64,000 nucleotides of DNA from Myxococcales bacterium (lineage in GTDB: Bacteria; Myxococcota_A; Polyangia; Palsa-1104), in contig PNAM01000010.1 in assembly GCA_003170275.1 (NCBI GenBank), positions 301,230-365,229 on the forward strand, read 5' to 3'. The notes under the pieces are model-generated. The model worked only from the letters and a program-made list of their open reading frames with translations, did not search any database and had not been told where the DNA came from. Shown in pieces: positions 1 through 64,000 of the stretch (positions are counted from its first letter, which is position 1; each line of letters opens with the position of its first letter). Made by a program: the position numbers and the translations under genes.

Positions 1-689
1 GCGTCGCGTTCGCGCTGCTCGCGCTGCCGGGGACCCTGAACCGCGCGATCGCGCGCGAGACCCTGCACTTCTCGCTACCCTTCGTCCCCCACTTCGCCTC
101 GATGCAGATCACGTCGATCTCGGATCGCTGGATCATGAAGGGCTCTGGTCGGGAGCTCGACCTCGGCTCCTACTCGCTTGCAGTAACCGTGACCGGGCCG
201 ATCGGGATGGTGCTGTCCGCCTGGAACGAGTCCGAATCGCCCAAGATGGGGGAGACCGTGCGACGCGGTGGCAGGCGGGCGGTCGCGGCCGGGTTCCCGA
301 AAATATTGCTCCAGTACGCGCTCGCCACGCTGGTACCCGGCCTGGCGCTCCTCGCCGCACTGCCGCTGCTCAAGATCATCGTCGGCCAGCGCTTCTCGCA
401 CGCGCTGTGGCCCATCCCGATCATGATCGGACTGATCGTGCTCGAGTCGCCGTTCTCTCCGTGCATAAACGTGTTCTCCTACTTCAAGCGCACGCGCGTG
501 ATCCCGCTCATCACCATGTCGGGCGCGCTCTTGCATCTGCTCGCCAACCTGCTGCTCATCCCGCGATGGGGAACAGCGGGGGCGCTGGTAGCACGGGCGA
601 TCGCCTGTCTCGCGCGCTCCTCCGTCCTGATCTGGTTCGCGGTTCAAACCCTGCGCCAACCCGACGTTCCGGAGGATGCCGACGCATGA
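1..689 (+). CDS. Wzx-type polysaccharide flippase, 3' part (cut by window edge)
   Basis: The frame is open from base 3 with no stop before 689, so the gene starts outside the window and only about 228 C-terminal residues are present. The visible part has several hydrophobic segments (for example PGLALLAALPLL and IMIGLIVLESP) and ends in a typical multi-helix flippase tail with alternating membrane spans and short basic loops. Proteins of the MATE/Wzx superfamily move undecaprenyl-linked oligosaccharide units across the inner membrane. Its stop (TGA 687-689) overlaps the start of the next glycosyltransferase, which points to one transcript. The family call is by general pattern and context; substrate cannot be told. 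Confidence 0.72.
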   Translation, partial: VAFALLALPGTLNRAIARETLHFSLPFVPHFASMQITSISDRWIMKGSGRELDLGSYSLAVTVTGPIGMVLSAWNESESPKMGETVRRGGRRAVAAGFPKILLQYALATLVPGLALLAALPLLKIIVGQRFSHALWPIPIMIGLIVLESPFSPCINVFSYFKRTRVIPLITMSGALLHLLANLLLIPRWGTAGALVARAIACLARSSVLIWFAVQTLRQPDVPEDADA

Positions 690-1822
690 TGCCGTTACGC
701 GTGCTGCACTTGACGACCGTGGCGTCACCGATCGCCGGAGCGGAGCTGACCTCCATCTTGCTGGCGCGCGAGCTCCCCGCCGAGGGCATCGAGCTCGAGG
801 TGTGCACGCTGTCTCCCGACGGGCAGATGCAAGAGCGGCTGGCGGCGCTGGGCCGGAACGCCAGCAGCCTCGACGCGCGAGGACCCGCCGGTTCCGTGCG
901 CGGGCTGGTGCGACTCCAGCGTTGCATCCGCCGCTTGCGACCGCACGTCATCCATAGTCAGTTGTTTCACGCCGGGATCCTGGGTGCCGTGGTCGCCAAG
1001 CCCGCCCGTCTGCCCTTCGTGCTGACGCGCCAATACGTGTGGGGGGTGGAGTGGTACCGCGGCAGGTTGGCGCGTCGCGTGGACGCCTGGGTGGCGAGAC
1101 AGGCACGGATGGTGATTGCGATCTCGAGCGAGGCGAAGGCCTTTCTCGAGACCAACTATGGGCTGTCGTCCGAGCGGATCCGAATCGTGCACAACGCGGC
1201 GGACGTCGATCGTTTCGCAAACCTGCCTCGTGAAGACGTCGCCGGAACCGCGCCGGATGGCGAGCTGCGCATGGTCTACGTCGCGTCGCTTCACCCGCGT
1301 AAGGGACATCGACATCTGATGGAGGCGATGCGAATTCTCAAGCAGCGGGGCAAGCGGGTCCGAGTGCTGCTGGTCGGCGACGGCGAAGAGCGTGCCATGC
1401 TCGAGCAGCTGGTGCGCGAGACCGGGATCGACGATTGCGTGTCGTTCCTCGGGTGGCGGCAGGACGTCGATGCGGTGCTCGCGACGGCTCAGCTCTATGT
1501 GCACCCCGCGCTGGAAGAGGCGTTCGGCATCGCGATCGCGGAAGCGATGGCCGCCGGCCTGCCCGTCGTCGCGTCCCGTACGGGCGGGATCCCCGACGTG
1601 GTCGCTGACGGGGTGACCGGCTTCCTCGTTCCTGCCGCAGATGGCGAAGCGCTGGCCGAGCGCCTGTGCCGGCTGATCGATGATCCGCGATTGCGCGCAA
1701 CCATGGGCGCCGCCGGCAGGGCCCGGGCGCTGGCGCTGTTCTCGCCGCACAAGCTCGCCCGCAGCTACGCCGAGGTCTTCCGCCGGGTGGTCGAGCCGCC
1801 CGCAGCCGCGATCGCCTCCTGA
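686..1822 (+). CDS. GT4-family glycosyltransferase
   Basis: A 378-residue GT-B glycosyltransferase. The N-terminal half starts with the strand-turn typical of GT4 enzymes (RVLHLTTVASPIAGAE, a short Gly/Ala turn). The C-terminal half carries the nucleotide-sugar site: VGDGEER, then an EEAFGIAIAE stretch giving the classical E-x7-E motif, and MAAGLPVVASRTGGIPDVV. Start chosen at ATG 686 (a second ATG is at 689) because GGAGG lies at 671-675 and the reading frame further upstream is low-quality arginine-rich translation inside the flippase gene. Overlaps the flippase by 4 bases, so both probably belong to one O-unit assembly operon. Cytoplasmic, membrane-associated. Sugar donor unknown. The 3' end overlaps the opposite-strand glycosyltransferase by 58 bases. 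Confidence 0.9.
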   Translation: MMPLRVLHLTTVASPIAGAELTSILLARELPAEGIELEVCTLSPDGQMQERLAALGRNASSLDARGPAGSVRGLVRLQRCIRRLRPHVIHSQLFHAGILGAVVAKPARLPFVLTRQYVWGVEWYRGRLARRVDAWVARQARMVIAISSEAKAFLETNYGLSSERIRIVHNAADVDRFANLPREDVAGTAPDGELRMVYVASLHPRKGHRHLMEAMRILKQRGKRVRVLLVGDGEERAMLEQLVRETGIDDCVSFLGWRQDVDAVLATAQLYVHPALEEAFGIAIAEAMAAGLPVVASRTGGIPDVVADGVTGFLVPAADGEALAERLCRLIDDPRLRATMGAAGRARALALFSPHKLARSYAEVFRRVVEPPAAAIAS

Positions 1823-2892
1823 TATCCCGCGAACATCCTCATGCTGGAAAAGTTCTGCTCGGCGCGTCTTCTCGCGGCGAGCCCGATCCTGTTCCGGAGA
1901 GCTTCCTGGCTCGCAAGTAGGACGAGGAGGTTCTCCAGCGACGCAGGATCGTCGTTCTCGAACAGTAAGCCCTCCTCTCCGGCCACCAACAGCTCGCGGA
2001 TTCCATCGATGTTGCTGGCCAACACCGGCAACCGGCAAGACATCGCCTGCATGATCGCGGTGCACATGGTCTCGGCGGCGCTGGCGTGCAGGTAGACGTC
2101 GAGGCCGTGGAAGAACCCAACCAACTGTCGCTCGTCCAACACACCGTGCAAGATGACCTGCTCCGCCAGGCCGCCGGCTTCGACCTCGTCCTTCACGCGC
2201 TGCCAACCCTCCCCGGCACCGGCGAAGTGAAGCGAGGCGCTCTGAGGAATGCGCCGGTTCTTCAAGAGGCTCGCAAACACCTTGACCAGCAAAAGCTGGT
2301 TCTTCGGTGCGGCAAACCGACCGACCATCCCGAAGCGGATGCGGTCACTGGCATGGTCGCTGGGGCGCGGACCAAACTTCTCGGTATCGACCCCGTTCTG
2401 GATGACCACCGTGCGGTCGAATTCCGGCAGCTTCCCGAAGCGAGCCTTCATCTCCTCGCGATAGCGTTGCGTGAGGTAGACCACGCCCGAGGCCAGTCGT
2501 AGCACCAGGAAGCTCGAGACCCACTCCACACGTGACTTGAACTGGTTGGCGGTGTGCTCGACTGCGATGAATCGTGCACGGGAAGAGAGACAGTAGAGCC
2601 AGACCGGAAAGCACAGCATCGTGGAGTGGAGCAGGATCACCTCGGGTTTGTGTTTCTCCAGCGCTCGATAGACCGCGAGTAGCTCGAGACTCCGCAATCC
2701 CTTCTTCTTGCGGACCAGCGTGTACGGGATGGCTCGTTCCCGACAGAAGGACGCATAGGCCGGCAAGAGCTCCTCGACCCCGTAGAACAAGAGGCTGTGC
2801 TCCCATTCGTGGTTCCGGTCGGCGTCGATCAGGGAAGTCACGACGCTCCCGTGTCCGCCCAACCCCGAATAGAGGACCTGCAGGACCTTCAT
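1765..2892 (-). CDS. GT4-like glycosyltransferase
   Basis: A 375-residue GT-B glycosyltransferase starting MKVLQVLYSGLGGHGS, with the glycine-rich N-terminal loop of GT4 enzymes. The donor-binding half has GMVGRFAAPKNQ, then LHFAGAGEGW, HGVLDERQ and an AETMCTAIMQAM segment followed by LPVLASNIDGIREL. In the usual E-x7-E signature the second Glu is Gln here (E-x7-Q), an oddity. Start taken at ATG 2892, with GAGG about eight bases upstream; an in-frame TTG at 2898 is the alternative. It faces the plus-strand operon and its 3' end overlaps the neighbouring glycosyltransferase gene by 58 bases. Likely adds one sugar of the same surface glycan. Specificity unknown. Confidence 0.87.
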   Translation of the reverse strand: MKVLQVLYSGLGGHGSVVTSLIDADRNHEWEHSLLFYGVEELLPAYASFCRERAIPYTLVRKKKGLRSLELLAVYRALEKHKPEVILLHSTMLCFPVWLYCLSSRARFIAVEHTANQFKSRVEWVSSFLVLRLASGVVYLTQRYREEMKARFGKLPEFDRTVVIQNGVDTEKFGPRPSDHASDRIRFGMVGRFAAPKNQLLLVKVFASLLKNRRIPQSASLHFAGAGEGWQRVKDEVEAGGLAEQVILHGVLDERQLVGFFHGLDVYLHASAAETMCTAIMQAMSCRLPVLASNIDGIRELLVAGEEGLLFENDDPASLENLLVLLASQEALRNRIGLAARRRAEQNFSSMRMFAGYQEAIAAAGGSTTRRKTSA

Positions 2893-3020
2893 CGCCAACG
2901 CCTCGCCGGCGGCAATCTAGCACCATATTCATGAATGTCCTGAACGCGTTCGCTCACCAACCGGAGTGGCGCTGGCCCCTTGTCCGATCTCGCGATCCGC
3001 GCTAGGACTAGACATTCCAA
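2893..3020. promoter_or_regulatory. Divergent intergenic region between glycosyltransferase and pseB
   Basis: This 128-base gap separates divergent genes and must hold start signals for both. On the plus strand a weak sigma-70-like pair is visible: TTGTCC (2980-2985), 17 bases, TAGGAC (3003-3008), which would place the transcript start only a few bases before the pseB ATG. A perfect 10-bp palindrome ATTCATGAAT lies at 2927-2936. No strong ribosome-binding site precedes pseB. The promoter assignment is tentative. Confidence 0.3.
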
Positions 3021-4022
3021 ATGTTTGACGGCAAAACCATCCTGATCACCGGCGGCACCGGCTCCTTCGGCCAGAAGTTCCTGCGCGCCACGTTGGAGCG
3101 GTACAAGCCCGCGCGAATCATCATTTTTTCGCGCGACGAGATGAAGCAGTGGAACCTCGAGCAGGAGCTCGCGGGCTGCCCGGGCTTCAAGTCGATCCGC
3201 TTCTTCCTCGGCGACGTGCGCGACCGCGAGCGATTGCGGGTCGCGCTGCGCGGCGTCGACTACGTGGTCCATGCGGCGGCCATCAAGATCGTTCCGATGG
3301 CCGAGTACAACCCGTTCGAGTGCATCAAGACCAACGTGGTCGGCGCGATGAACGTGATCGATACCGCGGTCGAAGCGGGCGTCAAGCGCGTGGTCGCGCT
3401 GTCCACCGACAAGGCCTGCAACCCGATCAACCTGTACGGCGCGAGCAAGCTGTGCTCCGACAAGGCCTTCGTCGCCGGGAACGCGTACGGCGGCGGGCCG
3501 GGCACGCGCTTCGCGGTGGTGCGCTACGGGAACGTCATGGGGAGCCGCGGCTCGGTGATCCCGCTGTTCCGCAAGCTGGCCGCCTCGGGCGAGCTGCCGA
3601 TCACCGACGATCGCATGACCCGCTTCATGATCACGCTCGATCAGGGCGTCGACATGGTGTTTCACGCCTTCGAGAACATGGTCGGCGGCGAGATCTACGT
3701 GAAGAAGATCCCGTCGATGAAGGTGCTGGACATCGCCAAGGTGGTCGCGCCCGAGGCCAAGATCAAGATCATCGGCATCCGCCCGGGCGAGAAGCTGCAC
3801 GAGCAGATGATCGCGCGCGAGGACGCCTACCACACGTTCGAGTACGAGGGGCACTACAAGATCCTGCCGGCGCTCCACAAGTGGAGCTCGGATCCCGGCC
3901 GCATCGGCGACGGCAAGCGCTGCGAGGAGGGGTTCTGCTACTCGAGCGACAGCAACTCCGAATGGATGAAGCCGCAGGAGCTGCGCGCCTGGCTGGATCA
4001 AACGGTCCAAGAGGCGCGATGA
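3021..4022 (+). CDS. pseB: UDP-N-acetylglucosamine 4,6-dehydratase (inverting), PseB
   Basis: First enzyme of pseudaminic-acid (nonulosonic acid) synthesis: 4,6-dehydration with C5 inversion of UDP-GlcNAc using bound NADP. The 333-residue protein is full length for the family. Visible motifs: nucleotide-binding GGTGSFG (residues 11-17), the LSTDKACNPINLYGASK stretch containing Asp130-Lys131 and the Tyr139-x3-Lys143 pair of short-chain dehydratases, and a C-terminal region with KLHEQMI typical of FlaA1/PseB. The stop overlaps the start of pseC (ATGA, 4019-4022). Context, with pseC, pseF, pseG/H and pseI following in order, makes PseB rather than a retaining 4,6-dehydratase the best call. Cytoplasmic. 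Confidence 0.95.
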   Translation: MFDGKTILITGGTGSFGQKFLRATLERYKPARIIIFSRDEMKQWNLEQELAGCPGFKSIRFFLGDVRDRERLRVALRGVDYVVHAAAIKIVPMAEYNPFECIKTNVVGAMNVIDTAVEAGVKRVVALSTDKACNPINLYGASKLCSDKAFVAGNAYGGGPGTRFAVVRYGNVMGSRGSVIPLFRKLAASGELPITDDRMTRFMITLDQGVDMVFHAFENMVGGEIYVKKIPSMKVLDIAKVVAPEAKIKIIGIRPGEKLHEQMIAREDAYHTFEYEGHYKILPALHKWSSDPGRIGDGKRCEEGFCYSSDSNSEWMKPQELRAWLDQTVQEAR

Positions 4023-5164
4023 TCCCCTACGGGCACCAGGCGATCTCCGACCAGGACATCGCCGCCGTCGTCGAGGTGTTGCGCTCCGACTTCTTGACCC
4101 AGGGCCCGGCGGTCGAACGGTTCGAGCGGGCGCTGGCGGAGCAGTGCGGCGCCAAGCACGCGGTCGCGGTCTCGAGCGCGACCGCCGCCCTGCACCTGGC
4201 GGCGCTGGCCGCGGGCGTGGGTCCCGGCGACACGGTGTGGACCTCGCCGGTCACCTTCGTCGCGTCGGCGAACTGCGCGCGCTACTGCGGCGCGAACGTG
4301 GACTTCGTCGACATCGACCCGATCACCTGGAACCTCTCGGCCGGCGCGCTCGAGGAGAAGCTGGCCCGCGCGGCACAGCGGCCGAAGGCGATCGTCGCGG
4401 TTCACCTCGGCGGGCTCTCGTGCGACATGGAGCCGATCGCGCGAATGGCGCGTGCGCACGGCAGCGTGGTCATCGAGGACGCGTCGCACGCGGTCGGCGC
4501 TTCCGTTGGTGGCGTGCCGGTGGGCAAGAACGCGCATTCGGACATGACCGTGTTCAGCTTCCACCCGGTCAAGATCGTGACCACCTGCGAGGGCGGGGCG
4601 ATCACCACCAACCGCGACGATCTATACGAGCGGCTGGTCAGCCTGCGCACCCATGGGATCACGCGCGATCCGAAGCGCATGGTCAATCCGTCGCACGGAT
4701 CGTGGTACTACGAGCAGCTCGAGCTCGGGTTCAACTATCGCCTCTCCGACGTGCACGCGGCGCTCGGCACCAGCCAGCTCACGCGCCTCGAGGCCTTCAT
4801 CGCGCGCCGCAACGAGCTGGCCGGCGAGTACCAGCGGCGACTGGCCAAGCTGCCGCTGCGCTGGCAACAGGTGCCCGCCGGCGCGCGCTCGGCCTATCAC
4901 CTGTTCCTGATCCGCGCCGATTGGGCGGCGCATGGTGGCCAGCGCGCCGCCTTCGAATCGATGCGCGCAGCCGGCGTCGGTGTGAACCTGCACTACATTC
5001 CGGTGCACCTGCAGCCCTACTACGCGCAGCTCGGGTTTCGCCCCGGCGATTTTCCCGAGGCCGAGGCCTACTATCGCGAGGCCATGACCCTCCCGCTACA
5101 CGTGCAGATGACCGAGGCCAACCTCGAGCTGATCGTCGGCGCGTTGAAGAACATTTTGACATGA
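4019..5164 (+). CDS. pseC: UDP-4-amino-4,6-dideoxy-N-acetyl-altrosamine transaminase, PseC
   Basis: PLP-dependent aminotransferase of the DegT/DnrJ/EryC1 family, second step of the pseudaminic pathway: amination of the 4-keto sugar made by PseB. The 381-residue protein begins MIPYGHQAIS, typical of PseC, and has TSPVTFVASAN, the VIEDASHAVG aspartate motif that contacts the PLP pyridine nitrogen, and FSFHPVKIVTTCEGG with the Schiff-base lysine at Lys185. The C-terminal HYIPVHLQPYY motif is also characteristic. Start ATG 4019 overlaps the pseB stop; the 3' end overlaps the next start (ATGA 5161-5164), so translation of the three genes is probably coupled. Confidence 0.95.
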   Translation: MIPYGHQAISDQDIAAVVEVLRSDFLTQGPAVERFERALAEQCGAKHAVAVSSATAALHLAALAAGVGPGDTVWTSPVTFVASANCARYCGANVDFVDIDPITWNLSAGALEEKLARAAQRPKAIVAVHLGGLSCDMEPIARMARAHGSVVIEDASHAVGASVGGVPVGKNAHSDMTVFSFHPVKIVTTCEGGAITTNRDDLYERLVSLRTHGITRDPKRMVNPSHGSWYYEQLELGFNYRLSDVHAALGTSQLTRLEAFIARRNELAGEYQRRLAKLPLRWQQVPAGARSAYHLFLIRADWAAHGGQRAAFESMRAAGVGVNLHYIPVHLQPYYAQLGFRPGDFPEAEAYYREAMTLPLHVQMTEANLELIVGALKNILT

Positions 5165-5910
5165 CCAACGTGGTCGCGGTGGTGCAGGCCCGCATGGGCT
5201 CGACGCGCCTGCCCGGCAAGGTGCTGCGGCCGGTGCTGGGGCGGCCGCTGCTGGACTATCTAGTGCAGCGCCTTGGGCGGGCGCGTCGCGTGAGCGCGTT
5301 GACCATCGCCACCTCCACCAATCCCGCCGACGACGCGATCGTGGAGTACTGCCGGCAGGCAGGAGCGCCGTGCGTGCGCGGCGACGAGCTGGACGTGCTG
5401 GCGCGCTATCACCAGGCGGCGCGCGCGGCCTCGGCGGAGGTGGTGGTGCGGGTCACCGCGGATTGCCCGCTGCTCGATCCGGCGGTCGTCGATCTGGTGG
5501 TGGAGCGCTTTCTGCGCGGCGACGTCGATTACGCGTCGAACACGATGGTGCGATCGTACCCGCGCGGGCTCGACGTGGAAGTCTTCTCGATGAGCGCGCT
5601 CGAGCTGGCCTTTTCGGAAGCCCGCGAACCGGCCGAGCGCGAGCATGTGACGCCGTTCATCTGGCGACGACCCGAGCGCTTCCGCCTGGCCAACGTGGTG
5701 CATGCGACCGACCAGAGCAGGTACCGCTGGACGGTGGATGCCGACGCGGATCTCGAGCTCATCCGCCGCATGCTGGAAGCGCTCTACCCGGATCGGGGTG
5801 TCGAGTTCGACCTGGACGACTGCCTCGCGCTGATGGCGCGTCACCCCGACTGGATTCACCTCAACGCGCACGTAGAGCAGCGAGAGGCAGCCGAGACGAG
5901 GCGAGCATGA
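5161..5910 (+). CDS. pseF: CMP-pseudaminic acid cytidylyltransferase, PseF/SpsF type
   Basis: A 249-residue cytidylyltransferase with the nucleotide-binding signature VVQARMGSTRLPGKVL near the N terminus and VRVTADCPLLDP in the middle, matching the SpsF (COG1861) branch of NTP-sugar transferases. In nonulosonic acid loci such proteins activate the sugar with CTP, giving CMP-pseudaminic acid. SpsF-like cytidylyltransferases commonly replace the classical PseF in such loci, so the role is inferred from its place between pseC and the methylase. Start ATG 5161 overlaps the pseC stop; its own stop overlaps the next start at 5907-5910. Cytoplasmic. No oddities in length. Confidence 0.85.
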   Translation: MTNVVAVVQARMGSTRLPGKVLRPVLGRPLLDYLVQRLGRARRVSALTIATSTNPADDAIVEYCRQAGAPCVRGDELDVLARYHQAARAASAEVVVRVTADCPLLDPAVVDLVVERFLRGDVDYASNTMVRSYPRGLDVEVFSMSALELAFSEAREPAEREHVTPFIWRRPERFRLANVVHATDQSRYRWTVDADADLELIRRMLEALYPDRGVEFDLDDCLALMARHPDWIHLNAHVEQREAAETRRA

Positions 5911-6533
5911 AGACCGAGCAGGAAGTATTTTGGGCGGGTTCATTTGGCGACGAGTACACCGCGCGCAACCAGGGGCCGGAGATCTTGGCGGCCAACCGGG
6001 TGCTGTTCGCCGACGTCCTTCGACGAACGCGCAACGTTCAATCGATCCTGGAGCTGGGCGCCAACGTCGGGAACAACCTGCGCGCGCTGCGAGATCTGTT
6101 GCCGCGCGCGGCGCTCTCAGGCGTGGAGCTGAACGCGACCGCCGCGCAGGCGCTCTCCGCCTGGGGAGACGCGGACGTGTTCAACGAGTCCCTGCTCGAG
6201 TTTGCCAGCGAGCGCCGGTGGGACCTGGTCCTGGTCAAGGGGACCTTGATCCATCTCGCGCCCGAGCGGCTGCCGGACGCCTTCCGCGTGGTCGAGCGCT
6301 GCGCCCGCCGCTACGTCTGCTTCGTCGAGTACTACAATCCCAGCCCGGTCGAAGTGACCTACCGCGGCCACAGCGCGCGGCTGTTCAAGCGTGACTTCGC
6401 GGGCGACTACATGCGCCAGCATCCGGAATTCCAGCTCCTCGATTACGGCTTCGTCTACCGCGGAGATGCCAACTTTCCACAAGACGACGTGACCTGGTTC
6501 GTGATGGAACGTCGCAACGAGATCACCCCATGA
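5907..6533 (+). CDS. Pseudaminic acid biosynthesis-associated methylase
   Basis: A 208-residue class I SAM-dependent methyltransferase. It starts MKTEQEVFWAGSFGDEYTARN, a characteristic opening of the small family of methylases found inside pseudaminic-acid loci, and has the SAM-binding loop ILELGANVGNNLRAL around residues 47-61. It sits between pseF and the amidotransferase, overlapping both by four bases. The family has been noted only by its association with Pse loci; the methylated position on the sugar is not known and cannot be read here. A role in making an N- or O-methyl derivative of the nonulosonic acid is an inference. Confidence 0.85.
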   Translation: MKTEQEVFWAGSFGDEYTARNQGPEILAANRVLFADVLRRTRNVQSILELGANVGNNLRALRDLLPRAALSGVELNATAAQALSAWGDADVFNESLLEFASERRWDLVLVKGTLIHLAPERLPDAFRVVERCARRYVCFVEYYNPSPVEVTYRGHSARLFKRDFAGDYMRQHPEFQLLDYGFVYRGDANFPQDDVTWFVMERRNEITP

Positions 6534-7675
6534 AGTATTGCAAGCGCTGCGTGTTTCCGGACACGAAACCAGATCTGCTGATCGATGCCGAGGGCGTTTG
6601 CAATGCCTGTCGCAGCTACGAGAAGCGCAAGGAGGTGGACTGGACCGCGCGCCGCAGCGAGCTCGAGCAGATCCTCAAGCGCTACAGCAGCCGCGATGGG
6701 ACCCACTGGGACTGCATCGTTCCGGTCAGCGGCGGAAAAGACTCCACCTCGCAGGTGCTGCGTCTGCTCGGCATGGGAATGAACCCGCTGTGCGTGACGG
6801 CCACCACCTGCCACCTCTCGGACATCGGCCGAAGAAACATCGAGAACCTCAAGCGGCTGGGCGTCGACCACATCGATTTCTCTCCCAACCCGGTGGTGCG
6901 CAGAAAACTGAACCGGATCGGGCTCACGCAGGTGGGCGACATCTCGTGGCCCGAGCATGTGGGTATCTTCACCATCCCGGTCCGCGTCGCGGTGGAGATG
7001 AACGTTCCGCTGCTGGTCTGGGGAGAGAACTCGCAGAACGAGTACGGCGGGCCGGCGGCGGCGAGCGAGAGCAACGTGCTGACGCGTCGCTGGCTCGAAG
7101 AGTTCGGCGGCCTGCTGGGCCTGCGGGTCACCGACCTGGTGGGCGTCGACGGGATCCGCCGCAAAGATCTCATTCCGTACACCTATCCCTCCGACGAAGA
7201 GCTGGCGCGCGTCGGCGTCACCGGGATCTTCCTCGGCTACTACCTGCCTTGGGACGGCTCGGCCAATGCGCTGTTCGCGCAGGCGCACGGCCTCGAGACG
7301 CTCGACACTTGCATCGAGGGGTCGATCGTCAACTACGAGAACCTCGACAATCACCAGACCGGCATTCACGACTACTTCAAGTATCTGAAGTTCGGTTTCG
7401 GTCGCGCGACCGATCTGGCGAGCGTGCACCTGCGTCGAGGTCGGCTCACCCGCGCCGAAGCGGTGTCCATGGTCGGGCTGCACGACGGGAAGTTTCCCTG
7501 GACCTACCTCCACAAGCCGATCCAGGAGATCCTCGATCCGCTCGACCTCCCGATCGAAGAGTTCATCAAGCTCTGCGATCGCTTCACCAACAAGAAGCTG
7601 TTCGTCACCGATCCGCGCGGCAACCTGGTCAAGGACCGTCACGGGAACCTGACCAAGCTCGTCGCGCTCGAGTAA
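6530..7675 (+). CDS. N-acetyl sugar amidotransferase (PseA/WbpG type)
   Basis: A 381-residue PP-loop ATPase that converts an N-acetyl group on a bacterial sugar to an acetamidino group. Motifs: an N-terminal zinc-ribbon-like cysteine set (Cys4, Cys7, Cys24, Cys27), the PP-loop SGGKDS at residues 67-72, and the GENSQNEYGG segment. Known homologues are PseA in Campylobacter, needed for the acetamidino form of pseudaminic acid, and WbpG in Pseudomonas O-antigen synthesis; WbpG works with HisH/HisF-like partners that supply ammonia, and exactly such genes follow here. This predicts an acetamidino-type pseudaminic acid. Overlaps the methylase by four bases; hisH starts three bases after its stop. 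Confidence 0.9.
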   Translation: MKYCKRCVFPDTKPDLLIDAEGVCNACRSYEKRKEVDWTARRSELEQILKRYSSRDGTHWDCIVPVSGGKDSTSQVLRLLGMGMNPLCVTATTCHLSDIGRRNIENLKRLGVDHIDFSPNPVVRRKLNRIGLTQVGDISWPEHVGIFTIPVRVAVEMNVPLLVWGENSQNEYGGPAAASESNVLTRRWLEEFGGLLGLRVTDLVGVDGIRRKDLIPYTYPSDEELARVGVTGIFLGYYLPWDGSANALFAQAHGLETLDTCIEGSIVNYENLDNHQTGIHDYFKYLKFGFGRATDLASVHLRRGRLTRAEAVSMVGLHDGKFPWTYLHKPIQEILDPLDLPIEEFIKLCDRFTNKKLFVTDPRGNLVKDRHGNLTKLVALE

Positions 7676-7678
7676 ACC

Positions 7679-8302
7679 ATGAACGTAGTCGTCATCGACT
7701 ATGGGATGGGAAACCTGGCTTCGGTCGGTCACGCGCTGGAGGAGTGCGGCGCGCGCGTCACGATCTCCGAGCAGATCGAAGCGCTGAAGACGGCCACCCA
7801 TGTAGTCCTGCCGGGCGTGGGCGCGTTTCGCGAAGGGATGACGCGGCTGCACCGGGCGGGGTGGGTGGAGGCGCTGCGAGAGGTGGTCGCGCAGGGGATT
7901 CCGACGCTGGGAATCTGCCTGGGCATGCAGCTGTTCGCGGAGCTGGGCGAAGAGGGCGGCCACACGCCCGGGCTCGGGCTGATTGCGGGTGAGGTCAAGC
8001 GACTCGAGCCCCTGAGCGGCGAGCGCATCCCACACATCGGTTGGAATGAGGTCAACGGCGAAGCGACCGAGCCGCTCTTCGACGGCATCAAGCCCGGCAC
8101 CGACTTCTACTTCGTGCACAGCTTCCATCTCTGTCCAACAGAGCTGCGCCAGATCGCCGCGACCTCTCCCTACTGCAAGACGTTTGTCTCCGCGGTCCGA
8201 TCCGGCTCACTCGCCGGCGTGCAGTTTCACCCGGAGAAGAGCGGGCGCGCCGGGCTGCGGTTGTTGCGCAACTTCTTGAATGGGCCCAGCGCGTCGTGTT
8301 GA
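7679..8302 (+). CDS. hisH: HisH-like glutamine amidotransferase subunit (glycan locus paralogue)
   Basis: A 207-residue class I glutamine amidotransferase of the HisH type. The catalytic triad is intact: Cys80 in GICLGMQLF, His184 and Glu186 in VQFHPEKS. HisH normally hydrolyses glutamine and passes ammonia to HisF in histidine synthesis. Here neither histidine genes nor his operon context is present; instead the gene follows an N-acetyl-sugar amidotransferase, matching the HisH2/HisF2 pairs of O-antigen loci that feed ammonia to WbpG-like enzymes. Its 3' end overlaps the HisF-like gene. The chromosomal histidine copy is presumably elsewhere. Confidence 0.9.
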   Translation: MNVVVIDYGMGNLASVGHALEECGARVTISEQIEALKTATHVVLPGVGAFREGMTRLHRAGWVEALREVVAQGIPTLGICLGMQLFAELGEEGGHTPGLGLIAGEVKRLEPLSGERIPHIGWNEVNGEATEPLFDGIKPGTDFYFVHSFHLCPTELRQIAATSPYCKTFVSAVRSGSLAGVQFHPEKSGRAGLRLLRNFLNGPSASC

Positions 8303-9081
8303 AGGTGCGGGTCATTCCCACCCTCCTGTGGAAGGACGTGGGGCTCGTCAAGGGGATCGGGTTCGAGAGCTGGCGGCGGGTGGGGACGCTGCTGCCCGCG
8401 GTCAAGGTCTACAACCTTCGCGAGGTCGACGAGCTGATCGTCCTCGACATCACCGCCACCCGCGAGGGGCGCGCGCCGGACCTCGAGATGGTGCGCGAGA
8501 TCGCGTCGGCTTCGTTCGTTCCGCTGACGGTGGGCGGCGGGATCAGCGCCACCGAGCACATCCGCGAGCTGTTGCGCGCCGGCGCCGACAAGGTTGCGAT
8601 CAACACCGCGGCCTATGACGATCCGGAGCTGATCAGGGGCGCGGCGCAGCACTTCGGCTCGCAGTGCGTGGTGGTCAGCATCGACGCCAAGGAGGTCGCT
8701 CCCGGACGTTACGAATGCTTTCGCGAGAGCGGGACGGTAGCCACGGGAATCGCGCCCGCAGAATGGGCCGCGCGCGTCGAGTCGCTGGGGGCGGGCGAGC
8801 TGCTGATCACTTCGATCGAGCGGGACGGGACGATGAAGGGCTACGATCTGGAGCTGCTTCGCTCCGTGGTGCAGGCGGTCTCCATCCCGGTGATCGCCGC
8901 CGGCGGCGCGGGCTCGTACGAAGATTTCTGTCTCGCGGTGAAAACCGGCGCTTCCGGGGTCGCGGCGGCCAGCATCTACCACTTCACGCAGCAGACCCCG
9001 CTCGAAGCCAAGCAGTACATGGCGGGCCAGGGGATCGCCGTCCGCAACCGCTACGAAGCCTCCTCGAGCGACCCACGCTGA
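8296..9081 (+). CDS. hisF: HisF-like ammonia-channel subunit (glycan locus paralogue)
   Basis: A 261-residue TIM-barrel protein of the HisF family. Start is GTG 8296, giving MLKVRVIPTLL; a TTG at 8299 overlapping the hisH stop is an alternative. In true HisF, Asp11 and Asp130 are catalytic. Asp130 is kept here (VVVSIDAK), but position 11 is Leu, so the cyclase activity of histidine synthesis is probably lost. That fits the HisF2 role: the barrel acts as an ammonia conduit from HisH to the sugar amidotransferase upstream. The phosphate-binding loops (LTVGGGIS; IAAGGAGSYEDF) are still visible. It ends one base into the pseG-pseH start. Confidence 0.9.
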   Translation: MLKVRVIPTLLWKDVGLVKGIGFESWRRVGTLLPAVKVYNLREVDELIVLDITATREGRAPDLEMVREIASASFVPLTVGGGISATEHIRELLRAGADKVAINTAAYDDPELIRGAAQHFGSQCVVVSIDAKEVAPGRYECFRESGTVATGIAPAEWAARVESLGAGELLITSIERDGTMKGYDLELLRSVVQAVSIPVIAAGGAGSYEDFCLAVKTGASGVAAASIYHFTQQTPLEAKQYMAGQGIAVRNRYEASSSDPR

Positions 9082-10550
9082 TGCGACGGGCTGCGATGCG
9101 CGTGGATGGCTCTCCGGCGATCGGCGCAGGCCACGTCTCGCGCTGCCTGACGCTCGCGCTCGCGCTCGCGCGGCGCGGTTGGGAGGTCCGCTTCCTCGCG
9201 GCACCCGAGGCGCGCGCGCACGTGGAGAAATTCGTCGCGAAGCGTGGCTCGTTCGTCGTGATCACGGACGAGGCCGACGTGCGATCGGTCGATCTCCTGG
9301 TGATCGATCACTACGCGATCGCCGAAGGCTGGGAGCGCGCGCAGGACGCCACGACGATCCTGGTCGTCGATGATCTCGCCGATCGGTCGCACACGTGCGA
9401 TCTGCTCCTCGATCAGAACCTCTGGCCGGACGCCGAGGCACGCTATCGCTCGCGGGTGCCGGAGGGCTGCGGGCTCTTGCTCGGGCCGCGCTTCGCCCTG
9501 TTGCGCCCGGACCTGGCCGCGCACCGGGTCGCGCCGCGTCGAGTCGGCGATCCCGTGCGTCGCGTGGTGATCTCGATGGGCGGCTCGGATCCGGGCAACC
9601 AGACCGAGCGCCTGGCGGCATTGGTGCGGCAGACCGCGCCCGCGCTCGAGATCGACCTGCTCGTCGGTGGGGCCTGCCAGCACGCCGATCGCCTCGCGGC
9701 GCGGTTCTCCACGGATCCGCAGGTGCGCGTGCACGTCGACGTGCCCGACGTCGGCGCGCTGCTGGCCGGCGCGGACCTGGCCATCGGCGCCCCCGGCGTT
9801 TCCCTGTGGGAGCGCGCCTGCCTCGGCGTGCCGTCGCTGTGCCTGGCGATCGCCGCCAATCAGATCGAAGTGGGCCGCGAAGCGGATCGGCGCGGCGTGG
9901 TGCGCTACCTCGGCGAAGCCGAGCGGGTGTCGGACGCGGAGGTAGGCGGCGCGCTCGAGAGCCTGCTGCGAGACCGGCGGCTTCGCGAGGCGCTCGCACA
10001 CACGGGCCAGGAATTGGTCGACGGGCTGGGCGCAGCGCGGGTCGTCGACGCGATCGAAGCACGCCTGGGTGCACCCTTTCAGCTGCGCCGCGCGGCGGTG
10101 GACGACGCTCGGCGCTATCTCGATTGGGCGAACGATCCCGTCGTGCGCGCCAACAGCCTTCACCCCGACCCGATCAGCTGGCCGGATCACCTGGCCTGGT
10201 TCACCCGCAAGCTGGCCGATCCCCAGGCGTCGCTGTACGTCGCCGAGCTGCGTGGCGTTCCCGCGGCGCAGGTTCGTTTCGAGCAGGATGGCGAGCACGC
10301 GGTGATCAGCCTCTCGATCGCTTCGCACGCGCGCGGCAAGCGCCTGGCGAGCGCGCTGTTGCGGATGGCGACGCAGCGCTTCTTCACCGATCGGGCGCCG
10401 TCGCCGCCACCGATCGAGGGCATCGTGCAGACCGGGAATCAGGCCTCGCGCCGGGCGTTCCTGGCAGCGGGCTTCCAGGAGGCGGCCGAACGGCTGGTCC
10501 ACGAGGTTTCGTGCGTTTCCTATTGGTTGTATCCTCCGGCGCAATCATGA
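9081..10550 (+). CDS. pseG: PseG-PseH fusion: UDP-sugar hydrolase plus GNAT N-acetyltransferase
   Basis: A 489-residue two-domain protein. Residues 1 to about 340 match PseG, which removes UDP from 2,4-diacetamido-2,4,6-trideoxy-L-altropyranose: DGSPAIGAGHVSRCLTLA (active-site-type His18), VVISMGGSDPGN, and AIGAPGVSLWERACLG. Residues about 345-489 form a GNAT acetyltransferase (FQLRRAAVDDARRYLDWAND, SIASHARGKRLASALL with the acetyl-CoA pyrophosphate loop, QTGNQASRRAFLAAGFQ), the PseH-like N4-acetyltransferase that acts just before PseG. Consecutive pathway steps are thus joined in one chain. No stop or frameshift separates them. Start ATG 9081 overlaps the HisF-like stop by one base; the end overlaps pseI by four. 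Confidence 0.9.
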   Translation: MRRAAMRVDGSPAIGAGHVSRCLTLALALARRGWEVRFLAAPEARAHVEKFVAKRGSFVVITDEADVRSVDLLVIDHYAIAEGWERAQDATTILVVDDLADRSHTCDLLLDQNLWPDAEARYRSRVPEGCGLLLGPRFALLRPDLAAHRVAPRRVGDPVRRVVISMGGSDPGNQTERLAALVRQTAPALEIDLLVGGACQHADRLAARFSTDPQVRVHVDVPDVGALLAGADLAIGAPGVSLWERACLGVPSLCLAIAANQIEVGREADRRGVVRYLGEAERVSDAEVGGALESLLRDRRLREALAHTGQELVDGLGAARVVDAIEARLGAPFQLRRAAVDDARRYLDWANDPVVRANSLHPDPISWPDHLAWFTRKLADPQASLYVAELRGVPAAQVRFEQDGEHAVISLSIASHARGKRLASALLRMATQRFFTDRAPSPPPIEGIVQTGNQASRRAFLAAGFQEAAERLVHEVSCVSYWLYPPAQS

Positions 10551-11620
10551 CGACCGACAACGTGGCGAATCGCTCCATCCAGCTGGGTGGAAAAGAGATC
10601 GGGCCTGCGCATCGGCCGTTCGTGGTGGCCGAGATGTCGGGCAACCACAACCAGTCGCTCGACCGCGCGCTGGAGATCGTCGATGCCGCCGCGACCACCG
10701 GTGCGACGGCGCTCAAGATCCAGACCTACACGCCCGAGACCATGACCCTCGATCTTCGCGAGCGCGAGTTCGTGATCGAGGATCGAAACAGCTTGTGGGC
10801 GGGCCGCTCGCTGTTCGACCTGTACAAGGAAGCGCACACGCCTTGGGAGTGGCACTCGCCGATCTTCAAGCGCTGTCGCGAACGGAACCTGATCGCGTTC
10901 AGCACGCCGTTCGACGAGACGGCGGTCGACTTTCTCGAGTCGCTCGACGTGCCCGCCTACAAGATCGCGTCGTTCGAGAACACCGATCTTCCACTTCTGC
11001 GCCGGGTGGCCAGGACCGGCAAGCCGATCCTGGTCTCCACCGGAATGGCCACCGTCGCCGAGATCGACGACTGCGTGCGCACGGTGCGCGCCGCCGGCAA
11101 GAGCGAGCTGATCTTGCTCAAGTGCACGAGCACCTATCCCGCCTCGCCCGAGCACAGCAACCTGTTGACGTTGCCCCACTTGCGGGATCTGTTCGACGTG
11201 CAGGTGGGCCTGTCGGATCACACCACCGGCATCGGCGCCGCGGTCGCGGCGATCGCGCTCGGTGCGACCGTGGTGGAAAAGCACTTCACGCTGCGCCGCT
11301 CCGACGGCGGCGTGGACTCGGCGTTCTCGCTGGAGCCCGCCGAGCTGGCCGCGCTGGTCAGCGAAACCGACACCGCCTGGCGCGCGCTCGGACGAATAAA
11401 CTACGGTCCGACGGCCACCGAAAAGCCCTCACTCCGCTTTCGCCGCTCGCTGTACGTGGTGGCCGACGCGAAGGAGGGAGAGCTGGTAACCCAGAAAAAC
11501 ATCAGGGCCATTCGACCGGGCCTGGGCCTGTCACCCAAGAACCTCGACGAGGTCCTGGGGCGGACGTTCCGCCGCGATGTCACGCGTGGTACGCCTCTCG
11601 ACTGGAACCTGCTGAAGTAG
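10547..11620 (+). CDS. pseI: Pseudaminic acid synthase, PseI
   Basis: A 357-residue NeuB-family enzyme that condenses 2,4-diacetamido-2,4,6-trideoxy-L-altrose with phosphoenolpyruvate to give pseudaminic acid. Visible signatures: FVVAEMSGNHNQSLDRAL, ALKIQTYTPETMTLD (the PseI form), FSTPFDETAVDFLE, YKIASFEN, and the metal-site region GLSDHTTGIG...EKHFTLRR. The C-terminal SAF/antifreeze-like domain (RRSLYVVADAKEGE, then IRAIRPGLGL) covers about residues 290-357. It overlaps pseG-pseH by four bases and is the last core pathway enzyme; with it the route from UDP-GlcNAc to CMP-pseudaminic acid is complete in this operon. Confidence 0.95.
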   Translation: MTTDNVANRSIQLGGKEIGPAHRPFVVAEMSGNHNQSLDRALEIVDAAATTGATALKIQTYTPETMTLDLREREFVIEDRNSLWAGRSLFDLYKEAHTPWEWHSPIFKRCRERNLIAFSTPFDETAVDFLESLDVPAYKIASFENTDLPLLRRVARTGKPILVSTGMATVAEIDDCVRTVRAAGKSELILLKCTSTYPASPEHSNLLTLPHLRDLFDVQVGLSDHTTGIGAAVAAIALGATVVEKHFTLRRSDGGVDSAFSLEPAELAALVSETDTAWRALGRINYGPTATEKPSLRFRRSLYVVADAKEGELVTQKNIRAIRPGLGLSPKNLDEVLGRTFRRDVTRGTPLDWNLLK

Positions 11621-11645
11621 GCGCAGCCGGGCAACCTCCGCACTC

Positions 11646-13031
11646 ATGTTGTTCATCGACGCACTCTTCATCCCGTTCGTGATCGTGACCTGGCTCGCGT
11701 ACATGCTCGCGCCGGCACGCTTCCGGATCTGGGTGATCCTCGGGTCGAGCGCGGTGTTTCACGCCTGCAACGGCGGCCGCAACCTGGCCATCTTCGGCAG
11801 CGTCGTGTGCATCAATCTGCTGATCGCAAAGTTCCTGGTCGTGCCCAAGAGGCGCGGCGCGCTGAAGCTCGCGATCGCCTTCAACCTGATCGTCCTCGGA
11901 TACTTCAAGTACATTGGCGTCCTGACGTTCGGCCGCGTGGCGACGTCGGCCCTGCCGCTCGGGATCAGCTTCTACATCTTTCAGTACATCGCCTTTCAGA
12001 TCGATCTCGCGGTCGGCCGCGCCGAGCTGCCCCCCGCGCGCTACGGCGCCGGCTTCGTCGCCTTCTTCCCGCACCTCATTGCCGGACCGATCGTGCGCGC
12101 CAAGGAGCTGGTCCCTCAGCTGGTGCGCGCCGCGCTGCCGTCGGCCGCCGATCTGGAAGCCGGCGCGCTGCGCTTCTGCTGGGGCATGGCCAAGAAGCGG
12201 GTGGTCGCCGACAACCTGTCCACCACGGTGCAGATCGTCTTCGACAAGGCGCTCGGCGTGGTCGACCCGCTCACCGCGGTCGCGGGGCTGGTCGGCTACT
12301 CGCTGCAGCTCTATTTCGATTTCTCCGGCTACGCGGACATGGCCATCGGCATCGCGCGCTGCTTCGGGCTGGTGTTCCCGGAAAACTTCGACGCGCCGTA
12401 CAGCTCCACCAGCATGACCGAATTCTGGCGCCGCTGGCACATGTCGCTGTCGAACTGGCTGCGCGACTATCTCTTCATGCCGCTGTCGCTGGCCTCGCTC
12501 GGACGCACGCGCAGCGCCCCCTGGCGGCCCGCCTTCAACATCATCGTCACCATGACCATCTGCGGCCTGTGGCACAACGGGACCTGGACCTGCATCATCT
12601 TCGGTCTGCTTCACGGCCTCTATCTCGCCGCCGAGCAGGCGATCGACCTCGAGCCGGTGATCGAATCGCCCGGCGTCCATCGCCTGTTTCGCCAGTGCGT
12701 GGTGTTCCTGTTGGTGTGCCTGGCCAATGTCTTCTTCCGCGCGCCAACGCTGGGCGTGGCGAAGGCGCTGTTGGCGTCGGTGGTCGGCCTTCACGCGAGC
12801 GCCGTCTCCTCCGCGGATTTCCAGGGCACGACCATTCCGATGATCGCCTTCCTGCTCGCGGTCGCGCTCCTCTGGGCAGCGACCGTGGGGACGCGGCGGC
12901 TCTCGGCCGGCCTTGCGTCCCTCTCGCTCGCGCGTTCGCCCACCTTGCGCGGCATGCTCACCGGCGGATTGGTCTTCGCGTCGTACCTGTTCGGCCCGCA
13001 GCAGGCCGATTTTCTCTACTGGAAGTTCTGA
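11646..13031 (+). CDS. MBOAT family O-acyltransferase (DltB/AlgI/PatB-like)
   Basis: A 461-residue polytopic inner-membrane protein. It has the MBOAT signatures EFWRRWHMSLSNWLRDYLF and CGLWHNGTWTCIIFGLLHG, the second carrying the invariant catalytic-type His before the Gly. Members pass acyl groups across the inner membrane to extracellular polymers: DltB (D-alanine to teichoic acid), AlgI (acetyl to alginate), PatB (acetyl to peptidoglycan). Here the next genes encode an SGNH protein, an acyl carrier protein and an adenylating enzyme, a DltBDCA-like order. It starts 25 bases after pseI, so it probably shares the transcript, and the acceptor may be the pseudaminic-acid-containing glycan. No good ribosome-binding site is seen before ATG 11646. 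Confidence 0.92.
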   Translation: MLFIDALFIPFVIVTWLAYMLAPARFRIWVILGSSAVFHACNGGRNLAIFGSVVCINLLIAKFLVVPKRRGALKLAIAFNLIVLGYFKYIGVLTFGRVATSALPLGISFYIFQYIAFQIDLAVGRAELPPARYGAGFVAFFPHLIAGPIVRAKELVPQLVRAALPSAADLEAGALRFCWGMAKKRVVADNLSTTVQIVFDKALGVVDPLTAVAGLVGYSLQLYFDFSGYADMAIGIARCFGLVFPENFDAPYSSTSMTEFWRRWHMSLSNWLRDYLFMPLSLASLGRTRSAPWRPAFNIIVTMTICGLWHNGTWTCIIFGLLHGLYLAAEQAIDLEPVIESPGVHRLFRQCVVFLLVCLANVFFRAPTLGVAKALLASVVGLHASAVSSADFQGTTIPMIAFLLAVALLWAATVGTRRLSAGLASLSLARSPTLRGMLTGGLVFASYLFGPQQADFLYWKF

Positions 13032-13033
13032 CG

Positions 13034-14089
13034 ATGAGCGACCTCAAGCGGTTCGTGATTGGATTTCTTGGCGCGCTGAGCGTGCTCATCTTGGGCAGTG
13101 CGGCCCTGGTCGTGCCGCGGCGTCGCGCAGCCAGGCCCGAAGAGGTGCGCTTTTTCGTCCCGCAAGCCGATCCGCTGTTTCGAGCGGAGGTGTTCGACGG
13201 GCTCGTGACGACCGCGCGCGTGACCGTCCTCGGAACCTCCAGCGCAGAGACCAGCTTCAACCCGTCCCTCTATTCGTCACTCACCGGCCAGCCCGCCCTC
13301 AACCTGGGCACCGCCGGCACCTGCATCGCGGGGAGCGCGCCGACGGCCGCCTACCTGGCTCATCGCTGGACCGCGCTGCACACGGCCACGATTGCGCGCG
13401 AAGCGGTGTTCATCATCACGGAGCACGAGCTCCAGGACGTAGAGCGTCTCCTCGGTCGCTACGCGTGCGGCGGCAGCGAGTGCTTCACGCTGTGGCACGG
13501 CGCGGCCATTCCCGAAATCTTGAAGCAAGAGGCCGCCTGGGTCGAGCGCTCAGCGCGGCTCTCCGTCGGCTGGGATCTGCGTTCGCTCACGCAGTCGCTC
13601 CTGTCGAGCTTCGGGCGCGCCCGCGCGACCTGGTCCGAGGAGCGCTGCGCCGCCTTCGACGACCACATCTCGCTCGAGGACGCCAAGCAGGTTCCGGCAC
13701 GGACCTACTGTGCACGCGGCTATACGCTCATGCCGGCGATGATTCCGCCCAAGGCCAATCCGTCGCCGCCGGCCCGGCCGTGGGGCGCTTCGCTCGCCGA
13801 CCCCATGTCGGGGCTGAACGTGCTGGCCCGGCAGATCGCCGTCTTGCGCCAAGCGGGCGTGCGCGTGACCGTGGTGCTGTTCGACGCGGCGGATCGCAAC
13901 ATCCAACCGGAGACGCTCATCCACGCGCAGCGCGTGCTGGCCGGCGCGCGCGTATGTCACTATCAACCAGGACCGACGGGCTATTCCGACGAGCAACACC
14001 TGTCGGTGCTCGGCGCTGCGCGGCTGACGCGCTGGCTCGCGCTCGGCGACGCGGGCAGTGATCCGGGTTCCGGTGTAACGTGTTTTTGA
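13034..14089 (+). CDS. SGNH/DltD-like extracytoplasmic protein paired with the MBOAT
   Basis: A 351-residue protein with one N-terminal membrane anchor (residues 6-27) and a periplasmic domain. It shows SGNH-type blocks: VLGTSSAETSFNP (Ser69 or Ser70 as block I nucleophile), ALNLGTAG with an Asn in the middle block, and DEQH near the C terminus (Asp319, His322). DltD and AlgJ/AlgX proteins have this arrangement and complete acyl transfer outside the membrane together with a DltB/AlgI-type MBOAT. It starts three bases after the MBOAT stop. Assignment rests on these motifs and on context; overall similarity to DltD looks low, and the acyl group is unknown. Confidence 0.7.
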   Translation: MSDLKRFVIGFLGALSVLILGSAALVVPRRRAARPEEVRFFVPQADPLFRAEVFDGLVTTARVTVLGTSSAETSFNPSLYSSLTGQPALNLGTAGTCIAGSAPTAAYLAHRWTALHTATIAREAVFIITEHELQDVERLLGRYACGGSECFTLWHGAAIPEILKQEAAWVERSARLSVGWDLRSLTQSLLSSFGRARATWSEERCAAFDDHISLEDAKQVPARTYCARGYTLMPAMIPPKANPSPPARPWGASLADPMSGLNVLARQIAVLRQAGVRVTVVLFDAADRNIQPETLIHAQRVLAGARVCHYQPGPTGYSDEQHLSVLGAARLTRWLALGDAGSDPGSGVTCF

Positions 14090-14100
14090 AAGGAGCAGGG

Positions 14101-14331
14101 ATGACGCTTGCGGAATCGTTTGCGCGCGTGTTGCGGGAAAAGCCGGAGAAGATCTCGGACGCGACCAGCCGCAAGACGCACCGGCGGTGGGACAGCTTGA
14201 GCCATGCGCAGATCGTGGTGATGCTGGAGGAGACCTACAACGTGAAGTTCACGCCGCTGGAGATCGACGAGATCACCTCGGTGGCCGCTGCGCGCGCGCT
14301 GCTCACCTCCAAGGGAATCGTCGTTACGTAG
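14101..14331 (+). CDS. Acyl carrier protein (DltC-like)
   Basis: A 76-residue carrier protein. The 4'-phosphopantetheine attachment motif is WDSLSH, with Ser32 as the likely attachment site, followed by the helix-II pattern IVVMLEETYNVKFTPLEID and a short C-terminal helix. Start ATG 14101 is supported by AGGAG at 14091-14095. It lies between the SGNH protein and an adenylating enzyme whose start is two bases downstream, so it is the natural carrier for the residue activated by that enzyme, as DltC is for DltA. It could equally hand its cargo to the downstream GNAT enzyme. Confidence 0.88.
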   Translation: MTLAESFARVLREKPEKISDATSRKTHRRWDSLSHAQIVVMLEETYNVKFTPLEIDEITSVAAARALLTSKGIVVT

Positions 14332-14333
14332 CC

Positions 14334-15926
14334 ATGCTCGCTGCACGTGTGCTCGCTCGCGCTGCGACGTCCCGCGATCAGCCGGCGCTGGTCACCGGGA
14401 GCGAGACGCGCTCGTATCACGAACTCGTCGAGGGCGCCGGACGAATCGCGCGCGTCCTTCAGCCCGGGCTGTCCGCCTCGCCCCGCTTCGCCGCGATCCT
14501 GGGCGGCCGCAGCGCCGCCACCTACGAAGCCGTCCTCGGGACGCTGATCGCGGGCGCCGGCTACGTCCCGCTCAACCCGAAGTTTCCCAGCGCACGCAAC
14601 GCTCGCATGCTCGACAGCTCCGGCGCGACCGCGCTGGTGGTCAGCCGCGACTGCTCGGAGCTGGTGCCCGAGATCATCGCCGCGATCGAGCGACCGCTGC
14701 GGATCGTGTTTCCCGATCGAGAAGACCAGCCGGCCTGGTGCGCGGCGCATCCGCGGCACACCTACGTCCTCGCAGACGAGGTCTCGCGCGCCACGCCCAA
14801 GCTCGAGCCACCCGCCGTCGATCCGTCTTCGATCGCCTATCTCTTGTTCACCTCGGGGAGCACCGGCGACCCCAAGGGCGTGATGGTGACCCACGCCAAC
14901 GTGCTCGCATTCCTCGACGCCGTGCAGCCGACGTTCGCGATCTGCGAGACCGATCGCTGCTCGCAGATGTTCGATCTGACCTTCGATCTCTCGGTCTTCG
15001 ATCTGTTCCTGAGCTGGAGCGCCGGCGCCGCCCTGCACGTGCCGGCCGAGGCGGAGGTGTCGGTTCCGGATGCGTTCGTGAAGTCGCGCGCGCTCACGGT
15101 GTGGTTCTCGGTCCCGTCGGTGGCGATGCTGCTGCGACAGATGCGCCGGCTGGAGCCGGATGGCTTTCCGTCGCTGCGCTTGAGCCTGTTCTGCGGCGAG
15201 CGGCTGCCGGTGGCCGCGGCCAGGGCGTGGCAGGAATGTGCGTCGCGATCGCGCGTCTACAACCTGTACGGCCCGACCGAGGTGACCATCGCCTGCACGA
15301 TGTACCGCTGGGATCCGGAGAGCTCCGAGGCGCGCGCGAAGGACGGCGTGGTGCCGATCGGCGTGGCGCTCGATGCGCTGACCGCCGCGGTGGTCGATGA
15401 CTCGTACCGCCTGCTGCCGCACGGACAAAAGGGCGAGCTGTGCATGAAGGGGCCGCAGGTGTCCGCCGGCTATTGGCGTGACGCCGCGAAGACTTCGGAC
15501 CGCTTCATCGCGATGAGCTGGGACGACGGACCCGACAATCGCTGGTATCGCACCGGCGACGTGGCCTTTGTCGATGACGCCGGGGTGCTCATTCACTGCG
15601 GCCGAAACGACGAGCAGGTGAAGCTGTTCGGCTACCGCATCGAGCTCGGCGAGGTGGAGCACGTGCTGCGGGCGGTCGCCGGAACCGATTTCGCCGCGGT
15701 GTTGCCCTATCCGACCTACGAAGGCGGCGTCCGCGGGCTCACCGCGGTGATCGCCGGCTCCGCGCTCGACGAAGAGACGGTGCTCACCGCCATGGCCGGG
15801 CGGCTGCCGGAATATATGGTGCCGAAAGAGGTGGTGCTGATCGCCGCTCTGCCGCTCAACCCGAACGGAAAGATCGATCGGCCCGCTCTCCTCCAATTGC
15901 TGATCGCGCGCGATGAAGCTCTCTGA
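14334..15926 (+). CDS. Amino-acid adenylation enzyme (DltA-like ligase)
   Basis: A 530-residue stand-alone adenylation protein. Core motifs: LLFTSGSTGDPKGVMVTHAN (A3, residues 171-189), FDLTFDLSVFD (A4, with the FDxS aspartate that in NRPS and DltA domains binds the substrate amino group), NLYGPTEVT (A5), RWYRTGDVA (A7), GRNDEQVKLFGYRIELGEVE (A8) and NPNGK with the catalytic Lys513 (A10). These point to ATP activation of an amino acid rather than a fatty acid, and loading onto the carrier protein two bases upstream. Length matches DltA (about 500-510) with no condensation or thioesterase domain. The amino acid is not determined; D-Ala is plausible by analogy only. Confidence 0.85.
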   Translation: MLAARVLARAATSRDQPALVTGSETRSYHELVEGAGRIARVLQPGLSASPRFAAILGGRSAATYEAVLGTLIAGAGYVPLNPKFPSARNARMLDSSGATALVVSRDCSELVPEIIAAIERPLRIVFPDREDQPAWCAAHPRHTYVLADEVSRATPKLEPPAVDPSSIAYLLFTSGSTGDPKGVMVTHANVLAFLDAVQPTFAICETDRCSQMFDLTFDLSVFDLFLSWSAGAALHVPAEAEVSVPDAFVKSRALTVWFSVPSVAMLLRQMRRLEPDGFPSLRLSLFCGERLPVAAARAWQECASRSRVYNLYGPTEVTIACTMYRWDPESSEARAKDGVVPIGVALDALTAAVVDDSYRLLPHGQKGELCMKGPQVSAGYWRDAAKTSDRFIAMSWDDGPDNRWYRTGDVAFVDDAGVLIHCGRNDEQVKLFGYRIELGEVEHVLRAVAGTDFAAVLPYPTYEGGVRGLTAVIAGSALDEETVLTAMAGRLPEYMVPKEVVLIAALPLNPNGKIDRPALLQLLIARDEAL

Positions 15927-16536
15927 CGAGATCGATCCATTCCTCGGAGAGCTCTTGACGCTCGAGGCGCTGGCGTCGGAGCCCTACACCTCGTTCGTCT
16001 ATGACGATGCCGCGCAGGCTGCGGCGATCGCGCGCGTGTTCGTCGACGCCCGCTGCGGCGAGTTCTTTCCACCGCTCGGACGTATCGTGCTCGACGACGA
16101 TGGCTCGGTCGTCGGAATGATCGCGTTCTCCGAAGCGAGCGTGCTGTCGCGCGCGCGCGCGGATGCGGCGATGGCGCTGGTGAAGTCGGGCCTGATCAAC
16201 GACGCCTTCGAGGTGCGCGATCGGATGTTGATCGCCGGCGACGCGATGCTCACCTGTGAGCCGGGGGACTTCTACTTGAGTCGCATCGCCGTTCACGCGC
16301 GCGGGCGGCGCAAGGGCGTCGGCGCCTGGATGATGAGCCAGTACCTCGCGGCCGCGGCCGATCGAGGCGCGCGCCGGGCGGTGCTCGAGGTCTCGCCGGC
16401 CCACCAGGCGGCCCTGGCGATGTATCGGAACGTGGGCTTCGAGGTGATCGACGAAAAGCGCGTTAGCGACCCGGACACCGGGCGCCAGCTCGCCTATCTC
16501 CACCTGGCGCGGCTCTTACCCGGCGTCGTTCTGTAA
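15913..16536 (+). CDS. GNAT family N-acetyltransferase
   Basis: A 207-residue acetyltransferase. The acetyl-CoA pyrophosphate-binding loop is visible in YLSRIAVHARGRRKGVGAWMM, followed by RAVLEVSPAHQAALAMYRNVGFEVID, the usual beta-5 to C-terminal GNAT pattern. It overlaps the end of the adenylating enzyme gene by 14 bases and is the last gene of the long plus-strand run that starts with pseB. It may acetylate the amino acid or amino sugar handled by the Dlt-like set; substrate unknown. Its 3' end overlaps the minus-strand glycosyltransferase by 21 bases. Confidence 0.85.
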   Translation: MKLSDEIDPFLGELLTLEALASEPYTSFVYDDAAQAAAIARVFVDARCGEFFPPLGRIVLDDDGSVVGMIAFSEASVLSRARADAAMALVKSGLINDAFEVRDRMLIAGDAMLTCEPGDFYLSRIAVHARGRRKGVGAWMMSQYLAAAADRGARRAVLEVSPAHQAALAMYRNVGFEVIDEKRVSDPDTGRQLAYLHLARLLPGVVL

Positions 16537-17688
16537 CAGCTCGTCGTAGAGTCGTTCGAGATCGCGGCACAAGCGTTCGCCGCCGTACTCGGTGATCACC
16601 TCCGCGCGGATCGCATTGGCACGCTGTCGCGCAACGACGCTCAGCGAACGCTCAATGGCCGCGGCGAGCGCGAGCGGATCGCGCGCGGGCACCAGCTCAC
16701 CTCGCTCGCCCTCGCGCAGCACATCGGCGACCCCGCCGACCGAGGTCGCGACCACCGGCACGCCCGCGGCCATTGCTTCGATCAGCGTGACCGGCGTTCC
16801 TTCGTTCACCGACGAGAGCGCGAACACGTCGAGGTCGGGATACAGCCGGTGCAGCTCGCGACGCCAGCCGAGCAGGTGGGCGCGCTTCGTCAGCCCGACG
16901 CGCGCCAGGTGCTCGCGTACGGCCTGTTCGAGCTCGCCGCCGCCGATGAACACGAACTGCACGTCGGCGCGCCGCCCGGCGAGCACCGCCGCAGCTTCGA
17001 TGAACGTGGCGTGGTCCTTGACCGGCACCATTCGCCCGACGATCCCGACCAGCGGAACGTCCTGACCAACGCCCAGCTCGCGGCGCAGCTCTCCTTTGTG
17101 CGCGTCGGCGGCGGCAAACGGCCCGAGATCGAAGCCGAGCGGCACGACCGAGAACCGAGCAGCCGGCGCGATCCGGTACTGATCGCTGAGCTCGTGGACG
17201 AGATTCCCCGACAAGGCGACCAGCCGCGTGGAGATTCGGCCGAGCGCGCGCTCGATGGTGAGGAACGCGTTGGTCTTGCGCGGGCTGAAGTAGCCGTTGA
17301 ACACGTGCCCGTGAAAGGTGTGGACGCGAATCGGCACGTTCGCGAGCAGCGCGACCAGCCGTCCGATCGCGCCGGCCTTCGCCTTGTGGGTGTGGAGGAT
17401 GTCGGGCCGGATCCGGCGCATCACGCGCCAGAGTCTCCAGGCTGTCGACAGATCGCGGAACGGCCGCAGCTCGCGGCCGAGCGAGGGGATCACGATACAC
17501 TCGACGCCGCTGCCCTCGAGGAGATAGCCCATATCGGCTTCTTGCGGCTCGACGCTGCCGATCACCAGCACGGTACGAAACCGCTCCGGATCGAGCCCGC
17601 GCGCGGTGAGCACGGCGTGAATCGCCGGGCCGCCGACATTCAATCGATCGATCACCCGCAGCACCGTGATCTTCTTCACGCGGCGCAT
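16516..17688 (-). CDS. GT4-family glycosyltransferase
   Basis: A 390-residue GT-B enzyme of the GT4 type. N-terminal signature VLRVIDRLNVGGPAIHAV, then ILHTHKAKAG and HTFHGHVFNGYFSP, which resemble capsule/O-antigen glycosyltransferases of the PelF/WbnE-like group. Donor site: GIVGRMVPVKDH, FIGGGELE, and NEGTPVTLIEAMAAGVPVVATSVGG with an intact E-x7-E. The start may be ATG 17688 (13-base overlap with asnB) or GTG 17679, which forms a neat GTGA overlap with the asnB stop; no clear ribosome site decides it. Third gene of a three-gene minus-strand operon with the aminotransferase and AsnB-like gene. Confidence 0.9.
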   Translation of the reverse strand: MRRVKKITVLRVIDRLNVGGPAIHAVLTARGLDPERFRTVLVIGSVEPQEADMGYLLEGSGVECIVIPSLGRELRPFRDLSTAWRLWRVMRRIRPDILHTHKAKAGAIGRLVALLANVPIRVHTFHGHVFNGYFSPRKTNAFLTIERALGRISTRLVALSGNLVHELSDQYRIAPAARFSVVPLGFDLGPFAAADAHKGELRRELGVGQDVPLVGIVGRMVPVKDHATFIEAAAVLAGRRADVQFVFIGGGELEQAVREHLARVGLTKRAHLLGWRRELHRLYPDLDVFALSSVNEGTPVTLIEAMAAGVPVVATSVGGVADVLREGERGELVPARDPLALAAAIERSLSVVARQRANAIRAEVITEYGGERLCRDLERLYDELLQNDAG

Positions 17689-19559
17689 GCGACGGGCTGC
17701 CGCTGCAACGAGCGCAGCCACACCTCGAGCGTGAGCAGCAGCCACAGCCGCTGACCGTGATCGGCCTGCCCGCCGAGGTGCTCGGCCACCAGCCGCTCGA
17801 CGAACGGACGATTCAGGTAGTCGAAGATCTGCGCCGCTCCGCCCAGATGGTCGAGCAGATAGTCCTTGAGCCCCGCGCGAAACCACGCGCCGAGCGGGAC
17901 GCCGAACCCCATCTTGCCGCGGTGTAGGATCTCCGGCGGCAAGAGATCTGCGAACGCGCGCTTGAGGATCCACTTGGTCGTCAGGCCGCGCCGCTTGAGC
18001 GAGTCGGGGAGCCGCGCCGCGTACTCGACGAGGGCCTTGTCGAGGAACGGCGTGCGCGTCTCGAGACCGTGGGCCATCGAGGCGCGGTCGGCCTTCACCA
18101 GCAGATCATACGGCAGGTAGGTCTCGAAGTTGTGATCGAGGATGCGCGCCAGCGTGGACGCACCCTGGCTGGACGAGACGGTCTCGCGCATCCAGTCGAG
18201 CGGCTCCTCGACGGACATCTGGTCGAGCACGTCCGCCCGCAAGATTTCCTTCAGCTCGAACGCGAACATCGAGTTGAGGCGGGTCAGGCGATCGGCCAGC
18301 GGCAAGGTGCTCGCGTCGAGGAAGCGGCGCGTGCGCGCCAACAGCCCGCGCTCGCCCGGTCCTCGCGGCAGCCGGCGGGCGACGACTGAGCCGGCGCGCC
18401 GCACGAAGCCGGGCATCCGCTCGGCGGCCTCGGCGGCGAGGAACCGATAGTAGCCGCAGAACAGCTCGTCGCCGCCGTCGCCGGTGAGCGCGACCGTGAC
18501 GTGCTTGCGGGTCAAGCCGGCGACCACCGACGTCGGGATCGCCGAGGAATCGCCGAACGGCCCGTCGTGCAGCGCCACCAGCCGCTCCACCAGGTCGAAC
18601 GAGCTGGGCTCCAGCTTGAACTCGACGTGCTCGGTATCGAACGCGCGCGCGGCGAGGCGGGCGTAGTGCGTCTCGTCGTAGCTCGGATCGCCGCCGAAGC
18701 CGATCGAGAAGGTCTTGACCCGTCGCCCGAGCAGCCGGGTCATGATGCCGACGATCACCGTGGAGTCGATGCCGCCGGAGAGGAACGCGCCGAGCGGGAC
18801 GTCGGCCTCCAACCGGCGGCTGACGGCCGCTTCGAGCAAGGTGCGAATCTCCGCGATCGCCTCGGGCGCGCTGCGCTCGAGCGGCGGCGCGGCGAACGGC
18901 GCCTTCCAATAGCGTCGCAAGACCGGCGCGCGTCCCCATTCGAGGGTCAGCAAGGTCGCCGGCGCGAGCTGTTCGATCCCGCGCAGCATCGAGCGCGGCG
19001 CCGGCGTGTAGCCGAACGCCAACATGGACGGCAACGCCGACGGATCCATCTCGGCGGCGATCCCCGACGCGGTGATGGCCTTGGCCTCCGAGGCGAAGCG
19101 AAAGGACGACTGGTCACGGTGGAAGTACAGCGGCTTCTTTCCCATGCGGTCGCGGGCCAGCAAGAGCCGCTTGCGCGCCACGTCCCAGATGCCGATGGCG
19201 AACATCCCATCGAGCCGCTCGACGACCCCGTCACCCCAGGCGCGGTATCCCTCGAGGATGACCTCGGTATCCGATCGCGAACGGAAGCGGTGACCGAGCG
19301 CGACCAGCTCCGCCCGCAGCTGGTGGTGATTATAGATCTCGCCGTTGAACACCAGCACCACGTTCGCGTCGGGGCTGGCCATCGGTTGCGCGCCCGCAGG
19401 CGTCAGGTCGATGATCGCCAGGCGCGTGTGTCCAAGCAGCACGTCCGCCGAGCGCCACACCCCCGTCGCGTCCGGCCCGCGATGGCCGATGGTTCGCAAG
19501 GCCGCATCGACATCGACCGATCCCTGCTCGAGCAACAGCGCACCGAAGATTCCGCACAT
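17676..19559 (-). CDS. asnB: AsnB-type glutamine-dependent asparagine synthase-like amidotransferase
   Basis: A 627-residue class II glutamine amidotransferase plus ATP-pyrophosphatase domain. The N-terminal nucleophile is Cys2 (MCGIFGAL), with IGHRGPDATG, VFNGEIYNHHQLR and SDTEVILEGY; the synthase half has FLSGGIDSTVIVG (ATP-binding SGGIDS, residues 261-266) and TGDGGDELFCGYYRF. Exosortase- and polysaccharide-locus members of this family amidate sugar uronates or peptide-like substituents rather than aspartate; the position between a sugar aminotransferase and a glycosyltransferase suggests the same here. Start ATG 19559 shares one base with the upstream stop (TGATG). Real substrate unknown. 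Confidence 0.9.
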   Translation of the reverse strand: MCGIFGALLLEQGSVDVDAALRTIGHRGPDATGVWRSADVLLGHTRLAIIDLTPAGAQPMASPDANVVLVFNGEIYNHHQLRAELVALGHRFRSRSDTEVILEGYRAWGDGVVERLDGMFAIGIWDVARKRLLLARDRMGKKPLYFHRDQSSFRFASEAKAITASGIAAEMDPSALPSMLAFGYTPAPRSMLRGIEQLAPATLLTLEWGRAPVLRRYWKAPFAAPPLERSAPEAIAEIRTLLEAAVSRRLEADVPLGAFLSGGIDSTVIVGIMTRLLGRRVKTFSIGFGGDPSYDETHYARLAARAFDTEHVEFKLEPSSFDLVERLVALHDGPFGDSSAIPTSVVAGLTRKHVTVALTGDGGDELFCGYYRFLAAEAAERMPGFVRRAGSVVARRLPRGPGERGLLARTRRFLDASTLPLADRLTRLNSMFAFELKEILRADVLDQMSVEEPLDWMRETVSSSQGASTLARILDHNFETYLPYDLLVKADRASMAHGLETRTPFLDKALVEYAARLPDSLKRRGLTTKWILKRAFADLLPPEILHRGKMGFGVPLGAWFRAGLKDYLLDHLGGAAQIFDYLNRPFVERLVAEHLGGQADHGQRLWLLLTLEVWLRSLQRQPVACAA

Positions 19560-20710
19560 CACCCCGCCTCGCGGCAGGCCAGGTCCAGCGCACGCGCGAC
19601 GCGCTCCACCCCGTCGGCGCCGAGCTCGTGGTACAGCGGCAACATCAGCGACTCGTCGCCGAACCGATCGGTCATTGGCAAGGCCGCGGTCACGGTCTTC
19701 GCGTATGGCGGTTGCAGATGCGCCGCCATCAGCCCCGGGCGCGTGGCGATCTGTTCCTCGAGCAGGCGATTGACGATGCGATCGCGCTGCGCCCCGGTGT
19801 GACCGCGCAGCTGCACGACGTACGACTGGTAGTTGGATTGCCGATCGGCCGGCTCGAGCGGCGTGGCGATGATCGCGTGATCGGAGAATGCGCGCCCGTA
19901 GGCGGACGCGAGCTCGCGGCGGCGCGTCACGATCCCGGGGAGGCGGCCGAGTTGCACCAGGCCGACCGCCGCCTGAATATCGGTCATCCGCGCATTCCAG
20001 CCGATCTCCAGATATTGCTCGCGCTGATATCCGGCGGCGACGTTGCGGTGCCGGTCGAGATCCGACAAGGACATTCCGTGTTGGCGCAATCGACGCAGGC
20101 GCGCGGCCAGCTGCGCGTCCGCGGTCGTGATCATCCCGCCCTCTCCGGTGGTGAGCACCTTGCGCGGATGGAAGCTGAAGCACGCGGCGACGCCCACCGG
20201 TCGACCGATCGGATTGCCGCGATAGCTGGAGCCAGCCGCGCAGGCCGCGTCCTCGACGAGCAACAGCTTGTGCCGATTCGCCAGCTCGCGGAGCTGGTCA
20301 AGCTCGGCCGGCAGCCCGACCTGGTGCACCGCCAAGATCGCCTTCGTGCGTGGCCCGATGCGCGCCTCCACCGAAGCGACTGCGAGGTTCATGGTCTCGT
20401 CGACGTCGGCGAACACCGGCGTCGCGCCGGCATGGACGATCGAATTCGCGGTGGCGATGAACGACAGGCTCGGGCAGATGACCTCGTCCCCGGGTCCGAT
20501 GCCGAGCGCCACGAAGGTGAGGTGAAGCGCGGTCGTGCACGAGGTGACCGCGACCGCGTGGGCGGCTCCGACATGCGCGGCAAAGGCCGTTTCGAACTCG
20601 GCCACGCGCGCTCCTTGCGTGAGCCAGCCGGAGCGCAGAACGGCGGCGACCGCTGCCTCCTCTTCCGCTCCAACATACGGTTTTGCGATGGGAATCGGCG
20701 GCAGGCTCAT
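19559..20710 (-). CDS. DegT/DnrJ/EryC1/StrS-family sugar aminotransferase
   Basis: A 383-residue PLP-dependent aminotransferase acting on nucleotide-linked keto sugars. Motifs: IPIAKPYVGAEEEAAV at the start, CPSLSFIATANSIVHAG, LLVEDAACAAGSSYRG with the PLP-contacting Asp, and FSFHPRKVLTTGEGGM with Schiff-base Lys184. It is a second, distinct member next to PseC in this locus, only distantly similar to it, so a second amino sugar (for example a 4-amino-4,6-dideoxyhexose or 3-amino sugar) is likely made. It is first in a minus-strand operon with the AsnB-like gene and a glycosyltransferase. Exact sugar not inferable. Confidence 0.88.
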   Translation of the reverse strand: MSLPPIPIAKPYVGAEEEAAVAAVLRSGWLTQGARVAEFETAFAAHVGAAHAVAVTSCTTALHLTFVALGIGPGDEVICPSLSFIATANSIVHAGATPVFADVDETMNLAVASVEARIGPRTKAILAVHQVGLPAELDQLRELANRHKLLLVEDAACAAGSSYRGNPIGRPVGVAACFSFHPRKVLTTGEGGMITTADAQLAARLRRLRQHGMSLSDLDRHRNVAAGYQREQYLEIGWNARMTDIQAAVGLVQLGRLPGIVTRRRELASAYGRAFSDHAIIATPLEPADRQSNYQSYVVQLRGHTGAQRDRIVNRLLEEQIATRPGLMAAHLQPPYAKTVTAALPMTDRFGDESLMLPLYHELGADGVERVARALDLACREAG

Positions 20711-20782
20711 GCGCTAGTACCCTAAGACAAATGAACGAAGCTGTGTTAGAAGACAACCAACATCAGCGAGGGCGGATTTGAC
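20711..20782. promoter_or_regulatory. Divergent intergenic region
   Basis: A 72-base AT-richer gap between the minus-strand aminotransferase operon and the plus-strand epimerase gene. It must hold two divergent promoters, but I see no near-consensus -35/-10 pair on either strand. The plus-strand start at 20783 has a GCGAGGGCGG stretch about ten bases upstream that may serve as ribosome-binding site. Confidence 0.3.
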
Positions 20783-21745
20783 ATGCGGTATCTGATCACC
20801 GGCGGCGCAGGATTCATCGGCTCGCACCTGGCGGAAGAGCTCCTGCGGCGTGGGCACGAGGTCGCGGTGGTCGACGATCTGTCGACCGGCGGTATCAACA
20901 ATATCCGGCACTTGAAAACCCACGATCGCTTTCATTACGTGATCGACTCCTGCTCGAATGTTCAGCTCATGGCCGAGCTGGTGGACGGCGCCGACAAGAT
21001 CTATCACCTGGCCGCCGCGGTCGGCGTGAAGCTGATCGTCGAGTCGCCGGTTCGCACCATCGAGACCAACATCCGGCTCACCGAGATCCTGCTCAGCCTC
21101 GCCAACAAGAAGAAGCGACCGATCTTCATCGCGTCGACCAGCGAGGTCTACGGCAAAAGCCAGGAATTTCCGTTCCGTGAGGATCAGGATCTGGTGATGG
21201 GCGCGACCACCAAGGGGCGCTGGTCGTATGCCTGCAGCAAGGCCATCGACGAGTTCCTCGCGGTGGCGTACTGGAAGGAGCGCAAGCTGCCGACGGTCGT
21301 CGCGCGCTTGTTCAACACGGTCGGCCCGCGGCAGACCGGCCAGTATGGGATGGTCGTTCCGAACTTCGTAAAGCAGGCCATCGCAGGCGCGCCCATCACC
21401 GTGTTCGGCGACGGCAAGCAGTCGCGCTGCTTCACGCACGTCTCCGATGTCGTCCGCGCGCTGATTGGTCTGATGGACAACGACGCGTTGTACGGAAATG
21501 TTTTCAACATCGGCAACAACAACGAGATCTCGATCGGCGATCTGGCCAAGCAGGTGCGCGAGATGTGCGGCTCGAAATCCGAGATCGTCTACGTGCCCTA
21601 CGAGAAGGCCTACGAGCAGGGATTCGAGGACATGCAGCGACGCGTTCCGGACGTCTCGAAGATCACCGCCGCGATCGGCTGGAAGCCCTCGATCGCGCTG
21701 CCGCAGATCCTGCAGGATGTAATCGATTACCATCGTCGAGCCTAG
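20783..21745 (+). CDS. NAD-dependent epimerase/dehydratase (UDP-glucuronate decarboxylase or 4-epimerase-like)
   Basis: A 320-residue extended short-chain dehydrogenase acting on a nucleotide sugar. It has the NAD loop GGAGFIG (residues 7-13), VVDDLSTGGINNI, the IASTSEVYG serine motif and the catalytic pair Tyr149-x3-Lys153 (YACSK), plus RLFNTVGPRQTGQYGMV and FGDGKQSRCFTHVSDV. The RLFNTxGPR form is shared by UDP-xylose synthases and some UDP-glucose/GlcNAc 4-epimerases; the residues alone do not decide. It starts a short plus-strand operon; the fused phosphosugar transferase gene follows after nine bases. Confidence 0.85.
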   Translation: MRYLITGGAGFIGSHLAEELLRRGHEVAVVDDLSTGGINNIRHLKTHDRFHYVIDSCSNVQLMAELVDGADKIYHLAAAVGVKLIVESPVRTIETNIRLTEILLSLANKKKRPIFIASTSEVYGKSQEFPFREDQDLVMGATTKGRWSYACSKAIDEFLAVAYWKERKLPTVVARLFNTVGPRQTGQYGMVVPNFVKQAIAGAPITVFGDGKQSRCFTHVSDVVRALIGLMDNDALYGNVFNIGNNNEISIGDLAKQVREMCGSKSEIVYVPYEKAYEQGFEDMQRRVPDVSKITAAIGWKPSIALPQILQDVIDYHRRA

Positions 21746-21754
21746 AATCGAATA

Positions 21755-23539
21755 ATGGAGCACTACGCCTTTAGCTTCGGCGTCGCGCTCGGCGCATCGC
21801 TGGTCCTGACCTTTGCGGTACGCGCGCTGGCGCGTCGCCTGAACCTGGTGGCCAAGCCGCGCGCGGATCGCTGGCACCGAAAGCCGACCGCGCTGTTCGG
21901 CGGCGTCGGCGTGTTCCTGGCGTTCCTGATCTCGTATCTGGCGCGCCGGCCGGCGGACGTTCGCGGCGACGCGCTGCTGGTGGTGTGCGCAGGCGCCATG
22001 TTCCTCCTGGGCCTGATCGACGACTTCGTGCAGCTCAAGCCCTACTCGAAGCTGATCGGGCAGGTCATCGCCTCGACCGTCTTCACGATGTTCGGCCTGC
22101 GGCTGCACTGGATCCCGTCTGCGGTTCTCGACCAGGCGCTGACCATCTTCTGGTTGGTCGGCATCACCAACGCGGTGAACCTGCTCGACAACCTCGACGG
22201 GCTGGCGGGTGGCGTCGCGGCGATCGCGGCCGCGTATCTCGTCTACTTCTGTCACATCAGCGGACAGGCCTCCGCCGCCGCGCTGTCCGCCGCCTTCTGT
22301 GGCGCGGTGCTCGGCTTCATGGTCTTCAACGTCAACCCTGCCTCGATCTTCATGGGCGACTGCGGCTCGCTCTTCCTGGGCTTCTTTCTCGGCGGCGTCG
22401 CGTTGGTCAACAACCAGACCGGGCTGCGCCGAAACGTGCTCGCGGTGCTCACCATTCCGGTGCTGCTGCTGCTCATTCCGATCATCGATACGGCGCTGGT
22501 GACCGTGAACCGCAAGCTACACGGACGGCGCGTCTCACAGGGCGGACGCGACCACACCTCGCATCGCCTGGTCGCGCTCGGTCTCTCCGAAAAGGCGGCG
22601 GCGTTCACGTTGTGGATGCTCGCCGCTTCGTCGGGCGGCGTCGCGGTATTGGTGCGCCGGCTGAACTGGGCGGTCACCGCGCTGATGGTGCCGGTGTTCG
22701 GTCTGGTGGTGATGTTCTTCCTGGTGTTCGTCGGCCGGGTGAAGGTCTACGAACCGATCGTCAGCGAGCAGGAAGGCAAGGGGCGCGCGCTCCTGCCGAC
22801 GCTCGCGGACTTCAGCTACAAGCGTCGCATCTTCGAGGTCCTCAGCGATCTGTCGCTGGTGGTGCTCGCCTACTACGCGGCGTTCCTCTTGCGCTTCGAC
22901 GGGCAGATGGTGGAGCCGTTCTACAGCCAGTTCCTCACCTCCCTGCCGCTCCTGATCGTCGTGCAGTTGACCGCCTTCCTGGCGCTCGGCCTGTACCGCG
23001 GGCTCTGGCGGTACACGTCGATGAGCGATCTCTCGACGCTGATCAAGGCGGTCAGCGGCGCGTGGATCGCGTCGGTCCTGGCGGTCATGTTCGCCTACCG
23101 GTTCGAAGGCTTCTCGCGCGGCATCTTCATCATCGACGGCATGCTGCTCTTGGGCGGCGTCGCAGCGACGCGCCTCTCGTTCCGGCTCTTGCGCACCTGG
23201 CTGCAGCGCTTGCGGCCGATCGCCAACGGCAAGCGAGTGCTCATCTACGGCGCCGGCGATGGCGGCGAGTTGCTCCTGCGCGAGCTGCAGAACAACAGCA
23301 ACTTCGGTCTCCTCGCGGTCGGTTTCGTCGACGATGATCCGCAGAAGCAGGGCCGGGTGATCCACGGCGTGCGCGTCCTCGGTCCGCTCGAGCGGCTCGG
23401 CGAGCTCGCGGGCTCGGAGCGGGTCGAGGAGCTGGTGATCTCGACCACCAAGCTGGCGAACGATCGTTCCGAGCTCGTTACCCTGCTCTGCCAGCAAGCG
23501 GGCCTCAACTGCCGGCGCATGCGCATCGCGCTCGAGTAG
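21755..23539 (+). CDS. WecA/MraY-type phosphosugar transferase fused to CapD-like N-terminal half
   Basis: A 594-residue fusion. Residues 1 to about 330 form a polytopic polyprenyl-phosphate HexNAc-1-phosphate transferase: FLLGLIDDFVQLKP (Mg-binding Asp pair), ITNAVNLLDNLDGLAGG, IFMGDCGSLFLGF and GRDHTSHRLVALGLS are WecA/TagO signatures. From about residue 350 a second set of four membrane spans begins (RIFEVLSDLSLVVLAYYAAFLLRF, LGLYRGLWRYTSMSDL) and ends with a nucleotide-binding fold (RVLIYGAGDGGELLLREL). That part matches the N-terminal half of CapD/WbpM/PglF-type dehydratases, but the dehydratase domain itself is absent. Initiates lipid-linked glycan assembly in the inner membrane; the extra half may sense or bind a nucleotide sugar. 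Confidence 0.88.
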   Translation: MEHYAFSFGVALGASLVLTFAVRALARRLNLVAKPRADRWHRKPTALFGGVGVFLAFLISYLARRPADVRGDALLVVCAGAMFLLGLIDDFVQLKPYSKLIGQVIASTVFTMFGLRLHWIPSAVLDQALTIFWLVGITNAVNLLDNLDGLAGGVAAIAAAYLVYFCHISGQASAAALSAAFCGAVLGFMVFNVNPASIFMGDCGSLFLGFFLGGVALVNNQTGLRRNVLAVLTIPVLLLLIPIIDTALVTVNRKLHGRRVSQGGRDHTSHRLVALGLSEKAAAFTLWMLAASSGGVAVLVRRLNWAVTALMVPVFGLVVMFFLVFVGRVKVYEPIVSEQEGKGRALLPTLADFSYKRRIFEVLSDLSLVVLAYYAAFLLRFDGQMVEPFYSQFLTSLPLLIVVQLTAFLALGLYRGLWRYTSMSDLSTLIKAVSGAWIASVLAVMFAYRFEGFSRGIFIIDGMLLLGGVAATRLSFRLLRTWLQRLRPIANGKRVLIYGAGDGGELLLRELQNNSNFGLLAVGFVDDDPQKQGRVIHGVRVLGPLERLGELAGSERVEELVISTTKLANDRSELVTLLCQQAGLNCRRMRIALE

Positions 23540-23545
23540 CGCGGG

Positions 23546-24382
23546 TCAGCGCGCGGCGGCCTCGGCCAGATACTCGTCGAGCGCGACCTGCCAGGTGGGC
23601 ATCGGCCCAAACCCGTGCAGCGCGAGCATGCGATGTTGAAAGACGCAGTTCGGAGGTCTCGCCGCCGTTGCCTGCAGCTCGCGCGTGGGGATCTCCGCCC
23701 AGCTCTGTGGCAGTCCCAGCCGCTCGGCGAGCACCCGCGCAAAGCCCGCCCAGGTGGTCTCGCCCGCGCAGCTCACGTGGTAGGTGCCGATCGCGTCGCT
23801 CGAGGCGAGGCGAACGATCTGTCGCGCCGCGGCCCGCGCCCAGGTCGGCTGAACGCGACGCTCGCAGTCGAGCTTGAGCGACTTGCCCGCCAGCAGCAGG
23901 TCACGCAGCTTCGACGAAAAATTGCCGCCGCCCGCTCCGTAGAGCCCCTGCACCCGGATCAAGATCGAACTGCCGCCGCGCCTCGCCACCAGCTCCTCCC
24001 CGGCCCACTTCGACCGGGCGTAGACCGACAGCGGGTTGGGCGCCGAAAACTCGTCGTACGGATCCGCCTGCGCGCCGTCGAAGACGAAGTCGGTCGAGAT
24101 GTGCAGCAGGCGGGCGTTCGACTCCAGCGCCGCGCGCGCCGCGTTCTCCGCGCCCAGCGCGTTTGCGCGATAGGCGGCGTCGGGCTCCGCTTCCGCGCCG
24201 TCTACGTTCGTATAGGCCGCGCAGTTGATCACTACATCGACGTCGCGCGTGCCCTCACGTACCTGCGCCAGATCGCTGATGTCACACGCGCGGCGCACGA
24301 GCGCCCGCACCGGGTGGCCCGCCAGCTCCTCGACGATGTGACGGCCGAGCAGGCCGCCTGCCCCCAGCACCGCGACCCTCAC
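23546..24382 (-). CDS. rfbD: dTDP-4-dehydrorhamnose reductase, RfbD
   Basis: A 278-residue short-chain reductase, slightly shorter than the typical 290-300. It has the NAD(P) loop VLGAGGLLGRH, VVINCAAYTNVDGAEAEPD (a strong RfbD signature), LLHISTDFVFDG and the catalytic YARSKWAGE (Tyr-x3-Lys). It makes dTDP-L-rhamnose from the 4-keto-L-rhamnose intermediate. It overlaps rfbB by four bases (ATGA 24379-24382). The partner enzymes RfbA and RfbC are not in this window, so either they lie elsewhere or the product differs. The plus-strand fusion gene ends seven bases away, convergent. Confidence 0.88.
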   Translation of the reverse strand: MRVAVLGAGGLLGRHIVEELAGHPVRALVRRACDISDLAQVREGTRDVDVVINCAAYTNVDGAEAEPDAAYRANALGAENAARAALESNARLLHISTDFVFDGAQADPYDEFSAPNPLSVYARSKWAGEELVARRGGSSILIRVQGLYGAGGGNFSSKLRDLLLAGKSLKLDCERRVQPTWARAAARQIVRLASSDAIGTYHVSCAGETTWAGFARVLAERLGLPQSWAEIPTRELQATAARPPNCVFQHRMLALHGFGPMPTWQVALDEYLAEAAAR

Positions 24383-25392
24383 GTGCCGTCCCGGTTGTCA
24401 TAGTTGAGCGTCACCCACTTGCGGTACTCGCCCGAACGGACCTGCCGGCACCACTCGTCGTTGGTCTGGTACCACTTGACGGTCGCGGCCAGTCCCTCGT
24501 CCAGGCGTCGCGCGCAGGACCAGCCCAGCTCACGCTCGATCTTCCGATCGTCGATCGCGTAGCGACGATCGTGGCCGAGTCGATCGGTGACGAACTTGAG
24601 GAGCGATTCCGGCTTTCCCAGCGCCTCGAGGATCGCGCGCGCGATCTCGAGGTTGGGACGCTCCGCGCGCCCGCCGATGTTGTAGACCTCGCCCGGCCGG
24701 CCCGCCTCGAGCACGCGCTCGACCGCGGCGCAGTGATCCTCGACGTGGATCCAATCCCGGATGTTCTGCCCGTCGCCATAGATCGGCAGCGGCGTATCGG
24801 ACAGCGCGTTGAGGATCATATGCGGAATGAACTTCTCGGGGAACTGATATGGGCCGTAGTTGTTGGAGCAGCGCGTGATCAGCGTCGGGAATCCGTAGGT
24901 CTCGAAATAGGCGCGCACCAGATGGTCCGAGCCGGCCTTCGACGCCGAGTAGGGCGAGCGCGGCGCAATCGGCGTCTGTTCGCTGAACGGAGCGTCGTTC
25001 GGTCCGAGGTCTCCGTACACCTCGTCGGTGGAGATGTGCAGAAAGCGCTTCACGCCGCCACGCCGCGCGCACTCCAGCAGCGTGGCCGTGCCCATCAGGT
25101 TGGTCCGGGCAAACGCCATCGGGCCGAGGATCGACCGATCGACATGGCTCTCGGCGGCGAAGTGGACGATGGCGTCGATCTGGTGCTCGGCCAGCGTGCG
25201 CTCGACGAGCGGCTGGTCGCAGATGTCGCCGTGCACGAATTCGAAGCCCTTCACCTGGGCGAGCGACGCGAGGTTTCCCGCATAGGTGAGCGCGTCGAGC
25301 ACGATCAGTTTCTCGTCGGGCCGCGCGGCCATGCGACGTCGAACGAACATCGATCCGATGAAGCCGGCACCGCCGGTCACGAGGAGCTTCAT
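24379..25392 (-). CDS. rfbB: dTDP-glucose 4,6-dehydratase, RfbB
   Basis: A 337-residue extended SDR of normal length. GGAGFIGS at residues 7-14, LDALTYAGNLASL, FAAESHVDRSI, HISTDEVYGDLG and YSASKAGSDHLVRAY with TRCSNNYGPYQFPEKFIPHMI are the textbook RfbB motifs. It converts dTDP-glucose to dTDP-4-keto-6-deoxyglucose, precursor of rhamnose and several amino sugars; the aminotransferase at 19559-20710 might use the same pool. Start at ATG 25392 overlaps the stop of the upstream polymerase/ligase gene by four bases, and rfbD follows with the same kind of overlap. Confidence 0.95.
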   Translation of the reverse strand: MKLLVTGGAGFIGSMFVRRRMAARPDEKLIVLDALTYAGNLASLAQVKGFEFVHGDICDQPLVERTLAEHQIDAIVHFAAESHVDRSILGPMAFARTNLMGTATLLECARRGGVKRFLHISTDEVYGDLGPNDAPFSEQTPIAPRSPYSASKAGSDHLVRAYFETYGFPTLITRCSNNYGPYQFPEKFIPHMILNALSDTPLPIYGDGQNIRDWIHVEDHCAAVERVLEAGRPGEVYNIGGRAERPNLEIARAILEALGKPESLLKFVTDRLGHDRRYAIDDRKIERELGWSCARRLDEGLAATVKWYQTNDEWCRQVRSGEYRKWVTLNYDNRDGT

Positions 25393-27674
25393 GGCGCATA
25401 TCCTAGTTCGGAATCCTTGATCTTGCGCGCCAGAAGCCGAGCGCGCGCTCGTGCCAGGATCGCCCCTTCGATGTCGCCCGAATGATCCGCGATGTCCGCG
25501 AGCAGCTCTTCCGCCTGCTTGCGCTCGCTCAACGAGAGGGTCCCGTCGGCGCCGTGCCGCAGCAATGCCTGCGCGCCGGCGACATCCTTCGCCTCCAGCC
25601 GCAACCGTGCGCCCTGAAGGACGAGCGACCCGGCGTCCGGGTGGGCCACCCGCCCGCGACGGATCGCCTCGTCCGCACCAGGCAGATCGCCGGCCTGCGT
25701 GAGCGCCGTCGCTGCCGCCAGGTAGCCGCCCGGGGACGGCGTCGAGTCGAGCAACGCGCTCACGGCCTGCTTGATCCACTTCGGGTCGCGGGTCGACTGG
25801 GCGATGGTCAGCCATTGGACCAGGGAGGCCTCGGACCGACCCGCCAGCTCGACCGCCCTGCCGCACGCGGCGACGGCCAGCTCGATCCTTTTCTTGTAGA
25901 CCAGGTACTGCGCGAGCACGAACAGCGGGGCGGGCTGTTGCGCGACCGCGTCGATGATCCGGTCGCCCACCACGGCGTGAATCTCCTCGGGTGGAATGGG
26001 AATCCCCCGCGACGCCAGCCGGTATTCGAGCGCGGCCTGGGCGCGGTGCCCCTCGCCGGCGAGCACGCGCGCTGCCAACCGATGGGCCAACGAATTGGTC
26101 GGATGCAACCAGAGTGCGCGATTGAGGTGTTGCATCACCTCGGGTCGCTTGGTGCGAATCGCTTGTTCCGCCGCCACGAGCTCCAGCTGGTAGTCGGCCG
26201 GGTGGCGCTCGAGGGCCGCCTGCAGCGCTGCCGCGGGCGCGGCGCCGGCCAACTTCGAGAGGCGATCGGAGTCCGCCAACAAGGTGTGCGGCGCTGCGAA
26301 CGCCGAACCGACCAGCGCCACCGCCCAGATCCCGATCACCGCGCCGATCATCGAAACCGGCAGGCGCACCTTGCGCGCTTCGCCGGCTCCCTCGTAGGCG
26401 CGCCCGATCACGATGCCGAGCAGCGCGGCGGCCGGGAACGCGATCCCTGGAAACTCGAGGCTGAAATCGCCGGCGTCGTGCACCAACGCGGCGACCACCG
26501 CGCACCCGGCGGCGACCGTCGAGGGTTCGCGCTCCCAGACGCGCGGCACCACGCGCCTGGCGGCCAGGAAGAGCAGCGCCGCGAGCAGGAGCGCGATCGG
26601 AAATCCCCATTCGGCGCTCGCCTGCACGGCGACGTTCTCGGGATAGACCAGTCGAACGCTCTCGTCATCGTCTCGATACGCGAGCAGCGGCGCCTCGAAC
26701 GCGCCCCGACCGACGCCCGTCCACGCGTAATGGCGCGCCAAGATCATTCCGTCCCGCCAGCCCCGGAGCTTTTGCGCGAGCACCAGGTTCTCGACATTCG
26801 CGGGCAACACCCTGGCTCGCAGCCCGTCCGAGACCCACAAGGTCGCGCCGGATCCGAGGAGGATCAGCACGAAGCCCACGGCCAGCCCGCGGGCCCAGCC
26901 GAAACGGCGCGCCATCATCGTACCGACCAACCCGAAGGCGCCGACCCCGAGGCCCAGGGCCCCGGACCTCGAGGTGGTCAACAGCACCCCGGCGAAGGTG
27001 AGCCCGGCGGCGAGCAACATCCCGAGCCGGGCGCCGGCCTCGAACTCCAGGGCCAACCCAACCGACAAGAGACAGCCCATCGAAAACAGGGCCGCCGCGT
27101 GGTTTCCGTTCACGAAGGTTCCGAACACGCCGGTGCCCGCCAGGTGGCGCGGGTGGTACAACCCCAAGATGTCCTGGGCGCCGGTCATCTTCTGAACCAT
27201 CGCCAAGACCGCGAGCGAGGCCGCGAGGAGCGAGATCGCGACCAGCACGCGACGCGAGCGCTGCGGCGACCGCGCGACGCCCACCGCGCACATCATCAGC
27301 CCGAGACAGGCCAGCCCCTTGATCACCTCGAGCGCGGTCGCCGGAACGTCGAGCGTCAAGGGCATCCACGCCGGCGCGCTCCCTCCTGCGGCGTCGGCGC
27401 GCAGCTCGAAGGCCGACGGAGACAACCACCGGATGAAGCCGGCGGGCAGCGGGACGAGCTGCAGGATGGTGTAGCCGACCGCGATCACGCCTGGGAGCAG
27501 GAAGGGCACCACCCGCAGCCCGTGTCGCCCGCGGGAGATGGCGTACGCACCGAAGAGAACCAGGGCCGCCAGCGACAGGCCTACCTGCGTCCACGGGTGG
27601 ACGGAGCCGATGAGCAGGGGCGGCGCGATGGATAGGAGCAAGACGCCCCATGCCAACGCGCGCTCCAGTTTCAT
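25389..27674 (-). CDS. O-antigen polymerase/ligase family membrane protein with helical-repeat C-terminal domain
   Basis: A 761-residue protein. Residues 1 to about 460 contain roughly ten or more membrane spans with the Wzy/WaaL-type features LTTSRSGALGLGVGAFGL, a long periplasmic loop with NVENLVLAQKLRGWRDGM and HYAWTGVGRGAFEAP. The last 300 residues are soluble, alanine-rich and TPR-like (for example HLNRALWLHPTNSLAHRLAARVLAG). Such Wzy_C-plus-TPR proteins polymerise or ligate glycan units on the periplasmic side. It sits one base after the export lipoprotein stop and overlaps rfbB, so it belongs to the exopolysaccharide operon that begins with the barrel gene. Polymerase versus ligase cannot be decided. 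Confidence 0.85.
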   Translation of the reverse strand: MKLERALAWGVLLLSIAPPLLIGSVHPWTQVGLSLAALVLFGAYAISRGRHGLRVVPFLLPGVIAVGYTILQLVPLPAGFIRWLSPSAFELRADAAGGSAPAWMPLTLDVPATALEVIKGLACLGLMMCAVGVARSPQRSRRVLVAISLLAASLAVLAMVQKMTGAQDILGLYHPRHLAGTGVFGTFVNGNHAAALFSMGCLLSVGLALEFEAGARLGMLLAAGLTFAGVLLTTSRSGALGLGVGAFGLVGTMMARRFGWARGLAVGFVLILLGSGATLWVSDGLRARVLPANVENLVLAQKLRGWRDGMILARHYAWTGVGRGAFEAPLLAYRDDDESVRLVYPENVAVQASAEWGFPIALLLAALLFLAARRVVPRVWEREPSTVAAGCAVVAALVHDAGDFSLEFPGIAFPAAALLGIVIGRAYEGAGEARKVRLPVSMIGAVIGIWAVALVGSAFAAPHTLLADSDRLSKLAGAAPAAALQAALERHPADYQLELVAAEQAIRTKRPEVMQHLNRALWLHPTNSLAHRLAARVLAGEGHRAQAALEYRLASRGIPIPPEEIHAVVGDRIIDAVAQQPAPLFVLAQYLVYKKRIELAVAACGRAVELAGRSEASLVQWLTIAQSTRDPKWIKQAVSALLDSTPSPGGYLAAATALTQAGDLPGADEAIRRGRVAHPDAGSLVLQGARLRLEAKDVAGAQALLRHGADGTLSLSERKQAEELLADIADHSGDIEGAILARARARLLARKIKDSELGYAP

Positions 27675-27675
27675 T

Positions 27676-28260
27676 CTAGAACAGCCGCTCGGGCACCGAT
27701 ATGATGTCGCCTGGGCGGAGGTACATGTTGCGCGCCTTGCCCTGCCCGATGTCTTCCACCGGCACCTTGGTGGTGGTCTTGACGCCCCCCTCGCTGCGGG
27801 TGACGGTCGTGTCGTTCTTGGCGGCCAACGGGGTAAAGCCGCCGGACAGGGTGATCGCTTCGACGACGCTCATCGAGGGCGTGTACGTCAGCGTGCCCGG
27901 CTTCGAGACCTGGCCAATGATGTAGACCTTCTTGGAAGTCTGATCCTTGACCAGCACGCTGACTTGCGGGCTGCGCAGGATTCCGTCGGACAGACGCTCG
28001 GCGATTCTCTTCGCGATCGATTGGGGGTCGAGGCCTTCGACCTTGATCACGCCGGCGAGCGGGAAGTTGATCGTCCCTTCGGCCCCCACGCGATAAAGCC
28101 CCGAGAGGTCGGCCTCGCCGTAGACTCGTACCTCGAACGTGTCGCCAATTCCAAGGGTGGTGTCCGCCGCCGGGATTTGCGTCGGCGTCTCGACGATGGT
28201 TGTCGCGCTAGGTCCGCAGGCAACGAGGAACAGAGCGAAGAACAGCGTGCTGCGCAACAT
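27676..28260 (-). CDS. Polysaccharide export lipoprotein (Wza-like, PES/SLBB)
   Basis: A 194-residue secreted lipoprotein: signal peptide with lipobox LVAC (Cys15). The mature part has the polysaccharide-export (PES) domain opening LGIGDTFEVRVYGEADLSG and GTINFPLAGVIKVEGLDP, then one SLBB repeat around KVYIIGQVSKPGTLTYTP and LRPGDIISVPE at the end. It is much shorter than E. coli Wza (about 380), so it would form only the periplasmic ring, with the adjacent barrel protein perhaps providing the outer-membrane passage. Ten bases downstream of the barrel gene. No Wzc/Wzb partner is visible in the window. Confidence 0.92.
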   Translation of the reverse strand: MLRSTLFFALFLVACGPSATTIVETPTQIPAADTTLGIGDTFEVRVYGEADLSGLYRVGAEGTINFPLAGVIKVEGLDPQSIAKRIAERLSDGILRSPQVSVLVKDQTSKKVYIIGQVSKPGTLTYTPSMSVVEAITLSGGFTPLAAKNDTTVTRSEGGVKTTTKVPVEDIGQGKARNMYLRPGDIISVPERLF

Positions 28261-28270
28261 GTCGTCGGCC

Positions 28271-29572
28271 TTAGTACAGCACCGCGAGTCGCAACCACAC
28301 CTCGTGCTTCAGGTAGTTCAGCGGGATGGGCTGCGTCGCAAGCGCGCTGGCCGACGCCAGATCTGCGTTCGTGTTGTTGTATTGGAGCACATATCCCAAG
28401 CTGCCAATCAGCCAGTCCTTGAAGGGATAGTCGACGCGCGCATCGAAGTTGAGGTAGTTGTCGGTCCGCGAGCGTAGGGGCATGCTCGCGTTGTCGACAA
28501 GACCACTGGCCAGCTGAATGTCCTGGTAGCGGATGTTCGAGTAGGTCAACTTCAAGCTTCCGGTGAAGCGCCAGATCAACTGGCTCCAGGCAATATAGGC
28601 GGAATCGATGTCGTAATACGAGCCGAGCAGCGAGTTCGCGAAGTCGTGCTTGTAGCCGATTGACCCCGACGAGAAGACCGTCGGCTTCCAACGGATGTCG
28701 AGTCCGGCGATTCCCGTATTCGGGCTCTGGCCCGTGGAAGCGGCAGTGGTCTGGTAGAAACCATTGGCGTAGCCAGCCCAAAGATTGAAGGAGAGCTTGG
28801 TTGTCAGAAGCCCGGTCAACCCGGCGATGGCGCGCAGCGGAAACGAGTTCGGATGGTTGATCACGCCGGGACCCGTGCCCTGGTAGAGGTACGGCGTATC
28901 GCTGATGTCGATCCACACCGACGTCTTGGGCAGGAACTTCCAGGCCGCGTGGAGCGCGACCTTGTGATAGTAGACGTTCAGATCCTGAAGCTGCCGCTCC
29001 TCGAAGAAGTCGATCCCGAACACATATTGAAGGTCGAACTCGAGCCGCCCGCCGCCCGGCCGAAAGCGAAGACGAAGCCCGGCCTCATTGGTGTCGCGAT
29101 CGAGGTTGGATTGAGTCGGCGTGAACGGCGGCTGGACGGTGCGCAGAAAATTGTCGAACAGATCGATTGTGAACGGGTAGAACGGCAAGATCGTCAGAAG
29201 TGCTCCGGCTTGGAGCCCGAAGGAGCGGTGCTGCGAAAGGAGCGGATTGGGCCCGAAGAACTCGTTGTAGTCCAATCCCGCGTGCAGTCGGAAGTCGATC
29301 GTGTGCGGCGTGCCGCCGCCGCGCAGTCCCGGTCGCGTCGCCAGATCGATCGACGGCAGCACGCGCAGGATGAACGCCGGGATCGCCGGGTTGGCCGCGC
29401 TGTCGTTGGCGAAGAAGACGTTCGAATCGTAGCGCCCCTCGACCGCAATGCCGAGGTGCAATACGAGGCGGTCGCCGAGTCGGATACCCGGCCCCTCCGC
29501 GCGCGCTGTGCTCGCACAGGCGAGCAGCACACACATCCCCAGGATAAACGAAGCTGATCGCTGTCCCCGCAT
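28271..29572 (-). CDS. Outer-membrane beta-barrel protein of the exopolysaccharide operon
   Basis: A 433-residue secreted protein: signal peptide to about residue 25 (cut after ASTARA), then alternating aromatic/polar strands typical of an outer-membrane barrel (GIAVEGRYDSNVFF, YPFTIDLFDNFLR, LRLRFRPGGGRLEFDLQYVF) and a terminal strand ending in Tyr (VWLRLAVLY). It opens a minus-strand operon with the Wza-like lipoprotein. Barrels of this kind (Wzi- or WzpX-like) accompany short Wza-type proteins in myxobacteria and may form the outer-membrane exit for the polymer; that role is inferred from position. Upstream region is AT-rich (29618-29651). Confidence 0.8.
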   Translation of the reverse strand: MRGQRSASFILGMCVLLACASTARAEGPGIRLGDRLVLHLGIAVEGRYDSNVFFANDSAANPAIPAFILRVLPSIDLATRPGLRGGGTPHTIDFRLHAGLDYNEFFGPNPLLSQHRSFGLQAGALLTILPFYPFTIDLFDNFLRTVQPPFTPTQSNLDRDTNEAGLRLRFRPGGGRLEFDLQYVFGIDFFEERQLQDLNVYYHKVALHAAWKFLPKTSVWIDISDTPYLYQGTGPGVINHPNSFPLRAIAGLTGLLTTKLSFNLWAGYANGFYQTTAASTGQSPNTGIAGLDIRWKPTVFSSGSIGYKHDFANSLLGSYYDIDSAYIAWSQLIWRFTGSLKLTYSNIRYQDIQLASGLVDNASMPLRSRTDNYLNFDARVDYPFKDWLIGSLGYVLQYNNTNADLASASALATQPIPLNYLKHEVWLRLAVLY

Positions 29573-29617
29573 CGCTCTTCGTGTCGCTCGCCCCCCGGGA
29601 ACTGCGACCGGGATGAA

Positions 29618-29651
29618 AGTTAAGTTTAACTGCGTTGCGTGCTAGTTAAAC
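29618..29651. promoter_or_regulatory. AT-rich inverted-repeat island upstream of exopolysaccharide operon
   Basis: Within very GC-rich DNA this stretch carries AGTTAA-GT-TTAACT (29618-29631) and a larger inverted repeat GTTTAAC (29624-29630) / GTTAAAC (29645-29651). Read on the minus strand a weak -35 TTTAAC (29645-29650) and -10 TAAACT (29623-29628) are 16 bases apart, placed to start the barrel gene at 29572. It may be promoter plus operator; it also covers the last codons of the 178-residue secreted protein gene. Confidence 0.35.
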
Positions 29652-30178
29652 GGGGACGCCTCTGGCGGCCGCGTCACGTCTGGCAGCGGTAGCTGCGGCT
29701 CCGTCGGGTCGTCGTCGGGAACGCTGGGATCGATTTCGACCTGAACGTTGGTCGCCCCGACGTAGCTGGGCTCCTCGCCAACGCAGTTCTCCGCCTCGGT
29801 GCCGAGCACGAGAACCTTCTGATACAGAATCGTCATGCGGGTGAACTCGTGCTGCCGCTCGCCATCGTTTCCGCGAGCAACGGCGGTATTCAGGTTCACG
29901 ATTCCCTGGTCCGCCAGCGAGACGTGACCCTTGATCTGCACCAGCTTGTCGTTCACGCAGTTCAGCTTGATCGCGTCCTTCTTGCGGCGCGCCTGGTCTA
30001 CCAGCTTGGTGACCTTACCCTGCGAATCCTGCATCTTCTGCAGGAACTCGCGTGAAGTATTCATGGTCTCTTCCGGGCTGGTCTGGCGCGCAGGCGAATC
30101 CTCGGCGAACGCAGCCGTAGCCAACAGGAGCCCGAGTGGGCCCGCGATGGCGAAAAAGCGACGTTTGGTCAGACTCAT
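29642..30178 (-). CDS. Secreted hypothetical protein with proline-rich tail
   Basis: A 178-residue protein that I do not recognise. Start is set at ATG 30178 because GGAGG lies six bases upstream; an ATG at 30190 is the alternative. A signal peptide is clear (KRRFFAIAGPLGLLLATAAFA). The mature part is helical and charged (EETMNTSREFLQKMQDSQGKVTK), has two cysteines (in LNCVND and ENCVGE) and ends in an acidic, proline-rich tail (PDDDPTEPQLPLPDVTRPP). It has a near-consensus sigma-70 promoter of its own (30220-30248), so it is probably well expressed, and lies just downstream of the Glt-like operon. A periplasmic structural or accessory role is a guess from location only. Confidence 0.75.
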   Translation of the reverse strand: MSLTKRRFFAIAGPLGLLLATAAFAEDSPARQTSPEETMNTSREFLQKMQDSQGKVTKLVDQARRKKDAIKLNCVNDKLVQIKGHVSLADQGIVNLNTAVARGNDGERQHEFTRMTILYQKVLVLGTEAENCVGEEPSYVGATNVQVEIDPSVPDDDPTEPQLPLPDVTRPPEASPFN

Positions 30179-30219
30179 TCTTGCCTCCATGAGAGGCTCC
30201 CGTTTCAGTAGAGGGAGCT

Positions 30220-30248
30220 ATTATCTGCTCTCCGACTTACCGTGTCAA
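30220..30248 (-). promoter_or_regulatory. Near-consensus sigma-70 promoter
   Basis: On the minus strand TTGACA (30243-30248) and GATAAT (30220-30225) are separated by exactly 17 bases, one mismatch from the full consensus. It reads into the secreted protein gene starting at 30178. The -10 box is flanked by an imperfect inverted repeat (GGAGAGC ... GCTCCC) that could be an operator. A further inverted repeat, CCTAC (30263-30267) / GTAGG (30274-30278), lies just upstream, without a T-run. Confidence 0.75.
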
Positions 30249-30333
30249 CACTACGAGAGCACCCTACGCATAGGTAGGTTGCAGGGAGGGGGTAGACCGT
30301 TCAGAGCGCGCAAACATGCGGGACGGAACGGAT

Positions 30334-31758
30334 TTAGTTGGCTTTGGTGAAGACGAACGGGTGCGAGATGTTGGACTCGCCCTTGGACGCCGGGAAGACC
30401 CAGCCCTTGATCTTGACCTTCATGCACGAGGTGACGTCGTCGGAGCCGAGCGTGTCGTCCTTGAAATCGACCTCGGTGACCTTGCCGACTGCGCTGACGG
30501 TGAACTCGACCGTCACCTTGCCGGAGAGCGAGCCGGAGCGCTTCAGGGCCGATTCGTAGCAGGCGGTCATGGAGCCCAGGTTACGGCGCACCACGCCGGC
30601 GATCAGATCGGACGACAGATCGCCATCGACCTTCGCCTTGCCGATCTCGGTGTGGCCCTTGACGATCACCGCGGTGCCGCCGGCCTTCTCGCCGGTGCCG
30701 ACCGCGCTGGTGCCGTTGAGGCTGATGGTCCCGCCCGTGCCGTGGTGCGTGCCGTCGCCGGTGCCGCCGCTCTGGTGCAGGCCGGGCCGCCCGTCACCGG
30801 ACGCGCCTTCGACGCCGCCGATCGACTTCAAGGTCTTGTCGGCGTCGTCCGACGGACGACCGTGCTTCAAAGTGTCGGAGACCACGCCGCCGCGGCCCTT
30901 CGAGGTGAGCTGTGCGAGCACGCCCTTCTTGGCGATCGCCGCGTTCAACGCCGCCACGCGATCCGCTTCCTTGCGCTCGGCCGCTTCCTTGGCCGCCGCC
31001 GCCGCCGCCGCCTTCTCCTCGTCGGTCGCTACGTGCACGGGCTTCTTCGGCCCGGGATCGCTCTTCGCCTTCTTGCCTTCGCCCTTGTCGGCGACCTTCT
31101 TCTCGGCGGGCTTCTCGGGCGCCTTGGGCACGTCGGCCGGCTTGGGCGGCTCCTGTTGCTTCACCGGATAGATCTTGCCGATCTCGACGTCGATCACCTC
31201 CGGATCGCGGACGCGCGGCCAATCGACGTTGCGCAAATACACCACGAAGCCGAAGTGCAACAGGAACGAAGCGCCCACCACCGCGACCAGCATCCAGTCG
31301 AGGTTCTGCATGAGCGACGAACGCACCGACGGCGGAAGCTGCGGCCGCGGCTGGATCGGCGGCGGCGCGACGAACTGGAACAGCACCGTCACGTCGCCGA
31401 TCACCACCTTGCCGCGCGCGCGGTCGGTGAGCATCAGGTGCCACAGGTCGCCCTTCTTTTGCGCCTTCCCCGCCTGGCGCAACGCCGGAAGCGCCACGAC
31501 CTGATCGCCCAGCGACACGCGGCCGTCCATCGCATCGGTGAAGTTCAGGGCATAGCCCTGGGGCGAGAGATCGAACAACACGAAGGTCCGCGGCAGCGCG
31601 TTGGAGGCCGGCACGACGAACGTGTTCTTCGTCGACTGACCGACGGTGACGTTCTCGCGCTTGCGCACGAGTCGCTCCTCGACGATCTTGCCGTTCTGGA
31701 TGATGCCGATACGGAGAATCTTCAGATCCGTATCGCCTTTTTTCTGCGCCTGGGCCAT
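30334..31758 (-). CDS. AgmX/PglI C-terminal domain protein with FHA-like N terminus (GltG-like)
   Basis: A 474-residue inner-membrane protein. Residues 1-130 look like an FHA-type beta sandwich (KRENVTVGQSTKNTFVVP, FDLSPQGYALNF). A single membrane span lies at about 153-175. A proline/lysine/alanine-rich periplasmic stretch (about 195-280, with a run of Ala) leads to glycine-rich linkers and a TonB-like AgmX/PglI C-terminal domain (about 375-474: VVRRNLGSMTACYESALKR, GKVTVEFTVSAVGKVTEV, CMKVKIKGWVFP). This is the architecture of GltG, which links the gliding motor to the envelope in Myxococcus. It ends the GltD-E-F-G-like gene order. Whether the cell glides is not shown by sequence. Confidence 0.82.
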   Translation of the reverse strand: MAQAQKKGDTDLKILRIGIIQNGKIVEERLVRKRENVTVGQSTKNTFVVPASNALPRTFVLFDLSPQGYALNFTDAMDGRVSLGDQVVALPALRQAGKAQKKGDLWHLMLTDRARGKVVIGDVTVLFQFVAPPPIQPRPQLPPSVRSSLMQNLDWMLVAVVGASFLLHFGFVVYLRNVDWPRVRDPEVIDVEIGKIYPVKQQEPPKPADVPKAPEKPAEKKVADKGEGKKAKSDPGPKKPVHVATDEEKAAAAAAAKEAAERKEADRVAALNAAIAKKGVLAQLTSKGRGGVVSDTLKHGRPSDDADKTLKSIGGVEGASGDGRPGLHQSGGTGDGTHHGTGGTISLNGTSAVGTGEKAGGTAVIVKGHTEIGKAKVDGDLSSDLIAGVVRRNLGSMTACYESALKRSGSLSGKVTVEFTVSAVGKVTEVDFKDDTLGSDDVTSCMKVKIKGWVFPASKGESNISHPFVFTKAN

Positions 31759-31776
31759 CAGTTCACCTTTGGATAC

Positions 31777-32031
31777 TTAAAACGGGTGCTTGCCCGTCGC
31801 CTGAAGGATCTTGGGCAGGAAGTCCTGTTTCAGGTTCTCCCAATCGTAATCCAAATTGGAGCGCTGGAGAAGGTAGAAGGCCTGCGGCTTGTGCACGTGG
31901 CCCTCGACGACGGTCGCCTCGAGCTTGATCACGCGCCCGCCGCCGCGCCGCTTCTCGCCCTCTTCTTCCGCGCCCGCGAGTCCACCGAGCGCCGCCAGAA
32001 ATCCCGCCGCCAGAACGAGTCGCTTCATCAT
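31777..32031 (-). CDS. Small secreted protein (GltF position)
   Basis: An 84-residue protein with a signal peptide (MMKRLVLAAGFLAALGGLAGA). The mature part is about 63 residues: an acidic-basic segment (EEEGEKRRGGGRVIKLEATVVEG), then KPQAFYLLQRSNLDYDWENLK and a short tail. Its start overlaps the stop of the TPR gene (ATGATGA, 32026-32031), and the AgmX/PglI gene starts 18 bases after it. In Myxococcus the small gene gltF sits between gltE and gltG, so position suggests an equivalent; sequence similarity cannot be judged here. Too short for a fold assignment. Confidence 0.75.
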   Translation of the reverse strand: MMKRLVLAAGFLAALGGLAGAEEEGEKRRGGGRVIKLEATVVEGHVHKPQAFYLLQRSNLDYDWENLKQDFLPKILQATGKHPF

Positions 32032-32939
32032 TTGTCTCCCGTCTTGCCGGCAGGCGCAGGCGCGGGCGCGGCCGGTTGCGCCGCCTTGGCCGCTTCCTTC
32101 TCGCGCTTCTTCCGCTCGCGGTCCTGCTTCTTCTGTTCCTTCTCGATCGACTTGCGCGCGTCGGCCATGTACTGGTCCGACGGATCGTCCTTGCCCAGGC
32201 GCGCGCCCATCATCTGCTTGTAGCGGCTGATGAAGTTGATCGACGCGTTCCACTGCGCGACCAGATCCTGGTTGGGCATCTGCGTCGCGTCGAGATAGAG
32301 GATGCCCAGGTTGAAGTACGCGTCGGCGTAGTTGGGATCGAGCTCGAGCGCCTTCTTGTAGGCCTTGTCCGACTCCTCGTAGCGCTGCTTGCCGCGATAG
32401 GCCGAGCCCAGGTTGAGCCAGCCCTTGGCGAAGCGCGGCGCGAGCTGCGTCGACTTCTCCGCCGACTCGACCGCGCCGTCGTAGTTCTTCGCGAACAGAT
32501 ACTGCGCCGCCAGGTTGTTCCACGCGGCGGCGTAGTTGGCGTCCAGCTCGGTGGCCTTCTTGAAGCTCGCCGTCGCCGCGATGCGATCGTCCTTCTGCAG
32601 CGCGATGAAGCCGGAGAGGTTGTGCGACTCGGCGTTGCCCTTGTCGACGCCCTGCGCTTCCTTGATGATCGCCTGCGACAGCTCGTACTTGTGCTGCGCG
32701 AAGTAGCTCTTGGCGAGCAGCATCATCGCCGGCACGTACTTCTCGTCGCGGCTGAGCGCCAGCTTGGCCTGCTGGATCGCGCGCTCGTAGTTGCCCTTCT
32801 TGTAGGCCTCGGTCGCCACGTCGGTGTCCGGCTTGGGATCGGTGCCCTGCCGCTCTTCGACGGTGCCCTTCTTCTGCGCCAGCGCCGCGCCGGAGGATGA
32901 CACCAGCAGCGCCGCCAGCAGGAATTCGCCGGTGCGCAT
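32028..32939 (-). CDS. Secreted TPR protein (GltE/AglT-like)
   Basis: A 303-residue periplasmic or membrane-associated TPR protein. Signal peptide to about residue 21 (LLAALLVSSSGAALA), then at least five TPR units, e.g. AYKKGNYERAIQQAKLAL, AESHNLSGFIALQKDD, AAWNNLAAQYLFAKNYDGAV, GWLNLGSAYRGKQRYEES and ADAYFNLGILYL. The C-terminal 50 residues are a highly charged helix (KSIEKEQKKQDRERKKREKE) ending in an Ala/Pro tail. Start ATG 32939 shares one base with the upstream stop. Order and fold match GltE (AglT) of the Myxococcus gliding complex; no lipobox is visible, unlike some GltE annotations. Confidence 0.8.
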   Translation of the reverse strand: MRTGEFLLAALLVSSSGAALAQKKGTVEERQGTDPKPDTDVATEAYKKGNYERAIQQAKLALSRDEKYVPAMMLLAKSYFAQHKYELSQAIIKEAQGVDKGNAESHNLSGFIALQKDDRIAATASFKKATELDANYAAAWNNLAAQYLFAKNYDGAVESAEKSTQLAPRFAKGWLNLGSAYRGKQRYEESDKAYKKALELDPNYADAYFNLGILYLDATQMPNQDLVAQWNASINFISRYKQMMGARLGKDDPSDQYMADARKSIEKEQKKQDRERKKREKEAAKAAQPAAPAPAPAGKTGDK

Positions 32940-35900
32940 TACGGGTTCTCCAGCTGCATGTCGATGTGCTCGTCCTTGGTCATGGGGAACTTCTCGGGAT
33001 CGAACGCATTGGCGTGCGAGCGCGCCTGGCGCGTCCATTCGTTGGAGACGCCCAGCTTGCCGGCGATGGTCAGCGTGGTGGTGTAGTCCTGCACCGCCAG
33101 CTTATCAACGTCCGCGACCTGCGGTTCGATCTGATCGGACATCTGCTTGGAATAGGCATCGCAGCCTTCCTGCTTGAATTGCTTCTGGATATCGGCCGGG
33201 CAGGGGTACGAAAGAATGCCGCGCAGCGACTTGGAGACGAACTCGCGGATGTAGCCCAGCCGGAACAGGCCGGCCACGTACCAGGTGGCGCGCTTGTAGT
33301 CGGTCACCTTCTGATAGGAGGTGTACAGCTTGCCCGCCTCGTCCTGCAGCTTCTGCAGCGAGGGCAGCACCTGCTTGGGATTCTGCGAGACCTTCATCTT
33401 CTCCAGGTCCGGCAGCCGCTGCTCGGTGAGGACGAACTCGGCGTGCGCGGGATACTCCGCCTCGTCCGAGCTCGCCGTCGCGGTCTTGCCCATCGCGACG
33501 ATCTTCTTGTACTGCTCGTCGGCCGAGCGGCGGTCCTTCTTGGCCTCGAAGATCTCGGCCATCTTGAAGTTGACCTCGAGCGTGCGCTTGAGGCCCGGGC
33601 TGAACTTGGACAGGTACTCGCGGAAGGTCTTGAGCGCCGCGTCGTTGTCCTTGAGCTTCTGGTAGCAGATGGCGGCCGAGTACACCGCGTCGGCGGGCGA
33701 CGCCGGCGGCAGCTCGCCCGGCTTGAGCACCTTGGGCGGGCTCTTGTCGTTGGCCTTCTCCACCGCGTACTTCTTGTAGAGCTCGGCGGCCTTGGCGTAG
33801 TTCTGATCGTACTCGAGGATCGACGCCGCGCCGTAGAGCGCATCGAAGTGGAACTTCGATCCCTTGAAGCGCGGCTCCTCGGCCAGCCGCTGGTAGTTCT
33901 TGACCGCGCCGTCGAAGTCGAACGCCTTCTGCGCCGAGGCCGCCACCAGGTAGAGCGCCTCGTCGACGAACTTGGAGCTCGGATACTCGTCGACGATCCG
34001 CTGGTAGACCTGCTTGGCCTTGCCGGGCCGGTGGATCTTGTTGTAGCAAACCGCCGCGTTGTTGAGCGCCGCGTCGGCCTGCGCATCCTTCGGGTTGGCG
34101 TCGATCAGCTGCTCGTACAGCGGCGCGGCCGCTTCGCAGTTGCCGTCGTTGAACAGCTTCTCCGCTTTGTTGAACTTGGCCGAGGCGATGGTCTTGCCGA
34201 GCGCCTGGGTCTGCTCCGCGACGGTGGCCGCGGTGCCGCACTGCTTCTTCTGCAGCGTCTCGGCGAACTCGGCCACCTTGTCGAGGTTGTTCTCGAGCGT
34301 GAACGAGTTGAGGATCGCCTTGCCGGCGTTGGAGCCGATCTCGTCCTTGCAGTACTTGTCGAGCAGGATCAACATGCGCGCGCGCATGTCCTCCCACTGG
34401 AGATAGTTGTAGGCCAGCTCGGCGGCCTTGTAGCTCATCGACGGCACGCGCGGCGCCTTGGGCACGCGCTGCACGAAGATGTCGTACGACTGCTGCAGCT
34501 TGGTGACCATCTCCGGATACGGAATCGGCGTGATCGGCGGCTTGAGCGAGCCCTGCTTGGGCGCCGGCTGCGGCCACGCCAGCTTACCCTTGTCGGCCTG
34601 ATCGTCGAGGTACTCTTCGTACGCCTTGGTCACCGAGAACGCCGCGTCCTCGGCGTACTTGTTGTCGAGCCGCGAGTCACGCACCTGCTCGTACTGCCTG
34701 GCCGCCTCGAGGTAGCGCTCGGCGTAGTAGAGCGCCTCGGCGTAGGCGTACGAATACTCGTAGCTCTCCTTCGAGTTCGGATACTTCGAGAGATAGACCT
34801 CCCACGCGCCGGCCGCCTTGGCGTACTCCTCCTTGACGGTGCGGTAGGCCTCGGACGAGTTGCGCGCGCGCCGCGCGTCCTTGTAGCGCGGGTCGTCGTG
34901 CTTGGGCAACGGCGGCAGCTTCTTGCGGCGATCGAGCGCGTCGTTCTGATAATCCGCCGCGACCTTCTGCAGCGTGAACTCGGCCAGCTCGTTGGCGGTG
35001 TCGATGGCCGCCTTGTTGTCGCGGTTGTTCTTGAACCACTCGCCCTTTTCGTTGGTGTAGTTGGCGACCAGCTTCTCGCGCTCCTGGAACGCCATCTTCT
35101 CGTTGTGCAGCGTCTCGTAGATGCGCACGATCCGATCCTGCAGCTTGGGACCGTCGGGGTCGTTGGGCCAGCGCTCGATGGTCTTCTTGTAGGCGTTGAT
35201 CGCGTGCGGGAAGTCGGCCTTGTCGAAGTAGACGTCGCCGAGCTTGGCGTAGATCTCCTTGACGTGCTGCTCCGAGTACCGGCCGCGATAGAACTGCTCG
35301 ATGCGCTCCAGGCCGCGCAGCGGGCTCGACTCCTGCTCGAGGTTGATGTGATCGTTCCAGTCGGTCTCGGAGAAGCTCACGCCGAGGTACTGCACCGACT
35401 CGACGCGCAGATCCGAGCCTTCCTTGCCGGTGTCGGTGCGCTTCTTGTCGGAGTAGACCACCAGCTCGTCGAACGCCTTGACGCCCTGCAGGTACTTGTC
35501 GTGGCGATAGAACGACCACGCCAGCTTGTACAGCGCCTTGTCGTAAAGCGACGAGTCCTTGGCCAGCACGCGCGTGTAGGCGGCCTCCGCGCGCCCGAGC
35601 TCCTTGTTCTGCTCGGACACGTTGTTGCGAATCTCCGACGCGCGGTCGAAGTGATACTCGCCGATGCGGATCCACGACTCCGGGATGAAGCGCGAGTCGG
35701 CCTTGACCGGCTCGCAAGTGTTGTAGACCTGCTCCGCGTCCTTCTCGCTCTCCTTCGATCCGAGCTTGGACTGATCGTCCGCGCCCGGCGGCGGCGGATC
35801 GAGCGCGCCGTACTTGTTCTTGCACACCAGCGCGCGGAACGCCTGGAGCGACTCGCCGTCGCGGGTCATCTCCTTCAAGCAGTAGCCCATCAGGTAGTAC

Positions 35901-36403
35901 GCGCCGTCGATGAGCCGGTAAGTCGGGAAGCGCGCGATCAGATCTTTATAGATGTCGATGGTCTTCTGGTAGTCGGCGGTGATGCCGGCCGACCCGTTCT
36001 GGGTCGCGATCAGGTACTCGTCGTTGTTCTTCTCGAAGTACAGCTCGGCGAGCCGGAACATCGCGTCGGGCGTCCAGCGATCGTCGTGCGAGTACTTGGA
36101 CAAGAAGTTCTCGAACAGCACGATCGCGGCCGATCGGCGCAGCCGCTCCTCTTTGTCCTCGACGTCGATCTGCGCCTGGTACTTGCCGGTCAGCGTATGG
36201 CGCTTCTCGGAGTACTCCTGCTGCACGACGTGCTTGAGCGTGGTGCGGAAGTCGCGCTGCGCGTCGTCGAACTCGCCGACTTCCTTCTGCAGCGCATCGA
36301 ACTCTTTGTTCTCGTCGATCGGCTGGCCCGGCAGCGCGCCGTCCGCGCCCAGCGCCAGGCCGGAGATCCCGACGGTAAATGCCACTACGGCGAAGGTCCT
36401 CAT
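32939..36403 (-). CDS. Giant periplasmic TPR protein (GltD/AgmU-like)
   Basis: A 1154-residue secreted protein. Signal peptide to about residue 19 (VVAFTVGISGLALG). The rest is helical repeats of TPR type throughout, e.g. DAMFRLAELYFEKNND, LYDKALYKLAWSFYRHDKY, KLGDVYFDKADFPHAINAYKKT, AYAEALYYAERYLEAARQYEQV, AAVCYNKIHRPGKAKQVYQ and AAICYQKLKDNDAALKTFRE. Size and make-up match AgmU/GltD (about 1200 residues), the periplasmic scaffold of the Myxococcus gliding complex, and the GltE-, GltF- and GltG-like genes follow in the same order. It overlaps the upstream 822-residue gene by four bases. A long opposite-strand frame is only its shadow. Confidence 0.82.
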   Translation of the reverse strand: MRTFAVVAFTVGISGLALGADGALPGQPIDENKEFDALQKEVGEFDDAQRDFRTTLKHVVQQEYSEKRHTLTGKYQAQIDVEDKEERLRRSAAIVLFENFLSKYSHDDRWTPDAMFRLAELYFEKNNDEYLIATQNGSAGITADYQKTIDIYKDLIARFPTYRLIDGAYYLMGYCLKEMTRDGESLQAFRALVCKNKYGALDPPPPGADDQSKLGSKESEKDAEQVYNTCEPVKADSRFIPESWIRIGEYHFDRASEIRNNVSEQNKELGRAEAAYTRVLAKDSSLYDKALYKLAWSFYRHDKYLQGVKAFDELVVYSDKKRTDTGKEGSDLRVESVQYLGVSFSETDWNDHINLEQESSPLRGLERIEQFYRGRYSEQHVKEIYAKLGDVYFDKADFPHAINAYKKTIERWPNDPDGPKLQDRIVRIYETLHNEKMAFQEREKLVANYTNEKGEWFKNNRDNKAAIDTANELAEFTLQKVAADYQNDALDRRKKLPPLPKHDDPRYKDARRARNSSEAYRTVKEEYAKAAGAWEVYLSKYPNSKESYEYSYAYAEALYYAERYLEAARQYEQVRDSRLDNKYAEDAAFSVTKAYEEYLDDQADKGKLAWPQPAPKQGSLKPPITPIPYPEMVTKLQQSYDIFVQRVPKAPRVPSMSYKAAELAYNYLQWEDMRARMLILLDKYCKDEIGSNAGKAILNSFTLENNLDKVAEFAETLQKKQCGTAATVAEQTQALGKTIASAKFNKAEKLFNDGNCEAAAPLYEQLIDANPKDAQADAALNNAAVCYNKIHRPGKAKQVYQRIVDEYPSSKFVDEALYLVAASAQKAFDFDGAVKNYQRLAEEPRFKGSKFHFDALYGAASILEYDQNYAKAAELYKKYAVEKANDKSPPKVLKPGELPPASPADAVYSAAICYQKLKDNDAALKTFREYLSKFSPGLKRTLEVNFKMAEIFEAKKDRRSADEQYKKIVAMGKTATASSDEAEYPAHAEFVLTEQRLPDLEKMKVSQNPKQVLPSLQKLQDEAGKLYTSYQKVTDYKRATWYVAGLFRLGYIREFVSKSLRGILSYPCPADIQKQFKQEGCDAYSKQMSDQIEPQVADVDKLAVQDYTTTLTIAGKLGVSNEWTRQARSHANAFDPEKFPMTKDEHIDMQLENP

Positions 36404-38868
36404 GGCTGATCCTTCAAGACGTCCTTGTAGTCGTCGTCGAGCAGCTTGAGCTCACGCTTGCGCTCGGCGACCAGGCGCGTGGACTCGCGCGAAGACTGAT
36501 CCTTCAGCGCCCACGCCACGTCGATGATGCCCACGTCGGAGCGCACGACGATGTTGTAGAAGCGATTGGCGACCGTGTGGAAGCTGTCCGCCACCACCGC
36601 GCCGCCCACGTCGGTCGACTCGTTGGTGTAGCCGCCCAACGTGTCGCGGAAGGCCACCATGTGCGCCTTCTCCTCGACCAGCGTCGACGCCACGTCCGTC
36701 AGGCGCGAATCGAGGATCTCGTCGATGCGCACGTTGTACTTGGCGATCTTCTGATCGACGCCGCGTGCGCGCTCGAGGATCGATTCGATCTGATCGGCCT
36801 TGGTGCGCTCGGCCGCGCCCATGCGCGCCTTGACCTCGACGCCGAGGTCGTGCTGCCGCTTGAGCAGCTCTTCGTACTGGCCGCGCAGCTGCTCGGCCGC
36901 CTGCATGTCGTTGTCGCCCACGCCCACGCTGGAGGCGTGATCGAGGATGTCCTTGCGCACGTCGTCGATGGCCGCGAGCAGCACGTTCATGTCCGAGGTG
37001 GTGCCGTCGAGCTCGTTCTTCGACTCGAGCGGCCGGTTGATCGCGGTGTCCTTGAGCTTGTCGAGCCGCGCGCGCACCACGTCGGCGTTCTTCTCGACCG
37101 CGGTCAGGTCCTTGTTGATGTGATCGTAGAGCTCGGTGTACGGCGCGTTCGCCGCCGGCTCGTTCTGCGGCGCGGGCCCCGGCTGCTGCGGGGGCGGCGC
37201 GGGAATGGCGGCCGGGTTCTGCTTGACCACCGCGTCCACGTACATCCTGCGCGCCGCCTCGAGCTCGTTCTTCATGGCGTTGATCGCGGTGTTCATGCGC
37301 GACGCGCGCTTGTCGAGATCGTTGAACGCGGCGCGCGCCTTCTGCTGCCGCTCGACGATGGTCGCCGAGTTGGAGGGCAGCGCCGACAGCTTGGCCTCGA
37401 GCCCGGTGCGCTCCTGATCGAGCGCGTCGAGCTGCGCCTTCTGCACGCCGGCCGCTGGCGCGAACAGCTGCGACTCGCGCACCGCGAGCTGCTTCTTGAC
37501 GTCGGTGAGCGCGTTGGCGAGCTCGGCCACCTTGGCGCGCCCCGAGGCCAGCTCGGGGAACACGTTGACGCGCGCCGGTCCGTTGAGCGCCTTCTCCAGC
37601 CGCTTGATGATCTCATCGCCTTCGTCGATCGACTTCTTCAGATCGCTCTCGTCGCCGATCAGCGTCGAGACGCGCACCACCTCGGGCTCGTCCTTGACCC
37701 AGCGCTGCGCGCCGGCGGGCAGGATCGAGACGATGTCGAACTTGGAGAGGTTCTTGGTGATCAGGTCGCGGAAGTACGCGCGCGCGTCGCCGGTGCGGCC
37801 GAGCTCGTCGTTGAGCTGCCGGTAGATCGGCTCGAACTCGTCGCGCGTGCGGGTGTAGCCGTCGGTGGCCGGGCCGTACTCGTTCTGCCGGATGTGCAGG
37901 CTGGCGACGATCAGCTTGACCTCGGGCGCGAGCGGCGACTCGGGCGCGTTGAGCAGCATCAGATCGAACTGCTGGCGCGCGCGCACGTAGTCCTTGCCCT
38001 TGATCGCCACCCAGGCCGACTCGTAGAGCATGTCGTTGAACTGATCGCTCTTGGTCCCGACCTTGACGTACTCGTCGAGCGCCTGCGTCAACAGGCCGCG
38101 CTCGAGCAGGATGCGCGCGGTGGCCATGTGCGCCAGATCGACGATGCGCTTCTGCGAGTCGGTCTTGGCCTCTTGCTTGAGGATGTTGGCGAACGCCGCC
38201 AGCGCGTCGTCGAGGTGCTCGGCGCCCATGGCCACGTTGGCCGCGCCGACGAAGTACTGCGCGTGGAAGTAGTAGATGTGCGAGGTGCCGATCGACTTGA
38301 GCGCCTCGACCGATTTGTCGAACTGCCGGCGGAAGTAATAGTACTTGCCCTTGACGTACGGCACCGACGGCAGCTGCTTGTCGACGGTGAGGGTCTCCAG
38401 CTTGGTAATGTAGTCCTCGACCGAGGCGTAGTCGCCGGTGTGCAGCGACAGCTCGATCAGGCGCTGCAGCGCCTCCTGATAGCGGCGGCCGCCTGCGCCC
38501 AGCTCGACCACCTTGTGGAAGAACTTGCCCGACGACAAGAAGTCGCGCTTCAAGTACAGCGAGTCGGCCAGGTAGAACAGCGATTCGGGATAGGCCGCCG
38601 AGTTGGGATACTTGTCGACGACGTCGAAGAGAATGATCGAGGCCGACTCGTAGTTCTTCAGCTCGTAGAGCACCTGGGCGTCGATGAGGCGACGCTCGGC
38701 GATCTCCGGCCCCGGCCCGACCGGTGGACGAAGCTGCTGATTCAGCTCGTACACTCTCGCATCGAGCTCCGTCACCTTACCACCCAGCTGATCGACCTCG
38801 TCCGCGCGGACTTGCGCGGGCACGACCAGCCCGGTGCCGACCACCAGCGCCAGCAGGATACGATTCAT
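36400..38868 (-). CDS. Periplasmic TPR/coiled-coil protein
   Basis: An 822-residue secreted protein: signal peptide to about residue 22 (LLALVVGTGLVVPAQVRA). Residues 50-330 are TPR-like helical repeats (LYELKNYESASIILFDVVDKYPNS, MATARILLERGLLTQALDEYVKVG). Residues about 390-700 are long charged helices with heptad character (DEGDEIIKRLEKALNG, ALDQERTGLEAKLSALPS), broken by a proline-rich linker (PAIPAPPPQQPGPAPQNEP). It precedes and overlaps the GltD-like gene by four bases and is probably a partner of it. I do not recognise a named family; it may be an additional scaffold of the same complex. Confidence 0.8.
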   Translation of the reverse strand: MNRILLALVVGTGLVVPAQVRADEVDQLGGKVTELDARVYELNQQLRPPVGPGPEIAERRLIDAQVLYELKNYESASIILFDVVDKYPNSAAYPESLFYLADSLYLKRDFLSSGKFFHKVVELGAGGRRYQEALQRLIELSLHTGDYASVEDYITKLETLTVDKQLPSVPYVKGKYYYFRRQFDKSVEALKSIGTSHIYYFHAQYFVGAANVAMGAEHLDDALAAFANILKQEAKTDSQKRIVDLAHMATARILLERGLLTQALDEYVKVGTKSDQFNDMLYESAWVAIKGKDYVRARQQFDLMLLNAPESPLAPEVKLIVASLHIRQNEYGPATDGYTRTRDEFEPIYRQLNDELGRTGDARAYFRDLITKNLSKFDIVSILPAGAQRWVKDEPEVVRVSTLIGDESDLKKSIDEGDEIIKRLEKALNGPARVNVFPELASGRAKVAELANALTDVKKQLAVRESQLFAPAAGVQKAQLDALDQERTGLEAKLSALPSNSATIVERQQKARAAFNDLDKRASRMNTAINAMKNELEAARRMYVDAVVKQNPAAIPAPPPQQPGPAPQNEPAANAPYTELYDHINKDLTAVEKNADVVRARLDKLKDTAINRPLESKNELDGTTSDMNVLLAAIDDVRKDILDHASSVGVGDNDMQAAEQLRGQYEELLKRQHDLGVEVKARMGAAERTKADQIESILERARGVDQKIAKYNVRIDEILDSRLTDVASTLVEEKAHMVAFRDTLGGYTNESTDVGGAVVADSFHTVANRFYNIVVRSDVGIIDVAWALKDQSSRESTRLVAERKRELKLLDDDYKDVLKDQP

Positions 38869-38874
38869 GTTCTT

Positions 38875-39669
38875 TTATTTCTTCGCCGCAGGCTTGCCGG
38901 CGACGTCTTTGTCGGAGAGCACGGACTCGCGGAAGTCCACCGAGGGACGGTCCTTCGGATCCGTGGTCACCGGGTTGCCCTTCTCGTAGCCGACGACCTT
39001 CAGCTGGAGCTGCTTGCCCTCGCCGGCGGTGAAGGTGTGACTCGACTTCGCGGTGAAGCGATAGCCCTTGAGATAGCTGAACAGCCCGTACCCGTTGCCC
39101 TGGTAGATCATCTGCACCGAGAGCGTGTGGTTGCCGGGCACGATGGCGCCGTCGAAGACCTGGATCTCCTTCTTTTCGGCCAGCTTGCCGGTCTCGTCGG
39201 TGGCGGCGTAGATCTCGGCGCCGTCCAGCGCGTACACGTAGCGGACCGGCGTGTACATCGAGCCCATCTCGTTCTTGTGCGTGATGGTCGCGCGCGCGCC
39301 GGCGATCACGCCGTGCAGCACGGTCTCCTTGAGCAGGTTCAGCCGCGCCTTGGAGCGGAAGATCTGCTCCTTGAGCTCGTTGACGTGCCGCTCGAGATCG
39401 CGCAGGCGCACCGCGTTCTGACCCGCGGCGGCCGCGATCGGATTGTTCACTCCGGTCGCCGCCGCAGGGGGCGGCGCCGGTTGCACCGTAGGTGTCGGCG
39501 CCGACACGGGTTGGCCGCCAGGCGCCGGCGTTGCCGCTGGCGCTGCCGAGTTAGCTGCTGGTTGCGACTTCTGGTCGCCTGCCGGATCGGCCGCAAACGC
39601 TACGGGCCCCCCCGCCAAAAACGCCAGACACATCAACACACCTTCAGTGGTCATGTTGGGCCTGCGCAC
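38875..39669 (-). CDS. Secreted Pro/Ala-rich protein, first gene of Glt-like operon
   Basis: A 264-residue protein. Start taken as GTG 39669 because GGAG lies eight bases upstream; ATG 39654 is the alternative but has no ribosome site at the right distance. A signal-peptide-like segment (VLMCLAFLAGGPVAFA) is followed by a low-complexity Pro/Ala stretch (about residues 35-75), a short coiled-coil (VRLRDLERHVNELKEQIFRSKARLNLLKE) and a beta-rich domain with YVYALDGAEIYAATDE and GNHTLSVQMIYQGNG, resembling a carbohydrate-binding or PEGA-like sandwich. Unknown function; it leads the operon behind the promoter at 39707-39735. The low-complexity part can attract false acyltransferase matches. Confidence 0.75.
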   Translation of the reverse strand: MRRPNMTTEGVLMCLAFLAGGPVAFAADPAGDQKSQPAANSAAPAATPAPGGQPVSAPTPTVQPAPPPAAATGVNNPIAAAAGQNAVRLRDLERHVNELKEQIFRSKARLNLLKETVLHGVIAGARATITHKNEMGSMYTPVRYVYALDGAEIYAATDETGKLAEKKEIQVFDGAIVPGNHTLSVQMIYQGNGYGLFSYLKGYRFTAKSSHTFTAGEGKQLQLKVVGYEKGNPVTTDPKDRPSVDFRESVLSDKDVAGKPAAKK

Positions 39670-39706
39670 CGGTCACTCTCCACACTATATAGATGGTAGG
39701 CGAGCC

Positions 39707-39735
39707 TTTATAACAGACGGTCGTAACACGGTCAA
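39707..39735 (-). promoter_or_regulatory. Sigma-70-type promoter of Glt-like operon
   Basis: Minus strand: TTGACC (39730-39735), 17-base spacer, TATAAA (39707-39712). This puts the transcript start near 39700, about 30 bases before the GTG start at 39669. The leader contains the palindrome CTATATAG (39685-39692). The box lies in the short gap after obgE, so the Glt-like genes can be expressed apart from rplU-rpmA-obgE. Confidence 0.65.
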
Positions 39736-39755
39736 GCAAGCTATCCCCTTGTCCG

Positions 39756-40754
39756 TCAAGCCTTTAGTTGCTTCCAAAGCGCTTCCAGAATCGGGTTCAG
39801 CCCGTCGCGGGTCGCGGCGGACACCGCGTGCAGCTCGATCCCGCGCGCCGCGAACTGCGCTTTGAGCGCGGGATACGCCTCGCGCGTCTCGGTGACGTCG
39901 ATCTTGGACAGCGCGACCACCTGCGGCCGGCGCGCCAGCTCCGGGTCGTACTTCTCGAGCTCGCGATTGATCACGTCGAAGTCCTTGAGCGGCTCGCGTC
40001 CCTCTTCATGCGACCGCTCGACCAGGTGCAACAGCACGCGCGTGCGCTCGACGTGGCGCAGGAATCGATGGCCGAGCCCGTGCCCTTCGGAGGCGCCTTC
40101 GATCAGCCCCGGGATATCGGCCAACAAGAAGCTGCGCGAGCCGGACATCCCGACCACGCCAAGGTTGGGGGTGAGCGTGGTGAACGGATAGTCGGCGATC
40201 TTGGGCTTGGCGCGCGAGACCACCGAGATGAAGGTCGACTTGCCGACGTTGGGATAGCCGAGCAGGCCGACGTCGGCGAGCAGCTTGAGCTCGAGCAGCA
40301 GCACACGCTCTTCGCCGAGCGTGCCGGTCTCGGCGTTGGTCGGCGCCTGGTTGGTCGAGGTGGCGAAGTGGATGTTGCCGCGCCCACCGGTGCCGCCTTG
40401 CGCCGCGACGAAGCGCGTGCCCGTGGCCACCAGATCGGCCAGCACCTCGCCGGTCGCTTCGTCCTTGATGATCGTGCCGACCGGCACGCGCACGATCATG
40501 TCCTCGGCGCCCGCGCCATACTTGTCACGCCCCATCCCGTGCCCGCCCGACTTGGCCGAGTAGCGCTGCTGGTAGCGAAGATCGAGCAGCGTCGAGAGCT
40601 GGTCGTCGGCGAGCAGGATCACCGAGCCGCCGTTGCCGCCGTCGCCGCCCGACGGTCCGCCGCGCGGCACGAACGGCTCGCGGCGAAAGGTCGCCTTGCC
40701 GTCGCCACCGCGACCGGCCTTCACGTAGATCTTTACTTCGTCGATGAATTGCAT
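39756..40754 (-). CDS. obgE: GTPase Obg/CgtA
   Basis: A 332-residue Obg GTPase acting in late 50S ribosome assembly and stress control. The glycine-rich Obg fold covers residues 1-158 (KAGRGGDGKATFRREPFVPRGG). The G domain has GYPNVGKST (G1, 166-174), a threonine in the TTLTPN switch, DIPG (G3, 213-216) and an SKID motif where most relatives have NKxD (G4). There is no extended C-terminal Obg domain beyond the G domain. Downstream of rpmA with 22 bases between, the standard rplU-rpmA-obg order. Confidence 0.97.
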   Translation of the reverse strand: MQFIDEVKIYVKAGRGGDGKATFRREPFVPRGGPSGGDGGNGGSVILLADDQLSTLLDLRYQQRYSAKSGGHGMGRDKYGAGAEDMIVRVPVGTIIKDEATGEVLADLVATGTRFVAAQGGTGGRGNIHFATSTNQAPTNAETGTLGEERVLLLELKLLADVGLLGYPNVGKSTFISVVSRAKPKIADYPFTTLTPNLGVVGMSGSRSFLLADIPGLIEGASEGHGLGHRFLRHVERTRVLLHLVERSHEEGREPLKDFDVINRELEKYDPELARRPQVVALSKIDVTETREAYPALKAQFAARGIELHAVSAATRDGLNPILEALWKQLKA

Positions 40755-40776
40755 GGTCCGCGTGGGACCTGGAAGA

Positions 40777-41052
40777 CTACGCGGCGGCTACGGGCGGCTT
40801 GACGCTGCAACGGCGGCGGACGGTACCCTTGTTCTTGAACTGGGAGTACTCGACCACGCCGTCGATGAGCGCGAAGATGGTGAAGTCGCGGCCGAGGCCG
40901 ACGTTCTCACCGGGATGAATGACCGTCCCCTTCTGCCGCACGAGGATGTTGCCGGCGATCACCTGCTCGCCGCCGAAACGCTTGACGCCACGCATCTTCG
41001 GGCCGGAGTCGCGGCCGTTGCGTGAAGCGCCCTGTCCTTTTTTGTGAGCCAT
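40777..41052 (-). CDS. rpmA: 50S ribosomal protein L27
   Basis: A 91-residue L27. It starts [16 protein letters not shown], the canonical N terminus that reaches the peptidyl-transferase centre, and contains [20 protein letters not shown]. No N-terminal extension of the Firmicutes type is present. A purine-rich ribosome site precedes ATG 41052. It lies 24 bases downstream of rplU in the usual order. Confidence 0.98.
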
Positions 41053-41076
41053 CTTGGTCTACCTTAGCCTTTGGCC

Positions 41077-41388
41077 TTACGCGCTGATTCCGGTGATCTT
41101 GACGGCCGTGAACGGCTGACGATGCCCGGTCTTGCGGCGGTAGCCCTTGCGGCGGCGATACTTGTAGATGATGAGCTTCTCGCCGCGGCCGTTCTTGACC
41201 ACCTCGGCGGAGACCGTCGCGCCGGTCAGCATCGGCTGCCCGACCTTGACGTCGGCACCGTCGGCGACCATCAGCACCGCGTCGAAGGTCACGGTCGCGC
41301 CGGGCTCGACGCCCAACTTCTCGACCTGAATGGTCTCGCCTTCGGAAACCCGGTACTGCTTACCACCTGTCGCGATCACGGCGTACAT
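41077..41388 (-). CDS. rplU: 50S ribosomal protein L21
   Basis: A 103-residue L21 of normal length. [18 protein letters not shown] at the start and the basic [17 protein letters not shown] segment near the end are diagnostic for the 23S rRNA-binding protein. First gene of the rplU-rpmA-obgE cluster, with AGGAG about ten bases before the ATG and a plausible promoter at 41423-41450. Confidence 0.98.
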
Positions 41389-41422
41389 GGGAACGTGCTC
41401 CTGAGAGGAAACTGAGGCGCGA

Positions 41423-41450
41423 AGTCTACGTCTTTGCCCTCGAGTGTCAA
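41423..41450 (-). promoter_or_regulatory. Probable sigma-70 promoter of rplU-rpmA-obgE
   Basis: Minus strand: TTGACA (41445-41450), 16-base spacer, TAGACT (41423-41428). The -35 box is a perfect consensus and overlaps the last codons of the pilZ gene. The transcript would begin near 41416, roughly 28 bases before the rplU ATG. Confidence 0.6.
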
Positions 41451-41767
41451 CCCTTTTTTGCCGCGTCGACCATCTCCGCCAGCACCGCGCCCATGATGCC
41501 CGTGAACACGATTCCCATGCCCTCGTGCGGGCCCTGGGCGTCCCTCAGCCAGACCACCTTGCCGCGCACCATGATCGGCGGATCTTCAGTCTCCACCTGT
41601 ACTTCCAGATCGATGTCGGTGCCGATCGGGAGCGGCTTGGAAGTCCGGATGAACAGCCCGCCGGGCGACAGGTCGGTCACTAGGTCGCGCTGCAGATCGC
41701 CGCGGCTCGGGTAGCTCACCTTGAGCGCCACCGGCATCCGCGCGTGTTGTCGCTTATCGTCGCTCAT
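41447..41767 (-). CDS. PilZ domain protein
   Basis: A 106-residue single-domain PilZ protein, the c-di-GMP receptor fold. It shows the arginine motif RQHAR (RxxxR, residues 6-10) and the DLSPGGLFI motif (D/NxSxxG type). Such small paralogues are abundant in myxobacteria. Binding is predicted from motifs, not shown. ATG 41767 overlaps the mtnA stop by four bases, so expression is probably coupled to the gatCAB-mtnA transcript. Confidence 0.88.
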
Positions 41768-42765
41768 GAGAACAGTCCCGCCAGCGAGTCTATATAAGGA
41801 GGGCGCGCGACGCCCGCCTCCGTGATGATAGCCGCGATCAGGACGTTCGGGGTGACGTCGAACGCGGGATTGCGCACGCTCACGCCGTCCGGGGTGATGG
41901 CGCGCTCGCCCAGGTGCGTCACCTCGCGGCCGTCCCGCTCCTCGATCACGATGTGCGCGCCGTCGGGGATGCTGCGGTCGATGGTGGAGCGCGGCGCGGC
42001 GACGAAGAACGGCAGCTTGTGCTCGCGCGCGATCAGCGCCACGCCGTAGGTGCCGATCTTGTTGGCGGTGTCGCCGTTGGCGGCGATCCGATCGGCGCCC
42101 ACGATCACCGACTGGATCTCGCCCTTGGACATCAGGTGCGCGGCCATGTTGTCGGTGATCACCGAGACCTCGATGCCGCTCTTTTGCAGCTCCCACGCGG
42201 TGAGCCGCGCGCCCTGCAGGAACGGCCGCGTCTCGTCGGCGATCACCTTGAGCTTGCGGCCGGCCTCGTGCGCCGCGCGCACCACGCCGAGCGCGGTGCC
42301 GTAGCCGCCGGTGGCCAGCGCGCCGGCGTTGCAGTGCGTGAGCACCGTGCCGTCGGGGAGCAGCGGCGCGCCATGCTGACCGATGGCGATGCACGCGGCG
42401 ATGTCCTCGTAGTGGATCGCCAGCGCCTCCTTCTCCAACCGCTCGGGCGTGGGCGGCTGCACGCGGCCCATCCGATCGAGCGCCCAGAACAGGTTCACCG
42501 CCGTCGGGCGGGTGGCGCGCAGCACCGCGACCACCTTGTCGAGCGGCTCCTTCTGGCGCGCGCCGAGCGCCACACCGTACGCCGCCGCGCAACCGATCGC
42601 CGGCGCGCCGCGCACCACCATCTCCTTGATCGCGCGCGCCACCGCGCGATAGTCGCGGCATTGCACCCAGGTCTCCTCGTGCGGCAACAGGCGTTGATCG
42701 AGCAGCTCCAGCACGCCGTCGTGCCAGCGCATCGGAGAGAGAACTTTTTCCAGGTCGGGCGTCAT
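41764..42765 (-). CDS. mtnA: S-methyl-5-thioribose-1-phosphate isomerase, MtnA
   Basis: A 333-residue enzyme of the methionine salvage pathway, converting methylthioribose-1-phosphate to methylthioribulose-1-phosphate. Family motifs: [39 protein letters not shown] (catalytic Cys), [30 protein letters not shown] (catalytic Asp) and [11 protein letters not shown]. Length is normal. ATG 42765 overlaps the gatB stop by four bases. The rest of the salvage pathway is not in the window. Confidence 0.96.
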
Positions 42766-44213
42766 GGTTGTTGGGGTTTCCCATCGTGGAGCAAAAGTCG
42801 TTTGAGGATTTCGTTGACCAGCGCAGGGTTGGCCTTGCCGCCGGTGGCCTTCATCACCTGACCGACGAAGAATCCGAACAGCTTCGCGTTGCCGCCGCGA
42901 TAGCCTTCGGCGTTTTTCGGATTGGCGTCGACGGCGGCCCGGCAGGCGGCCTCGAGCGCGATCGGGTCGGTGACCTGCGTGAGCCCTTCGGCCTGCACGA
43001 TCTCCTTCGCTCCGCGCCCGCTGGTCCACATCTTTTCGAACACGTCCTTGGCGATCTTGCCCGAGATCGTTCGATCGCCGAGCAGACCGAGCAGCTCGGC
43101 CATGGCCGCCGCCGCAACCGGCGAGGCTGCGATCGACTTGCCGTCGCGGTGCAGCCGGCCGAGCAGCTCCGACGACACCCAGTTGGCGGCCGTCTTGGTC
43201 TCGACGCCGCTGGCCAGCACCGCTTCGAAGTAGTCGGCGACCTCCTTCTCCGCGGTCAGCACCGACGCATCGTAGGGCGACAGCGCGAGCGCCTCCAGGA
43301 ACCGCGCGCGCCGCTGAATCGGCAGCTCCGGCAGGGACGCGCGCACCTTCTCGATCCAGTCGGCGCCGACCCGCAGCGGCGGCAGATCCGGCTCGGGAAA
43401 GTAGCGATAGTCGTGCGCCTGCTCCTTGGAGCGCATGGCGTGCGTGGTGCCCTTGTCGGGGTTGAACAGACGGGTCTCCTGGCGTACCTTTTCGCCGCGC
43501 TCGAGCACCTCGGTCTGGCGCGCGATCTCGACCTCGATCGCCGCCTCGACGTTCTTGAACGAGTTGATGTTCTTGAGCTCGGTGCGCTGGCCGAGCTGCT
43601 CGTCACCGACGGGGCGGATGGAGACGTTGGCGTCGCAGCGCAGTGAGCCCTCCTCCATGTTGCCGTCGGAGATGCCCAGGTAGCGCACCAGCTGGCGGAT
43701 CGCGCGCAGGTAGGCGGACGCCTCGGCGGCCGAGCGCACATCGGGCTCCGAGACCACCTCGATGAGCGGCACGCCCGCGCGGTTGAGATCGACCAGCGAG
43801 TACGGCGCGCCCGGCACATGCGTGTTCTTGCCGGCGTCCTCCTCGACGTGGATGCGCGTGAGCCGGACCGAGCGCACGGTGCCGTCGAGCACGAACTCGA
43901 CCTTGCCGCCTTCGCACAGCGGCTCGTCGTACTGCGAGATCTGAAAGCCCTTGGGCAGATCGGGATAGAAGTAGTGCTTGCGCGCGAAGCGGCTGAGCGG
44001 CCGGATCGAGCAGCCGGTGGCCAGCCCCATCTTGATCGCGAAGTCGATGGTCGCGCGCGACAGCACCGGCAGCGTGCCCGGCAGCGCGAGCGTGTACGGA
44101 TCGGTGTGCGTGTTGGGCGCGCCGCCGAACGCCGCCGAGGCGCGCGTGAACGCCTTGGTCTTCGTGGCCAGCTGCACGTGGCACTCGAGGCCGATCACCG
44201 GCTCGAATTTCAC
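42762..44213 (-). CDS. gatB: Asp-tRNA(Asn)/Glu-tRNA(Gln) amidotransferase subunit B
   Basis: A 483-residue GatB. The start is GTG 44213, forming a GTGA overlap with the gatA stop, and gives [15 protein letters not shown], the standard opening. The catalytic cradle is seen in [28 protein letters not shown] and [13 protein letters not shown]; the helical/YqeY tail ends at [11 protein letters not shown]. GatB carries the kinase and transamidase site that makes Gln-tRNA or Asn-tRNA from mischarged precursors. Normal length. Second of the gatC-gatA-gatB set after gatA. Confidence 0.97.
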
Positions 44214-45664
44214 GAGAGCTCCGGGCGGCGCGTGTGCCAGTCGGAGAGCTTCTGGTACGCGCCCGCCGCGCGGAAGATCGCCGGCTCGCCGAGCGGCGGG
44301 CCGAGCAGCTGCAGCCCGATCGGCAGGCCTTCGGAAAATCCGCACGGCAGCGACATGCCCGGCAGCCCGGCCAGGTTGCAGGGAATGGTGAACACGTCGG
44401 TCAGGTACATCGCCAGCGGATCGGCGGCCTTCTCGCCCAGCTTGAACGCCACCGTCGGTGACGTCGGCGTGGCGATCACGTCGCAGGTCTCGAACGCGGC
44501 GGAGAAATCGCGGCGGATGAGCGTGCGGACCTTCTGCGCGCGCAGGTAGTAGGCGTCGTAGTAGCCGGCGCGCAGCGCGTAGGTGCCGAGCATGATGCGT
44601 CGCTTGACCTCGGCGCCGAAGCCGGCCGCGCGCGTCCTGGCGTACATCGACGCGAGATTCTCCGACGGGACGCGCAGCCCGTAGCGCACGCCGTCGTAGC
44701 GCGCCAGGTTCGACGAGGCCTCGGCGGTGGCGATCAGGTAGTAGGCGGCGATGCCGTAGTCGGTGTGCGGCAGTGTGATCGGCACCTGCGTCGCGCCCTC
44801 CCGGCACAGCGCCTCGATCGCCGCGCGCACCGGATCGGCGATCGCGGGCGCGGTCTTGGCGAAGTACTCGGCCGGCACGCCGATGCGCAGACCGCGCGGC
44901 GACAGATCGCACGCGGCGCGATAGTTTGGCACCGGCTGGTCGAGCGAGGTCGAGTCGTTCGGATCGTGGCCGGCGACAGCCTCGAGCACCTGCGCGCAGT
45001 CGAGCGCCGAGCGGCCAAACGGGCCCACCTGATCGAGCGACGACGCGAACGCCACCACCCCGTAGCGCGAGACGCGCCCGTAGGTGGGCTTGATGCCGGT
45101 GGTGCCGGTGAGCGCGGCGGGTTGGCGGATCGAGCCGCCGGTGTCGGTGCCGAGCGTGGCCGCGGCCAGGCCGGCCGAGACCGCCGCCGCCGAGCCGCCC
45201 GACGAGCCGCCGGGCACGCGCGACAGATCCCACGGGTTGCGCACCGGGCCGTACGCGGAGTTCTCGTTCGACGAGCCCATCGCGAACTCGTCCATGTTGA
45301 GCTTGCCGAGGATCACCGCGCCGGCCTGCTTGAGGCGCGCGACCGCGGTGCCGTCGTAGGGCGGCACCCAGCCCTGCAAGATCTTCGAGCCGGCGGTGGT
45401 CTCCACGCCGCGCGTGACGAACAGATCTTTGAGCGCCACCGGCACGCCGCCGAGCAGGCCGGGATCTTCGCCGCGCGCGATCTTCTGATCGACCGCCGCC
45501 GCCGCCGCCAGCGCGCCCGCTTCGTCGACGCGGTAGTAGCTGCCGAGCTTGCGATCGATGGCCTGGATCCGATCGAGGTACGCGCGCGCGACCTCGACCG
45601 CGGAGACGTCCTTTTCGCGCACCGCCCGGGCCAGCTCGCCCACGCTGCGGTCGTGCAGGCTCAT
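44210..45664 (-). CDS. gatA: Asp-tRNA(Asn)/Glu-tRNA(Gln) amidotransferase subunit A
   Basis: A 484-residue amidase-signature protein that hydrolyses glutamine to supply ammonia to GatB. The Ser-cisSer-Lys elements are visible: VPVALKDLF (Lys), [17 protein letters not shown] (cis-Ser region) and [15 protein letters not shown] (nucleophile Ser). Start ATG 45664 shares one base with the gatC stop; the frame extends upstream but only into gatC. Normal length and order. Confidence 0.97.
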
Positions 45665-45960
45665 TATTCCGTGACCTCGATGATCTTCGGCACCTCGAAG
45701 AACGCGCCTTGCCGGCACGGCGCATCGGCCAGCGCGTCGTCGAGGTCGAGGTGCAGGCTCAGCTCGTCGGCGCGCAGCGGCAGCTCGAGCGGCACCGCGT
45801 GCGTGGTCGGCTCCACCCCGTCGACGTTCAGGCCGGCCAGCGTCTCCATGTAGCCGAGGATCGAATCGAGCTCCCGGACCAGCCGGCCGAGCTCGTCGCC
45901 GCTCAGCTCGAGACGGGCCAGCATCGCGGTTTCCTTCACTTCTTCGAGGCTGATCTTCAT
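45664..45960 (-). CDS. gatC: Asp-tRNA(Asn)/Glu-tRNA(Gln) amidotransferase subunit C
   Basis: A 98-residue GatC, the belt subunit that holds GatA and Gat[21 protein letters not shown] is the standard start; [16 protein letters not shown] matches the middle. ATG 45960 is preferred over an in-frame GTG at 45978 because relatives start here. It lies 17 bases after the stop of a surface lipoprotein gene, so the housekeeping set seems to be read through from that operon; no separate promoter is obvious in the short gap. Confidence 0.94.
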
Positions 45961-45977
45961 CGGACGCGGAACGTACA

Positions 45978-47387
45978 CTATTTAGGCGGGATTGGGACGC
46001 GCACGATGTCGAAGCCGCTGGCGCTGGCCACCACGTCGACGAGCAGATCGTTGGTGCCGGGGATGCGCACGAAATCGGCCGACTGATCGGCCACCCAGTG
46101 CGCCACGCGCGCGTCCTCGTCGATCACGATCACGCGGTTCTGCGCGCCGCGGAACGCGCGGTTCGAGCTGGCGAGCAGACGCCCGTCGCCGAGCTGCTCG
46201 TACTGCCGCACGTTGAGCGCCAGGTACTGCGGCGCGCCGTTGGGCACGGCCGCCGACACCAGATCGCCCACGCCCGATGCCTGCGCGGCGTGCTCGAGCC
46301 AGCGCAGGCGCAGCCCGTCGCCCGAGTAGCTGACCGAGCGCCCGCGATCCATGAAGTGCCAGCCGTCGAGCCAGCCGTCGCCCGCGTCCTGCACGAACTT
46401 GCCGGTCGGATCGGTGCTGTAGACGATGTCGTCCTTGGGCCCGAACGCGATCACGCGCCGGCCCTTGGGCAGCACCACCGACGGCGGCTCAGACCCGTCG
46501 AGCGGCACCCACTTGAGGTTGTCCTCGGCGCCGTATAGCGCGCGGCCGCGATGGAACCACAAGGAGCCGTTCTCGTCGCACGGATCGGAGTCGAGCACCG
46601 TCTCCATCGAGCCGTCGAGCGGCACCGAGCGCACGCCGTCCATGCCGCAGGTCACCAGCGCCTCGTGTCCTTCGTCGACGGCGAGCTGGTGCGGGCGGAT
46701 GCCGAGCTCGAGCGAGTCCTCGCTGTTGGTGGCCTGCTTGACCAGGTGGTTGGTGGCGTCGCGGGTGATGAAGTGCAGCCCGTCGGAGAGGAAGAACACG
46801 CCGCCCTTGTCGAACGGATTGGCCGGGTCGAGCCCGTCGGGCAGCGGCACCATGCGCTGGAAGCTGCGATCGCGGCGCTGCACCAGGAACGACTGGTTGT
46901 CCTTGTTGACCGGCCAGAAGATGAACACCGAGTTCAGGTTGTCGGGGACGATCACGCCCGGCCCCGCCGGCAGGTCGAACTGATCGTCGGGCGTGGTCGA
47001 GCCGACGAAGTGGATGGTCAGCTTGGTGGGCGGCGGCGGCATGGTCACCGTGTCGCGCACGACGATGTAGTAGGCGTCGTAGTTGGGCAGCACATTGTCG
47101 GTGGCGATCAGCGTCTCCTCGCGGACCGGATCGACCAGCCGCACGAAGCGCAGCCCCTGTTGCGGGCCGGTGTCGGTGTCGAGCGTGTCGGTGAACACCG
47201 CCCACGGCTGGCCGTCCGCGCCGTAGATGATCGACACGCCGCCCGCGGGCGCGTGGTTGAGGCGCGGCAGCGACGCGGTGCCGGGCGCCTTGCCGACCAG
47301 CGGCAGCGTGGGCGCGTCGCTGTCGAACGTGTAGCTGCACGCCGGCGCGAGCAGGGCCACGAACAGGCAGAACAGGGTGTTCCTCAT
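45978..47387 (-). CDS. Lipoprotein, paralogue 2 of tandem pair
   Basis: A 469-residue lipoprotein of unknown function. The signal peptide ends in a lipobox at Cys17 (LLAPAC), followed by SYTFDSDAP. The mature part is rich in short beta strands with recurring patterns ([43 protein letters not shown]), suggesting a beta-propeller. It is a clear paralogue of the preceding gene product: shared CSYTFD at the modified Cys, LVGxAP, GPGV, DGWxFM and GAQNRxIVIDE blocks. Overlaps its paralogue by four bases and precedes gatC. Surface or periplasmic location unknown. Confidence 0.85.
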
Positions 47388-48799
47388 GGAGCCGGCACCG
47401 GTACGCGCACCAGGTCGTGATCCGGCGAACCCGTCACCAACTCCGCCAGCACGTCCATGGTTCCTGGGATCAGTGTATACCCACTCGCGCCGTCCGCCAC
47501 CCAGCGCGCGGTGCCGCTGGCCTCGTCGATGACGATCAGCCGGTTCTGCGCGCCGAGGAAGGCGTGGTTGGCCTCGGCCAGCACCCGCCCGTCGGCGAGC
47601 TCGTCGAAGCGGGTCACGTTGCGCGCCAGGCTACGCGGGCTCTGACCGAGCTCGGCGAGGCGCAGCTCGCCGGTGCTGTCATCGTCGGCGGCGTGCTCGA
47701 TGAAGCGGATCGCGCGGCCGTCCTTGCGAAACGCCGGCTCGAGCCCGCGCTCCATGAAGCGCCAGCCGTCGACCCAGCCGTCGGAGGCCTCGCGAAACCA
47801 GCGCTCGAGCGGGTCGAGTGTGATCGCGATCCGATCGGGGTGGACCGCCAGCACGCGGCGTCCCTCGTGACCCTGCAGGAGCTTGGGCGCCGCGGAGCCG
47901 TCGAGCGCAACCGAGCGGATCCCCTCCTGCACGATGTAGACGGCGCTGCCGTCGAGCAGGTCGAAGCGGCTGCCGATGCCCTCGAGCGGCGAGCCGAGGC
48001 ACGGGTCAGCGTCGAGCAGCTGCTCGGGCCCGCCGTCCCACGGCACGCGTACGAGGCCGCGCGGATCGCAGAACACCAGCGCCTGGTGATCATCGTCGAT
48101 CGCCAGCACGCCCGCCTCGAGCGTCGCCGAGGACGAGGGCGCGCCCCACCTCCCCAGCTGAACGTCGGTCTCGTCGTGGGTCGAGTGCAGCGCGACGTGC
48201 CCATCCGCTTCGAACGTGAACACGCGATCGGCCTCGCGATCGAACGTCGGCCGCCAGATGCCGATCCCCACCATCGGAGCGGGCGCCGCCAGCTCGCGCT
48301 GAAACGCGCCGTCGGTGCGCACCACCTCGATGGTCTCCCGTCCTTCGGACGCGTACAGGAACGCAGCGTCGTTGGCGCTCGGCGTGAGCACGCCCGGCCC
48401 ACCCGGCAGATCGAACTGTCGCGCGTTGCCGTTGTCGCCCGGCCTGCGGACCAGCACGTGGGTCGGCTGGGCCGGATCGGCCGTGGGATCGATGAGGTAG
48501 ACCACGCGCCGCCCGACGTGCAGGAAGTCGCCGCCGAAGCGCTGCTCGACGACCGGATCGGCCAGTCGCACCGCGCGCACGTTGCCCTGCACCACGCCGG
48601 TATCGGTGAGCTCGAACAGCGCCACCCAGGGCGCGCCGTCGACGCCGGTCATGAACAACAGCGAGTCCGTCGACAGGCGCGTGAGGTGCTGCAGCGGCGC
48701 CAGCGACGGCGCCTGGCCGACCAGCTGCACCAGCGGCACCTCGTCGTCGAAGGTGTAGCTGCACCCGCCGAAGACCAGCGCGAAGACGAGCGCCCTCAA
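47384..48799 (-). CDS. Lipoprotein, paralogue 1 of tandem pair
   Basis: A 471-residue lipoprotein. Start is TTG 48799, which forms a TTGA overlap with the stop of the TonB-dependent receptor and gives LRALVFALVFGGC with the lipid-modified Cys13. No ATG or GTG in a sensible place would keep a signal peptide, so the rare start is likely real. The mature part, CSYTFDDEVP onward, is beta-rich and propeller-like, with repeated blocks such as VRVPWDGGPEQLLD and IRSVALDGSAAPKLL. Paralogue of the next gene. Coupled to the receptor, it may be its extracellular or periplasmic partner; substrate unknown. Confidence 0.82.
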   Translation of the reverse strand: MRALVFALVFGGCSYTFDDEVPLVQLVGQAPSLAPLQHLTRLSTDSLLFMTGVDGAPWVALFELTDTGVVQGNVRAVRLADPVVEQRFGGDFLHVGRRVVYLIDPTADPAQPTHVLVRRPGDNGNARQFDLPGGPGVLTPSANDAAFLYASEGRETIEVVRTDGAFQRELAAPAPMVGIGIWRPTFDREADRVFTFEADGHVALHSTHDETDVQLGRWGAPSSSATLEAGVLAIDDDHQALVFCDPRGLVRVPWDGGPEQLLDADPCLGSPLEGIGSRFDLLDGSAVYIVQEGIRSVALDGSAAPKLLQGHEGRRVLAVHPDRIAITLDPLERWFREASDGWVDGWRFMERGLEPAFRKDGRAIRFIEHAADDDSTGELRLAELGQSPRSLARNVTRFDELADGRVLAEANHAFLGAQNRLIVIDEASGTARWVADGASGYTLIPGTMDVLAELVTGSPDHDLVRVPVPAP

Positions 48800-50982
48800 A
48801 ACCGTCCCCGTACGCCGATCGACGGCAGGATCCAGCGAAAGCCGTTGAGCTGCGGCATGTCGTAGCGCGTGACGTTGTCGATCATCGGGTACTGCAGGCC
48901 GAACACGCTCTGCGAGTACGTGAGGTTCAAGATCTCGATGAACGCCGCCACCGCCCACTTGCGAAACAGCCACTCGCGATCGAGGCGCAGATCGAGCTGC
49001 ACGTAGTCGGGCAGCCGCGTGTTGTTGCGCACCGTCGAGCGCCCGTCGGGCGGCTCGAGGATGGTCGCAGGCCGCCCGCTCGAATACGCCAGGTGGCCGC
49101 CGAGCAGCAGCTTCCACGGCAGCCGGATCTGCGCCACCACGTTGAGCAGGTGCGCCTGATCGAAATCGGCCGGCCGCAGCCCGCAAGTATAGGAGCGCTC
49201 CGAGCGGCTGAGCGTGTAGGCGATCCAGCCGGTGAAGATGCCCGCGTGTCGCCGCAACAAGAGCTCCATGCCGTACGATTGCCCGTCGATCTGGCGCGTG
49301 ATGGTGGCCGGCAGCCCGGTCAGCGATTCAGGCGGCGGCGAGGTGCACACCGCCGGGCCGAAATCGATCACCACGTCGTTGATGTTGTAGAACTTCTGAT
49401 AGAAGCCGGTGAGCGAGAAGGTGACGTCCTTGGGCAGCTGCGCCTCGACGCCGACCGCGCCCTGGATGGCGCGCTGCAGGCCGAGCTGCAGCGCGAAGGT
49501 GTCGATGCCCGGCAGCGCGACCGGAAAGCTGGGCGGTTGCTGGTACAGGCCGATGCCGCCGTTCATCGACAGCCACGGCAAGAGCTTGGCGCGCGCCTGG
49601 AGGCGCGGATCGACGCCGAGCAGCGTGACCGGCCCCGCGTGGTAGGTGTCGACGCGCACGCCGGCGGTGATCGACAAGCGCTTGTGGAACAGATCGACCG
49701 TGCCCTCGACGAACGCGCCGGCCACCACGCCGTTGCGATCGCCGGCCAGATCGCCGAACTGATCGGGCGCGGCGGGCGAGGTCGAGTCGCCGAAGTTCTC
49801 GGCGGTGAAGCGCGAGATCTCGCCGTCAGTGCCGGCGAACAGGCGGAACCACTTCCACTTCGAGCGCAGGTTGAAGCGCCAGCCGAGCGACAGCTTGCGC
49901 ACGCCGGTGCCGCCGAAGGTCGACATCTCGTCGATGCCGCCGACCACCGCCGCCTCGAGCTCGTGGCGCCCGATGCGATCGCGCTCGCGCACCTGCACGC
50001 GGTGGAACTCGAGCCGGAAGTTGTCCGGCACGTTGCGGATGATGCCCAGGTTGATCGATTGGCTGTTGAGCGTGAGCGAGTCGTACGAGCCGAGCGCCTC
50101 GACGGTGAGCCCGCGCCAGTCGAGCCGCAGCTGGTAGTCGCCGTACTCGAGCGAGACGCGATCGTCGATGGCGTGGATGATGAACGACGGGTACCCGTAG
50201 TGGCCCGAGACCTCGACGCGCACGCTGCTCGGCAGCTTGGCCTCGGCGAGCAGCGAGACGTCGTAGAGCCGCAGCTCGAGATCGACGTGGTAGCCGTCGT
50301 TGCGCGCCGGCCGCGTCTCGGCGTCGATGATGCCGCCCACGTAGCGGCCGAACGAGACGTCGTACGCGCCCGGATAGAAGTCCAGCCTTTCGACCAGCCG
50401 GCCGTGCACCACGCCGCCGCCCACCAGGAAGTGAAACAGCTGCGGCACGCGCATGCCGTCGAGGAAGAAGCCGTTCGAGCCCGGGCTGGCGCCGCGGATC
50501 ACGTACAGCGGCAACAGCGGCAGCGGGGTCGCCACGCCCGGCAGCATGCCGATCACGCGGAACGGATCGCCGAGCCCGCCCGGCAGCTGGTGCAGCTCTT
50601 CGTCCTTGAGCGTGAAGCGCTCGCCTTCGTGGCGCGCCTCGCCGCGCACGGTCGACTGGTAGCGCTTCTGGTTGGCGCGCGGCAGCAGCCGGTACTCGAC
50701 GCGCAGCCCCTGCCCCGCCTTGAGCTGCTCGGTGGAGCGCAGGGGCTCGTGATCCTCGTCGACCAGCACCACCTCGACCGCGCCCGCCTCGAGCGCCACC
50801 TCGAAGCGGCCCTGCTCGTCGGTGACCGCGCTCGGCCCCTGCGAGGTCGAGACGCGCACGCCGGGCAGCGCATTGATGGTCCCGCGCTCGAACACGCGGC
50901 CAATCAGCTTGGCGCTCGGATCGGCGTAGACCGCGGCGGCCTGTAGCAACGTACATAGTAAGGTGAGCCGCGACGCCCTCAT
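48796..50982 (-). CDS. TonB-dependent receptor-like outer-membrane protein
   Basis: A 728-residue outer-membrane receptor. Start ATG 50982 gives a good signal peptide (RLTLLCTLLQAAAVYA). Residues about 25-105 form a carboxypeptidase-regulatory-like beta sandwich (LIGRVFERGTINALPGVRVSTS, TDEQGRFEVALEAGA). A plug domain follows (LPGGLGDPFRVIGMLPGVATP, IRGASPGSNGFFLDGMRVP), then a barrel of alternating aromatic strands ending in a terminal Phe (SIGVRGRF). No clear TonB box is seen. First gene of a minus-strand run with two lipoproteins, divergent from the TonB-ExbBD operon that could power it. Confidence 0.85.
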   Translation of the reverse strand: MRASRLTLLCTLLQAAAVYADPSAKLIGRVFERGTINALPGVRVSTSQGPSAVTDEQGRFEVALEAGAVEVVLVDEDHEPLRSTEQLKAGQGLRVEYRLLPRANQKRYQSTVRGEARHEGERFTLKDEELHQLPGGLGDPFRVIGMLPGVATPLPLLPLYVIRGASPGSNGFFLDGMRVPQLFHFLVGGGVVHGRLVERLDFYPGAYDVSFGRYVGGIIDAETRPARNDGYHVDLELRLYDVSLLAEAKLPSSVRVEVSGHYGYPSFIIHAIDDRVSLEYGDYQLRLDWRGLTVEALGSYDSLTLNSQSINLGIIRNVPDNFRLEFHRVQVRERDRIGRHELEAAVVGGIDEMSTFGGTGVRKLSLGWRFNLRSKWKWFRLFAGTDGEISRFTAENFGDSTSPAAPDQFGDLAGDRNGVVAGAFVEGTVDLFHKRLSITAGVRVDTYHAGPVTLLGVDPRLQARAKLLPWLSMNGGIGLYQQPPSFPVALPGIDTFALQLGLQRAIQGAVGVEAQLPKDVTFSLTGFYQKFYNINDVVIDFGPAVCTSPPPESLTGLPATITRQIDGQSYGMELLLRRHAGIFTGWIAYTLSRSERSYTCGLRPADFDQAHLLNVVAQIRLPWKLLLGGHLAYSSGRPATILEPPDGRSTVRNNTRLPDYVQLDLRLDREWLFRKWAVAAFIEILNLTYSQSVFGLQYPMIDNVTRYDMPQLNGFRWILPSIGVRGRF

Positions 50983-51047
50983 CCGTGACCGTAGCCTACA
51001 TCCGGTTTGCTTATGCCGCGTTGCGTTGTGCAAACTTTTGTTCGGTC

Positions 51048-51076
51048 TTGCACCGCCCATTGGGCTCAGCTAGGTT
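51048..51076 (+). promoter_or_regulatory. Possible promoter of TPR lipoprotein-TonB operon
   Basis: TTGCAC (51048-51053), 17 bases, TAGGTT (51071-51076), a weak sigma-70 match in the 105-base divergent gap. The spacer holds the inverted repeat GCCCA-T-TGGGC (51055-51065), an arrangement similar to the promoter at 54291. The match is weak and the call tentative. Confidence 0.3.
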
Positions 51077-51087
51077 CCATCGGTCCG

Positions 51088-51879
51088 ATGCGGAAATTTC
51101 TGTCGCTCGTCGTTCTAGCAGGCCCGCTCCTCGGCGGATGTGATTCGCTTCACGCGCGCATGCTCGCGCAGGACGCGGTGGTGCAGTATCACAAGGGCCA
51201 GCTCGCCGAAGCCGCCGCGAAGTTCGAGCAGGCGGAGAAGCTCGATCCGTACATCCCTGCGATCCAGCTCGATCTCGGCTTCGCCAACCTAGCGCTCTAC
51301 CAGAACGATCCCAAGGGCGCGTCGGGCGTCGCCGCGTCGACCAAGTCGATCGTCGCGTTCGAGAAGTACCTGCAGCTCCGGCCCGACGAGGAGCGCGCGC
51401 GCGTGTACCTGCTCCAGACCTTCATCGACACCGGGCGCTACGACGACGCGGTGGCCTACTTCAAGCCGGCGGTGGAGAAGTCGCCGCCCGACGGTGAGGC
51501 GCTCTCCACGCTAGGCATCATCGCGTCCAAGAGCGGCAAGTACGAAGAGGCCAAGGGCTGGTACGAGAAGCGCATCGCGGTCGAGCCCAACAACGCCGAC
51601 GCGCGCCTGTCGCTGGGCGTGCTGATCTGGGACTACCTGCACACGCACGCCGAGGATCTGACCGGTGTCGATCGCATCGCGCTCTCGGATGTCGCGATCG
51701 AGCACCTGGGTCAGTCGATCAAGGGCAAGCCCAACGCGCCGGCCGCGTACATCTACACCAACCTGTGCTACCGCGAGCGATCGATGGGTGAGATCGACGA
51801 CGACGGCCGGCGCAAGGATCTCGAGCAGGCGGGCAAGTTCTTCAAGAAGGCGCAAGAGCTGCAAAAGGGCACCAAGTAA
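51088..51879 (+). CDS. TPR-repeat lipoprotein
   Basis: A 263-residue lipoprotein: signal peptide with lipobox LLGGC (Cys18) followed by Asp, which in enterobacteria would keep a lipoprotein in the inner membrane. TPR-type repeats follow: VQYHKGQLAEAAAKFEQAEKLDP, YDDAVAYFKPAVEKSPP, GEALSTLGIIASKSGKYEEA, GWYEKRIAVEPNNADARLSLG and IEHLGQSIKGKPN. Start ATG 51088 chosen for its signal peptide; the frame extends to 51007 without one. Its stop shares one base with the tonB start, so it is part of the Ton operon and may tether or organise the motor. Confidence 0.85.
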   Translation: MRKFLSLVVLAGPLLGGCDSLHARMLAQDAVVQYHKGQLAEAAAKFEQAEKLDPYIPAIQLDLGFANLALYQNDPKGASGVAASTKSIVAFEKYLQLRPDEERARVYLLQTFIDTGRYDDAVAYFKPAVEKSPPDGEALSTLGIIASKSGKYEEAKGWYEKRIAVEPNNADARLSLGVLIWDYLHTHAEDLTGVDRIALSDVAIEHLGQSIKGKPNAPAAYIYTNLCYRERSMGEIDDDGRRKDLEQAGKFFKKAQELQKGTK

Positions 51880-52625
51880 TGTTCGACCGCTACGTCGTCG
51901 AGCAGACCAAGCCGAGCTGGAAGCGGCGCGCGCTCATGATCGCGTCGATCGGTCTGCACGGCCTGGCCGCGATCGCGCTGGTGGTGTGGTCGTTCTTCCA
52001 CGTCGAGGAGATCGCGCCGCCGGCGCTCTCGCTCACGTTCTTCTCCGCGCCGCCGCCGCCTCCTCCTCCGCCTCCGCCCGCCGCCAAGCACAAGTCGGAC
52101 GTCAAGAAGACCCAGCCCGTCGATCATAAGATGGTGCAGCCGGATCCGACCAAGACGCTGATCCAACCGAAGGACGACAAGCCGGTCGAGAAGGACGAGC
52201 CCGAAGAGGACGGCGCCCAGGAGGGCGGCGAAGAGGGCGGCGAAGAGGGCGGCGTCAAGGGCGGCGTGATCGGCGGCGTCAAGGGCGGCGTGGTGGGCGG
52301 CGTGGTGGGTTCCAACGGCACCGACATGAAAGCCAAGGCGCCGCCGCCCAAGACGGTGGCCGGCTTCACGCTGATCGCGCAGCAGATCTCGCACCCCGAC
52401 CCGCACCTTCCGGAGTGGGTGAAGAACCAGCACCACGAGCCGATCGTCAAGGGCATGTACAAGGTGTGCATCCGCAACGACGGCCACATCAGCGACGTGA
52501 CTCCGATGACCAGCATCAACGGCGCGGACCAGACCATCGGCGATCAGATTCGGACCAGCTGGGTCTACAAGCCGCAGCCGGTTCCCGTGTGTTTCATCGC
52601 AGCGCTCACCTTCAAATTGCAATAA
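51879..52625 (+). CDS. TonB-like energy transducer
   Basis: A 248-residue protein with one N-terminal membrane span (about residues 22-41), ten consecutive prolines (58-67), a charged Lys/Glu segment, a glycine-repeat region (about 112-146, GG every four residues) and a C-terminal TonB-like domain with GMYKVCIRNDGHISDVTP and SWVYKPQPVPVC. The two cysteines of that domain could pair. It follows a TPR lipoprotein and precedes exbB and two exbD genes, the full set of a Ton motor. The glycine repeat in place of the usual long Pro-Glu/Pro-Lys linker is unusual. AgmX/PglI-like alternatives share this C-terminal fold. Confidence 0.85.
   Translation: MFDRYVVEQTKPSWKRRALMIASIGLHGLAAIALVVWSFFHVEEIAPPALSLTFFSAPPPPPPPPPPAAKHKSDVKKTQPVDHKMVQPDPTKTLIQPKDDKPVEKDEPEEDGAQEGGEEGGEEGGVKGGVIGGVKGGVVGGVVGSNGTDMKAKAPPPKTVAGFTLIAQQISHPDPHLPEWVKNQHHEPIVKGMYKVCIRNDGHISDVTPMTSINGADQTIGDQIRTSWVYKPQPVPVCFIAALTFKLQ
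52221..52310 (+). repeat. In-frame GC-rich tandem repeat in the TonB-like gene
   Basis: Degenerate 12-base units built on GGCGGC with a varying codon pair (EE, VK, VI, VV) code for GG-x-x repeats in the periplasmic linker. About seven units are visible. The repeat is a candidate for slippage-driven length change of the linker between strains. Confidence 0.7.
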
Positions 52626-52637
52626 AGGAGCTGCTTC

Positions 52638-53336
52638 ATGCAGTCGTTCAATCCGTTCGAGATGTGGTCCAGCATGGGCGTCCTTGCCAAGGTCGTCCTG
52701 CTCACGCTGATCGGCATGTCGATCTACTCCTTGTGGGTGATGATCGATCGCTTCATGGTCTTCTCGAAGGCCAAGCGCTACTCGCTGGCGTTCGTGCTCG
52801 GGCTGCGCGAGCGGCTCGGCAAGCACGACCTCAACGGCGCGATGAAGCTGGCCAAGGCCGAGCCGCAGAGCCCGATCTCGCGCGTGATCAACGAGGCGCT
52901 GGTCGAGTATCGCGACGGCCTCGATGCGATCGCGCAGACCGGTCCCGACGAGATCGGCGAGTTCGACGTGGTCGACGCGGTCAACCGCGCCATCGATCGC
53001 GTCAAGGAGCGCGAGGTCGCCAACTTGAAGAAGGGCCTCGGCGGGCTGGCCTCGATCTCGTCGGCCGCGCCGTTCATCGGCCTCCTCGGCACCGTCGGCG
53101 GCATCATCACCGCGTTCCGCTCGATGGCGGCGTCCGGCCAGGGCGGCCTCGGCGCGGTCTCCGCCGGCATCGCAGAAGCGCTCTTCACCACCGCGGTCGG
53201 CCTGATCGTGGCCATCCCGGCGGTCATGGCGTTCAACTACTTCACCAACAGCATCGAGGCGTTCGTGGTCGACATGAACGACGTCTCGTCGGAGCTCATC
53301 TCGTATGTGCTTCGCGAGGGCAGGGACCGGAAGTAG
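52638..53336 (+). CDS. MotA/TolQ/ExbB proton-channel protein
   Basis: A 232-residue inner-membrane protein with three membrane spans: about 15-37 (VVLLTLIGMSIYSLWVMIDRF), about 135-157 (FIGLLGTVGGIITAFRSMA) and about 170-195 (AEALFTTAVGLIVAIPAVMAF). The PFIGLLGTVxGI and ALxTTAxGLxVAIPA motifs define ExbB/TolQ. It forms the proton channel of the motor with the ExbD proteins. Thirteen bases after tonB with AAGGAG before the ATG. In Myxococcus the related AglR works with two TolR-type partners in gliding, the same 1:2 gene ratio as here. Confidence 0.93.
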   Translation: MQSFNPFEMWSSMGVLAKVVLLTLIGMSIYSLWVMIDRFMVFSKAKRYSLAFVLGLRERLGKHDLNGAMKLAKAEPQSPISRVINEALVEYRDGLDAIAQTGPDEIGEFDVVDAVNRAIDRVKEREVANLKKGLGGLASISSAAPFIGLLGTVGGIITAFRSMAASGQGGLGAVSAGIAEALFTTAVGLIVAIPAVMAFNYFTNSIEAFVVDMNDVSSELISYVLREGRDRK

Positions 53337-53338
53337 CG

Positions 53339-53827
53339 ATGGCCACCAGCACCGCCGGGGGACCGTATCGCAAGTCGACGCCGCCGCGTCGCAAGCGGCC
53401 GCATATTCATCACAAGCGCCCTTCGCTGATCAAGAACGCGGCGGCCAAGTCGGAGATCAACGTCACGCCGCTGGTCGACGTGGTGCTGGTGCTGCTCATC
53501 ATCTTCATGGTCGTCACGCCGATGCTGCACCGCGGCGTGAAGATCGATCTGCCGGAGACCGCGCACCACGAAAAGAAGCAGGACACCGGTGAGCAGTTGG
53601 TGGTGAGCGTGCGCGCCGACGGCGTGTTCATCGAGACCGACAAGCTCGAAGGCGAGCAGCTCGCCGCGCGGCTGCGCCAGGAGCTCAAGACCTCGTCGCG
53701 GCCGGTGCACATCCGCGCCGACAGGAACCTCAAGTACGGCGAGGTCCGCAAGCTCCTCGAGCAGGTCCACGAAGCGGGCGCGATCACCGTCGGTATGGGC
53801 ACCGACGACCAGAAGGATGGGAAGTAG
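53339..53827 (+). CDS. ExbD/TolR family protein 1
   Basis: A 162-residue biopolymer-transport protein. It carries an unusually long, basic cytoplasmic N terminus of about 37 residues (PRRKRPHIHHKRPSLIK), then EINVTPLVDVVLVLLIIFMVVTP, where the Asp in the single membrane span is the proton-carrying residue, and a periplasmic domain ending VHEAGAITVGMGTDDQ. ATG 53339 is two bases after the exbB stop. It lies directly before a second exbD gene. Motor stator role with ExbB is family knowledge; its specific partner is unknown. Confidence 0.93.
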   Translation: MATSTAGGPYRKSTPPRRKRPHIHHKRPSLIKNAAAKSEINVTPLVDVVLVLLIIFMVVTPMLHRGVKIDLPETAHHEKKQDTGEQLVVSVRADGVFIETDKLEGEQLAARLRQELKTSSRPVHIRADRNLKYGEVRKLLEQVHEAGAITVGMGTDDQKDGK

Positions 53828-54232
<405 letters not shown>

Positions 54233-54290
54233 CCCCGCCTACGCCTTTTTTCTCTCGTTAGTTTCTATCGCAAAACTCCAACAAAAGTAT

Positions 54291-54319
54291 TTGCAAGCCG
54301 TCGACGGCTTGTATATGGT
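54291..54319 (+). promoter_or_regulatory. Promoter with perfect palindrome in the spacer
   Basis: TTGCAA (54291-54296) and TATGGT (54314-54319) are 17 bases apart; TATATG (54312-54317) is an alternative -10. The spacer is filled by the perfect 18-bp palindrome CAAGCCGTCGACGGCTTG (54294-54311), which looks like an operator for a dimeric repressor. It reads into the lipoprotein-receptor pair at 54391. The ribosome site GGAGG (54378-54382) sits in a short inverted repeat CCTCC-T-GGAGG. Confidence 0.55.
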
Positions 54320-54390
54320 CCGCGGCTAAGCTGGTAACAGCCCTTGAAACAGTGGCCGAAACAGTTTCATTCCTCCTGGAGGCGTAAGCC

Positions 54391-55536
54391 ATGAGCTTGC
54401 GAAGCAAAGTCCTCGTTCCACTAATGTTCACGGTGTTCGTGTCCGGATGCTTTCCGTACAAGAACCACGACGGCGATTATTACTCGGGGCCCGTCGACCC
54501 GACTTTGTTCCCACCCGCCTACCAGGGCGCTGGGTTCGCGGATTCGGGAAGCTTCGGCACGTTCATGGCCGCGCAAGCGTTCGTGACGAACGGGGACATG
54601 GTGTTCTATTACCTGTTCCCGGGCGCGACGACCAAGCTGCGCACCGAGAGCTCGACGAACGGAATGGTCACGGTCAAGGACCGCGCGCCGGTCTACGTGT
54701 TCGACGGCGATCCGTCGAAGGATTCGAGCAAGTGTGTGGCGCCGCAGAACTACGTCTACGACGAGCGGCGCGACGACGTTCACTTTGACGTCCAGGGAAA
54801 CATCTTCCAACAGAAACAGACTTCGAAGGACCCGGCCGCGTTGCCCAGCGACGCCGGATACGTGCCGGTGTACAGCGAAGTGCCGGTCGCGTCGGGCGGC
54901 GAAGGCTGCCAGACGCTGCACTCCGCGGACGGAGTCATGGCCTCGAAGCAGCTCACGCTGATGACCGACCCGGCGCCGATCGGCAGCCCGGACTTCCGGC
55001 CGGTCGGTCATCCGGACGGCAAGTACCTGGCGTACGCGGTGATCGATCCGGCCGCCGACGTGCGGCTGCCGGACGGCACGCTCAACCCGAACACCATGCT
55101 CGGCCCGCAGCGCTTCGGCTGGTACGACCACTTCATGGTCGCGTACATCGACGGTGGTTATGTGCCCACCACGATGGTCACGGTGCCCGGCATGATGGGC
55201 GCTCCCGACGAGATGCAGATCGTCGCTCAGTCGATGACGCTCTACGCGCCCAACACCTGGCTCGACGCGATGGGGAACCCGACCGGCTGCGACCCGACCG
55301 ATCCGACAGGCGCGACCAGCGGGGCTCCCTGCCTCGCGCAGGGCTTCGATGTCATCGACGGTGTAGGCGGAATGGCGGCGGTTCGCGGCAAGGCCGGCTA
55401 CTCGCCGATCTGCCACGTCCTGACCTATACGCCCGCGGATCCCACCGCGCTGCCGACAGACCCGTCGATGATCGATCCGGCGACGGTCGACCCCGACACG
55501 GCAACCCTCGTCTACTGCCTTCAGGTCGCGCAGTAG
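54391..55536 (+). CDS. Lipoprotein paired with TonB-dependent receptor
   Basis: A 381-residue lipoprotein of unknown function. Signal peptide and lipobox VSGC (Cys20), followed by FPYKNHDGDYYSGP. The mature domain is rich in Gly, Pro, Tyr and Asp and low in Lys-rich helices (for example VVSG-type strands around FGWYDHFMVAYIDGGYVP). Several cysteines (in SSKCVAP, EGCQTL, TGCDPT, APCLAQ, PICHVL, VYCLQV) suggest disulfides. Good ribosome site GGAGG at 54378-54382. It ends 24 bases before the receptor gene, so it may be a surface partner in SusD-like fashion, though no SusD motifs are seen. Confidence 0.85.
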   Translation: MSLRSKVLVPLMFTVFVSGCFPYKNHDGDYYSGPVDPTLFPPAYQGAGFADSGSFGTFMAAQAFVTNGDMVFYYLFPGATTKLRTESSTNGMVTVKDRAPVYVFDGDPSKDSSKCVAPQNYVYDERRDDVHFDVQGNIFQQKQTSKDPAALPSDAGYVPVYSEVPVASGGEGCQTLHSADGVMASKQLTLMTDPAPIGSPDFRPVGHPDGKYLAYAVIDPAADVRLPDGTLNPNTMLGPQRFGWYDHFMVAYIDGGYVPTTMVTVPGMMGAPDEMQIVAQSMTLYAPNTWLDAMGNPTGCDPTDPTGATSGAPCLAQGFDVIDGVGGMAAVRGKAGYSPICHVLTYTPADPTALPTDPSMIDPATVDPDTATLVYCLQVAQ

Positions 55537-55560
55537 CTCATGCGCGAACGGAGCCGACAC

Positions 55561-58395
55561 ATGAGCCCAATGAAAAATCTGAAGGTCGCCCTGCTCCTCG
55601 CCGCCGCGGTAGCCATCCCGCGGGCCGCTTGGGCAGTCGGCGAAGTCAACGGTCGTATCCAAGGCGTAGTCAGTGAAGCAGCCACCGGCGCCCCGGTTCC
55701 AGGCGCCGCCATCACGGTGTCCGGCGGCCAGCTCATCGGCGGTCCGCGCACCGTCACCACCGGCGACGACGGACGTTACGAAATCGTCGAGCTTCCGCCG
55801 GGCCGCTACGACGTCGAGGTCAGCTACTCGGGCGTCAAGCCGATCAAGCGCCGGGTGATCGTCCGGCAGGGCGAGCTCCTCCCGCTCGACATCGCCTGGT
55901 CGGCCGAGCTCGCCGAGACCGAAGTCACGGTCGTCGTCGAAGAGCGGCACATGACCAAGCCGGACTCCACGCAGTCGGGCACCGTCATCTCGCTCGACAC
56001 CTCGTCCAAGGTCGCCACCAGCCGCAGCTACCAGGACATCGCGCTGCAGGTCGCTGGCGTCGTCGACGTCAACGGCGGCGGCAATCCGCAGGTCAAGGGC
56101 GGCAACTTGCTGATGAACCGCTACCTGGTCGACGGTCTCGACATCACCGACCCGGTGACCAACACCTTCTCCGCCAACATCAACTTCGACTCGATCTCGT
56201 CGATCGAGGTCCTCACGGGCGGCATGGAAGCGCAGTACAACTCGATGGGCGGCGTGATCAACCTGATCACCGCCGGCGGCTCCGACGAGTGGCACGTGGA
56301 CGCGTCGCTGTACGTCAACAACGACAAGTTCTCGGCGACCGGCCAGTACGGCTCGCAACTGTACGACGGCCAGAACCAGACCACCCGGATCCCGCCCGCA
56401 CCGACGCAGGGCTATCAGGCCAACGTGAACGTGGGCGGCCCGATCCTCAAGCACCGGTTGTGGTTCAACGTCTCGCTCGAGTACGATTACACCGAGGCTT
56501 CGACCCCGGCCGGCCCGCCGCTCAACACCCAGTCGCCGACCCGCAAGTTCAACAGCGTGTTCGCCCGCCTCAAGTTGACCTGGGCGCCGAACGAGAAGCA
56601 CCGCGTGACCCTGTCGGCGTCGACCGACCCGGCGTTCATCAGCAATATCAACCGGGCCTCGGCCAACAAGCGCCTGCCCATCGCGCAGAACTACCAGGAG
56701 CAGGGCGGCGCGTTCGGCATCCTGTCGTGGGATTGGTTCATCAACCAGAACATCAACACCAACGTGCAGACCGGCTTCTTGTACGAGCACCTCTACGACG
56801 GCTCGCAGGGCGCCTTCACCAGCATCGACAACAACGGCTCGGAGAAGATGTTCTCCGACAAGAACTTCAAGTACAACTTCAACCAGCCGCAGCACGTCAA
56901 CGCGCAGGACGGCTCGGTCTGGTACCAGGGCTCGGCGGCCAACACCTACGACCGCCGCTATGCCTTCCAGCTCGACCCGTCGGTCTCGATGCGTGGCCGC
57001 CTCGCCGGCTACCACGACGCGAAGATCGGCATCCAGACCCGCTACATCAAGTCGACCTTCGACGTGGCGAACACCGGCCAGGGCGTGTCCTACGTCGACA
57101 ACGGCGGCGGACCGCTCGAAGGCGGTCTGTGCGACGAGGCCACCGGCAGGGGCGGCTGCTTCCTCAAGAACGTCACCAGCGACTATTCGACCTCGTACTC
57201 GGGCTTCAGCATCGGCGGTTACATCCAGGATCGCTGGAAGCCGGTCAAGCGCCTCACGGTCCTCCCCGGCATCCGCTTCGACTACGGCATGACGCAGAAC
57301 GGGATCGGCCAGAAGGTCTCCGACCTGTTCGGCGTGGCGCCGCGTATCGGCTTCGTGCTCGATCTGACCGGCGACCAGAAGACCATCCTGTCGGCGTTCT
57401 ACGGCCGCTCCAACGACGTCGCCAACTTGCTCCCGGCGGCGAACGGCACACCGTCGGCGATCACCAACACGTACGCGTGGAACCCCGCCTCCGGGACCGT
57501 TGGGCAGTTCAGCGATCTGGTGCAGTCGAGCGGCGGTCCCAAGGGCTATCGCATCGACCCGCGCGCCACCACCCCGCCGCACACCGACGAAGTCGACGTA
57601 TCGCTGCGCCGCGAAGTGTTCGTGAACTCGGTCGCCAACATCGAGTACACGTACAAGAAGGTCTCCAACCTGTGGGACCTCGTCGAGAGCAACCAGGTGT
57701 GGGATCCGACCGGCTACCGCACCATCGGGTACGTCGACAGCGCCACGCCGCAAACCATCAACCTCATCACCACCAACAGCGGCCTGGTCCGCGAGTATCA
57801 GGGCGTAGACTTCTCGATCGAGTCGCGGCCCACCCCGAACTGGGACATCTATGCCGCGTACACGCTCTCGTGGCTGTACGGCTCGGGCGGCGATCAGCTC
57901 GGCGGTCAGGTCAACGGCACGCCCGGCGCAAACTACAACCCGCGCCAGACGCCGTTCTGGGACGGCTACCTGCCGGAAGACGTGCGCCACGTGCTCAAGC
58001 TGCGCGTCGCGTACAGCAACTCGGGCTTCAACGTCGGCGGCTTCTTCCAGTACGCGTCGGGTTCGCCGCTCACCAAGACGTACTTCCAGTACCTTCCCGA
58101 CGGCGACTTCCTCAATCAGCGCTCGCCGAGCGGCACCGAGCCGGGCCCCACGCCCAACAGTCCGCGCGGCTTCAGCGAGTTCCGCCTGCCGGACACCATC
58201 CAGCTGGACGTTCGCGTGTCGTACGACTTCCACGCGCTCATCAAGCAGCACCTCGTCCTGATCGCCGACTTGTTCAACCTGTTCAACCTGCAGACGGCGA
58301 CTGCCGTCGAGGCGACCAACATCCCGAACTTCGGTCAGATCCTGACCCGCCAGACGCCGTTCAAGTTCCAGCTCGGCCTTCGCTACCAGTACTAA
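55561..58395 (+). CDS. Oar-like TonB-dependent receptor
   Basis: A 944-residue outer-membrane receptor. ATG 55561 is preferred (GGAG at 55550-55553) over ATG 55540. Signal peptide ends about AAWA. An N-terminal carboxypeptidase-regulatory-like domain follows (GVVSEAATGAPVPGAAITVSGG, TGDDGRYEIVELPPGRYDV). The plug has SYQDIALQVAGVVDVNGGG and the YLVDGLDITDPVTNTF motif typical of Oar proteins. The rest is a large barrel ending in LGLRYQY. In Myxococcus, Oar is linked to protein secretion and development; Oar-like receptors elsewhere take up peptides. Closed by a strong terminator at 58415-58447. Confidence 0.93.
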   Translation: MSPMKNLKVALLLAAAVAIPRAAWAVGEVNGRIQGVVSEAATGAPVPGAAITVSGGQLIGGPRTVTTGDDGRYEIVELPPGRYDVEVSYSGVKPIKRRVIVRQGELLPLDIAWSAELAETEVTVVVEERHMTKPDSTQSGTVISLDTSSKVATSRSYQDIALQVAGVVDVNGGGNPQVKGGNLLMNRYLVDGLDITDPVTNTFSANINFDSISSIEVLTGGMEAQYNSMGGVINLITAGGSDEWHVDASLYVNNDKFSATGQYGSQLYDGQNQTTRIPPAPTQGYQANVNVGGPILKHRLWFNVSLEYDYTEASTPAGPPLNTQSPTRKFNSVFARLKLTWAPNEKHRVTLSASTDPAFISNINRASANKRLPIAQNYQEQGGAFGILSWDWFINQNINTNVQTGFLYEHLYDGSQGAFTSIDNNGSEKMFSDKNFKYNFNQPQHVNAQDGSVWYQGSAANTYDRRYAFQLDPSVSMRGRLAGYHDAKIGIQTRYIKSTFDVANTGQGVSYVDNGGGPLEGGLCDEATGRGGCFLKNVTSDYSTSYSGFSIGGYIQDRWKPVKRLTVLPGIRFDYGMTQNGIGQKVSDLFGVAPRIGFVLDLTGDQKTILSAFYGRSNDVANLLPAANGTPSAITNTYAWNPASGTVGQFSDLVQSSGGPKGYRIDPRATTPPHTDEVDVSLRREVFVNSVANIEYTYKKVSNLWDLVESNQVWDPTGYRTIGYVDSATPQTINLITTNSGLVREYQGVDFSIESRPTPNWDIYAAYTLSWLYGSGGDQLGGQVNGTPGANYNPRQTPFWDGYLPEDVRHVLKLRVAYSNSGFNVGGFFQYASGSPLTKTYFQYLPDGDFLNQRSPSGTEPGPTPNSPRGFSEFRLPDTIQLDVRVSYDFHALIKQHLVLIADLFNLFNLQTATAVEATNIPNFGQILTRQTPFKFQLGLRYQY

Positions 58396-58414
58396 GCAAG
58401 ACGCTTCGTTCCAA

Positions 58415-58447
58415 GGGCGGGCCGGGTCACTCCGGTCCGCCCTTTTT
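58415..58447 (+). terminator. Rho-independent terminator
   Basis: An 11-bp stem (58415-58425 with 58432-58442, one G-U pair), a six-base loop and five T at 58443-58447, starting 19 bases after the receptor stop. It ends the lipoprotein-receptor operon and separates it from the M16 genes. Confidence 0.9.
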
Positions 58448-58498
58448 CATTGGAGCTAACCCCTTGATCTCGGCGCGCGGGCGGACCACAGTCCCGCC

Positions 58499-59842
58499 AT
58501 GCGCACGCTCCTGGCCCTCCTCCTGACGCTGACCGGCGCGGCCCACGCGGCCGAAAAGCCCAACCTCCCCGATCTGAAACAGTGGCAGCTCTCGAACGGG
58601 CTGAAGGTGATCTTCTTCGCCGACCACAAAGCGCCGCTGACCACCGTGCAGGTGGTCTATCGCGTCGGCGGCAAGGACGAGCCCGCCGACAAGCGCGGCA
58701 TCGCGCACATGTTCGAGCACATGATGTTCAAGGGCTCGACGCACGTGCCGCCGGAGATGCACGCGCGCTTCATCGATTCGGTGGGCGGCAACGAGAACGC
58801 GTTCACCGCCGACGACGTGACGCTGTACTACGACACCATCCCGCCGGCGGCGCTCGACTTCACGCTCAAGCTCGAGGCGGAGCGGATGCGCAACCTGGTC
58901 CTGTACCAGAAGACCATCGACTCCGAGCGCGAGGTCGTCAAGGAGGAGCTGCGCGTGCGGCTGGAGAACAGCCCGGTGCAGAAGGCGGTCGACAAGGTGC
59001 TGCACCTCGCCTACACGGTGCACCCGTATCGCCAGACGCCGATCGGCGAGAAGAAGATGCTCGACACGGTCACCGTCGACGACTGCAAGAAGTTCTACTC
59101 GATGTACTACCGGCCGAACAACGCGACGCTGATCGTCGCCGGCGACAGCGACGAGGCGCAGGTGCGCAAGCTGGTCGAGACGCACTTCGGCGCGCTCGAG
59201 CCGGGGCCGGAGCCCAGGCGGCCCGCCGAGGCGATGACCGAGCCGGAGCAGAAGGAGCTGCGCGAGGCCACGCTCAACCTGCCGGTGCAGCTGCCGGTGG
59301 TGATCGGCGCGTACCACATTCCCGGCGGCTCGTCGGAGGATCTGTACGCGCTCGAGGTGCTGCAGCAGATCTTGTCGAGCGGCGAGTCGTCGCGCATGTA
59401 CCAGCGGCTGGTGCGCAAGGATCACGTGGCGGTGGGCGCGGGCGGGTTCGTGTTCGACCACGAAGATCCGGGGGTGTTTCTCACCTTCGCGGCGTTCTTG
59501 CAGGCTGGCGATGCCGACAAGGTAAAGCAGGCGCTCGCCGAGGAGATCGAGAAGGTGGCGACCGCGCCGGTGTCCGCGCAGGAGCTCGCCAAGGCGAAGA
59601 ACCAGCTGGCGGCGCGCGCGGTGTTCCGGCGCGAGCGGGTCTCGTCGATCGCCACCGAGATCGGCGTCAACCTGGTGGTGGCGCACGATCCGCTGCACGC
59701 GTTCAGCGCGCCCGCCAAGTACGACCTGGTCACCGCCGCCGACGTGCAGCGGGTGGCGCAGAAGTTCCTGGTGCGGACCAACTACAGTCAGGTGACGCTG
59801 CAGCCACCTGCCGCCGCGCCGAAGAAGGGAGGCGCGAAATGA
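58499..59842 (+). CDS. M16 family zinc metallopeptidase
   Basis: A 447-residue secreted peptidase. Signal peptide to about residue 18 (LLALLLTLTGAAHAA). The inverted zinc motif H-x-x-E-H is intact (His70, Glu73, His74 in IAHMFEHMMFKG), and the third ligand Glu150 lies 76 residues downstream in VVKEELRVRLEN, the expected spacing. The second, non-catalytic half has SSRMYQRLVR. Pitrilysin/processing-peptidase relatives cut short or unfolded peptides. It overlaps the next M16 gene by four bases; such pairs act as a catalytic and a non-catalytic subunit. Periplasmic by its signal peptide. Confidence 0.95.
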   Translation: MRTLLALLLTLTGAAHAAEKPNLPDLKQWQLSNGLKVIFFADHKAPLTTVQVVYRVGGKDEPADKRGIAHMFEHMMFKGSTHVPPEMHARFIDSVGGNENAFTADDVTLYYDTIPPAALDFTLKLEAERMRNLVLYQKTIDSEREVVKEELRVRLENSPVQKAVDKVLHLAYTVHPYRQTPIGEKKMLDTVTVDDCKKFYSMYYRPNNATLIVAGDSDEAQVRKLVETHFGALEPGPEPRRPAEAMTEPEQKELREATLNLPVQLPVVIGAYHIPGGSSEDLYALEVLQQILSSGESSRMYQRLVRKDHVAVGAGGFVFDHEDPGVFLTFAAFLQAGDADKVKQALAEEIEKVATAPVSAQELAKAKNQLAARAVFRRERVSSIATEIGVNLVVAHDPLHAFSAPAKYDLVTAADVQRVAQKFLVRTNYSQVTLQPPAAAPKKGGAK

Positions 59843-62025
59843 AGATCTCCCGCGTCGTCGTGCTGACCGTGCTGTCGATCGCGCTGCCGTGCCTGGCGCA
59901 GAAACCGCCCGCGCCCGCGCCGAAGCCGGCTGCCGCGGCGCCGGTCGATCCGTGGAAGGACAAGCCGGATCTGTTCGGCGTGCCGTCGATCCCGCCGACC
60001 ACCAAGGTGGATCTGGGCGCGGTGCAGCGCTTCGTGATGCCCAACGGCATCAAGGTGATCGCGGTGCCGCGGCCGAGCGTGCCCGCGGTGTCGGTGACCC
60101 TGGTGGTCAAGGTGGGCAACCTGGCCGCGCCGCTCGACCGGGCCGGGCTGGCGCAGTTCACCGCCAACATGTTGCGCAAGGGGACGCAGAAGCGCACGTC
60201 CGATCAGATCGCCACCGCGATCGACTTCGTGGGCGGCGATCTCGATGGCAGCGCCGACGACGACGGCACCTACGTGAGCTGCCAGGCGCGCACCAAGGAC
60301 CTCGCGCTGTGCATGGATCTGCTCTCCGACGTGGTGCAGCGGCCGACCTTTCCCGAAGGCGAGATGAACGAGATCCGCGAGCAGCTGGTCTCCGCGGTCG
60401 AGTCGACCAAGGACTCGCCGCAGAAGCTCGCCTCCGAGCACGCCTCCAACCTCTACTTCGGCGACGACGACGCGCGCGGGCGGCCGATGTCGAAGCGCAC
60501 GCTCACCGCGATCGATCGCGCGGCGCTGGTCGCGTTCCACAAGAGCTGGTTTGCGCCCAACAACGCGATGATGGTGATCTCGGGCGACATCGACGCCAAG
60601 ACCATCAAGACCACGCTCGCCAAATGGTTCGGCGGCTGGAAGAAGCACGACGTGCCGAAGACCGCGGTGCACGGCCTGCCGGCGGTGGGCAAGCTGCAGG
60701 TGCGCCTGGTCGACAAGCCCGACGCGACCCAGTCGGCGATCGTGGTGGTGGGGCCGGGCATCAAGCACGCGGATCCGGACTACTGCGCGGTGCGGCTGAT
60801 GAACTTCACACTCGGCGCGGGCGGCTTCTCGTCGCGGCTGATGAAGGTGGTGCGCTCCGAAGGCGGCAAGACCTACGGCGCGCACTCGGGCTATGACGCA
60901 CGCCGCGAGCCGGGGACCTTCACCGCCTCGACCTTCACGCGCAACTCGGAGACCGCGACGACGCTGGCGCTGGTGCTGGGCGAGATCAAGCGCATGCGCG
61001 AGGGCGGGCCCACCGAGGAGGAGCTGCAAGCGGCCAAGGGCAACGTGATCGGCGGCTACGGGCTCAAGCTCGAGACCGGCGGCGACGTGGCGCACGCGCT
61101 GTCCTCGTCGGAGCTCGACGGGCTGCCGCCCGACTGGGTGGTGAAGTATCCCGAGCACCTGAACGCGGTGACGCTCGCCGACGCGGTGAAGGCGGCGCAG
61201 GCGCACCTGACCCCGACGTCGCTGGTGGTGGTGGGCAAGGCCGAAGAGGTCAAGCCGCTGCTCGCCAAGGCGGGCTACGACGAGATCGAGGTGGTCTCGT
61301 ACACCGACCCGATCAGCGCGGCCGAGCGCAAGCTCTCCGCGCGGGAGAAGGAATCGGCGGCGGCGAGCGGAACGGGCGAAGAGGCCGAGGCCGGCAAGAA
61401 AATGCTGGATGCGGCGCTCGAGGCCAAGGGCGGCCTGGCGCTCGGCCGGGTGCACGACCTGACCATGTCGGGCAAAGGCACCATGAGCGTGCAGGGCCAG
61501 ACGCTGCCCATCACCGTCGAGGAGTTCTACGTCCCGGGCAAGGCGGTGCGCGAGGACATCCTGGTCGGGCAGGCGCGCGTGACGCAGGTGTTCGCCGACG
61601 GCAAGGCGTTCATGAAGCAGGGAGCGCAGGTGGTCGATCTGCCGCTGCCGCAGGCGACGTCGATGCGGCGCGGGCTGTGGCGCGACCCCAACTTCATCCT
61701 CCTGCACGCGGGCGAGCCGGGCGCCAAGGTGCGCGCGCTGCCGCCGGTGGTCGAGGGCGCGGTGCGCTTCGACGCGCTCTCGCTAGTGGCGCCGGACGGC
61801 GAGCCGACCCGCCTCTACCTCGATCCGCGAACCCACCTGATCGCGCGCATGCTCTACACCGACGACGGCAAGGAAGTGCGTGACGACCTGACCGACTACA
61901 AGCCCGAGGGTGGCATTCCCTTCCCGCACAAGATGATCCACGTGGGCGAAGGTCAGAAGGTCGAAGTCAGCTACGAAAAGATCGAGATCAACAAGGGTCT
62001 CCCCGCGGACGCTTTCAAACGCTGA
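59839..62025 (+). CDS. Degenerate M16 family protein with extra C-terminal domain
   Basis: A 728-residue secreted protein. Signal peptide to about residue 20, then a Pro/Ala-rich stretch. Residues about 55-490 are an M16 fold, but the zinc motif has become QFTAN (106-110), so the protease site is lost. The substrate-binding R/Y region SSRLMKVVRSEGGKTYG is kept, as in B subunits of M16 heterodimers. Residues about 510-728 add a beta-rich domain (VHDLTMSGKGTMSVQGQTLP, REDILVGQARVTQVFADGKAF) resembling LolA/outer-membrane lipoprotein-sorting folds. The gene overlaps the active M16 gene and is probably its partner. The extra domain may bind lipid or a lipoprotein; that is conjecture. Confidence 0.9.
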   Translation: MKISRVVVLTVLSIALPCLAQKPPAPAPKPAAAAPVDPWKDKPDLFGVPSIPPTTKVDLGAVQRFVMPNGIKVIAVPRPSVPAVSVTLVVKVGNLAAPLDRAGLAQFTANMLRKGTQKRTSDQIATAIDFVGGDLDGSADDDGTYVSCQARTKDLALCMDLLSDVVQRPTFPEGEMNEIREQLVSAVESTKDSPQKLASEHASNLYFGDDDARGRPMSKRTLTAIDRAALVAFHKSWFAPNNAMMVISGDIDAKTIKTTLAKWFGGWKKHDVPKTAVHGLPAVGKLQVRLVDKPDATQSAIVVVGPGIKHADPDYCAVRLMNFTLGAGGFSSRLMKVVRSEGGKTYGAHSGYDARREPGTFTASTFTRNSETATTLALVLGEIKRMREGGPTEEELQAAKGNVIGGYGLKLETGGDVAHALSSSELDGLPPDWVVKYPEHLNAVTLADAVKAAQAHLTPTSLVVVGKAEEVKPLLAKAGYDEIEVVSYTDPISAAERKLSAREKESAAASGTGEEAEAGKKMLDAALEAKGGLALGRVHDLTMSGKGTMSVQGQTLPITVEEFYVPGKAVREDILVGQARVTQVFADGKAFMKQGAQVVDLPLPQATSMRRGLWRDPNFILLHAGEPGAKVRALPPVVEGAVRFDALSLVAPDGEPTRLYLDPRTHLIARMLYTDDGKEVRDDLTDYKPEGGIPFPHKMIHVGEGQKVEVSYEKIEINKGLPADAFKR

Positions 62026-62030
62026 CCCGG

Positions 62031-63743
62031 TTAGAGGCGGGGGGAGTCGCCGAGGAGGGCCTTACGGACCAGCGGGAGCGGGAGCGCGCCTTCGGCGAGG
62101 AAGGCGTCGTGGAACTTTCGCAGCGTGTAGGCGCCGCCGAGCTTCCGCTTGTAGTCGTCGCGTAGCTTCAAGATCTCGAGCTTGCCGAGCGTGTAGTACA
62201 GGTACGTCGGATCTTCGGTGCCGCGGCGCGTCTCCATGAGCGCGACCTCCTTGGACTGGAAGCCCTCCTTCTGGAAGAACGCCACCGCGTCGTCGAAGCT
62301 CATGCCGCGCGTGTGCATGCGGATGCCGACCACGTAGCGCGCCGCGCGCAACAGCGCGTCCTGCAGCTGCGCGAGCCGCAGCGTCGGATCGCCCGCGCCG
62401 TAGCCCTCGTCGAGCATCATCTGCTCGCAGTAGTGCGCCCAGCCCTCGGCGTTGGAAGAGGCGCCTTCGTACTTGCGCACCTTACCCTGGACACCCGGCA
62501 GAAAGAGGAACTGCACGTAGTGACCGGGGAACGCCTCGTGGATCGACACCACGTCGATGAGCGGCCGGTTGAACGCGCCGCGCATGAAGTCCTCGGTCTG
62601 CGCCGCCGGCCAGCCTTTCTCCGGCAGGGTGACGTTGAAGTACGCCTCGGTGGCGCGCGTCTCGTACGGCCCGGGCGTGTCCATCGACGCGAACGTGGTG
62701 GCGCGCATGAACGGCGGCGTCTCCTCCACGCGTGGCATCACCTCCGACGGCAAGGTGACGATCCCGCGATCGGCGAGGAACTTGCGCAGCCCGGCCAGCC
62801 GCGCCTGCGTGCCGGCGATCAGGTGCGCCGGCGTGTCGTGATCCTTCTGCATCGCCAGCTGCACGTCGGCGAACGACTTCTTCGGATCGATCTTCGCCGC
62901 GGTGCGCTTGAACTCGACCTGCAGCCGCGCGAGCTCGGTCTCGCCGCGCACGAGGAGCTGGTCGAGCGGCGCGTCGATCAGCTCGTCGGCCTTGAGCTTG
63001 GCGCGAAACTTGGCCTCGCCGAGCGCGAAGCCGGCCACCGCCTTCGGCTTGAGATCGCGGCGCACGAACTGCCCGTATTCGGTCAGCGCGAGCACCACGC
63101 CCTTGGTCGCCGCATCGAGCTGGCTCTTGAGCGCGCGATCTTGCACCGCCGAAAAAGCGAGCGGCACGTCCTTCTGGAAGAAGCCGATGATGCCTTCGAT
63201 CTCGTCCAGCGCGATCTCCACCGCCACCGTCGAGACCTCACCCAGGTTCTTCTGTCCCTCTTTGAGCAGCGCCGGAAGCTTCTGCTCGCGCGCGATCGCC
63301 GCTCGCATACGCACCTCGGGCGGCGCGAACGAGCGCTTGATGATCACGTACAGGCTGCGCGAGGCGAAGCCCGGGTAGTAGTCGGGGCGATGGCGCCAGC
63401 CCTGAATCTCTCGCGCCTCGAGGAGCGAGGACTCGATCGACGTGCGCACCGCGATCAGATCGGCCGAGCGCGCGGACGACAGCGCGGCGTGCTCGAGCTT
63501 GGCGAAACGCTGCGCCCACGCCTCGAGCCGCGCGGACTCTTTGGCGAAGCCGGCCTGCGAGAGATCGTCGACCTCGCCATCGCGATCGTGCAGGCCCATC
63601 TCGGTGGCGCTCACCGGATGCGCCTTGGGAAACTCGGCGTAGTAATCGTCGACCAGCCGATCGAACCGCGCGTCCTCGGACAGCGGCGGCGGCGCGGCGT
63701 GGGCGAGCGAGACGCCGAGCAGCAACGGGAGCACGAACCGCAT
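62031..63743 (-). CDS. DUF885 family protein (probable metallopeptidase)
   Basis: A 570-residue secreted protein, signal peptide to about residue 16 (LPLLLGVSLAHA). It has the zinc-type motif IHEAFPGH (His402, Glu403, His408) and, downstream, NAEGWAHYCEQMM with Glu433 as a probable ligand, the hallmark of DUF885, a family believed to be metallopeptidases. ATG 63743 is supported by GGAGG six bases upstream. It is convergent with the M16 pair (5 bases apart), and lies in the same transcription unit as the esterase-like gene that precedes it by 20 bases. Confidence 0.93.
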   Translation of the reverse strand: MRFVLPLLLGVSLAHAAPPPLSEDARFDRLVDDYYAEFPKAHPVSATEMGLHDRDGEVDDLSQAGFAKESARLEAWAQRFAKLEHAALSSARSADLIAVRTSIESSLLEAREIQGWRHRPDYYPGFASRSLYVIIKRSFAPPEVRMRAAIAREQKLPALLKEGQKNLGEVSTVAVEIALDEIEGIIGFFQKDVPLAFSAVQDRALKSQLDAATKGVVLALTEYGQFVRRDLKPKAVAGFALGEAKFRAKLKADELIDAPLDQLLVRGETELARLQVEFKRTAAKIDPKKSFADVQLAMQKDHDTPAHLIAGTQARLAGLRKFLADRGIVTLPSEVMPRVEETPPFMRATTFASMDTPGPYETRATEAYFNVTLPEKGWPAAQTEDFMRGAFNRPLIDVVSIHEAFPGHYVQFLFLPGVQGKVRKYEGASSNAEGWAHYCEQMMLDEGYGAGDPTLRLAQLQDALLRAARYVVGIRMHTRGMSFDDAVAFFQKEGFQSKEVALMETRRGTEDPTYLYYTLGKLEILKLRDDYKRKLGGAYTLRKFHDAFLAEGALPLPLVRKALLGDSPRL

Positions 63744-63747
63744 GGAA

Positions 63748-63762
63748 CCCTCCTACGGAGGG
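63748..63762 (-). promoter_or_regulatory. Hairpin overlapping the DUF885 ribosome-binding site
   Basis: CCCTCC (63748-63753) and GGAGGG (63757-63762) form a perfect 6-bp inverted repeat with a 3-base loop. On the minus strand one arm is the GGAGGG ribosome site of the DUF885 gene, so folding could hide it until the upstream gene is translated. There is no T-run, so a terminator is unlikely. Confidence 0.5.
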
Positions 63763-63763
63763 C

Positions 63764-64000
63764 TTACCGCGGACCGAACAGGAAAGCCAGCGCGGCCGGG
63801 AGGCGCTGCGCCCAGTAGATCTCGTTGTGCTGCGCGCCCGCCTGATAGACGTGCAGGAAGTTCTGCCCCTCGGTGTAGCCGACCTCGACGTACTTGGCGA
63901 CCAGCAGCTTGGTGTCCACCGCGTCGTCGTCCGGATCGCCGCAGTCCACGTACACGAGGTTGGGCCGCATCGCCACGCCCTTCATGGTGTTCACGTCGGT
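63764..64000 (-). CDS. Esterase-like alpha/beta hydrolase, 3' part (cut by window edge)
   Basis: About 78 C-terminal residues; the frame stays open to the right edge, so the gene starts outside the window. The end reads VYQAGAQHNEIYWAQRLPAALAFLFG, the usual C-terminal pattern of the putative esterase family (Esterase D/Fes-like), where the His of QHNE completes the Ser-Asp-His triad. VYVDCGDPDDD upstream may hold the acidic residue. A start at the GTG of 63994 would leave no catalytic Ser, so the gene is cut, not short. It precedes the DUF885 gene on the same strand. Confidence 0.75.
   Translation of the reverse strand, partial: TDVNTMKGVAMRPNLVYVDCGDPDDDAVDTKLLVAKYVEVGYTEGQNFLHVYQAGAQHNEIYWAQRLPAALAFLFGPR

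Follow-up and report, generated by a model that had tools for sequence, protein, structure and literature searches.

A block of six genes in the 64,000-nucleotide stretch of Myxococcales DNA that we analysed (the window) is, judged by sequence and gene order, the orthologue of the G4 cluster of Myxococcus xanthus, which contains the gltD paralogue MXAN_1922. We consider it probable that these genes encode a third class of proton-driven envelope machine of the Glt/Nfs type, which would be driven by the M2 motor instead of AglRQS and would move or place the polymer exported by WzaB. The G4 cluster, the M2 motor, and the "orphan-like" wzaB gene have hitherto been listed apart, and comparative gene order argues that they are parts of one machine. 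In many lineages, the block is also linked to the genes for the MglA/MglB polarity switch. These findings offer a route to the evolution of gliding and of spore-coat assembly.

A conserved block of genes

The six genes lie where the original prediction put them, at 30334-39669. All are on the - strand, and neighbouring genes overlap or sit less than 20 bp apart. The first gene of the block encodes A264 (38875..39669), a secreted protein of 264 amino acids. It is followed by B822 (36400..38868; 822 amino acids), a secreted protein with TPRs and a coiled coil; a secreted 1154-amino-acid TPR protein that is similar to GltD and is the orthologue of MXAN_1922 (32939..36403); a GltE-like TPR protein of 303 amino acids (32028..32939); a GltF-like secreted protein of just 84 amino acids (31777..32031); and a GltG-like protein of 474 amino acids that is predicted to be in the inner membrane (30334..31758). 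The genes rplU-rpmA-obgE (39756..41388, - strand; identified from their translations) flank the block directly upstream and are outside the machine.

A264 and B822 had been described as two extra genes that precede the Glt-like genes, but they are invariant members of the block. We examined 80 named loci from other Myxococcota and counted the scorable cases only. A264 and B822 are adjacent in all 77 of these (including four with overlapping ORF ends, which we counted by eye), and A264, B822, and the GltD-like gene occur in this order in 62 of 62. The GltE-like protein is present in 51 of 52 loci and the GltF-like protein was detected in 42 of 49. Across the phylum, B822 is present in 112 of 141 genomes.

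The conserved unit also reaches past the six genes, down to position 27676. The original prediction placed the block next to exopolysaccharide export genes, which is correct, and these genes belong to the block: genes for X182 (a secreted helical protein), a predicted outer-membrane beta-barrel, and an OPX protein follow the GltG-like gene in relatives as well (see below).

A264 comprises a Pro/Ala linker, a coiled coil (residues 80-117), and a beta-sandwich (residues 125-251), and it does not match any family in Pfam. We considered assigning a function to A264 from its fold, but dropped this because its AlphaFold model (pLDDT 78) had no significant fold match in the PDB (the best match had E = 0.002 and TM = 0.29). 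At five loci (L053, L110, L111, L116, and L118), the A264 gene is tandemly duplicated at the head of the block. B822 has its TPRs in the N-terminal half. We also considered whether B822 might be GltC and rejected this: its match to the GltC model is driven by the TPRs and scores 41 bits against a cut-off of 450, and there is a far better GltC on another contig (C112) of the same genome.

Similarity to GltD, GltE, GltF, and GltG

The proposed homology to GltD-E-F-G was supported both by profile matches and by gene order, which is the same in essentially every relative that we examined. All of the Glt profile scores are under the curated cut-offs: the GltG-like protein matches the NCBIfam model for GltG at 141 bits (E = 4e-41; the equivalog cut-off is 650), the GltE-like protein matches the GltE model at 83 bits (cut-off 225), and the GltF-like protein matches the CglF model at 17 bits (E = 0.004; cut-off 90). 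The GltF-like protein also has a conserved motif, VEG-x-KPxAFY...SFLPKI. Pfam identifies only TPRs in the proteins of the block.

The GltG-like protein was predicted to contain an FHA domain, a membrane span, and an AgmX/PglI domain. The C-terminal part of this description holds, as the protein passes the threshold of the AgmX/PglI C-terminal domain model (myxo_SS_tail; 86 bits vs. 40). The FHA domain was not detected in the sequence with Pfam, and comparison of the protein to PDB sequences gave no useful match. The AlphaFold model (from a 28-row alignment) has a confident beta domain at residues 14-130, a helix at residues 155-177, and an alpha/beta domain at the C terminus; we read these as a degenerate FHA-like domain, a membrane span, and a TonB-like domain (residues 376-473), respectively. 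The best matches from Foldseek include FHA domains and the C-terminal domains of TonB, with marginal E values (0.003-0.02). So, the N-terminal FHA domain is a statement about the predicted fold and not about the sequence. In contrast to the GltG of the gliding machinery, the window protein lacks a canonical FHA domain at its N terminus, and its alignment begins at position 213 of the 650 in the profile.

Orthology to the G4 cluster of M. xanthus

In Myxococcus dinghuensis (locus L124), the gene order is recR, masKBA (on the opposite strand), mglB, mglA, A264, B822, and the GltD-, GltE-, GltF-, and GltG-like genes, followed by a cNMP-binding protein, X182, the barrel, and Wza. This parallels the numbering of MXAN_1929-1915, and the mgl region of M. 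xanthus, as described, has the arrangement seen in M. dinghuensis (masABK is divergent and recR lies beyond it). We counted the MXAN numbers from mglA (MXAN_1925) along the M. dinghuensis genome rather than reading them from the genome of M. xanthus. By this count, A264 is MXAN_1924, B822 is MXAN_1923, the GltD-like protein is MXAN_1922, the GltG-like protein is MXAN_1919, the barrel is MXAN_1916, and the OPX protein is MXAN_1915. Publications give the same numbers for the gltD paralogue of G4 (1922), WzpB (1916), and WzaB (1915); we infer the numbers between them.

Thus, as seen via M. dinghuensis, the window has the same genes as G4, in the same order (A-B-D-E-F-G), with the same X182-WzpB-WzaB set downstream, and its GltD-like protein groups with those of this cluster (see below). 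Unlike G4, the window copy is preceded by rplU-rpmA-obgE instead of mglBA. The upstream position is variable within the group, so we did not treat mglBA as defining.

The G4 cluster and the M2 motor were described without an assigned function (Luciano et al. 2011, PMC3169522), and nothing functional can be transferred from G4 to the window. In the same study, a polar mutation in MXAN_1922 had no appreciable effect on motility, which makes a role in gliding unlikely. In the literature that we searched, we found no mention of MXAN_1917, 1919, 1920, 1921, 1923, or 1924.

A paralogue of the gliding cluster

As originally stated, counterparts of GltA-C and GltH-J are not in the block, and we found no GltC, GltH, GltI, or GltJ in its neighbourhood. 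We searched the rest of the genome (8.17 Mb in 118 contigs, with an estimated contamination of 6%, so that a stray contig is possible) and found a Glt cluster on contig C112 and an AglRQS-type motor on contig C45. The Glt cluster includes GltC (E = 6e-101), a GltD of 1209 amino acids, GltE, a CglF-type GltF that scores above the cut-off, a full-length GltG (E = 1.7e-144; at 483 bits, it is also under the cut-off of 650), and, at the position of GltI, a TPR protein that is longer than 2400 amino acids. A further set of GltC-, GltD-, and GltG-like genes, together with two OMP_myx_plus proteins, is on contig C28 (L039), and there is also a GltG-like gene on contig C43 (L041:9467-11941).

In a tree of GltD proteins, the window copy joins the block copies from other Myxococcota, including the mglBA-linked copy of Myxococcus and Archangium, and is separated from the copies on C112 and C28 and the G1, G3, and G5 copies of M. 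dinghuensis (support 100/100). The tree was rooted at its midpoint and several of its outer rows are long branches. On this evidence, the window block is a separate and phylum-wide paralogous machine and not a shrunken Glt system. Of the original suggestion of a "reduced or repurposed" machine, "repurposed" fits, in that the block is linked to a polymer and not to gliding, while "reduced" does not, because the genome has its own Glt cluster elsewhere.

Both of the characterized machines of this type resemble the predicted one. The block shares with the Agl-Glt gliding machinery the homologues of GltD, GltE, GltF, and GltG and, as predicted here, a TolQR-type motor, but it lacks GltA-C and GltH-K, and its orthologue in M. 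xanthus is dispensable for gliding. With the Nfs spore-coat complex (NfsA-H, which works with AglRQS), it shares GltD/E/F/G-type proteins, a predicted proton motor, and dedicated Wza-type export. In contrast to the Nfs complex, NfsA, NfsB, NfsC, and NfsH are absent from the cluster, the GltD-like protein falls in a separate clade from that of Nfs, and the predicted motor is of the M2 type and not AglRQS.

A predicted M2-type proton motor

At 7 named loci, genes for a MotA/ExbB protein (AglR-like) and two ExbD proteins are found directly after the GltF-like gene, in the operon. In a tree of ExbB proteins, these in-operon motors group with an ExbB-ExbD-ExbD set from the window genome (on contig C40) and with a motor from Myxococcus and Archangium whose ExbD proteins have about 174 and 194 amino acids (100/99). 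The motor whose ExbD proteins have 162 and 193 amino acids, which are the lengths of AglQ and AglS, is left out of this group. We identified the 174/194 motor as M2 (MXAN_3003-3005) because Myxococcus and Archangium have just one further AglR-like clade, which is this one. In a tree of the second ExbD, the in-operon motors again group with M2 and not with AglRQS (100/100); the tree of the first ExbD is poorly resolved except for M1. In the window genome, in contrast to the in-operon motors, the M2-type genes are outside the operon, as they are in Myxococcus.

A match to the second ExbD of M2 of at least 100 bits is found in 79 genomes, and all of these are among the 112 genomes with B822 (not corrected for kinship). 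Furthermore, in 32 of the 75 genomes in which both positions are known, the M2-type ExbD is about 8.2-9.6 kb from B822, inside the operon. If placement were uniform, we would expect this in about 0.4 genomes (binomial P ~ 5e-52, ignoring kinship).

At 12 further loci, there is a TolQ-like gene between the GltF- and GltG-like genes (profile comparison, 98.7% probability). It encodes a degenerate TolQ/ExbB-like protein (for example, L064:14507-15166 matches PF01618 with E = 0.007, under the Pfam cut-off), and no ExbD was seen beside it.

The downstream polysaccharide exporter

The genes for X182 (29642..30190), the WzpB-like barrel (28271..29572), and the WzaB-like OPX protein (27676..28260) are all on the - strand. 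We found X182 in all 15 of the relatives that we searched, and it follows the GltG-like gene in many loci. X182, the barrel, and OPX follow the GltG-like gene in this order in M. dinghuensis, in Archangium lansinium, and in the MAGs with loci L083, L087, L102, L109, L113, and L126. At L068, OPX comes a few kb later; at L062, L103, and L128, we found two of the three genes; and at L098, which is a short contig, only X182.

The barrel was identified as WzpB-like (MXAN_1916-type) from its position and homology, and its match to Pfam's BBP2_2 is sub-threshold. The OPX protein (MXAN_1915-type) has just 194 amino acids, with Poly_export (E = 1.4e-20) and SLBB domains that extend to residue 189 and without a C-terminal helix domain. 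A short OPX protein that adjoins a putative barrel gene 10 bp upstream is what characterizes the class 3 translocon WzaB/WzpB, so these genes probably encode one. When compared to the three Wza proteins of M. dinghuensis, the window OPX scores 150 bits against the copy from the same block and 71 and 59 bits against the others, so by best match it is the orthologue of WzaB. (MXAN_1915 was previously called orphan-like.) In M. xanthus, WzaB and WzpB (MXAN_1915 and MXAN_1916) are the pair for BPS export (PMC7310880, PMC9603273, PMC9601211). The window pair is orthologous to it by best match and by position, but the neighbouring sugar genes in the window (NeuB, epimerases, MBOAT) need not yield BPS.

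The 143-bp gap between the GltG-like gene and X182 contains a promoter-like site on the - strand (30220..30248; TTGACA-17-GATAAT, an 11/12 match), and perhaps a separate X182-WzpB-WzaB transcript begins there. This is weak evidence: the region has 2 such sites, and 1.8 would be expected by chance.

Beyond the OPX gene, a membrane protein that is similar to Wzy and O-antigen ligases (25389..27674, - strand; Pfam Wzy_C, E = 1.8e-9) opens a set of polysaccharide genes. We found no homologue of it downstream of the block in 13 relatives, so it is not a conserved member of the unit. Positions 3021-24382 encode NeuB with a SAF domain, an amidotransferase, a UDP-sugar dehydratase, an MBOAT acyltransferase, a DegT aminotransferase, GT4/GT1 glycosyltransferases, and an AMP-binding enzyme with a GNAT acetyltransferase; the polysaccharide genes also include epimerases. 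From its gene content, this region looks like a pathway for the synthesis of a glycan that contains a nonulosonic acid.

Upstream context

In the 80 relatives, the block is preceded by mglBA (16 loci), by obgE (14 loci), or by a divergent sigma/anti-sigma pair (30 loci). The pair comprises ECF-type sigma and putative anti-sigma genes directly upstream (for example, L061:8411-9022 and L069:8862-9470) and may regulate the block in those relatives. In the GltD tree, the copies with linked mglBA do not form one group but are spread over several branches. The linkage would be either ancestral or gained repeatedly; the midpoint-rooted tree is compatible with both. In the window genome, dnaX-ybaB-recR-mglB-mglA are together on contig C48 (L194, 7137-10988). 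In Myxococcus, a set like this one stands before the block, suggesting that mglBA and the block came apart in the lineage of the window genome.

A proposed mechanism and its alternatives

Our likeliest reading, by analogy to Agl-Nfs, is that an M2-driven transducer handles the WzaB-exported polymer after its export. The GltG-like protein would sit in the inner membrane, with its FHA-like domain in the cytoplasm and its TonB-like domain as a periplasmic arm. The TolQR-type M2 motor (from C40 in the window genome) would act on the GltG-like protein, and the periplasmic GltD-like, GltE-like, and B822 proteins, along with A264, would pass the force outward. Linkage of these genes is strong evidence for joint function and is not proof that the proteins form a physical complex, as they presumably do. 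The machine would serve the WzpB-WzaB exporter in the outer membrane, which is encoded downstream, and the exported polymer would be moved or placed at the surface, much like the spore coat by Agl-Nfs. In that system, both the NfsD complexes and the spore-coat polymer, which is exported by ExoA, are moved over the spore by a proton motor that is not needed for export (PMC3858216). According to the same paper, MXAN_3003 of M2 binds neither GltG nor NfsG. At loci with linked mglBA, the polarity of the machine may be set by the MglA/MglB switch.

Swarms without BPS are severely impaired in pilus-dependent spreading (PMC7310880), while the polar MXAN_1922 mutant moves normally, which implies that the machine is not needed for the bulk export of BPS. 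Handling of the polymer after export would reconcile these observations, provided that X182-WzpB-WzaB are transcribed separately, for which the 143-bp gap and the promoter match are only suggestive.

A broader proposal, which we put forward tentatively and consider less likely than not, is that the machine is a proton-driven surface conveyor for a Wzx/Wzy polysaccharide, controlled by the polarity switch. The ancestral operon would have combined mglB-mglA, the transducer, M2, and the OPX-barrel exporter; this machine would be an original client of the MglA switch, and Glt gliding and Nfs spore-coat assembly would be specialisations of the principle that arose later.

The absence of a motility defect in the MXAN_1922 mutant would also be expected if M2 and the GltG-like protein energise the maintenance or constriction of the outer membrane and peptidoglycan, as a general machine of the Tol-Pal/TonB type, with Wza/Wzp as mere long-lived neighbours. 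The block occurs in most of the phylum, it lies next to housekeeping genes in the window (rplU-rpmA-obgE) and in 14 relatives (obgE), and its GltG-like protein has a TonB-like domain, all of which fits with this as well. However, the X182-barrel-OPX linkage spans very distant lineages with differing upstream contexts, and the nearest characterized relatives, Glt and Nfs, both act on polysaccharides, so we consider this explanation to be somewhat unlikely. It seems more doubtful still that the machine is an effector of the MglA/MglB switch that, for example, recruits or positions polar pili or secretion, with polymer export as just one client. Such a role could explain why mglBA is directly upstream at 16 of 80 loci from several deep lineages, and the genes from dnaX to mglA are together, on another contig, in the window genome; but mglBA is unlinked in the window and in most loci, and loss of MglA abolishes motility, whereas the MXAN_1922 mutant has no motility defect.

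A reduced or alternative gliding machine would account for the homology and gene order that are shared with gltD-E-F-G. We reject this as very improbable, and for M. xanthus it is largely refuted: the orthologue is dispensable for motility there, GltA, GltB, and GltH-K are absent from the block, and the window genome has other contigs that carry a Glt-like cluster and a motor of the AglRQS type. Finally, TPR matches are promiscuous, so the block might have been a chance neighbourhood of generic TPR proteins. However, the order is conserved in essentially every relative and the GltD tree is well supported; this synteny refutes the idea, to which we give practically no credence. We favour the M2-driven machine that handles the polymer.

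Other genes in the window

At 48796-54229, a gene similar to TonB-dependent receptors is divergent from genes for a TPR lipoprotein, a TonB-like protein, ExbB (PF01618, E = 5.9e-30), and two ExbD-like proteins. This looks like an ordinary TonB system. We considered its TonB-ExbB-ExbD-ExbD genes (51879-54229) as the motor for the block and rejected them, as they are outside the AglR/M2 clade. Lastly, positions 45978-49186 encode two adjoining secreted proteins that resemble each other and have the motif CSYTFD; one has about 470 amino acids and the other at most 600.
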